Shown piece by piece: positions 1 to 64,000 of a stretch of DNA of 64,000 nt. This DNA is from Apostichopus japonicus (Eukaryota; Echinodermata; Holothuroidea; Aspidochirotida; Stichopodidae), in the NCBI RefSeq assembly GCF_037975245.1, contig NC_092572.1:1897501-1961500 (forward strand), read 5' to 3'. Every line of letters starts with the position of its first letter. Position 1 is the first letter of the stretch. The notes beneath the pieces are model-generated. The model was not told the DNA's origin. It ran no database searches and saw only the letters and a list, made by a program, of their open reading frames with translations. The translations under genes and the position numbers were made by a program.

Positions 1-1359
1 AATGTGTATTATGTATTTAACATTACTGTTGGGCATATAACACATATACTCCTTTCGGATATTCGAAACGTAGCGGAACAGAACGTTCGACAATGATCTT
101 TTGTGAAAACTGTGTTGCAACTATTAGTTGTAAACAATGCCATGTCAGTTTTGGTAAAAGTCTTCCTCTGAAGAGATCATCTTATTATCGAGTTGCTTCG
201 ATTTTAAATCTCGCTTACTGCTTTTGTCGCTCTGTGATAACAATGAAGTTAAAGTCAAAGTCAAAGTGAAATTCAAAGTGAAAGTCAAAGTGACAACTCT
301 TATATCGTTTATTTGTTATTATTAAAAATATCTATGAGCATGCACTATGTAAACGATGCCACTAAACGGATTTCTCAAGATACAAAATACACCTGTGTGA
401 CATAGTTATAGCTTTATCTTTGCACACCATAAATTTTACAATAATTTTGTAGGGAAATATTGTTTCTCAAATAGATGCTTTGGTTTCAAGACAAAACAAA
501 TAACAAGAAAGCAATGTTGGTGCCCCTCATAAATTGTTGGTGCCCCTCAAACTCGGAGTAACTGCTTCCCAAGGGCACAAACATTTCAGTAAAGCTGTCT
601 ATCTCGGTCTTATCAAAGCCAGCATGGTGAAAAATATTGACGGCTTGGCTTCGTGGGTAGGTGACTAACATAAGATTGTACAACATTTGCGAACATGCTA
701 AGAATACCTTGTTTATTTTGTGCAAAAACTGTGTAAGTGTCGGCTAAAATCCAGTGAGTTGTAATCCATTAAAACTACATTTTTCACACAAAATTCCTGG
801 CTAATATGCTGCATCAAGTGTTTATATATTTGAAAATGAAAGATATTTTGACGATAACATCAGGATTTTGTCAAAACCTGGTTGTTATAACGTAGGCACC
901 CTAGTGCGAGTCCTCTTTTCGGGTTTAACAAGATGGCGCTAGTGACATTTATATCGCTGCAAAGCGTATTGTTTGCAGGTGCGATATGGCTTCTATCTTT
1001 ACCTTTCTGTGTCACATGTACCTACGGGGTTCACTTATAATATACTCTGCAGTCAAGTACACTATGAATATTCAATATACAAAAATATCACTATATAACT
1101 AGTTGGAATTTTCCATTTTTATTGGGGCTGGGAAAGATGATACTAGCAGTGTAAACAGTGTACTTGCGATTATAGTTTTTTCGACCAAACCACCTTTGTC
1201 ATAGTGATAGAGAGCAGAAAGTTAAAGCTTATTTTGCACGCCTTAGATATAGAATTGGGAGGAAGTGTGAGTAGTAGGGAAGAAGTATGGAGAAGTAGGA
1301 AGGTGTAGGAAGGGTAACTGTAGCTTAAACGCTAACTGAACTCCAAGGATATTCTCGGC
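1..1359. repeat. First copy of a large direct duplication (partner at 58643-64000)
   Basis: The sequence from base 1 onward matches the sequence from 58643 onward at roughly 95% or better by eye, in the same orientation. The match runs to 1359, where the partner reaches the window end, so the real ends lie outside the window. Positions 1-343 match 58643-59009, and 344-1359 match 62933-64000. Small indels separate the copies, for example near 720, 970 and 1150. A short internal direct repeat with core TTGGTGCCCCTCA lies at about 516-550. No convincing gene is seen in it; the 79-codon minus-strand frame at 486-725 is interrupted by an indel in the partner copy. Confidence 0.93.
243..294. repeat. 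AAAGTC/AAAGTG tandem hexamer repeat
   Basis: Alternating AAAGTC and AAAGTG hexamers run across this stretch. The partner copy at about 58895-58960 carries an expanded version, so the array length differs between duplicates. It is low-complexity, and the open frame across the partner array (Thr-Phe-Thr-Leu repeats on the minus strand) is not a gene. Confidence 0.85.
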
Positions 1360-2999
1360 GTGAAATGAACTCCAAAAAAGGAAGTACAGGTCAGCTGGGC
1401 TTCTCCCTGAAGGTGTGGTATTTAAGGTAAAAGAATGATCCCCAAAATGAGCTACATCATTCCAAACGGTAACCTCTTGAAACCACGTTGTACATAATGA
1501 CCATCATTATAAGGTCTTTAAAATAAGGATGGGTGACGTTTAATTGGTGGTAGAGTCTGCCTGACAGATATTTCGGCTCCATAACATAAAAGTCAAACAA
1601 ATCTGTTTAAAAATTGTGTAATATTTCAATATATAATATAATGTACACCCCCACGCTATCTCAAGAACAATTAAGCAACATATGTTGGGATTGTATACAC
1701 CATGAAAGTACTTTAGAACTTCATTATGTTTTCACTTAGATTGGTTAAATACCAACAGACCTGTGTTTGCTGCAGTATTGCAGTACTAAAGAAGTGTTTA
1801 GTGTTGTGTAACTAAGTAGTATTCAGTACTAGCACGTGATATAAAGTACTCATAAATTACAGTACTCATCAGTGAGAACTCTTATTCGGATGCATAAATG
1901 CTCAAACTCGAACTCGATTTAAATCATATGATTCTCGATTAGGATGAGCACTTAATGAGTACTTGAGATTACTTCGTGAAAAGAGAGCTATGTTCTTTTG
2001 AAGTATTAACAAGAAACCGCAGACATATGAACTATTGACTATATACTTCTTAAAATACCAAACATATTCTGCTTTAAATTGTGATGTACTATGTTGCGTT
2101 AAGTTGCAACCTCTAAAAGCATGACACATGACTGACAAAATAATAGGGAAATTAATGCAGAGAACTGAAGTTGGTTAAAAAGAAGGTTAATATTTTCTAG
2201 TATAAACACACTATCCTTTTACGTACGACTTAATCATTAATCATAAAGTTAACATAACAGCACATGAGACAAACTTACTTATAAATACATCCTTTGAAGA
2301 AGCAAGACAATACGAACTCAAAGTAGACATCAGTGTGATGACAGAACAATAAAGTAAACAAAAAGGTATGCCTACACTTCAATTATAAAACTAGTCCACA
2401 GTCCATTGATAACAGGTCAAAGTATATGTTCTCCTGCTGCTTTTTGGCACTTTTCCTGAAGGAGAACAATCGGGCGGATATATTGACTCTAATAGGAGAA
2501 TGCTCGTAAAGTACTATGAAGACTATTCACCAATAATGGTGCATTGGTTTTTACTCAGGAATGACTACAGTGGAAAGTACACACAAGTGAAATGATCTTG
2601 ATAGTTTGAATGAGCGGCAATTATACATATAATCTGAGAACGTAACAAAATAGATATTATAAACTGTAGTAGTTTGTGAGCGTAGGACAATTATTGAGGA
2701 GGATTGGACGAGACTTTAAACTATGTAAAACTGTTACTTGCGACTTGTCCTAAGTGTGATCACGCCTCGTTTCATTTCACCACTGACCTTTCTCGTCAGC
2801 CAGCTTCAAGGATCTATTGTACCTTTTGGTAACTGAATGACATTAACATCGATGTCCTACAAAAAATTGTAAATGTGTCACTCTCCGGGCTCATATCCTC
2901 GTTGTCTCTTAGTGACCCCTGTATTTTTTGAATTGGTCAATCAATACAACAGTGAAGTGAGGAATGACTGTGATAATGATCATACACTATGTTGACTTT

Positions 3000-3560
3000 G
3001 TGTATTGAACGTCGTCACCTGATTGTATAAGCAAATATCGGAACGAAGTCATGTTAGCTTCATATTTATTTCATGGAGGTGACAACTAAGTGGATGACAA
3101 CATCAAGTACATTTCGCAGATATTTCGTGCACAAAAAATTATGTTAACCCAATCTCCACTCCGCTCGAACTTTAAGAACGTTTCATATAAAGAAGTGAAT
3201 AAAATGTAACACCTTAGCTTTGCCTTTTTAAGATCATGAAACTGTTATTAAAGTTTAAACGAAATGCTTTTTGCTAAGAACTGCAAAAGTAAATTGAGCA
3301 TGCTTTGGTGCAACTCGACTGATTACGTTCCTCACGACATCCTTGCTGATAATTGTTGAAAAAGTCTTAATAACTCAATGAAATTCCTGTTTTGGGGTTT
3401 CATATGCAAACAATAGAATAACAGTAAACGTATTACTGGAAACGTTTAACTGAGTTATTTATACCTATTAACTATTTTGTTGCTTCTTAGGAGCTGAAAA
3501 CGGTTATGACGTTTCTAAAGCAATAATCAACGTTGTAGCCTGTGCGACAAAGTATAAACC
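3000..3560. repeat. Diverged duplicate of intergenic DNA at about 54200-54720
   Basis: Short blocks match in the same order and orientation. CTTCATATTTAT and CATGGAGGT recur, followed by a shared ACATCAA block, and CTTCTTA-GAGCTGA followed by GACGTTTCTAA recurs further on. The partner lies about 2.2 kb downstream of pseudokinase gene 2, whereas this copy lies about 3.4 kb upstream of pseudokinase gene 1. It is heavily diverged, so the limits are approximate. Confidence 0.55.
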
Positions 3561-5239
3561 CAATGATGCGCTCTGAGTTATCCTTTAATTGACAGGTAAT
3601 ATATGAGGCTGACAAAGATGGCCCCATACGTATTACGTTCTAGGTTAGTGGACACTTGACACTCGGTCCATGTTTATTTGACCATACTTCGTAGCTTATT
3701 CCTTTCGGCAATAAGAAATCCACTAACAATGTAAGCTAAAAGAAGGTACCGATTTACTTGAGAGTAGGTTAATGATATTCATTACAGTTGGTGTGAATTA
3801 CGTTTACATTAATTTTTCTTTCAAATTAAGTATAATTACCTTCTACTGCGTAGGAAATTTTCATACAGTGATAATGTTTGAGCAATTTGTATGGCGTCCT
3901 AAAACGACATCATTTATGGTCGAGAAATACACAGTCACATATATCACATAAGAAGTCGATCACTAGTGAGCACAACGCCTCTTTTTATAAGTGTCTAATG
4001 ATTTTGTTTGAAAATCTTTGCACATTTCTGCTTTCAGTGAAGAAAATTCTGAAATGTTCTGACAATTATTGACAATATTAGCCATAATAATGGATACGAC
4101 CTCACGGCTGCATTGAATCTGTATTAGAAACCAAGAGAGTCCCTTAATCGAGGTCATCAAGTATTTACAGTTGTTGCTTCAAATTTACAAAATGAAACCA
4201 ATATTGCAACACGCATAGCTCCAAAGGCTAAATACGTCGTTGTTTCTTCATCTAAAACAATTATAAACCCTCTTTAAATAGCATTGTCGATATATATATA
4301 CTCCATATCAATATTGTCAGTGGTAATTAAGAACGACCTTTGTCATTGACACATTAGCTAAGCAAATGAAAAAAAAAAACACAGGGTAAAGGTAATTTGA
4401 GGTAACCATAAGGTCATTGCTACATTAAGTAAAACTCATTTTGGTCTTGAACCATGAGCTCTCGTTGTCATCGACTACAGGGCTATGTGACTTGTACGCG
4501 GTGGGTGAGATGGAATGCTATCATTCACATACCAAGAGGACATCAATAAAATACTAATCACATGTGCAGACTACGTTAGCCTTGTCAGCAGCATTGTCGT
4601 TAAGGAACGCATAACGATTGCCTATAAAAGGAAATTAGTTTTGAAAGCCAATTCCTGTTTTCGATAATAGACAAAGTGCGTTTTTAAAACAAGCAGGTGA
4701 CATTGTGAAAAAAAAATAGTCGAAATTTGCTAACAACAAACTTGGAATATCCTTGATTAAAAGGGCAACTTCCGGTTTGGGTACCGTAGTATCTGTAAAA
4801 CGTTTTTGAGAGAATACCCCACAACCACTGTTTTTCTGTTTTTCATTTTTTTTTTATAAGATTCTACCTCACAGTGCAAGCATTTAAGAACAGGTTGAAC
4901 TAAGACGAATCAGAATTAGGATACAAATATGAGTGGAGCTTTTAGCTGTAACAAAACAAACTTTTCACAAAAAATCTTTCCATACAACGTGTATCAGGTT
5001 TAGAAAGCTCATTCTTCTCTTTCTAGCAACTTACAAAGCCCAATATAAGGTTCTATTTTGGTACCATTCGTAAGGAAATGTGATAAAATATATGAGGAAG
5101 CGCACAATGAGGGTGACTGTTGAAGATTTCCAGGTTTTCCAAACACAGCACAAGTTTTGTGAAAATATCAAACAAAGAGAAACGTCAAAATGGCTTTGCA
5201 AGTATACATAATTGGTATTTTAGTTTATATATTTACTTC

Positions 5240-5262
5240 GGGTGGGAGGGGGGGGGGGGTGG
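5240..5262 (+). repeat. G-rich run with G-quadruplex potential
   Basis: The plus strand has GGG-T-GGG-A followed by about 13 G and then TGG. Several G tracts of three or more sit within 23 bases. It is intergenic, with no gene association seen. Confidence 0.7.
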
Positions 5263-5574
5263 ATTGCTCTAATGGTGTTAAGGAGGCAAATATCCTAGAA
5301 GCGGCAGCGTTTTCATATAGTTGGTATTGTTTTGGAAACGATTTTCAAGTGCATGTTACAAATTGAAATACTCTGAACTCATTTTAGGATGTATCGTCTT
5401 CCATGCCTTTTTTATTTGAAATATTTGAGAGCAAATAATACCCTTGCTCCTCTCTTGACTCTTGGCAATTTTTATGGAGCGGCAAAAAGTGCACCCCAGT
5501 ACTAGAGCCCCCCAAAAACGAGCATACAAAGCCGATTACATTACTAATTTAATTTGCTATTGTAACGCCCCTGT

Positions 5575-5680
5575 ACCCCGGCCGAGCGGTAGCGTGGGTT
5601 ATCAGGCAGCTAGAGGCCACTTGATATCAGGGCAGGGGAAAGGGAGAGGCGAAGACTAATTCTAGCAGGGCTTGAACCAA
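5575..5680 (+). repeat. Possible tRNA-derived SINE fragment
   Basis: GGCCGAGCGGTAGCG at about 5580 resembles the A-box end of a Leu/Ser-type tRNA. GGCTTGAACC at about 5668 is a weak B-box-like match. The spacing is too long for a functional tRNA and no cloverleaf can be drawn, so this is at best a SINE or a tRNA-like relic. Confidence 0.3.
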
Positions 5681-5954
5681 TACAACTGCAAAATGGAACA
5701 AATGTTAGTGGAATGGTGAGTGAATGGGCAACATATCGCATGGTAAATTATTCTTAAAACTCGGGTAAACATATTCTGAGTAGCCGTGGGCGTGTTCGAA
5801 ATACGGGGTACACGCATCCCAGGGCGTAAGACCATTCGCAGTTGCTGGCCAAAGTCAGCGACTCTTTCCAGATTTTCTTTCGAATTTCACAGCAAAAAAT
5901 GGAAAACATGAACACATGGACATGTTTATAGTAGCCAGCTATTAACCCAAATTC

Positions 5955-6060
5955 ATTTATTTTGAAATTACTAGCGATATCATAAGAACATACACACAAA
6001 ATTTGCTCAAGGGGGTGGTGGGCGATGCCCCCCTCCCCTTCGCTTCGCGCCTGTATTGGC
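5955..6060 (+). repeat. Dispersed repeat related to the 61340-61400 element segment
   Basis: TTTGAAATTACTAGCGATATC, then a stretch ending AAAATTTGCTC and a G-run/C-run hairpin, matches the order seen at 61340-61400 inside the terminal-inverted-repeat element. The CCCTTCGCTTCGCGCC hairpin tail belongs to the same family style. It is a partial copy without identifiable ends. Confidence 0.55.
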
Positions 6061-6771
6061 CTCAACCTGTACGCTCGAAAGGCATGCATATGAATTTTAT
6101 GCATGATGTGGTATATCCTGCAATTGTATTGAGGTGAATGCCAAGACAATCAGTGGGTGGCAACATAGTGTAGGAGTCAGATAATATTGGTTAGGTTTCA
6201 AACCCGTTACGTGTATAAGCAAAATACTGTATGCTGAGAATGATTTGGATGACGTTTGGGGTAAGAATGAAGGAAACATCATCTATTTCCTCTTACTTAG
6301 AAGAAGTTTGTTAAACACAGCTGATCACATCAATGTTTTAAATATACCAAAAACGGACTGGAAGGTAATACCAGAAACTAATTTGGTATCAGAAACAAAC
6401 AACGCTACAACAGTAGGACATCGATTGTTTTCATCTTTTTGTTTCGTCAGTGCTTGGGCCGTTCTTTGTGTGTTCGGGATGAAATTAGATGTTTTTATTC
6501 ACTCTTCATAAAATGAGGTTATTCTGCTACTGCAATTTGATTCTATGTAATCTGCCATAAGTCAGTATGACGTTATCACCACAATTCATATAAATCTATT
6601 CTAGGGCAACGGTCTATAGACGGTTAAAACTAACGCTATTAGAATGAAAGTAATCTAACTAAGCTAGGATAAGATCTATATATAGGCCTACATTAAAACT
6701 AATCATTATATCGAAAGCTGCGTACGGTACTTATCAAGTTGGTTCATACTGAATATTAAACTTTAAGTTTT

Positions 6772-6904
6772 GTTATAGCGCGTCATACAGTATAGCTACT
6801 ACTATGCTGATTTCACTTTTACATTAGTTCACGAGAAGTGTGTCCGATAATAATTTGTCATATGCACGGTGTATTGAATTATTACAACGAAAGCAATTAA
6901 CGTC
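6772..6904 (+). promoter_or_regulatory. Conserved upstream region of pseudokinase gene 1 with an IRF/ISRE-like site
   Basis: About 130 bp directly upstream of the start codon align with 45107-45226, the same position in the paralogue. The best block is CTGATTTCACTTTTACAT at 6807-6824, identical in both genes. A GTTATA-CGCGTCA block lies about 30 bp before it. The reverse complement contains AAAAGTGAAA, which fits the AANNGAAA core bound by IRF-family factors. Whether this is promoter, 5' UTR or both is not decided. No clear TATA box is seen. Confidence 0.5.
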
Positions 6905-9900
6905 ATGTCTCACTTACGGTCAATGTTATATTGCTTATTCTGTGTTCCTTTAATCTTCTGCGGTAAGTGAATCATTGCATGAAGTCTGGTTTCAAACAAT
7001 GTTATATAACAAACTGCTGAACTTCTCACCTAATTATTTTGTAGATAAACAAGAACGCGCAGCTGAAGCTTGCAATGAAGTCGATGAGACTCAACCATTT
7101 CCGACTATTGTATGTAGGTGATGCCCGAGGATCCTGTCTGCCTTGTGTGTCCAGTTTATCAAGAAGTTGACGTGGAGTGGTTTACAGCTGAGACTCGAAT
7201 TACATACGGAAACTTTTATGTGGGGAAATATAACGATTTAAATGTAAACATCTGCCATCAGACGAAAGCTTTTTCACTATATACTTTTCAATATAGACTA
7301 TTTTCAATAATTATCCATTAACTTAACTGCAGTTAATAGGATCGCAGCTTAACATTAACAAAGACCAATATTGTTCAGCTGACCAGCTAATGCATTCTAG
7401 GCAACAATATTTCTAGGCAACAATAATTTGGATCACAAAAGCAGAATGCTTCTCACCTTTCACCAAAGAAAAAGATACGCGTACAATGTATATTCCACGT
7501 ACCACTGAACATATCGAATTTTCAGGATAGCTGCGAAATCTCAACACAACAACTTCCTTAACAAGTATAACTCTCCAGCTCGCAGCATGTTACATTTTGT
7601 GTATATGCAATAACAAATACAGAAAATCATAATACTTAAACACCACAGTATATCGTTTCACACATTGGTTGCGTTAATCTGCTGATATTCATCTGTAATG
7701 GTAAGTGAGTGAGAATTATCATTGCGGTGCTGTTTTTATATAATGCTCTACATGTGATCTTCAAACGTCATTCAATTCAAAATAAAACATTATAACCATG
7801 CTCTTAAATACCAAACAAGGTCGTATCATAACTAACAGCCATATCATTAAAGCATAATAAATGAATACCACATATGCTGCAGATAACCATTGCATTGTAT
7901 TCAACACAATATGTAATTGACAACATGTCCTACACTGCAGCTGTTGGAAACCATATCATTGAGTTTTGTTTTGTGTTGTGTCTAACGGACTGATCTAATG
8001 GAATGTGTGCTAAAATAGTCCAATCACTGTAATTAGTGACAAGGCTCTAAAGTTAGAATGGACAATTCTCAGAATTAATTGTCACATGAATGCAAAATGT
8101 ACTGGTGGTAGCACGTTTTTGACGGATAACATCTTATCAATCTTATCAATTTGATGCCCACAGTCATTCTGTAAGTTATGAATAAAATCATCCTACAGTT
8201 TATTCAAGTACATATTGAAATATTTAATGAAAATAGGGTAACACCTACACAAGACGAAGGTGGACAGTTTTGTGTGAGTGTGCGCTTACATGGTCTCTAT
8301 GGTTTTGTGTATTTGTGTGGCAAGACTAACGAACGATTTGTATTGAGACCACACCTTTACATTTATACGAACATATTTGTAAGAATTCAATATAGAATAG
8401 CATACAGTGTAAACATATTTTTACTATCCTTTTATGTTATTTTGTCTGGTAGTTGCAATAGTATTATACAACATATTCTATTGACATAATTCAGATGCTT
8501 AGGTGGGCAGCATGTGTCTGTGTAACGATATATTACTTAACAGGATATTGAATGAGGACAATGAACAATAAAAAAGAAACGGAACACTGTGCTCGTCTAT
8601 AGTCACCATCTAAACATCCCTTATTTTGGATATATAAGATACAAAATAAGTTACAATTGTTTTAAAGGTATAAAAAGCCAAACAAGGAAGTAAACTTAGC
8701 AATCTGATTCTATATAGGTCAAGCACATTATTCTACGAAAGCTTTTGATCCAGTTCTAGCTATGAGAAAATAGATTTTAGTCAAGTAGTTTGATGCAGTT
8801 TCGTAAGTTGTTTCCCTTAATAAGTAACATGAGGTCGACATTTAATTATTCTCTTGATTTGAGAACAATACGAATAATTTAATCAAACCCGGTACTTGAC
8901 AAACACGTTCATGATGTTTTCATGACTACAGACATGACGGACGTTAAAACAATAGGGCTCTCATTTTCCAGCCTTCGACCGAACGGGCAAATGTTTCACC
9001 CATGGGTGTTTGCACCAAAAACTAACTATTTCTTTCTTTGTCCCACTGACACTCTACATACAACACAAACTCCGGAAGAGTTACAACCACGGCAATTAAA
9101 AAACACGTGGGTCGTAGCGGTTGTTGTATTCGGTTTGATTTCCAGTGGCCTGTTTGTCTGTGTTTATATCACAGTCAGACAATTTAGATGTAGGTAAACG
9201 TGCTGTAAATACCTTTGATATTTAAAGTTAATGAACAGAAATATGGAATCATTTGTTTTATATAGGCTTACGATGTCAAATGATATCGCACTTTTTCAAA
9301 TATGATAAAAAAAATTGAACCAAGGCATGGAAGCACTATTCAGGGGTAGCTATAAGTTATTCAACATGACTGGCGCATTGTTTTTGTAATTACGGTAGGC
9401 ATTATCTTTTCGTTCACACTTTTAATAAATTACATCGTCAGATAATGAAATGAAAGATCATAATATGTTTAACAAGGGTTTAGTGATTGCTAATATGCAA
9501 TACATTTTCGATCGGTACATTGTAATCATCTGCGTCGCCTCTTAACGACTAATCATGTCACAAAACACTTGTATAGGGATGCTTCACGCAGGAAGTTTTA
9601 CAATTTGATTTCAAATTAAACAAATTAAAAAAATATAAAATAAGTTTTCAATATACATCTCATGATATAGCTTTACGATTGGTTAGTACTTTTGTTACCA
9701 ACAAAGTAATAGTAATCAGAGTTTTTGTTTCGTTACTTACTCTCACTTTGGAGGGATTGAACCGTATTCATTACTTCTCTGTCCATTTAAATTTTCAGTA
9801 ACAAGAAACAGGCAAGGGTTAGTATTATTTAAAAAAAAATATTTGCAAATTGATCATCCCCCCAAATCACTCTTGCAGTTCGCTCTTGGACGTCTGTATT

Positions 9901-12900
9901 AAATGTTGTTAGTTTGTTAGCTTTGGAGCTTAGTCAAATGACCATCAACGTTGATAATACTAAGCAACAGTTATACTCTACTTTATCTACTGTATCAAAC
10001 ACTTTATCACCATGAAAACAATTGAATTAGATATAAACTAGAAACTAATGCAGTTGTATAAGATAAAACACCGACTTTATTATTTTACAGTTAAACGAAA
10101 GAAGATATTGACAGAAGGGAGGTAAGCTATGTTCTTAATGTTCTTTACAACTGTATAACGGAACCGCCAAGCCTAAACTAATCGACATACTGAATGTTAA
10201 ACTTTATTCTAGTTACGATAATTACAGATAATTGGCATTGATATTAATAAGTCATGACATGGGTTATTGTGATAGGAGGAAAGTATTCATGTAACTTCAC
10301 GGGTTATCGTCACTGATTTTTGTAGCAGGAAAGAATTACCAAAGACACCTGTTGACGAGGAAATCTCACAAAACTCGCTCAATTCTGGAGGGAGTGAACC
10401 TAGTAAGTTTATTCAAAATATCGATAGTAATTTAAATGAATCAATTAAAACGTAAAATTCATATTATTTTTACACATCGCAAGCACTAAACAAGAGATGC
10501 AGATAACATTTGCCAACGAGAGTGTAATCCGTATATCTATAGAAGAAAATTGATACAACTGTTCGATACTTATGTCATTGTGTTATACAGTCCACCAAGA
10601 GTAAATTGTTACTAAGGGTCATATGGAGCCACTGCGTATTAATAAATACTGAGTAATTAAAAGATACACTCTCATATAGGTTATTTGTAGTACTATTTAG
10701 TATGTAATTTGCATGTTTATCACTTTAAGATATTTTCTCTTTCGCAGATTATTATTCTACAGCAGATGTAATTTCAGGAAAAGATCCCCGGATGTTGACT
10801 GAGAAAGACATTTCCATCATCATGGAAATAAAGATAGGAAAAGTCTACAAAAGATGGATGGGATCTATTCATCTTTCTAATGAGACCAATAAGTGTGTTG
10901 TAGTAACAACTCTAACAGGCTAGTAACATTATGATATACAATTATTGTACTTATTGAGTTTAAAGCCACGGTCAGATATTATATCATACAACGTATGTAT
11001 CGATTTTGTGTGCAACAACGGTAAACTGTTGGTAATGGTGTCCCTTATCACTTCATTTAAAGATGAGAGGGGATTAATCGAATTTTGCAACCAACCGCAC
11101 TATTTATTAATTCGTGACTATTTTTGGTTCTGTTTTTAGAACAACTATTTAGAAAGAAAGAAATTCATTGGGAGGCTTACATCAGAAAATGTCTCGAATT
11201 ACCAGCATCGAACCATCTAGCAAAGATCGAGGCTATATCTATACAAAGCAGTGAGTTGTTATTGTCCATATTTTATTAATCAAAATATAGTATATTGTTA
11301 ATCTATGTTAGTGGAATGCAAACAAAGCGAAATGAAGTCCATACATCCATATTTGTTCCGTTTTTAAAACTCCAAGGGTGACTATGTCCGCCAAGTGGAA
11401 TAAAAAGAAAATGCATAGACCGATGACCTGATATGATCTTCTGGTCATAATGTATATGAGAACAAGAAGCTTATATTTTTATCACCAACTTAATGAGCTT
11501 TCCTATGTTACAATAATTATATGCAGGACATTCCACATATGTTAACGTATTTTACTATAAACACGTTTTCTTTAACGTAGTTTCTTCTATTTTGTCTCTT
11601 GTATTGTTTAAGATAAACTGTTTCTTATCAGTGAACACCTCGTTTGTGAAAGTATGCACAAAGTCTTATCACGTGACACTAAAGATGAAAAGGACATCTA
11701 CTGCTGTAGCTCATTATCAGTTCCTGACGTCATCAAACATATATCAGGAATTTTGGAAGGAATGGACATTATAAATACGTTCGGGGTAAGTAATAATAAA
11801 ACCTTTGCATTCAATATGTAGCAACCTAAACAACGTATTTTCATATAGCTGTCTGATTATTGAGTATTATCGGCATCGTCAATGTTCATTAAAACCTATC
11901 TTTCTGTTTAAAAGATCATTTCTAAGTGAACAACGTGTTAACATTTTGTCTCATATTACCCGTTTGTGCTTCTCCACACATGAATCTAACTTATTGTTTT
12001 TTCTTCTTCGTTTAGTTCCTTCACCCTGGCTTAACAACGGAAAAGGTTTTGCTAACAAAAGGAGGGCAGGTCAAATTATTTGACTTCTGTCTGGCTCGCG
12101 ATGCACCGAAAATAGCTGCTCTCAAGAAAGAAAAGGTAAAATGTACAATGTAATTATATATTAATTACAAGATTATGATAGCATAACGGATAAAAAGATT
12201 ATATCATCCAGTCAAAGCACAGTCAGCGTTATATCCTGGTGTAAGACACATCCGTACCCTTGAAAACTGTATGCAAAAATGGCCTGAGGTTTTTCTTTGG
12301 AATAGTGCTACACGTTAGGCTTGTGCGTTCAAACTTTATATCGATTTCTCAATGTTAAAACATTTTACAATTTTCTGTGTCATATTAACTTATTATTGGT
12401 ATAACGAGGTCTGTGATGTACATATATAACAAAGAACAACATAAAACACATTAATTTAGCCTTCAGCGGGATTGATTTTTATTTCAAAGTGCCTCGATTA
12501 AAATATTGAATAATAGTTTGCGATAATATGCATGACTTGTTTGCGTCTTTGTACTTAATGAAGTCAGAGCAACTTCTTCTTTATTACGCCTTACCATAAT
12601 TTGATAAAGTTATCAACACATTCGCTTTAACAATGTCACAATGTAATAAATAGTTTTAGAAAATATAATGTCGCCCAATGCAGCAGCAATGTTTATCTTG
12701 CAGCTAATTTAATTGTGGTTTCTTACAACATTTTTTTTTTCATATTTATTTTTTACATAAGATTCGTTCCGTGACTTTGAATCAATTTCCACCTGAAATG
12801 TTGATGTTGAATCAATATACAGAATCCAGTGACGTGTGGTCTACAGCAGTAGTAATATGGGAGATTATGAAAGCTGGTAAATCAAACTAAATTCTTATCA

Positions 12901-14666
12901 AATTTTAGGCAGTTGCATAAAGAGAAAGTATTGACACTTTTTCAATGTTGTAGCATTAAATTAAACTGAATATACCCATGTCACATTTACAACAAAAGAT
13001 ATCCGGTGATGTTCTTAACTGTAAATATACATGTAAATATAAAGACACCTTGCGATTTATCACATGGGATACCGTCGACTTGATACCGATTGTAATTTTT
13101 GTATAATTACAATTTTCATTCACGGAAGACGTAAAATAATGTATTCATCTTGGAATCAATAATTAAGGACAATTTCTTGGTACTTGTTGCACCTCAAGCA
13201 TTATGCAGTGTGTAGAAGCAACGTAGTGTGTTCGATTAATAGGGAGAATAATAGGGAGAGAAGTTATGACTAGTTAATCAGGAACAGAAAAGACGGATTA
13301 TTGAGGTACTCATTAAGAAATATTTCCGTATTAGTTGTCTGTTTGAGAATACCTCTTAACTAATTAATCACATTATCAAGTATACCATACCAGTAGTTTG
13401 ACTTTAACCGCAGCTCATTAGGTTTACTGATATTATAAAAACGTGTATATAAAATGTAAATTATAACATAGCTAGAGTATATCTTGCCCGCTCCACATTG
13501 ATTTAGGAGGCATGGTAACTTTGGTGTTTGCTCAGTCTTCAGTATCAATGATTCTAAAAAACTACTTTTGTTAGGAATCCCACCATTTCCGGTTGACCGG
13601 GAAGTTAGATTTGACGAGGACATAATCAAACCATCAGTACCCTGGCCCGAGAAGTACTTACAGTTAAGGTTAGAAAGCATTATACCTCTTCCATAATCTA
13701 GTTTATTGCCAACATGACACTTTTAATATGTTATTATAACACAACAATATAGTAACCGCATAGTGTAAAACCGTTATATACCGTGTTCGAATTTTGTATC
13801 TGGATGTAGAACTGGGAACATTTGGAAAAGGATTATGAAGCATAGGAAGAAGTTACTCAGTTATGTTCTTTCATTTTGGTTTTACTAAGTGTATTATGCA
13901 ATGCAGACAACATAGTACATTAAGTAAAGAATACTGACTTTTTCTCCAAACAAAATCCTGATAAGTAAATGTTTTCATTGTCGATTATGATACAGATATG
14001 TAGTCCTTTTTTCAGTCGTTATTTTTCAGTTGTCGTTTTACTTAACCGATTGATAGCGCAAATCATTTCATAATGCCTTAATTCGTTTCAAGCATCTTGT
14101 AGTTTACATTTCATTAAGATCTACAAAGTAGATTCACATCTCGTTCATTCAGTTCTTGTCGTCTATTTCTCAAATATTTACAGAGATAAAATCTTGTTCG
14201 ATTGTTGGAAGTATAACTGTTCTCTTCGACCTTCCATTCATCAATTGAGAGCAACATTCGTAGCTGTAAGTAATCCATTACTCATATTATGTATCAACCA
14301 GTATTTAGAATGCTGATAGTTAACAACAGTATACTTTGCTAAATAGTCTGCTTTGCCTTTGAAATACTTCAACTCAGCTTTTTTTTTTTTTTTTTTTTTT
14401 TGGGGGGGGGAGGGCGGCAAAAACGGTTAATGTACAAAGAAAGCACTATAGCTGATAGTTACTTAAAATTTAATGCTAATTCTACTTTGCTCATCCTGAT
14501 TTTATATCCTACATTAAGTACTCATATTATCCCTCAACAGATATTTGAGAAATTAATCACGGACAGTTCTTACGAGATACCGATACCTACGACGTATTTA
14601 CCTATGAGAACCCCTGATACCACTCAACCTACCTATGCAGAACAAATCTACCATGCTGGAAAGTGA
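6905..14666 (+). CDS. Receptor pseudokinase 1: signal peptide, broken Ig exon, TM, tyrosine-kinase-like domain
   Basis: Exons read by eye: 6905-6962 (19-residue hydrophobic signal peptide), 7045-about 7321 (Ig-like, broken), 8932-9189 (stalk and one TM helix), 10091-10121, 10326-10402, 10748-10918, 11140-11250, 11613-11785, 12016-12135, 12762-12876, 13575-13668, 14184-14265 and 14541-14666 (stop TGA). Intron phases agree from the TM exon to the end. The last exons follow kinase order: HPGLTTEKVLL replaces HRDLAARN, FDFCLA replaces DFG, then SSDVWS...VIWEI, and CW...RPS of the C-lobe. The VAIK lysine is absent (VVVTTL). With all three catalytic motifs lost it should be a pseudokinase. The tail holds YEIP, YLPM (a YxxM motif) and YAEQIY. 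The Ig exon has a one-base deletion relative to the paralogue, giving TGA at 7119-7121, and its second half has no counterpart. The gene may therefore be a pseudogene, or may be expressed without this exon. Donor 9190 (GTAGGT) and a GC donor at 10919 are atypical. Confidence 0.75.
7045..7321 (+). pseudogene. Frameshifted, truncated Ig-like exon of pseudokinase gene 1
   Basis: Aligned with the intact paralogous exon 45371-45691, the frame runs to ...TIVCR and then meets TGA at 7119-7121. Skipping one base restores DPVCLVCPVYQ, EWFTAETRI and CHQT, matching DPVCLVCPVYQ, IWFIAETRI and CHET. After about 7270 the similarity ends, and a stop at 7319-7321 closes the frame. The C-terminal Cys-containing strands and the donor site seen in the paralogue are missing. 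A sequencing error could explain the frameshift but not the lost second half. Confidence 0.75.
14379..14410 (+). repeat. Poly-T/poly-G composite homopolymer
   Basis: About 23 T are followed directly by nine G within the last intron of pseudokinase gene 1. The poly-T lies about 140 bases before the final acceptor. Such runs are prone to length error. Confidence 0.9.
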
Positions 14667-15479
14667 ACTGGGTGTCGCATGGCTCTGATATTGGATGTAA
14701 CGGCTGGACGGTGCGGTATCTGGAGAGCACATGATGCTGTTGGAGTTACTTACCACGGTAGTTCTAACATGCTGGAATTATACGCTACGCCAAAAGGGTA
14801 TACAATATACCATGATGATGTATAACCTAACGATGGTGGTGCAAATTGAAAGACGATGATGTAAGACCTAACAAAGATGATGAAGAATATACGATTATGA
14901 TGTAAAATACACGATGATGAGGTAACAACTAACAACGATGATTTAAAAATATACAATGATGATGAAATAATATACAATATATGATAAATATTAGATAATA
15001 ACAACTTTAGATTGGTTCACTTTTATATGATGATATGTTTTGGATATAACACTTTTCATGTAAAAGCTTTATGTTCATGAGCTACGGAATCCTTTAATAG
15101 TCGTTGATATAATTCAGCATGAAATTCACACAAATTACACACACTAGACTTGAGTAAAACCTGTTAGCCAATCAGCGATGTTGTATGATGCGAACCACAC
15201 ATTACAAAGTAATAACAGCTTAAATGACGGGCTGTTTTGGAAGTGCAAGACTTTTTATCAAAGAAAGGTTAACCAATTTTCCCAGAAGTATTATTACATC
15301 ATATTCATAACCAAAAGCCAGCAATTAAATAACGCTGCTTTTCTCTTCCGTACCTGTTTTCAGCTCCCTTCCATCCCAGAAAATTAATTACTTCTTGAAC
15401 ACCGTTGTTAACCATTAGAGTGTTTTGAGTTTGATTTATTTCCACATAATATAAATACAATGGTGAATAATTTAAATCA
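14667..15479. other. Intergenic region 3' of pseudokinase gene 1
   Basis: No gene is seen. Between about 14810 and 14990 ATGATG-rich imperfect repeats recur (ACGATGATG, ACAATGATGATG). These are simple-sequence tracts that also create a spurious minus-strand frame. Confidence 0.6.
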
Positions 15480-18400
15480 CTAGCAGGTGGAGGTGGACAG
15501 AAGAAACAGAGCTTTTACAAGCATTCTCCTTTTACGAAATCAATAAATGAAAGAATACAAATTATAAGAGAGAGGAAGAAGGAAAGAACAAAGAACAAAG
15601 AAAAAAAAACGCAAGAAACTAAGAACCAATGCTTAATGATAATAATCGTTAAGTAAAATTGATTTCATTTTTCTTTGAAGCTTAAATAGTTTTAGATTCA
15701 TCATTGTGTTGTCCAAACTATTCCAGATTGTATCTCCAGAATTGATAAAAAGTCGATGAGTCCTCGTAGAAGTGACTAAATTTTACGGAAATGTTGACAA
15801 AAGCGTGCATTGTAGTTATGAATGTCAAAATTCGCAGGCAAGAGTCCATGACATATTTATACATAAATAGAGCCAATTGGAATTTGTATGTGTCAAAGAT
15901 ATTTAAAAGTTTGAAGTTAGAAAATATGATATTACTCTGCGCACGATGACTAGAGTTTGTATTTAGGCTGATGGCTTTCTTCTGGAAAGTAAACAGGCGA
16001 TTAAGGTAAGATAGAAAGGGCTTTTCCCTATATTATGTCCCAGTAAGACAGTTTTGATTTAATAAGGGAATCTTGCAGTGTTGTAAGTGTATGCGATTGT
16101 ACAATATAGCGATTTTTATGAAGTATTTCATTAGTCTTTGAAATTTGAGGGCATTGACTTTTAATATGATACTTCCAGGTGAGATTTGAGTCAAGTAGAA
16201 CACCTAGAAATTAACGAGAGTAATATCACCATTATCAATAAATACGTTAACAATATCAACCTTTCGCTGAACAGGACGAAATAGTATACAATTGATTTGC
16301 CTACATTTAAAGGCAAATTATTTTTGTGCTTAAAAAGAATACGTCTGTAAAGAGTGTAATGTTAAAAATTTGAGAACAGTTACACACGTCATTGATGCAT
16401 GTAGATAAGATCACGTAGTGGTCCACAGAACCATGTGGGAGGCCGCAGTTGACTGTACTGGTCTTAGAAGTTTGACGATTGATGCGTACAAAACGTTCTC
16501 TCTTGAAAGATAGCTTTCGAACCATATATATGTAACCCCACGTATTCCATAATGGCTAAGCCTTTTTTAATAAGATGTAATGGTTGATAGTGTCGAATGC
16601 TTTAGACGATTTCAAAACACAGCAAAGTAAATTCATCGTTAATGAGGTTAATATCTAAGAACTGAACTGTATCTGCTGCCGCCATATACGTGGAAAGATT
16701 CTCATAAAAACCAAATTGACGTGATGAAATGATATCATTCTTGTCTAGGGAGTCTGTGAGTTATATAAACATGGTTTTCTCGAGAAGTATATAAGATGTA
16801 GACAGAATCTAGATTAGTCGTTATTTTGAAAGCACAGAGGGATCACCAGTTTTGTAAATAGTCGTTATTCTAGCAACTTTCATACCATAAGGAACAATAC
16901 CACTAGAGAGGGAAAGGTTGCAAGTATAGGTGAGCGGTTCAAGAAGATTTTCGCAAGTAAAACTTATATTGACAGTTGTACCGTCAGTCCCAGCCGCTGA
17001 ACCTATGATAAAATTATGAATGATTGAAGACATTTTCATACAGTTAGTTGAGGAAATAAACATAGTATTAGGGTAAGAGTTTTTAAGAAAACCATTGAAG
17101 TCGACATTACCATGTACCCAGCTTAGTTCAGACCGAAACTAGACAATAAATTATTATTAAAGCAATTAACAACCCTTAATTCTTCGCTATTGTGATTTAT
17201 TCTAAGTAGGCTTGATATTTCGGTCATGGCAGGATCTTCTTCAGAGGTTAAATGGCAAGTGTTATTAGTCAATTCAGCCTCTGAAGCAGATCCTACTAGG
17301 ATAAAAAACGGTCAGGCCTACTTACTGTTACACATTTATTGTGCTTACAGTTTTTGTTTTGTTTTATTTTAATTTTATATGATTTATTCTAAAATTCATT
17401 TTATCTACCAATTATTTCATTGATAGTTCCCCAGGTTTCCTTCTGATTATTTTTAGTTTCATTGAGTAAATTGCTATAGTAAAATAGGAATTTTTTGAGA
17501 GCCTAATTAGTGAAGTAAGGATATTTTTGTAATTGACGTTGTGTAAGTTATTTCGAAGAGATCTGTTTTGAAGGTACGATTTGTATTATTTTCTTAAGTA
17601 GCAATTGATTAATGAGGTTGGTAATCAAAGAATTGCATTTGCGTGACCCCTTGACACCACTGCGCTTAATAGGATAATCTCACTTATTACACTAACAAAT
17701 ATTTTACAAGCATCATTTACATCTGTTTTTGTGTATAGCTGATGCCATAGTTGAAGTCGTTGGGCTCATAGGAAAACCTATAATATTTACCCCTCGACGT
17801 ATCCATTTTCATTACATAACGTGTGAGCAATTTGAAGAATTGAACGCAGCTGACATATAATAGGTCAATGGTCACTTATAGCAGACACAGAAATGCCAGA
17901 CATATTGAAGAGATTGAAGTCATTACAGAAATTAGTATCAATTTAAGTGGAAGATGAATCAGTAATCCCGTTAGTTTTTTTTATAAGCGGCGTGAGTGAA
18001 TCAGAGAACATATTATCTCAAAAAGTGGCAACATGACTACTAGAGTCATTCTTGAGGAGGTCAATATTAAAATCACTGAGAAGCAAGCGTGATTTTTTAC
18101 CCAGGTTAATGGCATTTACCAGGTTGGACATCGCATCATTAAAAGTAATCACGGAACCATCTGGCGGTCGATAAATAACACCAATTATAAAATTGCGGTC
18201 TTGGTGTATAGCTTCAATAATTACAAATTCAAAAGTACTCTAATTGAAATTAAAATCATACCTTGTTTATACTAACACCATTGCGAATATAAAAAGCACC
18301 ACGTTTACCAGTTCTATTATTATGTATGAAGTTATAATTATCCACCTGTAACATATTTGGAGGAGTGTTTTCTTGAATCCAAGTCTCAGAAATGGCAACT

Positions 18401-18540
18401 ATTTAGACTCTAGAGTCTTATTCATCATTAATGAGATAACGAATATTATAATAATTTTTCCATAAACAACAAGTAAAGTGAGATCCAGGTGCCTGATGTT
18501 CACTATAAACAATTGTTTGGAATTCGCTAGTTTCTATCGT
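15480..18540 (-). mobile_element. Decayed non-LTR retrotransposon (LINE, CR1/L2-like), endonuclease plus reverse transcriptase
   Basis: Reading the minus strand from high to low coordinates gives the LINE order. Endonuclease: AISETW and GKRGAFYI near 18400-18300, IIGVIYRPPDGS near 18190, SDFNIDLL near 18060, and SAISDH near 17880. Then a linker with NNQKETWGTINEIIGR near 17420. Reverse transcriptase: SAAGTDGTT and NLSLSSGIVP near 16980-16890, a degraded GLPHGS...CINDV...LFTDV version of GVPQGS/YINDL/FADD at 16480-16340, then LLDSNLTWKYHIK near 16190 and C-terminal motifs to about 15700. Many stops and frameshifts make it inactive. Endonuclease before RT and these motifs fit the Jockey-superfamily clades CR1/L2; the exact clade is not resolved. 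Limits are approximate, and it is interrupted at about 17165-17345. Confidence 0.88.
17201..17330. repeat. Inverted repeat with hammerhead/Penelope-like motifs, inserted in the LINE
   Basis: Left arm (about 17201-17257) and right arm (about 17275-17330) are imperfect reverse complements around an approximately 20-base spacer. Each arm, read in its own direction, has CCTCTGAAG(A/C)AGATCC, a short stem, then a GAAA-like segment and an AGGC-type end. This resembles CUGAUGA, stem II, GAAA of the hammerhead ribozymes known in Penelope-like elements, with a changed core. The same family occurs at 31521-31880. The repeat structure is directly visible; the ribozyme link is inference. Confidence 0.6.
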
Positions 18541-21500
18541 AAAGATACACATCATAAAAATATAGTGAAACATTTATGGAATGGAAAGAACTGAGTTATT
18601 GATGTCAATTGAAAAATGCTAAATACATGTATTTTGTTTTATTTCTGTTATGGTCGGAATAAATTTGTTAAATATTATCCGTCACGACACATCTACAAGA
18701 TAAGGAGAGGATAAACTGTTACACTGTACATAACTAACTCACATACGCAGATGTGACTCAGCAAAAAAAGCTGAAAGTGGTTCATCAAATATAATTTCCA
18801 AAGTGTGATGTGTGTGTTTATTTAATCTTTGACTTTCTATGAGTTCAACCAAGAGAATATTGTATCTTTAGAAGATAAATTTCGATCGACACTGCAAAAC
18901 TTGTTCGGTGATGAGGCCAGCTTGTAGTAAAGGAATGTAATAGCCTTTATTTATTTTACTTTTGCCTTTTGCTACAGATACGTACTAGCACATTGCTCCT
19001 TTATAGGCCTACTCCTACATGAAGACAAACATTAAACAAAAAACTGAATTTGCGACAACTACAGATAATTGGATTGCAGAAACATGAAAAAAGGCATTGT
19101 AAATCTCCATTTTCCGCATGTAAATACATAATTATCATAGCAAATATGATGTTCTTTCCCTGTTTTGGAACCTCAGCAGCACTGGAGTAACTTAAAATAC
19201 ATTTGATCATTTATATCAAACTCTTACTGTATTATTGAACCAAACTGAAAGGACCAAAAGGTATGTTTCTCGTCATTCGACACTTTGTTCGCTGCATTAC
19301 TAATACATGCTAAACCCTTAACAATCACGACAGCTTTACGCAATAACATAATGACGACAACACAATATAAACTACATACAATGACGTACTGTATATACAG
19401 AATCCTATGCTATATACAAACCTATAAATACTCTCAGTATTAACATAAACCATGGTTGATGCAAATTCTAGCACCGTAAATGGTACAATAAAAAGGGGTT
19501 GCAAACCGTTATTAACCAAGCAGAGTTGTACATCAACCCCAAACCGGTTCCTCAAGGTCTACTGAATACAACAATCTTTTATATAGTTGTTTTAATATGG
19601 TAATAATAAGAGTATAACTGGAAGTGGTAACAATAACTGTTACTGGTTCTTGTACATAGCTACTTGATCACTTAGGTTTCTACTGCTTTAATATCCGTAA
19701 ATTCCATTATCGTCTCGGTAAACATCCTGCGCACTTACTAACTTGAATCATTTAATACATGTCATAACTTACCGAGAGGTTTTTCGTTTCTGTTGGTGAT
19801 CTTAAAGATTACAACAATTTTTGTTTCATATCTGCTTTGTTAAAATTATATATGAATACAGTTTAATAATAATTGAAGAATATTAGTACATTGGAATTTT
19901 GAACTTTGGCCTCAGCCACTAGGTGGAATGTTTGATAACAATCGTATACACAGTAAAGATACATAAACCATGCAAACTAGGGAAACGTCTGGTTTCAGAT
20001 ACAGCTGAATCATAAACGACTAAGTTAGGAAAACAAACTATCGTATGGTTTTGTAACCCTTATAATATTCTAATTTATATTCAGTTATTAGTCAAGGAAA
20101 ACGGAGATCATGAACCTCGAATGAAGGAATTATAACTGATATAAACACAAGAAGGGGCCAATTGGTCAATAAGTGGCGAAAATAATGAAACTTAACCAGC
20201 TGTGGTATAGTGAAACATTCCACGACGACCTTGGTATTGCAGCGTCCGTTCTCTAAGCCGAAAAGAGTTACATTTATGTCCGCTGACCTTACAATGACAA
20301 ACCAGGGCATACCCACAAATGGGTGGGGCTTGGTTGGCAAACGAAGACTTTGTTATAACAATGGCCGCTTCTCAACTTCATACACTAATCACTGTATCTT
20401 GAAACTATAAGACATACGTTTTGCTAAACAATATTAATGAAATAATCAGTAGATGGGTTGGGCCGAAGCAGTTATATGTATTTACAAATAGATAAAAATT
20501 ACTATGTGAGAATCACATAAGATGTGATTGTTACAAAATAATTTTAAAAACGAAAAGTGCGACTTATTAACATTGAAATTGAAACTAAGAAACACAACGT
20601 CACATATTTGACTACAGTGATGACATCACGCACAAGGCTGATCATAATTCATAATGTCATATTTTGTGTATGAAATAAATCAATTCATCATTGCATAATA
20701 CATGTAGATTCACGTGTATTCCGACTGCAAATAAGACTAAATTGAGACAGGGCTCAAGGCTGACATTTCGATTAACAAACAAAGGCTGAATAAAAGCATT
20801 GTATTTCTTACTGAAGTGAGTTTATTAATTTAATTTTCCTTCTTTTCCTTTTCGGTGCTGATTTTATTTTCTCTTGACACTGATAAATATCAGTCAGCAT
20901 GTTGGTTTTATAAGTATTGTTATTAAACTTTTGCAAGTTGTATACTAAGCGTTGTTCTCTTGTTCGCTTGTCCACTTCTCCCACTCTCCATTTTTGCATA
21001 AACGCTCATAAGAGGCATCTTCATTCTTGCGAAAAACTGTAAAATTAAAAGAACATTTTTAGATTTAAAACGTCATTACAAATATTTAACACCAAAGCAT
21101 TTACGTGTATTTCTTTATTTATTTTTTCTTTTCCTTTGATACAGATGTTCAATGGATTATTAGATAAAAGTATAAAAAGAGCTGATATTTAGTTAAAGCA
21201 AATATTGCTATACATCTTGTAACAATTTCTTATATTGATTAATTAATGAACCATGGCAGCACACATTTTCTCGTATGTATTCTTACATTTAGTTTATTTT
21301 CCAAGGTTATTCAATCATTTCAGTGTTAAATAAGAAACCGCTTAATTGTATAATGCATGCATTGCGTGGGGCCTCAAGTTATACGTTTTTCGAAATAACT
21401 TTACCTTACTTAAAATTAGTTTTGGTTTATGTTATTTTGAATATGTACCTTCAGTCTTTTCGATATCAACAATATCATGTAGTTCCTCTTGAGAAAGTCT

Positions 21501-22272
21501 TTCTGGGATTTCGCTGTCACAAAACCTTGGGAAAACGAAGAAGAGATATTGAACAGTATTAATCTTTTGCACACGTTGACTTCTCAAAGTATGTGTGTTA
21601 CTTTTTATCGTTGGTTGATTATAAAACCTACAGACAACGAACGTCAAACTTCTTTAGCACAATATTATGCCATACTGTGCCATGATTTGTTTCTGAAACG
21701 ACAACATGTTCATGCAAAGTATAACACATAATAGACTTTAATACGAATATTAGCTTTAACATTTTCCAAAGCAAATCTCAATCAATTTGGAGGAAAAATA
21801 AAATCGTTAAAAAGTCTCTCATAATGAAGTTTGATGCCGCCAATTTTAGAGTTCAACATGTCTCAATTTTGGGTGTGAAGGCTTATAAACAATAATTATA
21901 ACATTACTTTCTTTATTGATTTTAAGGGGAATCTTTTTCATTTAGCTCTTTATAGGAAGACATGAAACAGTATAGTGTTCCGTTTATTTGGTTCTATGTT
22001 AATGACGGTTACATAATTTTTTGGGCGAAAAAATACACTTTAGCTATATCAGCTGTGAACAATGTCAATTTGTGTACTTAGTTTCATTCTTAGCGGACAC
22101 GACAAGATAGGACATTGGTCTATACATCATCAGTTTAGTTATATATGGTTGCTTTATAAATGAAAACTTTGCTTGTTAAAAAACCCGTAGCGATACCTAT
22201 GCTAGACAATACTTTAGAGAGAATTAATATAAAACTCATGAGAAGAAAAGAAATAATTCAAGCGTCACTCAC
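18541..22272. other. Intergenic region and possible 3' end of Ig-TM-NACHT gene 1
   Basis: No independent gene was found. NACHT gene 1 must continue on the minus strand beyond 22273. A candidate acceptor (TTTTACAG) at about 21037 would add a short terminal exon, 21036-21021, in the right phase and end in TGA. A longer minus-strand open stretch follows at 21034-20950, but in the wrong phase. The overlapping open frames at 20092-20410 on both strands show no similarity and are probably chance. Confidence 0.45.
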
Positions 22273-25200
22273 TTTATTTTTTTCGTCGTTTGTGGAACCT
22301 TTTCCATCACAGCTTTGAATTTAGCTTTGTCTGCTAAATGGACCCCGTGAAAGACAAGCCGATCACGGATGCTCGGTAAACTGCTCAATCGAACAATTGG
22401 TAAGTCTCCATATATCTCCAAAGATTCAATCGTGATCTGTTGGCCCAAAGTATTAATATCAGTGTATATTTATTTGTTTCGGCAAACCGTATTTTATCTT
22501 AGACTGTTTTTTTCACCGTTGTTATTGCGGGTAATTTGCTTTGATTCACATTAATGAGAATATGTGTGCTACAAGTTAAATGCAACAATGGTGGTAAACC
22601 AAGCGACGTATCTGATGAAGCTATTAGGAGAATCGATTGGAATTGACGTCATTCTTGATGATTACACTTTTACAGTCAATCAAGATACTTCATACCGACA
22701 TATATAAAAAAAAACGTCTAGTCAACATTTGGAGCCGACCGTCAGCTCAAACCGTCAAATTGTAGAAAGAAGAAACTTAACAAGCTGTTCATCTACTGCA
22801 ATTATTTAAATATAGTTACATATTATTAAATACAATATAATGCTGCCAAGATCGTCAAGGCGGCCACAGACGCAACCACTAAGGACACATTTCAGCTAGA
22901 TGATAGACAGACAATATAACTGGCCCGATGAACATTCACTGGCATAAAGTACATAGGAAAAAGGGATAAAACATGAAAGGAGAGATATAGCAATAGTTAT
23001 CGAGACGAATTGAGACTAATAATTAAAAAATGATAATTTCTTTTTTTGTTTACCCACATGAATTCAGTATGACAACAACTCACATTATCTACTAGAAAAG
23101 CAAGTTTGCATGAGAAGCAATAATGCTCATCGGATAATTCAAAGCAGGATGCTAACACATGCTTTCGTTTAAGAAAATCAAATTCTTTTCTTTTCTAACT
23201 ATTTAATATAATACAATATTTGATACACCGTTTATACCCTTTAGGTTCTTTACTAGGTACAAAATGCTAACGTAAAATATGAATGTGTTAGCAACTTGAG
23301 GAAATCTAGAAATGGCTTAATCCTTACTTCTGTCTTCTTGCAACTCTTCAACAAGTGCAATATTGCGTCTTGGTAATATTCTTCTGTGCTATGATTGAAC
23401 ACCACCTTCTCCAAATGTAACATGTCTGCATGTTCTTTGTATTTCTCTTCATCTAGCGTTCCCACTTCCAGTAAACATGCTATTAGATCGCATTTACCGA
23501 CTTCCAAAAGATTATTGATTGCCTTAAGCTTGTTTTCAAAGAACAGAAACAAATTTTTTTCCAGCATTGTATTGTCTACCCTGTTTGTATGTAAATAAAT
23601 CGAAGCAAACAAGCGAGCAATTAATGGAGATCTTGTAATATAATCTTTACAATTAGAAACAGTTCTCATCTGAGATTGCCAATTTTCCAAAATATCTGCA
23701 ACAATTTTGTAATTCAAGGGTCTCTCCTCGGGATTAGGTGTTTGGTCTTTCCATTCCTTTTGCTTTTCCTCTAACATGCTGTACACCTCGATGTTTTCCT
23801 TTTTTTTTTGGTTTTCCTTCTCTTGCCAAAATCTTTCAAAAAACGCATTTCTTTGGATTTCGGTAAATCCGAGAACGTCTACCCTTGTGTAAGGTTTGCT
23901 CATAACTTTCAAATCCTTGTCAATGTTACGAGAGGTTACCCAAAGTTTCATTTTTCTAAAGTTACCAATATTACCCTTCAAGATATGCTCCACAGGTAGC
24001 CTCTTCTCACTGACTACATTCGATATATTATTTTTATTATTATTATTATGAAGTCTTGACCAATTGCTAACTCCATCTAACATTACAATGCTATCTTTCC
24101 TTTCTAATTCCAAAATTAAACTATTAGTTTCTTCAACAGAGTTTTCGCGGTTCAACAGTTTCATGAGTTCATCCAATATACAAGCGTCTTTGGAAAGATA
24201 CTTGAGCTGAAGGTAAATGAGAATAATATCTTTTAGAATGTCTCCATTCTGCCACTTTCTTGATATGTCCCGAAATAAATGTGATTTGCCAATACCAGGC
24301 TCGCCAATAAATAATACTCTGTTATCCCGCTCGTCCCTGGATAATGCCTCAAGCAGCTTATAGGTATTATTAACACAAGATGTACCGTTGTCTTCGTACG
24401 TTATCGAGAACTGAGAATCACAACACCAGCTGTCACTGAATGAGACTTGTTTTAATTCTTCCAACACATTAGTCTGTTTTACTTCTTCCAACAACGTTCC
24501 TATCGAAAAGAATAGAAAAATAACCAACTTTTTTTAAATGACTTTGTAATGTATTTTTACCAAAAGTCTCCCTCAAACTCAGGCAACACAAACAGACTAA
24601 GTATCATTTATTGCTTCAATATTTGATAATTAAAAAGAGGCCATTAACGATCTCTTAAATTTATTCCTCTGGTTTCTATTCACCCACAAAATTAACAAAC
24701 AAAAAAACAGAGCAAATAAATGATGCCATAACCTAATTTTGTATTTGAAAAGTGCATTAAGGTTCAACAGGCATTTGAAAGAACATGAACTAATCGATGC
24801 GAGTCCTATTACAATTCATAAAAAAAGAACGTTCAATTGTACCTTCTAAATATATTCTGGTATGGGCATTCGCAAAAAAAAAAAAAAAATGAGAGGCGGC
24901 AAGCGCACTTCCATTGTCAAAAACCGATTAACTGTCCAAAACATAAACTTATTAACCAATTAACCGTCTACATTGAATTGTGTATTGTCGTGGGGCATGG
25001 GTAAATGATGTTCTAAGAGGGACAGCAATATCTACCAGATTCCAAGTCTTTGTTTAACTATTAGATACCTCCAGCCGTCCGGACATGGCTCTCACGGGCT
25101 TTGTCTGTTATGGACAGTGTCTAGAATTTACATTATGGTGATTTTTAGGAGAGCGTTTCTTTTCTGTTTTCTTTTCGTTTTGTGAAGGCCGATTTCAGTG

Positions 25201-28200
25201 GATGGGTGCATTTTCAAAACCTATTACCAGGTCGCTGTACTGGCTGCATTGGCCTAGCCACGTTGCTTTCTAGTGATCATTCTCTAGATTTTGGGTGAGT
25301 ACCGCAACATTTATGACCATTTAATCAATTACAGTTCGATAACTACGTTAATCTTTGTAAGTTCGGCAGATGAAGCGACTTGGAACCTGGAAACATCTAT
25401 CAAAGAGGTGTGGAGTAGATCGATTTTGAGACTGTAGAATGAAGCCCCGGAAGTTCCAGCATAATCAGCTTTTGTATTATGCTGACAATTGCATAGCACA
25501 TAATTACATGTCAGAAAGATAAAGTACTCTTTAATACTGTGGAATATATTTCATACCCCGTACGATGAAATCAGATGAGCCGGGGGGGGGGGGCTCAGTG
25601 TCGTAAATAAATGTCAGAGAGAGTTATGGACATTCCCAGGAACGTACTCCTAGAAAGGGTGGGGGTCCTGGGGTATTCAGTTGTAACATTTTTTTCTTTT
25701 CATATATTTTTCTATAAGTGACTCATTAAAACTAAAAAGATTACTTAAATATATGTGTAGCCCCTATGGGGTCCAGAAGCCGTAGTACTTGTAGCGGGAA
25801 CACTTTGGCATAAGTTTTGCTCTAGTTCTCACCCCCCTCCCCCTCTAAAAAAGAATATTAGAGTAATCCTTCCTTAGTTCTACAGTCCATACAACTTTTA
25901 ATCATATGCAGAACGTAAGCAGTTGAAAATTCTTCAACATTGTATCAAAAATGACAATATCTTATAGTTTTGACATGCAATGACCGCTAGCTTTACCGTA
26001 ATTCTCACAAGGGAAAGTATGTACGCAGCTGGTAAAATCCCTACTATTAGGAAGATAATTATCACAAAACATTTTACAACCTCCCCCACTCCCGTAATAA
26101 AGATGGTGATTTTGCCCCTTGTTTATAGTTGTTATTATATTTGTTTAGTTGCCAAGTTAAACCAAAAATGATGACTTCAAGAAACTATTTACATTTTGGA
26201 ATTGCTACGTTATCTATATTTGCAACATTTAAATCACACGGAGTCGGTTGAATTGTCAAGTTATCTTAATATGTGATCATGAAATAAAATAGTACTACAA
26301 CCAATGTTTGAGATCATGTGTTATAGACTATACGTGACAACTCGTCAAGAACCGATGTAAGATTTACTAAGGAAGCAGTGGTGAATCTCATTCTTTCAAA
26401 TACGACTTAATAAAGTAAACGAATTTACATACTTAACCCAAGATATTACCTTGCCATCCACCGTGCCGCCGATGTAGCTTATAATAAAATATAGCTAAAG
26501 CAAAAAGAATTATCCCCACGACAGCCAAAACACACGAAACAATTACTTGCGTTGGAGAGCTCATCTGTTTCGTGTTGTCTTCATTGCATTTTTCTGAAAA
26601 GACATGCGTCACAAAGATGGAATGTTAGATTCACTCCTTTGTTGATGTTGACATTGTCCGAATATCTTGAAGTTAAGTGACTATTATTTTGTGATACCAC
26701 AAGCTCCATGTGTCAATTAACATCCTCGGATTCTTATCTGATCAGGTAAAATGATCAACACATCGCTTATATAATCGTGTAATACATATGTATTTCTTCC
26801 TACATGATAAATATATATATAAATTATGACAGTTGAAAAAAGAAATACATTTCTTTGTACTTAAATCAGGTTGCGTATTTTACTATATTCAATCGGGCTT
26901 TGATACACTTATGTAGCTGCAAATAAAGAAATGAACATGTGCATTTTGCATCACGTTTATCACTAAAGAACAAATATCTGTTATTTTTTCTATAACTGTA
27001 ATTAACTAACCATATCTTATTTTCAAGTTTACATATTGAATGTAATCAGTTTTATTACATGTATAAAATAATTTTTTACTAACACAATGGGTGCTCATCG
27101 TTTACAAGACTTACCTGATCGAATGTTAACTGTCTTATTCCCTATTTTCAACAACTCTCTATTGTAATAAACAGAGCAGTGAAATATGGCATCTTCTGCA
27201 CATTCTAATTCGAAGAGAACTGTAGTAGAAGTATTCCAGGTATCTGTTATGTTATTCTTGATCTCAAATGATGTCCTTTCGGTGATTGTAGTATTATGTC
27301 CTTCGACACTCCAATACAATGTAACATTCGGGCGTACATGTTCTATGTAACAAGTTAAACTAGTAGGATTGCTGGATTTAACTCTAATAATGCATTCATC
27401 GCAGTTAGAACAAGACTGGACGAGAGGACACGGAGGTGTCGGCGTAACTTCAAAAGAATAAAAACATATAAACGTGGATTTATGTTGGTTGCGACAATGC
27501 AATTTAGTTTAAAATTAATTGTAACAATAACAGTGAACGTAGAGTATTTGAATGAGTGGATCTAACTTCAACTGAAGATATATTTCCAAAATTGCATCTA
27601 AACTTTCTTTTACTTTTGTGAAGTTCAATGTTAATATAAATCTAGTTATGTAAGACAATGTGTGTGATGGAAAGTGCTACAAAGTTTGTCTACGCACATG
27701 AACTCTCCAAAAACAAAAGTCACAAATTATTAAATAGAAAGCTGATTAAACGTATGTCTTACTCTGAACATTCTGATGGAATATTTTTAGATATGAACAA
27801 TGCAGATATCAAGACCGAATCTTAAAAAGAAAAGAAAAGACAAAGACAAAGAAGTAACATGAAAATGCAAACACCAAGCATCATAATTGGTAAAATTCTC
27901 ACCTATAATCAAGACTGAAATAGACCGTCTCCACACGGTTCCGTTTTCAAATATTACAGCATATGTGTAAGAGGCCTCTTGTTCCAGCCTAGCATTGATA
28001 ATTTTCATATTACCTTCAGAGGTGATGTCATAATGGTCATCATCATACTTTTCTCCACCCTTTACACCATTCTCTAATCTAAGTATTGGTTGAGTCAGTG
28101 ATATTGATCCCTGGTACCAATAGTATTCCTCGACGTTACCGCCAACGTCACAGTATATGGTTTTGGTTTCCATTATCTCGACATGTTGATTCGTAGGACA

Positions 28201-28474
28201 TGTTTGGCAAAAACCTGCAGGTAATAGAACAAAATCTAAAATATTGTTGAAATATCGACGTTGTCCAAAATTTTCGAGAATATTACCCTATGTAGAAATA
28301 TTGATCTTTCTGTAAGGATTTCTTCAATGAAGCGTTTGCTACAGTCCTCGATTCAACTAATGTCGTGAAGGGTTCGGTTACTATTACGTAAGACCTTCCT
28401 ATTAACAGTATTAAAAGTACGTTACCTTGCACCACGAGGATGGACAGCATGAACAAAGACGAAAACATTATCAT
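22273..28474 (-). CDS. Ig-TM-NACHT receptor 1
   Basis: Minus-strand exons, all phase-compatible: 28474-28426 (MIMFSSLFMLSILVVQ signal peptide), 28214-27903 (Ig-like, V-type, with a YYWYQ strand and SYTYAV), 27447-27115 (second Ig-like, with SLTCYIE, LYWSVEG and IFHCSVYY), 26593-26450 (one TM helix, about residues 248-269, followed by basic KLHRRH), 24499-23328 (NACHT) and 22436-22273. The predicted protein exceeds 724 residues. The NACHT exon has Walker A GEPGIGKSHL (about residue 345), a Walker B-like SIVMLDG (about 415-422), KLWVTSRN as a sensor-like strand, VLGFTEIQ and SPLIARLF. No LRR, death or CARD domain is visible. The exon-final donor at 22272 (GTGAGT) means at least one further exon. 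Several Asn-X-Ser/Thr sites lie in the Ig domains. The NACHT domain would face the cytosol. This architecture matches no family I know. Confidence 0.85.
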
Positions 28475-31400
28475 GAAGTCAAAGTGCCTGATGCTATCTG
28501 AAATTAAGATAGAAGATAATGGGCTCAATAACATAGGGCCTCACGTAAAGAAGATTGATATCAAGCAATGTATTGAAAGCAGTAGAAAGACATAGGGAGA
28601 GGGGCATCCATGACAACATTTAATGTGAGCAAAGAACGAAAATTAAACAGCTGAAAACTAACTGTGAGTAGTAACAAATAAAAGTGCAACAGATTTACCA
28701 CGGGTTTCGAAACCGGAATTAAACGATTACAAGTCTTTTGCTTTATGAACTGAGATTATGATATCTTAGTTGCAGGTGATCCGTATCTAATCTTTTCGTT
28801 CCATAGGATGCCAGTCGGAAGTGACAGTACCTTGCATATTACCATGCAAACAGTAGTCCCACACGGTTTCAATTCGATAAAACCAACCCATCAGAGAGAG
28901 GAAAGAATTATGGAGCCAAAAGTTAATTGATCTTCATAACAAACATGCTGTTAATATTTAGTCAATTTTCTTCTAATATTACAATTTGTTCTACATTGTG
29001 GGTTACACTGCTAGTCATATGGAAACAAAAAGAGCCAAGCAAACAAGATTTCAAAGTTTGAATTGAAGTCCACGATTTTTTTTTTGTTGCGTTTAAGGAC
29101 TTTAATTTATTGTAAATAAGCTGCGCTTGTATTATGGAACATGCGGTAAGTCATTCACCGTTAGTACATCAGAAAATGTCGAAAACTTCCTGTTAACTTT
29201 ACTTCTGTATCTCGTAGAGATTAAAACATACAGTCCAAGACTTCTGTGATTAGCATTTCTGTTAGGAATATGTAATAATTGCTTCAAATTGCAGAAGTTA
29301 ATGGCTAATGTGTAAAGTAAAATATCATGGATAAGTAAGGTCTAGGTTTGTTTGTATTCTTAAATGAAAGTTGAATAATGCTGGAATAAAACTTTTTTCT
29401 AGTAACCAGATCAATACCCTTTCAAAGAAAACATCACAATTATCCAACAGAGGAAACCTGGAATCTATCCAAGCTTGAGATTTGATAACACATTATAAAA
29501 ATAAACATAATGGCACAGCTTCCTTCTCCCTTCATGTTTGAATTTCATAAATCTAAGTCTTATGTTAACATATCAGCTTTCACCGATTTCAGTAAAGTTT
29601 CATTCTAAATATCATAAGATTTGACGACTTGAACTTCAGCTATACACATCACTGGTTTTCGTATAATTAAAGGCCATTACATCTCCAGTGAACTCTTTAG
29701 GACAAAAAGTCACAAAGTTGAAACTAAATGTCAAATAAGTTACATGTTTTTTATGAAACATATGAAGACAACTATTGAATGCTAAGTGTTATTTGTTACT
29801 ACCACTTTGCTAAAGGATAAAGGAAAGCAACTATTCTCATTTTACCTTTAGATATATGTTATGGAAAGGCAGCTGGTTATAGAAAATAAATTCAAAGAAC
29901 AAATAATTAACAAATAAGTTAAAGTAAGATTAGAGTACGTTAAGCCTTTAGTTAGGTTATTACATGAAAATCACCTTAGCCATCTGCAAGCTAACATTTG
30001 ATTTCACCAACTGAGTAAACATAGACCTAGAGCAATGATGATCGTTTACTCCACGAGATACATTTGTACATGTGTTACATGTGTGTAATGGTGGATAATG
30101 TCCGCCTTTCATATATGAGACAGGTGTAGTTAAGTGAGGACCAAACAAAACATAGGCAGTAACAGCAGTAGCCTAACCATGCATGCAAAACGTGTATAGG
30201 CTAGGCTATGTGAATTTACAACTCGAAGTCAACAATGTATATTGCATATAATCATTAGAATAAGTATTGCTAAGTTGTTGTAATAACGTTGAAACACACC
30301 TCGGTTATTTGCGTGACGATTGTTTTTATTGGAATACTTGCAGTTTGACTCAGTGCATCAATACATGGCCCAAATGCCATGAAAATTATATTATACGATA
30401 GTAATATTGTTAACTCGGGGTTCTTGAGAATGTTCTTTTATGTAGGTGTAAATACAAGAACTTAAATAAAATGAGATCCTTTTTCGGCTTGGCGTTCACA
30501 AATGCAGACGACTGGGTACAAAACACACGTCACACACCTTCACCAGCTCATTAAAAACGTTTTTTTTTATTGTCACTACAAGCCTGTTCACAACGAATTA
30601 TGAGGGTCAGTCCGAATATGAGGTTCGCAGGAATGGTTCCAATTGACTCGTTACGCTCTACATCATTCGCCTTATCCTTGCATTATAACACACATATGAT
30701 ATACATACATCGTATGCCTAGCCTATGAATCGATGCCATATCCTACCCTAGTCCTAGTCTTAGCCTATACATCAGCCCATCTACCGCTCAAATGGACAAA
30801 CAACGAGTCAACAATATCATATGTTATCAATACCGTGCCGTCACTACACCTTCCAAAGGCATAATTGGTTCATCCATCGACCAGTGTTACACTACACTGT
30901 TGAATTTAACGTCATCAATGATATTAACGATAATAATTGTAAGTATTTAGCAGTTGATAGAGGTAGAATTCACATCATATTTAAATATACAAGCTAGACC
31001 ATATTCAAATGACTTACTCAGAACTTTTTGTTTGTGCTTTCTACTGATGAGTAACGGACCGCTTATACAGCGTTGCAGGGAAGCTATTCTATGAACATAG
31101 TCGAATAAACTCGTATTACCTTCTATGGTTTGACGAAACGTGGACTTTGGAATAACGATTATAGGCGGAGCTTGCTGCAAGGTAAATTTCTGCTATACAA
31201 ATGCAAGTGCGACACTCTTGTATCATTGGATTTGTTATAGTGTACATGTAATGATGGGACAGTATTCTTTGATTATCAATGACATTGCCATGTCATGCTT
31301 AAGCATTCATCATAACTGTTTGAACAATATGAATAATATTCTCTTAACAGAAATTAAGGACAGTACAATTTATTTAAAGCTTTACTTGGGAAGACAATAT

Positions 31401-31500
31401 AGAGTGTTATAATTCCTTGAAACTGCTCCAACCGGCTGCTGTAATTTAAATTTAAAATAAAACAAAGCTGTAAGCAAACTGTTATCCACCAATCGCCTGT
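28475..31500. other. Upstream region of Ig-TM-NACHT gene 1; no gene seen
   Basis: AT-rich sequence with only short chance frames. No copy of the IRF-like block found upstream of the pseudokinase genes was seen near 28475-28700. Frames at 29960-30148 and 30947-31180 have no recognisable similarity. Confidence 0.5.
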
Positions 31501-31520
31501 GTTAGAGAATGTGTCAAAGT

Positions 31521-31880
31521 TAGAGGGCCTGGCGTTTCGATCCTAGCAGGATCTTCTCCAGAGGCTGAATGACAAGTCATAGTAACAGAAGGGTCCTACA
31601 CATACGGAATACAGACAGGTTAATGAGCAGGTTGAACACAAAAGAGAAGATGTAAGATGATTAGTGGACAAAGGATGGAGAGAAGAAAGAAACCGACAGG
31701 GGGATCGTTCCTAGCAAGATCTTCTCCAGAGGCTGAATGACAGGTCATAGTAACAGAAGGGACCTACACACACGGAATACAGACAGGTTAATGAGCAGTG
31801 TGAACACAAAAGAGAAGATGTAAGATGATTAGTGGACAAGGTATGGGGAGAAGAAAGAAACCAACAGGGGAAAGAGGAGA
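31521..31880 (-). repeat. Two tandem ~170-bp units with hammerhead-like motif (Penelope-like terminal repeat candidate)
   Basis: Unit 1 (about 31539-31708) and unit 2 (about 31709-31880) are near-identical, sharing GATCTTCTCCAGAGGCTGAA, ACGGAATACAGACAGG and AAGATGTAAGATGATTAG. On the minus strand unit 1 contains CTGGAGA-A, then GATCCTGCTAGGATC (a perfect 6-bp stem with a 3-base loop), then GAAAC. This is the layout of a hammerhead core with two changes in CUGAUGA. Penelope-like elements carry such motifs in tandem terminal repeats. No linked Penelope reverse transcriptase was recognised. Confidence 0.65.
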
Positions 31881-34800
31881 GGTAGGAGATAAACTGAAGA
31901 GAGACAAAGAAGAGTAATTTAAATTACATATATTCATATCATGAGGCTTACAATATACTCCTGTGCATTATCGATGGTATTGGATTGGAAGAATATGAAT
32001 GAACTGGTGAGGATCATGAGTGTAAAACTGTTTTACTGAGTTAATAACCAATACCACCAACTTACACACCGGTTCTAATACAATAGTCCAAAGGGTAGTT
32101 AGGGTATACTTGAACTTGAAGGCCGATAACTTCAGATGAATCGCAGCACGCCTACATCTAGTATACAGCTTAGTGTCAAACTCAGGGTACCGAGACGGAA
32201 AGAGAGCAAAATGGCTATGAACTAAGTCTGTCACGACGGGTGGCTTCCATTTCAACATTTTAACTGTACCTCTAATACTCTAATTTGTGATGTCCGTATG
32301 TTCCTTCTTAATTCTCGTTCATTCTTTTTAAGGGATGATTCCACACAAACCTTCACTTCTGAATATATTTGTTACCTTTAATAGAAAACTCAATTTTAAA
32401 GGGGTTGTTTACTTCATGATCATGCTGTTCATTCTCTCACTTTTAGATCCTGTCCACGTCCCCTGGATGTGAATTTTAATACTTTAATTGACGACATAAA
32501 TAATTTTTCTAATGATGATCTAGATTCTCATGTTTATAATATTACTCTTTGTCTTGCCAGTACTACTTTGCCCAATAGGTTAATAGAAGGTGTATGTTCT
32601 TCTATGCCATGGTCACTGGAAAGGAAATTGTGCGTACTGTAGTGATCGACATGTTAAGTTGTATGTGCAACTTAAATCATTTAAGGATTTACTTGAAATC
32701 TTCTCAATTCTTCAATGGCTCTAATGTGAAAGGTCCTACAATGTCATGTCATATTTCTCATTCAGTACCTTGAATTAACGTCTTACTTGTAATACTAGCT
32801 CAGTAGTAGAAGTAATCCACAAGGAATGGGGACTAAGGGTATTTTGTACTCGTGTTATACGAAAAGAAAACAAACAAGATCGTAAATATTATAAACACCT
32901 CAAACGAGAATAGTTATAAGGAGTGTGTTTAGCAATAAGATTATTTTTGTTAATGAGAAGAAACATAAATATTGTTATTATGCTAAACCTTATAAGTATT
33001 CTGGTAACATCAATCGAAGAGTCATTTGAAATAACCAATATTATGCTAAAGGATAGTTGATTGAGGAGACAGAGATCAATAATGTTAGAGACTTCTTCAC
33101 CGACAAATGTCCTAAAATGCATTTAGAACTCAGTTCAGATGACAATACTTATTTTCACAACAATTCCATGCATTATTCTAATGTTTGTACTATGTCCCAG
33201 TTATGACGAAATCTTTTCAAATACCATGTAAAATAGCAGCATTTATATTCACATGTACCTAATGGCGAAGTTATGTTTTCAAGTTTTGTTTGTCAAATCA
33301 TTTTAATTACAGGCTAATAACTATTTTACTTTGGTTTCGTTCCGAAATCATTGAGAAGATATTATTCACCAGACCTATCAATGTCTTTACCAAAACATAG
33401 CTTATAGGTAAAAATTCCGTTTGATTATCCGGTTTCAAGTGTCATCAAGCTGCAATATTTATTTTCAATTTTGTAACCTCTGTAAATCGTTATTCACACT
33501 TGTTCCATAGCTCTTTTGGTATATAAGCATTCGTGACGTTTCCTGTCTTTTGTCATTTTGTTGTTTACCGTAACATGGTTTCGTAAGGATGTGGCCATAG
33601 AATGGGATGGGCGAGATTGGTTGTTCTGTGTCATCTTCGTTTATAAACTCTTACCACTTTCCTCGATCCTTTTCAATGTTTTATTTGCTCTAACTCGACG
33701 TCTATTCCATTAATGTTCTTGCTAAACATTCAGAGCAGTCTCTTCAATCATTCATGTGTCTCTCCACTATATGTCCTAGTATTTGTATCGTAATATCTAT
33801 CTCATACTATTCAAGGATTGGTATAGATGTTCCCAATATTTTGTTTAACATTATTTCCTTTTGTACTGTTATTTTGGTTGATTGGTTGACTGAAGCTTTG
33901 AATGGTTTATAAGACGCAGTTAGCATCGTAAAAACAAGAAATCTGTAGAGTTAAACATTTATCATGGTTAATTAGTTTCTCTTCAAATTGTACTTTGCCT
34001 AATCGGTTTCGTGGCTGAATTGTTTTAAACTTTATTGGAAGGGAAACTCTTTTGCCTGTTTTCTTATACGATAGGAACTATACCTTCCACAAAAGGAAAA
34101 CACTACCAATGTATGAATCTCCGTGTGAGTCATAGAATACGCCTTACTTGTGGGATCTGCTTAATTGTGATAACTTCTCGTGAGGCACCGCGTGTAATAT
34201 TGTATGAGAAATGAAGTTAGATTCCTGACAATTAATTAAGCTTACGAAAGTTCACTGGTTCGACAGTATAAACAAGTATGTGTTCTCCTTTTCTTGGAAG
34301 AATACTATGGGGTTTTATATAAGAAAGACTTTTTTCCATTATACTGTAGCATAGGGACTTGGAAGGGTTTTAGTAACATTAAGGATCTGTCACGACATAG
34401 TCTTACTATTGAAATTTCACTTATTTAATGTCACTATTATGTCAGCAGTTGGATGAATCATCAATACAAGCAAAGAAGGAGAAGGCATAGAACATAGTAC
34501 TGATTTTATTAATAACAGCAAAGTACACGATTGCAAATGCGATAAAGGGGACAAATAAACAAGCGAGAATCGTAACATGTGTAGGAATAAATTGACAAAT
34601 TATAACTACATTCAATAAATCAATACTGTAGTTTTCAAACGTTATACCGACAGATTTCGTAAGCGAAAAAGAAGAACCTATTCTCACATTCAACCATATT
34701 TAAGATCGATTTATAATTCACCTGATTAATTAATTTATTTAACTTTGAACAGGCTTTCTGCTTCACAGTAACTAGACAGCTAATCAATAACTATCTTATT

Positions 34801-37800
34801 ATTTTATTCATCCTGCAAAATAAACGTTATATTGGTTTGGTTGTCAAAGCAAGTAAAATGCTCATTGAAAGCAAACGCATTACATTCCAGCTTTTCACAG
34901 ACGATTTGAGATTATATTAAAGATTTACTGCCTTCTTATTTCCCCTGATTGCAAACCTTTCATGAACAACACATATTTATTTTGTCATTGCTATGTGTAA
35001 TATTATATACGAAGCTTACAATCTGACATTTACAAACTTATTTATACACTATCGCAGCGTTTGGTCACAATATGTACATTTAATATACGTTGCTCAAAAC
35101 CGCTAACAAGATAGATAAAATATTACATACCACAATGGAAACGTAATTGAAAATTACGGAAAAGCAAACACGCAACTCGTTTAACCTACATTGAGGAATA
35201 TTTACAATGAGAATGGAAAGAAAATCTAGAAGAAATCATTTATATTGTTTACGAACCATTTTTGATTTAGAAAACAATCGATTAGCACTTTTGGCTTAAG
35301 ATTAAATCTCTAACACTAGCGTTTGGGCAATCCTTTATTTTATTACGCAATGTTACTTCAAATATATCATGTATACTTTCTTTCTAGCTAATAATTACAA
35401 CGTGAAAGAAGAGAGCCCGCGCTTCATATTATGTTATTATCGTTTTCTGTTAGCATAAAAAACTTTTAGAGAACATTTCATGCAACTATCGAACCTCACA
35501 TATAAGGCTAACAGTTTATTTTCATTTGGTAGTATCATTTATCATTATCATGATATAATCGTCTTAGAGTCATTCACTCTCTTAAATACTACAGCTTAAA
35601 GATGTAAAATTAAGCTAACATTTGTTGGCTAAACAGAGATTCATATAAACGTTTCTGTTTTTATTTTGAATATTGGAGCAAGTCCGGGTACTTGTAAATA
35701 AATTTGTTTTGTCTGGTGTTAAAGAGTTAATACCTCCATGCGAGTTTCAAGCAGGGGTGTCAATCTGCAGGTGCGTGTAGTTTTCAGGCTTATAATTACT
35801 CGTGTATCTCATAAAAGGAGTTCAAAAAATGTGCTATGAGATTATTAGTTATCTGTATCTTGTGCTCATCTGATCAACCTCCTGATGAAAAAAAAGAACC
35901 GTCCAACTGGGTTGATACTGAAGCCCGCAGAAGTGCTTATCTCCTTTCCACAATATTTGTTGGTCATATTTTATAGTATGTTGTGTTATCACGTAAAATC
36001 AATATAACAATATATGTTTATTATTGTTTGGTTAGCAATGCCACTCATGATAGATTTAAGTGATTTTGAGATAATTATATATTTCGTAGGAGGTTTGGGA
36101 CGGATACATATATAGTTGGCTGGGTGCTAAGCTGCTAGTCACGCTGTTGTTATAACCATGTAGCTTATTATACCTCAAGTTGTAGTGTGTTAGTTATGCA
36201 CATAATTATAATTATGTTCACAAAAATATAATATTCATGTATAATTTACCGATGCCAAGTACAGGCCGTAGCCTGCAGGAAGGAGGGGTGGGTAGGTGAG
36301 TAGGAAGACTATATACTTCATAAAAGACAGTAGGCCTACGATCAAGTGAATCCCTGCACAGCAATAGTATGCGCAATTTAAGTTAGTTTAGCGGAATCAC
36401 TTCTTGTTTTCATTAGTCAGTGGCGTGCAACATCAAGATTATATAGGCACATATTGTAGGAATGAAGTTCATTAAGAACATATAAAGGTTTTATTTTAAA
36501 CGTTCATCACGTATTTGCACGACCGCTGATACGATGACCATGGGTTTGCTTTGGTTTTTACGAGTGTTGTTAGAATAACAATACACGTAGTGAGCTCCTT
36601 ACATTAATACTGTATAATTTTGCGTGTACAGTGCAGTGGTCTAATGTAAAACTATGTTTCATAAATTGATCTTTGCGTCTGTATGTTTTAATAGCCCTAT
36701 CAGTTTCATTATTAGCCCCTATATCATTGCCCCAATGTTTTAACTAAGAAGGTTGAGGCACACAGTCCCCTACAGGTCCCACCCACTCAGCTCATTTACC
36801 ACAACCCCTCCCCAACACAGTATCGGTAACATTGTTTGCATGTAAAGCAAATATTAATAAATCAAATCTAAATATTAATTTACATATTAAATTCCCATCG
36901 GCATTCCCTGGCGTATTGTTATATTTCAATTACAATGAATAAAGCAGAGCTGTAAAGCAGTGTAAAATTCTAAAACATGAAAATTTAAAATGTTTAGCTG
37001 CCACTTACATGGTCTGTGAAGTGCTATTTTCAGAAAGTTGGGAAGCGTTTTGGGCAAAATAAATAATTCCTACGCTACATGCCAACTGACGGTGGCGTTC
37101 TGCTCCCATATTGTTGAGATGGTCTCTTTTTGGGAATGGCCCACCCACTACAAATTTCTTTGAAAAGGTAATGGTTTATACGCACATCAAAAAGCAGCAC
37201 TATGTAACATTTTGACGATACATAATGCTTCTCGATGTTTCTCAACTGCCCTCTAGAGATTGTACCCAACTCAACCCTACAGCCCTGAAGTATATTTTAT
37301 ATGTTTATTTTTTTGCTAACGTGAATGTGCCCAGATACTCAATAGTGTGCTTTAAATGTACTTATTATGTGTGCATTTTGTTAACATCTGTAGGTATAAG
37401 ATCATTTTACTCTTGTGTGCAAAGTTTAAGAATGTTTCCCCTTTGTTATAAGTTTCAATTTTATTAATTGTGATGAAGGCTCTAGGTTATACCCGGATGT
37501 TAAATAGAATATTAATTTAAGTCTTATCACTTATCCGATGTGACTTTTGTTAAAATATAGATATATGTCTGACATATAAATCAGCAGCAAACATAAACAC
37601 CCTTGTAGATTCCTAGACCGGAGTCCGCACCTCGCTCCCAACGTGGCTTCGCTCCTGGACACCATCAGGGACACAAAAGGCCACTGGAACCAAACCGATA
37701 AAGGCTTTGTACCAGAGCGCTCCCTCAGCTTTTATCCATGTTCAGTGATTTATACGCACGACCCTCCCCCCCCCCTCCATTTTTCAATTGGTATTGACGC

Positions 37801-38224
37801 CCTGGTTTCAAGCTGTATTTTAAGATACTTGATTTATGTATCTTCCACGTTTTCATATTTCCAAAATTTAGATGTTCATGAAGAGCTCTTAATTTTCCGT
37901 ATCCTGGGAATAAAAAAGAAACAAAAAACGTAAATATAAGAACGAATTCTTATTTTATTTACTTTTGCGCATTGTTCGAGTTTTCATTGATAAATAATGA
38001 GTAAATAACATGGAGGTAGTCACGTTTGCAAAGTAAATTGTAACCGCAGTGTTGAAATATATGATCAGTTGGAATATTGAAAGATTTGTGAAAAAAGAGA
38101 TTTATATAAGTAACAATCTGACCAGTATACTCGTCATTGACATCCTGTTGCGACTATTAAGATCAGTACTCTCATGAAGAACTGCATGCTATGCATTAGC
38201 ATACACCAAAGGCTAAAAACTTAC
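31881..38224. other. Gene-free region between the two NACHT genes
   Basis: No supported gene. A hydrophobic 83-codon minus frame at 34442-34693 lacks convincing context. A GC-richer exon-like fragment lies at 37617-37745. The NACHT gene 2 transcript should continue below 38225; a possible acceptor at about 38149 would give a short tail, with no support from the paralogue. The rest is AT-rich. Confidence 0.5.
37617..37745 (+). pseudogene. Exon-like coding relic of unknown origin
   Basis: The plus frame reads NVASLLDTIRDTKGHW and QTDKGFVPERSLS with coding-like composition, unlike the AT-rich surroundings. It is not bounded by obvious splice sites and runs into a C-rich stretch at about 37770. 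It could be a fragment of a transposon or a retrocopied gene. No family was recognised. Confidence 0.25.
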
Positions 38225-41200
38225 CGTATTTTATTAGTATTTGCAATTTGTGTGTAATCTGGATCTTGCGAAAACCGAGGGTTGTAAAAGTCTACTGGAT
38301 TTTCAACCTTTGGTAAATAGCTAAGCAGACGGATCGGGTTATCATCATATATCTCCAACGAGTCGAGCTTTACCTGTTTGCATGAAATAATAGATTTACA
38401 TTTAATTACCATATTTCTATATATCTATATTAACGTCAGATGTGAATTAAAATAAATAGTTCTTTTATCTGAATTTTAAATAATGTAAACGACGCAGGGT
38501 AAATTCCATCATTTTCAGTTTCTTCTTTCTGGGATTTACTTAACTTCATAAGTACAAATATAATTCGGAGACTTTGATGCAACAAGATTTCTCTGTTGTA
38601 CCAAACGAGTAAAAAAGACACGGTTTTGTCTAAAATAATGTGTGTTTAACTCGTCAACATACAGTTTTATGTCTTAAACAAACAATCGCTTCGTTTTAAT
38701 TATATCGCAATGACAAAAAAATAAGATGAAAATTAGATCAATGTAGATATATAAACCACTTACACTTGTTTCATTGAGAGTCGTCAATAAAAGCAGTATC
38801 GCTTGTTTGTAGTAATCACTTGTGCTTTTTCTGAACACCAGCTTCCTCATTTGTAACTTTCTAGCATATAGTTTGTATTCCTCTTTGTCTTTTGTTCCTA
38901 CTTCTAGTAAACATGCTAATATATCAAAGTTTGTAGATTGCGTAATAAACGTGACGGTTTTACCCTCTTCAAAAAAATTGAAAAACTTTAGTTTTGTACT
39001 TCCGTTAGTATTTAAGTAGACTGACTGAAACAACTTAGCAATTAATGGAGAAATAGTGCGGTCAAGATTATCGTAAATGTTCTGATCCTTTTTAAAGTTA
39101 TCTAACATTTTTTGCAGAGGTGTTTCAGCAGCCCATCGTTGTCGTATTCCCTCTACAACTTTTAATATTTTCCACATTTTTCCATGCATCTCAATTCCGA
39201 AAAAGTCTTTCATTTGTTGTTTATTAAACCCCTGCAGTTTTACCCGAGTAGTATGTTCGTGAAAAAGTTCTTCATCATCGGAAGTTATCCAGATTTTCAT
39301 TTTCTCGTACTTGCTAACTTCAGGATCCAAAAGCTCTTCTACAGTTAGATTATGTTTATATACATTGTGAAGACTCGATGAAGTGATACTAAGCCTTGAC
39401 CAATTGTTAATTCCATCTAACATTACAATGCTTTTTTTACTTGTTAAATCATTGTGTAGTGTTTGGAAAGCTTCCTCAGATATTTTATATCTCAATTTTG
39501 TTAAGATTTCCTCCAATATATTAGCGCCTTTGGGAACATAATCAAGCTGAAGGTATATCAAAATATAATCTTGAAGAATTTCTCCATTCATCCACCTCCT
39601 TGCTATGTTCTGGAATAAGTGTGATTTGCCAATACCACGTTCTCCACAAAATAACACTCGTTTATAATGGTCGCCCCGGCAGAAATGGTGAAGAAGTATA
39701 TCGTCGTTGTTTGCTGCTATATTTCCTTGTCCACTTGTTATTTTATGCAACGTTATCTGGTAAGTGCTATCACTGCACCAAATTCCTCTTAAGGGAATGT
39801 AGCTCTGCTTTAAATCTCGTTTCAACGTACCTGTAATAGAATCGAACAATCGTAAACGTTTACAAAATTACATTGACTACTTTAATGATAGAGAAAAAAC
39901 CTAGCAAAAGCATGATACATAAGGAGACCTGAAGTATTCATTATAACACCCAATTAGCACGTCTCAACAACAGGAAGAAAACGGAACGAAAATTGGTATA
40001 CGTATGAACATGATAACTACTTAAGAGAAGTCACCTCTCGTATGGTAACACAGGGAACACATCGTATACGTGGTTGGGGAATTGCCCTACTGTGACATAA
40101 GCTAATATTAAGCCAGCTAATATGTATTTAGGGAACAACAACAAATTATAGTATGCAAAACTATTAAAACAGCTACCTTGTTTACGACACCACTTCCATA
40201 GTCCTAAGCAAAAGACCCCTGTTATTGGGATGCCACATATCACATCGATCAGAAATATGCTAGCCGTGATGATGTCTTCGTTAGCACGATTGTCTGATAA
40301 ATAAGATAGAAAGTCACTATTAAGAAGGCATTTATCCATCCACCAGCCATCCATCCAGCAAACCAGCCACATATACAAATACAAGTGATATTAACATGGT
40401 TACATCATACTGCTATCGTATTGTACCTTTTGCAGAGAAGCGCAAAAAAAAGAAGTGCAAATACTTATTAAATCGTTTCCCTTACGCTTCTGAAATGAAG
40501 ATGACATAACGATACAAAAATATGTTCAGATTTTGTAAACACACTATCCAGGAAGTCGAACAATTTTCTTATTATTGTTTAAGTAAACTGAAAATGCGTA
40601 ATACGAATCATTATCAAAGGGCTATAAACGTATTTAATTTGTAAGAAATGTCTTAAACTGTAGCTGTGCGCAGGGTGGATCACGTGGTTAATGTGCTCCT
40701 GTGTCACTCGTGTACACGTATGTTTGAATATATCTCATCCTATATTCCATGTATATATCCGTATATCTAGTTATCGGGTATCAGGTAATGTAGACATTTG
40801 CCTACTATGTACTACATTTTGTTTTGATAACTTAGTTGACTAATTACAGTATATTTACAGAATGGCCAATTGCATAAAACTTAACGTGCTTGCCGAACGG
40901 CAGGGAACTTCCTATCAACAGTAATTTCTAGAACATCAATATGTGCGGTCATACAGATACAACTAGACATGCACATATCTAATAGTGCTAATAATGATTC
41001 CGTTAGCAATGACGATGACATTGACGATGTGTTACATACATCGTGTAGTGCGAGGTTGGGTTGCTTGTATAACTTAAGCCCCTTAAATCATATATAAGAT
41101 TTTTTGATTAGCATGTTACGAGCTAGCTATGTATAAGCACGCATAAATGTCGTAAATTTTTCCTTTATATCTTGCAATGCATATATAATCCGATATGTTT

Positions 41201-42950
41201 ACATTTTCTGCATTTTGTTTACATATGTTCAAGACTGACTAATTGCAAAGTAACTACAATCAAAGAGAGATTCACTATTTACTGATATGACGTCATTCAC
41301 GTGACCAGCTCAACTCAAATTGCGGCAATTGTGCAATAGCGCATAGCTCAAGTCTCTAATTTCATACTGTCGATTCAATCTCCTAGTAAATAAAGTTACC
41401 ATCAAGAAAAAGGTGGGTGCAATAATACTACAATTTTAAAATGTGCAGAAATGTTAAAACGGGAGTTTATAAATAGCCTCTGTGAACATAAGTCGATGTC
41501 GCTTATACTCCAACAAATCGTTAGCAATCAATGCAAGCTGATGCATATTGGTAGTAGTAAACTTAAATGTGAGGAGTTGCAGGAGGTTTTCAATTGTTGA
41601 AAGAGACCTAGGTATCTACATTGACTCATCTTTGCAACCTTTTAAACATTGTCGCGAAGCTGCTAAAAGAGGAAATAGGGTCTTAGGTATGATCAAGAGG
41701 AACTTCAGTTTTCTTAAAGAGGACATAGTTGTTAGGCTATATAAGTAGTTGGTTAGGCCTCATATCGAGTATGCTGAGCAAGCTTGGAAACCATATTTTA
41801 CTAAGGATAAGGAAGTACGCAAAGAGGTCCAGAGGAGGGCTGTTAGGATGAATAGTTCTTTAAAGGGTGTTTCTTATTATATGCGGTTACAAATGTTGAA
41901 TCTCACCACACTAGAGCTTAGGAGGTTACGTGGTGACTTAATTCAGGTTTTCAAGCTTGTGTATGGTTTTGACAATTGATCCTTCACTGACTTTTTCATG
42001 TTTGCTAATAGTAGTTGTACCAGAGGTCATTGTCTTAAACTCCAAAAGACACAAAGTAGGATTAATAATCGGCATATTTTTTTTATTAGGGTTGTGAATG
42101 AGTGGAACGATTTGCCTGAGAAAGTTGTACTTGCAAGTAGTGTCAATGGGTTTAAGAATGCTTTGGACAAGCACTTTAAGCATTGTAATCGGGTCTGAGT
42201 GTTTGTCTTCAGTTTTTTTCCTTTCCATAGGGTCATTGATGGGGACTTGAGTGTCCGTCCTGATCCTATATTTCTACTAAACTAAACTAATAGGAAGCAT
42301 TAATCTATTAAACTTATATTTAAAAAATGGCCAAATAGGCGTTAAAAAGATAATTTACAAAAGAAAAGTCTGGTCTCATACCTACTTCTGCTACCATCGT
42401 CGTCATTGACGACATATGTCACGTGTGTTCCATTACATGTTTCTCTAGATAGGCATATGCCAAAGCAATGCTACACACTACAGATAAAACAAATCTAGCA
42501 ACTGATTCTATTTTATAAACATGTCCAATCTTAGTCATTTATAAACTCGACGACCATGCAAAATTGTTCTGACCATGATCTGAAATATAGTCTTGCCTAT
42601 ATCAAGCTACGATTAAACAGGAAGTTTGACAGAATGTACATGTGACTAATATAAAAACTTACCAAATGCACTTTGAATAGACATCTCTCCGTTGGTAATC
42701 TTCTGTTTAACTTTGTAGACTACAGTTTTAAACATAAAAGAAGTATATGTGTTATTATCCTTCTTGGTTTCTAGAGATGTCTCGCTGTATGTTGCTCGAG
42801 TTATTGTCACATTCGAAGACAAATGTTTGTTTAGGGACACTGTGTTAAAGTAACACGTTAAGCTGCTAGGTTGGGAAGTTTGAACTGTTATGATGAACTC
42901 GCCACAGGTATGGTCATATGTAAGCGCTATCACAGGTAATGTTGGAGTCA
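38225..42950 (-). CDS. Ig-TM-NACHT receptor 2 (5' part not found)
   Basis: Minus-strand exons: 42950-42663 (Ig-like, homologous to the second Ig of gene 1), 40293-40177 (TM helix ending in basic KWCRKQ), 39830-38764 (NACHT) and 38373-38225. All junction phases (1,1,0,2) equal those of gene 1, and all four exons are open. The NACHT part has Walker A GERGIGKSHL, SIVMLDG, and SPLIAKLF. The sensor-like strand is KIWITSDDEE, so the Arg of KLWVTSRN in gene 1 is lost. In the Ig domain the first Cys (SLTCYF) is kept, but the strand-F Cys (HCSVYY in gene 1) is missing. Neither a signal-peptide exon nor a first Ig exon could be found between 42951 and 45226. They may be lost, very diverged or disrupted. 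The donor after 38225 shows that at least one more 3' exon exists. Confidence 0.8.
41500..42290 (+). mobile_element. 5'-truncated LINE fragment (CR1-like), RT C-terminal part and 3' tail
   Basis: Plus frames read KLMHIGSSKLK, DLGIYIDSSLQP, NRVLGMIKRNFSF, VRPHIEYAEQAW, EVQRRAVRM and RRLRGDLIQVFKL. This is the typical order of the thumb/C-terminal region of CR1-type non-LTR reverse transcriptases, here with a few stops and frameshifts (for example at 41746-41748). The fragment ends in a short ACTAA-type repeat at 42274-42290, consistent with the short 3' repeats of CR1 elements. It lies in the intron between the Ig and TM exons of NACHT gene 2, in the opposite orientation. Confidence 0.88.
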
Positions 42951-43774
42951 CTATTGAAAAAGGTAAGAAAGAAACAACAGTCAGTATTTCGTGTTGATAA
43001 TTTCCAACGATTTTTTAAGCAATCTACTTTAGCCACCGAAGTATGCGTTAAACATTAAAAACACTTTACCACACAATTTCAATAACTTGCATAAATTTGT
43101 GTAAATTTTTCCCCGTTGAAATCCATTGAACATTTGTTCTTTAAGCTTTTACGTGAATTAATGCAATATTAATATGTAGATTCTGGTGTTCACCAAAACT
43201 TGTGGGTATCCACCATTTTTTCAGTTTGATATGTGCATAATGGCCAAAGTATACGGTTTCCCCCTTTTGTGTTATTTTCAAAAAGGTTAAAGTTTAGAGT
43301 CCTTCGGCATTACGTTAAGTATGTTGTATGTTTATGAAAACGCTTTTTGTTTGAAAACATAATCAGTTAACCTGTTTTTTCTTTTTTTATCTTCTGCGCT
43401 TTGTTTCTTAAGGTCAATTGCCATTGCATTATATTTCCCGGAATATTGTCCCCAAATATTGAGCCCGTCGGTGCCATGGTCAAGGAATACAGCCATTTTC
43501 AAAAAAAGCTTCTTTGCACAAACAAAGTTTGATATTTAACTTTTTTACATCATGTGGACTTTTAATATTTGTTTACATCTGTTTTTTTTTAATATTTTAT
43601 CAAATAGTATGATACTCTATATAAGTGGGAAGGCTTCGACAATTTTGTAATATTTTCTACGTATTTGGTATTTCTTCTTTACATATAAAGAAATGCACAT
43701 GTTCTTGCTACCAAGATAACGCTTATAAGATTGCATGTAAATTCAATACAAACCTATCATAAAATATCATGCCG

Positions 43775-43842
<68 letters not shown>

Positions 43843-45106
43843 TGTGTGTATGTATGTATCAATCTATCTATATAGAAAACGTGGAATGTACAAGAAAACG
43901 CTTTTTATTTGGAAATTTAATTGGGTAACCTGTTATGAAACTCAACGCATAATTCGATGTGCGGCGTAACGACTTGAACATTTTAAAATTCAATCAGTTA
44001 CAGTTATCAGAAAAGAACACCAAGAAAAGAAATGAAAATGAAAATAAAGGAAACAAAATTTTATTATAATCATAATAGTTATAGTTACCGTTATCACTTA
44101 AGTCATCTTCGCCTTCGTCCTCAAGTTAACCAAAACTATTAACGTCGCTACCAATACTACCGTTACATTGTCACCAAACAAACTTCTGATTGATTTATTC
44201 AGTGATAATTCCACATCCAATATAATTTGAATTGTAAAGATATTAACAAACTATACTCTGAAAGAAACATGTCTGACACATCTGAACATCATTGTAACCA
44301 TAAGTTATTGCTGAATTGTGTCGAAGGATGAATAGGCGGTGCTTACTTTGACTTTTTTTATATCAACATCTTGATTACACTTTATAAAATTCAAAATTAT
44401 GAGTTAGTGGTAGTTGTTGAACATTAACAGAAATATCTCTGACTTACTTCTGCGCCAATCGGTAGTATATTAGAAGTGCCACAACAGAAGTTTGTCATTT
44501 TGACGTTTCTAATTAGTGACAACCATTTTGTTTTCTATGCAACCTCTCTTATTATTTCGAAAATTAGATAATTTGTCGATATAGCATCTCTGGTTCATTA
44601 GGATAGATAAATAGTGTACGTATTATAAGTAACCTTGAAAAACCTATTCGACGACGTCAGTTGAGAACAGAAAGTTTACAATTTCCTGTTCTTCCTTGCT
44701 TGGACCTTACCTTTAGTCGGGTACATCAAATGAGATGTTGTCATAAAAGTTAGGGAGATTTGCTATTTTGCTACTTCAAGATTACTAGACAAAAAAAATG
44801 TTGAATTCGTTACCTAACGGAACGACATACAGTTCATAACATTTCTGAAACTCTTGTATGGATCCAAGAACTGTAACATAATAATTAATCTGGCATTATT
44901 AGCTATGAGTGGATGACTGTACCAAGTCCTACTTATAAATGTGCTCTGAGAAACGTTTCTGCAGGTCATAAACGCAACAAAAAAAAGTATTTCATTCGAT
45001 CTATGATAATAAAATCATACACTAAAGTTAATCAATGCATCGACCGCTAGGAACGTTAGTAAAAAAGTAGTTAATAATAAATCACATGATAGTTGACAGT
45101 CTCTGT
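42951..45106. other. Intergenic region between NACHT gene 2 and pseudokinase gene 2
   Basis: The two genes diverge across about 2.3 kb. This holds a (TA)n tract at 43778-43839 and AT-rich sequence. A minus-strand open stretch at about 43495-43390 reads NIWGQYSGKYNAMAIDLK but has no recognised family. Missing 5' exons of NACHT gene 2 were searched for here without success. Confidence 0.5.
43778..43839. repeat. (TA)n microsatellite
   Basis: About 31 uninterrupted TA dinucleotides. The Tyr-Ile repeat frame that crosses it is an artefact. Confidence 0.95.
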
Positions 45107-45226
45107 TATAACGCGTCACTGAATGAAACTATTACTAATCTGATTTCACTTTTACATCATTACATGATAATATTTTCTGATAATCACTTTTGTCGGATAC
45201 ACAGTGTTTGCATTACCAAGAACACA
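45107..45226 (+). promoter_or_regulatory. Conserved upstream region of pseudokinase gene 2 with an IRF/ISRE-like site
   Basis: This region aligns with 6772-6904 upstream of the paralogous gene. CTGATTTCACTTTTACAT at 45140-45157 is identical in both, and it lies 70 bases before the start codon here against 81 in the paralogue. The GTTATAACGCGTCA block at about 45107-45120 is also shared. Because NACHT gene 2 points the other way, the region may belong to a shared divergent promoter, although the likely start of that gene is not known. Confidence 0.5.
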
Positions 45227-51964
<6,738 letters not shown>

Positions 51965-54900
51965 TGTTAATTGCGCTTGATTTAATGGTATGGAGCAATA
52001 TCTTTTTGCTCCTACCAATGTTTCAGAAAATTATTAATGGCTTGTACATAACGCATTGTATTACTTCGTTTTCTTCCAGAAATGTCAAGACTGTAATTAC
52101 TCAGAAATACCGAAGTGATTCTATGTCGATCGTTAAATCAGTGAATGGTGTTTATATATCGACGAGTCTTGACTTCCTCGTCTGAAGTTTCAAATTATCG
52201 TAAAATCTTCTTCGGGAAAAAAAAAAAAACATGGGATTGAACTATTTACCTACTGGGATAATCCGAGAGACCAGCATAACATACAAAAACGCCAGGCTTG
52301 TTTTGCTTTGTTTTGCTTCAGTAACGTGAACAACAGTATATAAGTCACTGTCTGCCAACCATACCCACACTTTAAGGAATTTTGGAAGACGCTTATTGCT
52401 TTGTACTGATACTGCAATGGTTAATATTTATATCTATCAGATAATCGATGGAAGGTATCTGTACTACTGTAAATCATGGTAGTTTTCGGCTTCTTAACTG
52501 TATCTATCAATAGTAACATTATATGGAGGTCATAAGTGCAACAACGCAACCTACATCTGTGAAAGTGTACACATTAAGATTTGTTTCTAGGTAGTACTAA
52601 ATTATGTCAAAATGTGTATAATCGAAGGAAGATCCCTCTTTGGAATAACACAGAGAAATGAGAGTTTATCTTTATTCAATGTGTGGTTAGATATCAGTGG
52701 TGCCCTGTACAAAACGACATACGTCATTAACTCAGTACAGAGCAATCTCGCAAGTAACTTCAAAGTATCTAGTTTAAGGTCATTACATAAAATAAGAGAC
52801 AACCTAGCTACCTGTAAAATACAATGCTCTTGTTATGCTTAGGTATCAACAAAAATCTACTGACTTAGATTCACTAGGAGAGTTTATTTTCATAAATATA
52901 TGATGAAATTGGTTACGACTGATCCAGTTGTTCTATAATTGTAATTTGCTCACGTCATTATTTGACGTGGCAGTCATACGTTAATGATTTTCTGACTGCT
53001 TAGACGTATGAATAAATGGAAAACCAAAAGTGAAACAAGCATTTTATGAAATATCAAAGTTCAAATGAACAGAGTGTTTCAAGTTGTAATTAATCATTGA
53101 TACGCCAATTGAAAGCAGATAAGATATTAAACCTAACCCGATTTAGTATAATCTATAAAATACGGTTTCATGACGCATGGTGAAAGAACTACTACCTCAC
53201 TATGCGCAGAACATTGCAGTGTTTGCAAATTAATAGAAGATTATGTGTAAAACTTATACGCAATAACGCAAAAATATAACTAAATTACAGAATTTACCAA
53301 CAACAAGAAAACATTACCGCTGTAGGTATGTCTAATGTTCACGTTACTTTCAGCAACGATCAATATGACAAATTATCGTTGACAATTACGAATTAGTGTG
53401 TACAAAGCCCATTGCATTTACCACTGAACATATATATTTTCCACAATTCCCTCTAACATTACATTTTAAAACATACTGAGTAGCTAATAAATATGATTAC
53501 GCCACAACAGCAGTTATTATAATTTATTGAGGTTAAGATGACTTACCAACAACGTTGCGTTCTGTCTGAAACCGATGATTAACAAAGATGTTATGTCGTC
53601 TTGCACGCAAACTATCGTACGTGCAGTTTACGGTAAATAGTGTTTCTTTGTGCGGCTTATCAATACTTGAACTTTGGATTGTAGATTATAAAGCCTGGTA
53701 TAGCATAGACTTTTCTTCATTTATGGCAAACAAGTCTGTGATATAGATAATAAAATATGTTTACTTAGTGTTCGAGTTGTGTAAACCACCGATTATAAAT
53801 AACATTACGAGATATTTATGAAGTAAGGTTTGACTTTTAGGTAAATTATTCGTAGCATAATACATACATATTTCTTACGTTAGGTTTGGTAGACTTTTGA
53901 TAGACTATTCGGTTCCATAGAAGTTCATTGGTTTGACTGTTTATATTGACATGATATTCCTTTCTAATGTAATCACACGTGAACCTTTCCGGTTAACGCA
54001 ATTATTAAAATCATGGAAATCATAATACTTAACATTAAACACATTAATATTCGAATCGGTTTAAGAATTATCAGGATTGTACACCAAGAACGCTCCATGT
54101 ACAAAATGGATAGTATTACAAACATTATCGAACTGAGAGAACTATTTTGTCGTTTAGTTCGAAACGTTCACAGTTTTAACATAATGAAAACGTTAGCCCA
54201 ACCACGGTACTGCATTTAACGTCACCCCCTGATGATATTAGCAAATACAGGACCAAAATCGTCATCACTGAGAAACATTAACTTCATATTTATAACATGG
54301 AGGTAACTACTAATTGGGTGAAAACATCAAATATATTTAGACTGTATGTACACTACAATTTTTTTGCAATAGATTTACGCCGTCGACGCCTACCAGATCT
54401 GTTAACGAAGTTAGAAGGTTATAATTATTTGTTTGGTGCAATGTGTTTTGTTTAGAACTCATAAAGTTATATTCCTCAGTTGCAAAAAGGAAGATGAGTA
54501 TATCTTCATATACATTCAATGTTTAATGACTGCGTTACTCGTTCCAGACGCTTTTGATGATCAATGTAAAATATAGCTATATAATGAATCAACGAAGTAT
54601 ACTTTTCTCAGTTTCATACAAACAACACTTCTTAAGAGCTGACGTTTCTAATGACAAATCAATGCCTTGATGACAACGTATACGCCAAATTATGCTCTCT
54701 AAAGTCATCTTTCAAGCGACAAATAATATGAGAGGTTTGTAAAGATGGATCAAACAAAAATGGGATCAAGCTCCTGACAGTAGTATAATGGTGAACATGA
54801 AACAGATTTTACCTTTTATAATATATTATAAGCAGGTTTAAACGCTCATCAAATAATGAAAGTGCATATATAATCAGTTCAAGTGGACAAAACCATTTTT

Positions 54901-57900
54901 TTTAACGAAACAATGGAACTATACCATAAGCTCTTTTAATACTTTATAGTTTGTCCTTCAGCAATGAGTGTTACGAGTTATATCGCAATCTATAGTCACG
55001 ATGGGAACGTAGATGACAGATATATTCGATGCAGGAACACCTGGTCTACAGAGATATTCCGATGCAATATAGTTAGATGTAACTTAATATGTTTGTACAT
55101 TCTTCTAGTTAAGGCTTTTTAGAAAGGACGTGTAACAGATTTTTTTTTTTTAACTCATTCCCGATTACATATTTTTCTAACCGCATATAAATCGTTCTTA
55201 CCTCATTACGACTTTTACGATACCAATACGAACAATGTAGTTCTATTGCTAGTTTCTTACATTGTCATAAATCAGTATGTTCCGTTGACAAAGCACCTCA
55301 AAACTAATTAATTAAATACACATTAATTACAGACAAATGTACTCATGTTCTCTGTTTTCTTCTTGTTATTGTAATTTTTGTCGTGTATTTATTTTATGTA
55401 ATGTAGGGTTACTGCATATCTGCTCATATGAGCTACTATTCAGCTTCTCCTTCGATAGTATTCTCATAAACGTTTAATATAATACCCGTTGGACCGGTTT
55501 GACAAATAAATGTGTAAACTTTAAGCATTTGACGTCAACTTCACTAAGTGTGACGACATAATAATGGGTTGTTTTAAAAGTCAACCGTACTAATGAATGC
55601 GGACCGGTGAAGCTCTACTAGTATGGGATATGTTTTTAATTTCGAGGACAGTGAATAAATGCCTTCCTCTCCCTTGCATCCCTTGCTGTCGTTCTGTCCA
55701 CTGAATAATTGCCTGCTGTCGTGTTCCAAATTTTATATGAGACAGTCAGCGTCCTAGTTGTGATTATTGTATCAAACGTCGGTCTCAAATCAACGGCAAG
55801 TCGTTATAAACATTGGAGGTTGATATCAGTGTGATCATCTGCCCATGAACGTAAGCCTTGAGTAACAATACACAGATAACAACGACAAAATTGATCTCTA
55901 GTTGTGTAACTCTCGTCTTCGTTCCCATATGTGTATAATATGAAGCTAACAATATGATATCCTACGAGGTTGTGAAATACATTCCGCTGAAGTTGAATTC
56001 TTTCCGGAAACGTATTACTGCGCATGTAAATCGCTTCACGGGCACAGAGTATATGCAGGAGATTCGGCTGAGCACCCCACAGTTCCCAGAAAGGGTTGAA
56101 TGATACTTTAAATATCTTCATTTTCCTAACACGTTTTGTGCATTCACGTCAATACGAAAAATCACCAAAAGCTAACGCTTCGCCACTTGGACCCCAGGGG
56201 CTTTGAAATACATCCCATAGAGATTTAATTTCTTTGGCCTGAATTTGTTACTGTGTTTAAACTGACTAAAAGACATCAAGAAATATTTAATCATACTGCA
56301 GCTTGCCGGGGTTTTGGTTCAAGGGCTCTGAGATACATTCAATGGAATCTTCGAATTAACAGATTCTTCTCATTTCCAGTCGATACGGTATGCACTAGTT
56401 ATTAGACAGTATGCCACTTTTGATGCACTGAAGCCGCGCTCAGAAAAGATACTTGGTCTTGAGCTTGCTATACACCCTATATCCCTTGACAAAAATGTAA
56501 ATGCCTTTCACTAGTATTAGCTCTAGATTAAAAGCAGACATATTGCTAGTTAAAAATAATCAGAACACAGAGAAAAAACACCCCATTTTATCAGAACAGG
56601 GAAATATTTTGCGAAAGGGAAACAGGAACGAATCGATGCGGTAATCAATGAAGCGTGAATGTGAAACTTACTGAGCTGTAGAAAAACAGTTATGATTGAA
56701 GCTGAACACAAATAAAGTTAATAATATGATTTCTTGCCTCCACATAAAAGGACAATGAAGTGAAATGAAGAATGAAGTTAGCAGACACCATGAATGAGTC
56801 ACATGTTATATAGTTATGTTAATAGCTATGAAATATAATTGAATGGCGGTTCATTCGACTTCTTTCCAATTGAATGAGTGATTATTATGTCCTATGTATG
56901 AATCCTAGAAGGAGAGGACAGAGTGCTGGGTGGCAAGTTGGCAGGAGTGTTTTCTGTCAACATTTGTGGATATACATAACGTTATTCTATTAATTATTGA
57001 ATGAGTGGCTAATTAGTTTTAATATATTATCAGCGGGGAATCTTTGGAGTGTTGACTCTTCTTGCTTCCCTAATAATAGTACAGATACAACGGTTATAAA
57101 ATCTTTAGTGAAGATCTAATTTACTAAGTTCAGCAAACAGTTTTTACAGATAAGAACAAACATGTTTGTCATATTAGCAAAGTGACTTTACTTGTGTCAT
57201 TGCTCTTAGAGGAAATATGAATAGAGGGCGAACATCAGGGTGAATTTTATAGGACGTGTGTTAGTCGTGCTCTGAATTCTCGAATTCTAAATGACCGACC
57301 TTTAGCCTGAGTCGCAACCTAAACTCGTCTGGGTCCTTCAACACCGGTGTACAGCACAGTACATTGTTTTAATGACATACACATAATATGTTACTGTCGA
57401 TATTCTTTCAACGTTGCGAATTTGTCAGGCGATTAAACAAGTACTATTTGGTTGGATAGGGAAATTGTGGTTTGAGATTAGCTTTTACCGTTATGTCAAC
57501 TAGTTTCATCTCCATGCACGGTTAAGATACAAACCCGAATGGTTTAAATTACCAATTTTGTATTACCATGGTTTAGTCATGTATACGGTTAAGTAGGTGT
57601 ATGTTCGAAATAGCAGAGGTGGATGGTAAGCAACGCTATCCTGATATAGTGTAGGTCTACCGTGGATCTGTATCAGAAATTTTCTCCGCAGTAGTCATAC
57701 ATATTCCATCACTCATAACCCTGACTCACATTATCCTGTATGTTAAATTTGAGTGCAAACAATAATATACCATATTCACTTGTACTCCAAAGTTTACCCA
57801 CATTTGTTAATCTGTTTATATAATAAATCAAAAAAAAAAATATTGGACTTGTTCGTTGCAATAACTGCATTGAAAAATAAGTAGTTCATGAAGTTGCAGA

Positions 57901-58642
57901 TTTTATTTCAAATGTTGGTTATATGACGACTATGTCGTCACGACAAGCTTTTTCGCACATATTTTCCAAGTTCAACTGACCACGTGATCATTGATGTTCT
58001 CCATTATACAAAACTATTGTTCATAATTTTATATCCTAGCTAAATGGTTATAATAATAACGAATTCTAATTTTGGCATGCGCGTAATGTTCATACTTTTG
58101 GTGTTGTTATTTGTCATAAATCGCAGACAAACTACACCTTTTGCATAGCTGTATATGACATTGTCCCATACAGTTTATAATTACATATTGATGCCTTTCT
58201 TATAAATTAATCTTCGAAACAACTCCCTCTGCCCAAGGATCCTTAGTCGTTAATATATTGTCAATAACACCTAACTTACCAACTGTATCTAACTAAGGCA
58301 TAATCTTTGAAACACTAAATTTAACGGCGTGATCGCAATCGATCGCTAAGCTAGAATTTTTCTTCAGCTTAACAAAATTGGTGGCGCTATGAAGCAAACC
58401 ACGACGCTAGACAACGAGATTACAGTTTTAGGAGGAAATGAGCGACAATTTTTGTAAGAACTCTCCCATACACCTAACACACACAACTTACAAACACCTC
58501 ACACAAACGGCCACCTCAAAAACTTACCACCCTTTTCTCTCCCACCTAAAACTAGAATCTTGGTCAGCAGTCGAGGCAACCGGCAATAGGAAGTAGAATT
58601 AGCTTGTGGCGATTTATGCAATATTATTAAATAATATTATGA
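51965..58642. other. Gene-free intergenic region
   Basis: No coding exon with recognised similarity was found. It includes the partner of the 3000-3560 sequence (about 54200-54720) and three related short blocks at 55965-56370. The 105-codon minus frame at 55804-56121 overlaps one of those blocks and shows no similarity. Confidence 0.5.
55965..56370 (+). repeat. Three diverged copies of a ~45-bp block
   Basis: Related blocks begin at about 55968, 56203 and 56319. Each has a G-rich start, then (T/C)TG(A/T)(A/G)ATACAT(T/C)C, an (A/T)GA stretch and TT(A/C)GAATT or TTTAATTTC. Spacings are about 235 and 115 bases. Similarity is modest and purpose unknown. Confidence 0.4.
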
Positions 58643-59944
58643 AATGTGTATTATGTATTTAACATTACTGTTGGGCATATAACACATATACTCCTTTCGG
58701 ATATTCGAAACGTAACGGAACAGAACGTTCGACAATGATCTTTAGTGAAAACTGTGTTGCAACTATTAGTTGTAAACAATACCATTCCAGTTTTGGTATA
58801 AGTCTGCCTCTGAAGAGATCATCTTATTATCGATTTGCATCGATTTTAAATCTCGCTTACTGCTTTTGTCTTTCTGTGATAACAATGAAGTACAAGTGAA
58901 GGTCAGAGTGAAAGTCAAAGTGTAAGTCAAAGTGAAAGTCAAAGTGAAAGTCAAAGTGACAACTCTTATATCGTTTATTTGTTATTATTTAAAATATCTA
59001 TGAGCATGCTTTAATTCTATTAGATTACTCTCTTAGTACAATATAAGGGGAAATAATTAACTAACATTCTGAAGTCATTGTTCTTTATGATAATGATGTA
59101 TTAGTGTTTTAATTTCCCTACAAGAGAACAATAAATCACTGAAACACTGCGGCTACACCCCCTCCCCAACCCAAACCCAATATATATAGTGCTGAGATAT
59201 ATTCAAAGGTTTACAAGAGGAGTAATTCTTCTGTCTGACATTTAGTTGTGTGCTTCAAATTGCTTAAAGGCCACGAACTACCTAAAAATGCTGCAGCTCT
59301 CGGTAGCTTCCTCGTTGGTGTCTCAGCCAACAATTTAAACCAATGGAAATACTTCCTACATGTAAAGATTCATAAGTTATACAGTTAAAAAAAGCAAATT
59401 GTTCATTTTAAGGATGGTGAATAGAACAGTCACTGCATTTGATCCCTAAAAGCTAAGTGGTATCGAAAGCGACGTTTCTAGGTCAAGGCAGCCGGTACCG
59501 ACAAAGAAGAACACCCATCTACTGATGCCAACACACTAAAGGAAATGGGTAAAATCTCTCCTGAAACTGGACATTGAAAGGAAATTCTTCTTCATGGAGA
59601 AAGCATAAACGTTCCATATCCGTGCGTCCACGGTGTCAAATATAAAACAAAATTACCAAAAGTCAAACCAAGGTTGGACTTGATGATTATGGTTTGTCCT
59701 TCAAGGCCCATATTATATTCCGGTGCCTCTCCTTGATACGCTACTATCACCCCATATTAAGAGGATTGACATGGATCCAAACTTTAGTACGGATCATAAT
59801 GGCATGTGAGTTCAGCGTGATACCTGCGTGATATATTAATCACATGACTACACTCACATTTCAATATTAACATTAATTTATGCGTTATTTGAAGGTAATA
59901 CAATTACACCCTGACTTGTTTATGTTTCATAACGTATTAATTAG

Positions 59945-61900
59945 CAGGCGCGTATCCAGGATTTTCTAACCCGGGGGGCGCGAATTACTATCTAAGCGGA
60001 GCGCCACCATCAGTTGGCGCGCAGCGTACAAGAAAATTTCTGGTTTTGATACCCCCCAGATCACCGGAAATAGCACTTCTCGGGCTTGAAATGAGCAACC
60101 AGATGTACACTTTTGCCTGAGAACCAAGTGTTTCCCAAAAGTTTTTTCCATCCATAACCTTTTTGCAGATTGTCACCAGTCACACATCATGTTCGACCTG
60201 ATTGCATGTCCTATGGATGATTGCTTTTGTAGGTGATTCTACGTCACGGCCCACAATATCCGAAAGCCCCACTTTTCAAGGTTTTAAGCCGATTATTTGT
60301 TGAGAATTTGAAAATTCCCATTTCTCGTGAATAAAATCACTTGAAAACATACCCATAATGTTGCGCAAAATTCAGTCTATGGACAAGCAATATAGAAAAA
60401 CCTCCTTGAACCCCTAACAGACAGGTCAAAGTTGCACGAGTAGAGGAAAGTATGATGAAGAATGTTGGTGAGGAAATTTTCGAAAATTCACTGAGACACA
60501 GTTAATTTATTGGTGTAGAAATATTGCAACCTCTTATAACGGCTATTATAAAACTTGGTTGAAGGAAATGAAAAATAGCAGATATTTCCGATATCAGGTA
60601 TATCGAAACCGAACACTACACACATAGACGTAGGTCCCGTAGGAGGCGGTGGCTGCAGCCCCCCTCCCCCCCCCTCAACCAAATTTTTCCCCATCTTTTT
60701 CGGGCACCTACTGAAAGAAAAATAAATAGCAATGAATAGCTTAAAAATGATCTCCTTGGTAATTAAAATAAAGTTGTAAGCTTGGCCGACATTACTACTG
60801 TAAAAGAGAGTTTTGACATAAATGGATCTGTATGATTTTTCTCCATCTACATAAGACATTTGGTTGTTAGCATCCAGCGGTATACTGTGGAACTTTCACG
60901 GACCATAAGGTGCACGATGCTATGCACTGTAATGACCGATGCTTGCTTATATGATATTGGCATCGATATGTTGAACGCGCGCTTCGCGCGCGAAAAATCT
61001 TGGCTTTTTTTCGGGCAAGTCATTACAGCCCCCAAATCCAATTGGGCTCCTACGCCTTTAACTACACACATAGACAGTTTTTGAGGCTGTTCATCGTGGA
61101 ACATGCATTTCAATGCTCACTGATATGATGTTATATCTGCTCTTTGCTTTACAAATTCGAACAGGCGTGTAGCGAGTAATTGCCAAGGGAGGGGCGAAGC
61201 CTGTAGGCAAACTATCTAAGCGAAGCGCCACCATGAGTTGGCGCGAAGCGTACAAGCAAAATTTTGGCCGAAAATGCCTCCCAGATCGCTGGAAATGACA
61301 CTTCCCAGGCCTTGAAAGTTGCATCTAAGCATTGTCTATTTTGAAATTACAAGCGATGTCATAAAGAAAATTTGCTCGGGGGGGGGGTTCGCCCCCTTCC
61401 CGAAATGCGTCATGTACCCCGACGACTCGGTCGAGTTCAAGACCAGCCACAGTTGGTTCCATATAGCACAATTGTACAATTGTTTAAGGCGTCCATACAC
61501 ACACACGCGTTATGATAGACCATATATATAGTATTTATATAGATACATTAGTGAGAGAGGAAAAATGGAAACGTCAAAAATGGAGTTGTCGGTGTAAGGG
61601 GTAGGGTGAGGCGCACACCCCCCTCCGTAATCCTTGATCTGTCACTGGCTACCCTGTGTATATAATAGTGATCAGCGCTTTAACTATGACTGTTCCTCTT
61701 TCTCTTCCCGAGGTCTTGGCTATCTTCCACTCCTTCCTTTTTTCCTTTTTCTCTCTTTTTTCTTTTTCTTTTCCCTTCCTTCCTCTCCTCCTTTTCTTTT
61801 TCCCCCCCTCCTTTTCCCTTGTTTCTTCTCTTTTTTTCTCTCCTCTTTTCCTTACCCGGGGGGCGCGCGCCCCCAACGCCCCCCCCTGGATACGCACCTG
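59945..61900. mobile_element. Non-autonomous DNA transposon-like element with terminal inverted repeats
   Basis: The left end reads CAGGCGCGTATCCAGG (59945-59960), and the right end, on the opposite strand, reads CAGGTGCGTATCCAGG (61900-61885). Both continue into GGGGGGCGCG-rich sequence. Direct repeats ATTAG (59940-59944 and 61901-61905) flank the ends exactly, fitting a 5-bp target duplication. Inside, a block with CTAAGCG-AGCGCCACCAT and GTTGGCGCG is present twice (about 59990 and 61208), and a hairpin GCGCGCTTCGCGCGC lies at about 60977. No transposase frame is seen. The superfamily is not assigned; hAT elements have CAGG-like ends but 8-bp duplications. Confidence 0.72.
61724..61855 (+). 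repeat. Polypyrimidine tract
   Basis: About 130 bases are almost entirely C and T on the plus strand, next to the G/C-rich right end of the transposon-like element. Open frames on both strands here (Phe/Leu/Pro-rich or Lys/Arg/Glu-rich) are low-complexity artefacts. Confidence 0.9.
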
Positions 61901-64000
61901 ATTAGCATTATCCATTGATAAGCTCAAGTTAAATTTTCCCGCATATGAAACTGTAAGTGCATTTATATTTAACGGAAAACAATTTCTTCATGTATTGTGA
62001 GATTAGTAACAACAATTCTTATTATTTAAATAGATTGTCAAACAAACATTGAGATGAGAAACAAATCTGAATTAACTGTGTTCAAAGGGAGTACTGAATC
62101 GGCATCCATTAGTTGCAACAATGTTTAGTTTATCCTGAATCGTAACTAGCAAGTGCGAAATCCTAGAAATACAGCTCTAAGTTGAGAAAAGTTCTTACAA
62201 TCAACATTTACAGTATGCCTTTACTCCATGATCAAATTCGTTAACAATGTGCACATATGCATATCAATTACATTGAAAAAATACTTCAAGTTCTCCACAC
62301 TACGTAACTTTACGACAAGTGATATAAAACAGGTGAAAATGCTCAAAACATTTTGGACGACTTAGATCAAGGTTAGAGAGAACTTTTCAGCTAAGCCTCA
62401 AAACAGCATTGGTGGAATGGCGGGGGGAGGGGTGCTCCTTTAGAAATTAGGACTTGACCATTCCTTCTCTTTTTACACTTAACGCCAAACGTTTTATCTA
62501 TTGACCATGAATAAAGTTCCATTTCGTTTGAAACACTGAGGTTTAAAACAAGAAAGTTGAGTGCTATGTAAATGTTTCAAATTATCCTTGGATTGGACCA
62601 TCCCACAATTTATGTAGGCATTAACTACTATACTGCTTAACTGATATAAAGTGATCAATAATATAGAAAAATCGATTCTGAAACGTTTCCAGTTCGTTTG
62701 AAGAAGCTATTCATTTGTAAAGGAAAGTCGAAAGTGAACAGCATGGAACGTTTCCATAATTTCCGGGTAGATGTGTGTATTAGTGCTGTGAAAGTGCGAC
62801 ACGTGATCTTAACATGCTCGACTGCTGATATATTGCAACTTTGTAAATCCATTCGTGGTGCGTTGTCCGTTAATCGTTTATCAAGCGTGTTTGTCAGAAA
62901 ATACATAGTGTTTTATTCAGTTTCCTTCTTAAACTATGTAAACGATGCCACTAAACGGATGATGGCTTACCATTTTACAAGATACAAAATACACCTGTGT
63001 GACATAGTAATAGCTTTATCTTTGCACACCATAAATTTTACAATAATTTTATAGGGAAATATTGTTTCTCAAATAGATGTTTTGGTTTCAAAACAAAACA
63101 AATATCAAGAAAGCAATGTTGGTGCCCCTCATAAATTGTTGGTGCCCCTCCAACTCGGAGTATCTGCTTCCCAAGGGCACAAACATTTCAGTAAAGCCGT
63201 CTATCTAACATTTCGGTCTTATCAAAGCCAGCATGGTGAAAAATATTGACGGCTTGGCTTCGTGGGTAAGTGACTAACATAAGATTGTACAACATTTACG
63301 AACATGCTAAGAATACCTTGTTTATTTTGTGCAAAAAGTAAGAACAACTGTGTTAGTCTCGGCTAAAATCCAGTGAGTTGTAATCCATTAAAACTACATT
63401 TTTCACACTAAATTCGAGCTAATATGCTGCATCAAGTGTTTATATATTTGAAAATGAAAGATATTTTGACAATAACATCAGGATTTTGTCAAAACCTGGT
63501 TGTTATAACGTAGGCACCCTAGTGCCAGCCTTTTTTTCGGGTGTAAGAAGATGGCGCTAGTGACATTTATATCGCTGCAAAACGTATTGTTCTTTTCAGG
63601 TGCGATATGGCTTCTATCTTTACATTTCTGTGTCACATGTACCTACGGGATTCACTTACAATATACTCTGCAGTCAAGTACACTATGAATATTCAATATG
63701 CAAAAATATCACTATATAACTAGTTGGAATTTTCCATTTTTATTGGGGGCTGGGAAAGATTATACTTTAAAAGGTATATGTATTATAACAGTGTAAACAG
63801 TGTACTTGCGATTATAGTTTTTCGACCAAACCACCTTTGTCATAATGATAGAGAGCAGAAAGTTAAAGGTTATTTTGCACGCCTTAGATGTGGAATTGGG
63901 AGGAAGTGTGAGTAGTAGGGAAGAAGTAGGGAGAAGTAGGAAGGTGTAGGGAGGGTAACTGTAGCTTAAAAGGTAACTGAACTCCAAGGATATTCTCGGC

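Follow-up and report, generated by a model that had tools for sequence, protein, structure and literature searches.

NLR-type NACHT proteins are usually taken to be cytosolic sensors. The vertebrate NLRs, such as NLRP3, NLRC4, and NOD2, are cytosolic and carry LRRs, a death-fold effector domain, and acidic residues after the Walker B motif. In the sea cucumber Apostichopus japonicus, AjNLRC4 (MN607598) was described in 2021 as a membrane protein that carries its Ig domains outside the cell and its NACHT domain inside, with neither CARD nor LRR (PMC8699970, PMC11932488). It has been reported to bind microbes and polysaccharides, to dimerise, and to drive phagocytosis that depends on actin, with beta-actin and Arp2/3 as partners, and its published map places an Ig-like domain at residues 31-132, an Ig domain at 251-353, a transmembrane (TM) segment at 483-503, the NACHT domain at 600-757, and a second TM at 776-795 (PMC8699970). 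AjNLR-new (PIK48001.1, 1197 aa) is another A. japonicus membrane protein with Ig, TM, and NACHT parts; two TM segments flank its Ig part, and its authors place the NACHT domain outside the cell and the Ig part inside (PMC13133943). The studies of this layout considered here cover these two proteins and come from one laboratory (PMC8699970, PMC13133943). The layout is therefore already published in A. japonicus, contrary to an earlier note on this DNA that knew of no described family with this domain order, and the gene analyzed here, gene 1, appears to be a further gene of this kind. Gene 1 has the NACHT fold and the P-loop in common with the vertebrate NLRs, whereas at the sequence level it lacks their LRRs, death-fold domain, and acidic residues after Walker B.

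Gene structure and predicted product

Gene 1 occupies positions 20945-28474 on the minus strand of the window (the whole 64-kb stretch of DNA that was analyzed), where eight exons encode a predicted product of 780 aa. The start codon and signal peptide lie in exon 1 (28426..28474; hydropathy 2.06 over aa 1-19), which has a phase 1 donor. Exon 2 (27903..28214) encodes a first, V-like Ig domain and exon 3 (27115..27447) a second, C1-like one, and these are followed by exon 4 (26450..26593), which carries a stalk, the TM helix (aa 248-266, hydropathy 3.15), and the basic stop-transfer KLHRRH; all three exons are phase 1-1. Exon 5 (23328..24499) encodes the NACHT domain, with Walker A GEPGIGKS and Walker B IVMLDGVSNW, and then a helical region. 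The C-terminal tail begins in exon 6 (22273..22436; phase 0 in, 2 out), continues through exon 7 (21449..21525), and ends in exon 8 (20945..21036) with a stop codon at 20945. The signal peptide, Ig, TM, and NACHT exons on one strand were thus all found as the earlier note had read them, with intron phases of 1,1,1,1,0 from exon 1 to exon 6 and AG/GT at all splice sites read; the end that it had set at 22273 gives way to exons 7 and 8, with phases 2,1, which complete the gene.

In the predicted protein, some 247 aa of ectodomain precede a single TM helix, and the NACHT domain starts at about residue 340; no second TM follows the NACHT domain, as the best later 19-aa stretch has a hydropathy of 1.40 versus 3.15 for the TM helix. 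An ATG that had been placed at 24527, just before the NACHT acceptor, does not exist; the only minus-strand ATG between 24440 and 24600 is at 24469, out of the NACHT frame, and in the NACHT open reading frame no ATG is in frame until 24164, downstream of Walker A. With no in-frame ATG ahead of Walker A, an independently started NACHT gene was rejected. Because the homologue P0001 aligns over the whole of the joined protein and the P0007 and P0005 genes share the exon order, one joined gene is more than a chance arrangement. The sequence supports 20945-28474 as one gene for a single-pass surface receptor with its Ig domains predicted to lie outside the cell and its NACHT domain in the cytosol; this architecture had already been proposed, and its exons are joined in annotated homologues.

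Compared with AjNLRC4, gene 1 shares the species, Ig domains N-terminal to the TM, a NACHT domain beyond it, and the lack of a CARD, but three published features of AjNLRC4 do not fit gene 1: an ectodomain of 482 aa, the second TM, and a caspase motif (177-LRTD-180). In the 264 kb surrounding gene 1, seven AjNLRC4 primer or siRNA sequences had no match even when up to three mismatches were allowed. Going by the published map and these primers, gene 1 looks like a different gene of the AjNLRC4 kind. In gene 1, the N-terminal hydrophobic stretch is encoded by a 17-aa exon and looks like a signal peptide, so that the predicted topology is opposite to that published for AjNLR-new, whose first TM may also be a signal peptide.

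Domain assignments

The NACHT domain of gene 1 exceeds the Pfam cut-off (E 4.4e-12), while its Ig matches fall below theirs, both for the C1-set (E 8.6e-4, 20.0 of 21 bits) and for the V-set (E 0.013, 16.2 of 26 bits). The V-set was matched in 9/12 homologues at E<=0.1, the best reaching 1.4e-9. In the Pfam check proposed in the earlier note, the NACHT domain was thus borne out, and the Ig matches were stronger in the relatives than in gene 1 itself. A first AF2 run on P0001 gave a mean pLDDT of 37.7, with only about residues 133-240 (Ig2) reaching 70-82 and the rest of the model unusable. Against solved structures, the top match of the Ig pair was the cell-adhesion protein SYG-2, a weak profile match (E 0.0011), and antibody chains scored close to it in the same search. 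The NACHT fold of a paralogue model aligned best to vertebrate NLRs (NLRP3, NLRC4, and NOD2).

The N-terminus of gene 1 is made up of the signal peptide and Ig domains, with no death-fold effector domain there, and the P0001 Pfam matches at E<=0.1 included no CARD or death-fold family, in agreement with the earlier reading. The absence of LRRs held at the sequence level: no LRR family was among the Pfam matches of gene 1 and its homologues, and hhalign of 14 tails against four sponge-type (NLRC3-like) LRR stretches gave a probability of 0.1 with shallow profiles. It is less clear in structure, as the tail of the P0014 model (residues 384-465) shows an LRR-like alternation of strands and helices at a pLDDT of about 57-80. 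Judging from this model, the gene 1-type tail may be a vestigial LRR. Hidden downstream LRR or death-domain exons were also considered and rejected, as full-length relatives stop about 56 aa past exon 6, where exons 7 and 8 were found, and no such Pfam domain was matched.

Relatives, gene cluster, and selection

Our protein searches, in each of which up to 8000 candidates were scored, recovered 12 homologous proteins, all from A. japonicus, nine of which combine Ig, TM, and NACHT; among those candidates, the named close matches all came from this species, alongside one match from a sponge (Dysidea avara). P0001-P0009 have the gene 1 layout and are 48-92% identical to it over 96-100% of its joined exon 1-6 protein, and are annotated as “uncharacterized” or “Ig-like domain-containing”. 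The best match, P0001, is 92% identical over 100% of this protein, and the Ig exons are better kept than the NACHT exon (99% for exons 1 and 2, 97% for exon 3, 88% for NACHT, and 81% for the tail). The P0007 and P0005 genes lie 58 and 131 kb from gene 1 on the same strand and with the same Ig, Ig, TM, NACHT order, and a scan for the TM exon matched all three known genes as well as loci b and c, and none of four control stretches; it missed gene 2 (below), and neither locus a/e nor the region upstream of d gave a hit. Gene 1 is therefore a member of a clustered, same-strand sea cucumber family.

The Ig pairs at loci b and c are very different, and the first Ig exon of locus b contains a stop. 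P0009 was compared with eight other members, and its Ig pair looks unrelated to theirs: Ig1 is 39% identical to that of P0008 and 28-33% to the rest, and Ig2 is 21-28% identical, yet the P0009 NACHT domain belongs to the P0004/5/7 group. By sequence, the P0009 ectodomain looks to have been swapped exactly at the Ig/TM exon boundary.

With saturated-dS pairs left out, dN/dS was 0.23-0.38 across 605 codons of exons 2, 3, and 5 (0.23, 0.30, and 0.38, respectively; the exon 2 value is against the P0007 gene), while the 56 codons of exon 6 showed no constraint (1.15 and 1.25). The stronger conservation of Ig than of NACHT between gene 1 and P0001 is not as expected of a fast-evolving pathogen sensor.

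The window also contains a second, degenerate paralogous copy, gene 2 (38225-42950, minus strand). Its Ig-like exon (42663..42950; phase 1-1) is 36% identical to gene 1 Ig2, had no Pfam match at E<=1, and looks degenerate. A TM exon read by eye (40177..40293; phase 1-1) is followed by a NACHT exon (38764..39830; phase 1 in, 0 out; Walker B LDGINNW; Pfam NACHT 8.2e-7), 37% identical to that of gene 1 over 407 columns, and by a first tail exon (38225..38373) with phase 0 in and 2 out, like gene 1. On the plus strand, two genes in the window seem to encode an Ig-like ectodomain with a kinase-like domain lacking catalytic motifs.

Proposed mechanism and alternatives

All 12 aligned members have lost the acidic pair that follows Walker B and read DG[IV]SNW rather than DGxDE; for P0004, P0005, P0006, P0008, and P0010 the motif was read from the alignment column, as the pattern search matched an Ig stretch there. 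The same S-N replacement occurs in P0013-P0018 (6/6), and gene 2 has N-N (DGINNW). Read from sequence, this loss argues against hydrolysis-driven switching and makes hydrolysis-driven cycling of the family NACHT unlikely; it also yields a plain prediction of the way in which a receptor of this type could do without ATP hydrolysis. We favor, with a probability of roughly 60%, the reading that gene 1 encodes a receptor of a clustered, AjNLRC4-kind family. Its Ig pair would meet a ligand on a microbe or cell, and binding would cluster the receptor. The clustered NACHT modules under the membrane would then form a nucleotide-bound scaffold, not a hydrolysis-driven switch, recruiting cytoskeletal or signaling partners such as those reported for AjNLRC4 (beta-actin and Arp2/3, in phagocytosis). 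Phase 1 introns joining the Ig half to the TM-NACHT half would make the halves exchangeable between family members.

This scaffold could instead link a conserved Ig surface, recognizing an endogenous or homophilic partner in adhesion or allorecognition, to the cytoskeleton. The stronger constraint on the Ig exons (0.23 and 0.30, against 0.38 for NACHT), their higher identity to P0001 (99/97%, against 88% for NACHT and 81% for the tail), and the weak SYG-2 match (E 0.0011) fit such a receptor, but antibody chains score alongside SYG-2, the Ig identity to P0001 may reflect gene conversion, P0009 and loci b and c have very different Ig pairs, and AjNLRC4, with the same layout, reportedly binds microbes and polysaccharides (PMC8699970). 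We consider such cell-cell or self recognition unlikely, though worth keeping in mind. A membrane-bound NLR switch of the canonical type, in which ATP hydrolysis and ADP-ATP exchange lead to oligomerisation, corresponds to the NTP-driven oligomerisation proposed in the earlier note; Walker A is intact and the NACHT fold is close to that of NLRP3, NLRC4, and NOD2, which speaks for it, but with S-N in place of the acidic pair in 12/12 aligned members and 6/6 others, and N-N in gene 2, it is improbable.

Gene 1 is known from genomic sequence, is letter-identical to no annotated protein found (best 92%), and adjoins the degenerate gene 2, and locus b has its stop in an Ig exon, all of which a decaying or silent copy would explain. 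Against this stand the eight exons, all of them open and flanked by intact splice sites, and dN/dS of 0.23-0.38 over 605 codons of exons 2, 3, and 5, and we regard decay as quite improbable. It is highly improbable that two adjacent genes, one for an Ig protein that is secreted or membrane-bound by a TM and the other for a cytosolic NACHT protein, were mis-joined: the automatic models P0011 and P0012 do begin at the TM exon, P0014-P0016 begin within the NACHT exon, and P0010 lacks the TM exon, but annotated relatives run full length, the NACHT exon has no in-frame ATG before Walker A, and the Ig, Ig, TM, NACHT order is repeated at the P0007 and P0005 loci.

Implications

Beyond the published work on AjNLRC4 and AjNLR-new, what is new here is the same-strand cluster, the apparent exchange at the Ig/TM boundary, the loss of the acidic pair, and a possibly vestigial-LRR tail. 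A clustered, constrained gene family makes the Ig-TM-NACHT layout much firmer, and the apparent natural swap in P0009 makes ligand binding and signaling separately testable. More tentatively, and with considerable doubt, these genes could form a transmembrane-NLR repertoire in which ready-made Ig ectodomains are exchanged across phase 1 introns onto tethered, non-catalytic NACHT scaffolds clustered by ligand. If this is true, the locus may more generally turn out Ig receptors with catalytically silent signaling modules, because the two plus-strand Ig/kinase-like genes also seem to lack catalytic motifs. In the sea cucumber, Ig-TM-NACHT proteins place a NACHT module under a surface receptor.

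Structure of the Ig-TM-NACHT gene

Gene 1, the Ig-TM-NACHT gene, lies on the minus strand and consists of eight exons (E1, 28426-28474; E2, 27903-28214; E3, 27115-27447; E4, 26450-26593; E5, 23328-24499; E6, 22273-22436; E7, 21449-21525; and E8, 20945-21036) encoding 780 aa with a terminal stop codon. The intron phases are 1,1,1,1,0,2,1, and all junctions are AG/GT. The existence of the gene, beyond what chance would produce, was borne out, while the span 22273..28474 assigned to it in the earlier note holds exons 1-6 and stops short of E7 and E8. The product begins with a signal peptide (aa 1-17) and continues with two Ig domains (about aa 18-231), a TM segment (aa 248-266) followed by a KLHRRH stop-transfer, and a NACHT domain (Pfam, 4.4e-12; E5), after which come a helical region and a tail. 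Because the 19-aa stretch ranking third in hydropathy reaches just 1.40, we consider the protein to have a single TM segment. N-glycosylation motifs number 6 in the 214 aa of both Ig segments vs 5 in the 501 aa from residue 280 on, a weak difference in the direction expected.

Relatives and gene cluster

Using the gene 1 protein joined up to exon 6 as the query (8000 candidates scored), we found at least 12 homologues, and among the matches listed all were from the sea cucumber Apostichopus japonicus (Echinodermata, Holothuroidea). Ig, TM, and NACHT parts are all present in nine of the 12 listed (P0001-P0009), with the P0008 model lacking a signal peptide and the P0007 model part of Ig2; P0011 and P0012 begin at the TM, and P0010 is shortened and lacks the TM exon. 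The P0010 model, which lies outside the window, splices its second Ig exon directly to the NACHT exon, an in-frame skip of the TM exon. As each of exons 2-4 is phase 1-1, soluble forms of this kind are possible.

The window occupies C12:1897501-1961500, and two of these genes mapped near it on the same contig, namely those of P0007 (C12:1984070-1990973, 58 kb from the gene 1 start; mostly 97-100% identity but 85% in tail exon 7, with one best match in Ig2 being to P0005) and P0005 (C12:2056570-2066071, 131 kb away; 97-100%, one last exon 94%). Both share with gene 1 the minus strand and the exon arrangement (two Ig, one TM, one NACHT, and three tail exons, in that order). All family matches across about 274 kb are on the minus strand, including NACHT pieces at C12:1841646, 1852461, and 2026485 (26-38% identity) and Ig pairs at C12:1843798-1844851, C12:1822003-1823222 (with a stop in the first Ig exon), and C12:2031107-2032331. 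The last two are of the P0009 type, share 85% and 88% identity, and each have a TM exon downstream. An automatic TM-exon scan was positive in all three known genes and at Ig pairs b and c of the further matches (loci a-e), and in 0/4 control stretches; it detected no TM exon for locus a/e or in the stretch upstream of d, and gene 2 escaped it. The A. japonicus genome (671.6 Mb, 35 contigs) is rich in NACHT exons, with at least 106 scored matches among 488 candidates, the window's own two not being among them; all matches listed were above the cut-off, and many of them form arrays on C7, C12, and C16.

Gene 2 is an apparently degenerate minus-strand copy within the window, with an Ig-like exon (42663-42950, phase 1-1), a TM exon (40177-40293, 1-1), a NACHT exon (38764-39830, 1-0), and a first tail exon (38225-38373, 0-2). 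It has these exon phases in common with gene 1, and the two NACHT sequences are 37% identical over 407 columns. Neither a V-like Ig exon nor a signal peptide was found in gene 2, and its Ig exon had zero Pfam matches at E<=1. Between its Ig and TM exons, the plus strand at 41500-42270 resembles by eye the last part of a LINE reverse transcriptase; the minus-strand ORF at 41941-42273 had no Pfam match.

Apparent exchange and constraint

Compared with P0004, P0005, and P0007, P0009 has 29-31% identity in the Ig part vs 79-83% in the NACHT and 62-87% in the TM exon, and the step falls around residue 231, where E3 meets E4. When the columns of the Ig part were resampled 1000 times, P0009 was nearer to these proteins than P0001-P0003 are in 0 resamplings, vs 1000 each for the TM, NACHT, and tail. 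The outer half of P0009 thus appears to have been exchanged at the Ig/TM exon boundary, which could occur without a frame change because the introns are phase 1.

Between gene 1 and the P0007 gene, dN/dS is 0.23 in E2 (108 codons), 0.30 in E3 (111), 0.38 in E5 (386), and 1.15 in E6 (56). Judged from these ratios, constraint acts on the Ig as well as the NACHT part, and none is visible in the tail. The outer half is the better conserved between gene 1 and P0001, since identity is 99% in E1-2, 97% in E3, 98% in E4, 88% in E5, and 81% in E6-8; this is perhaps due to gene conversion.

Neighboring loci and repeats

Two paralogous plus-strand loci, 45228-51961 and 6900-13700, adjoin both Ig-TM-NACHT copies. 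Each has an Ig-like exon (45334-45696 and 7118-7318; 63% identity over 51 aa) labeled by eye and without a Pfam match, and downstream a kinase-like exon (50508-50696 and 12708-12887; Pfam PK_Tyr_Ser-Thr, 3e-8 and 3.9e-8). By eye, the kinase-like frames have HPA and HPG at the expected HRD, with no DFG seen after, and the loci could possibly encode Ig-TM-pseudokinase receptors. The window ends (1-1500 and 58640-64000) carry a common direct repeat, about 85-97% identical at the protein-frame level, the second copy being broken between about 59000 and 62970, and long AT dinucleotide runs occur at 47440-47700, 51427-51645, and 43778-43840.

Comparison with published receptors

The earlier note knew of no described family with this layout, a view that does not hold, because AjNLRC4 and AjNLR-new have been published with it (PMC8699970 and PMC13133943). 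AjNLRC4 is mapped there as Ig-like 31-132, Ig 251-353, TM 483-503, NACHT 600-757, and TM 776-795, and thus differs from gene 1 in ectodomain length and TM number. The same study places it in the coelomocyte membrane, with an ectodomain that binds and agglutinates microbes, dimerization upon Vibrio splendidus infection, and an inner part that binds beta-actin (Kd 5.87 uM; PMC8699970); once internalized, its Ig part is described as binding caspase-1 (PMC11932488). Seven AjNLRC4 primer/siRNA sequences had no match (<=3 mismatches) in 264 kb around gene 1 or in L001-L008, loci tied to the genome-wide NACHT listing. In our view, the segment mapped as a second TM in AjNLRC4 may instead be a helix buried within the NACHT module. 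For AjNLR-new, the NACHT is placed outside and the Ig inside (PMC13133943); we suggest that its first TM may be a signal peptide, which would reverse the published topology. We regard gene 1 as a new representative of an already known kind of receptor, with some new features, and we give a probability of roughly 60% to the mechanism proposed for it, in which an Ig receptor clustered by ligand would carry a NACHT scaffold under the membrane.
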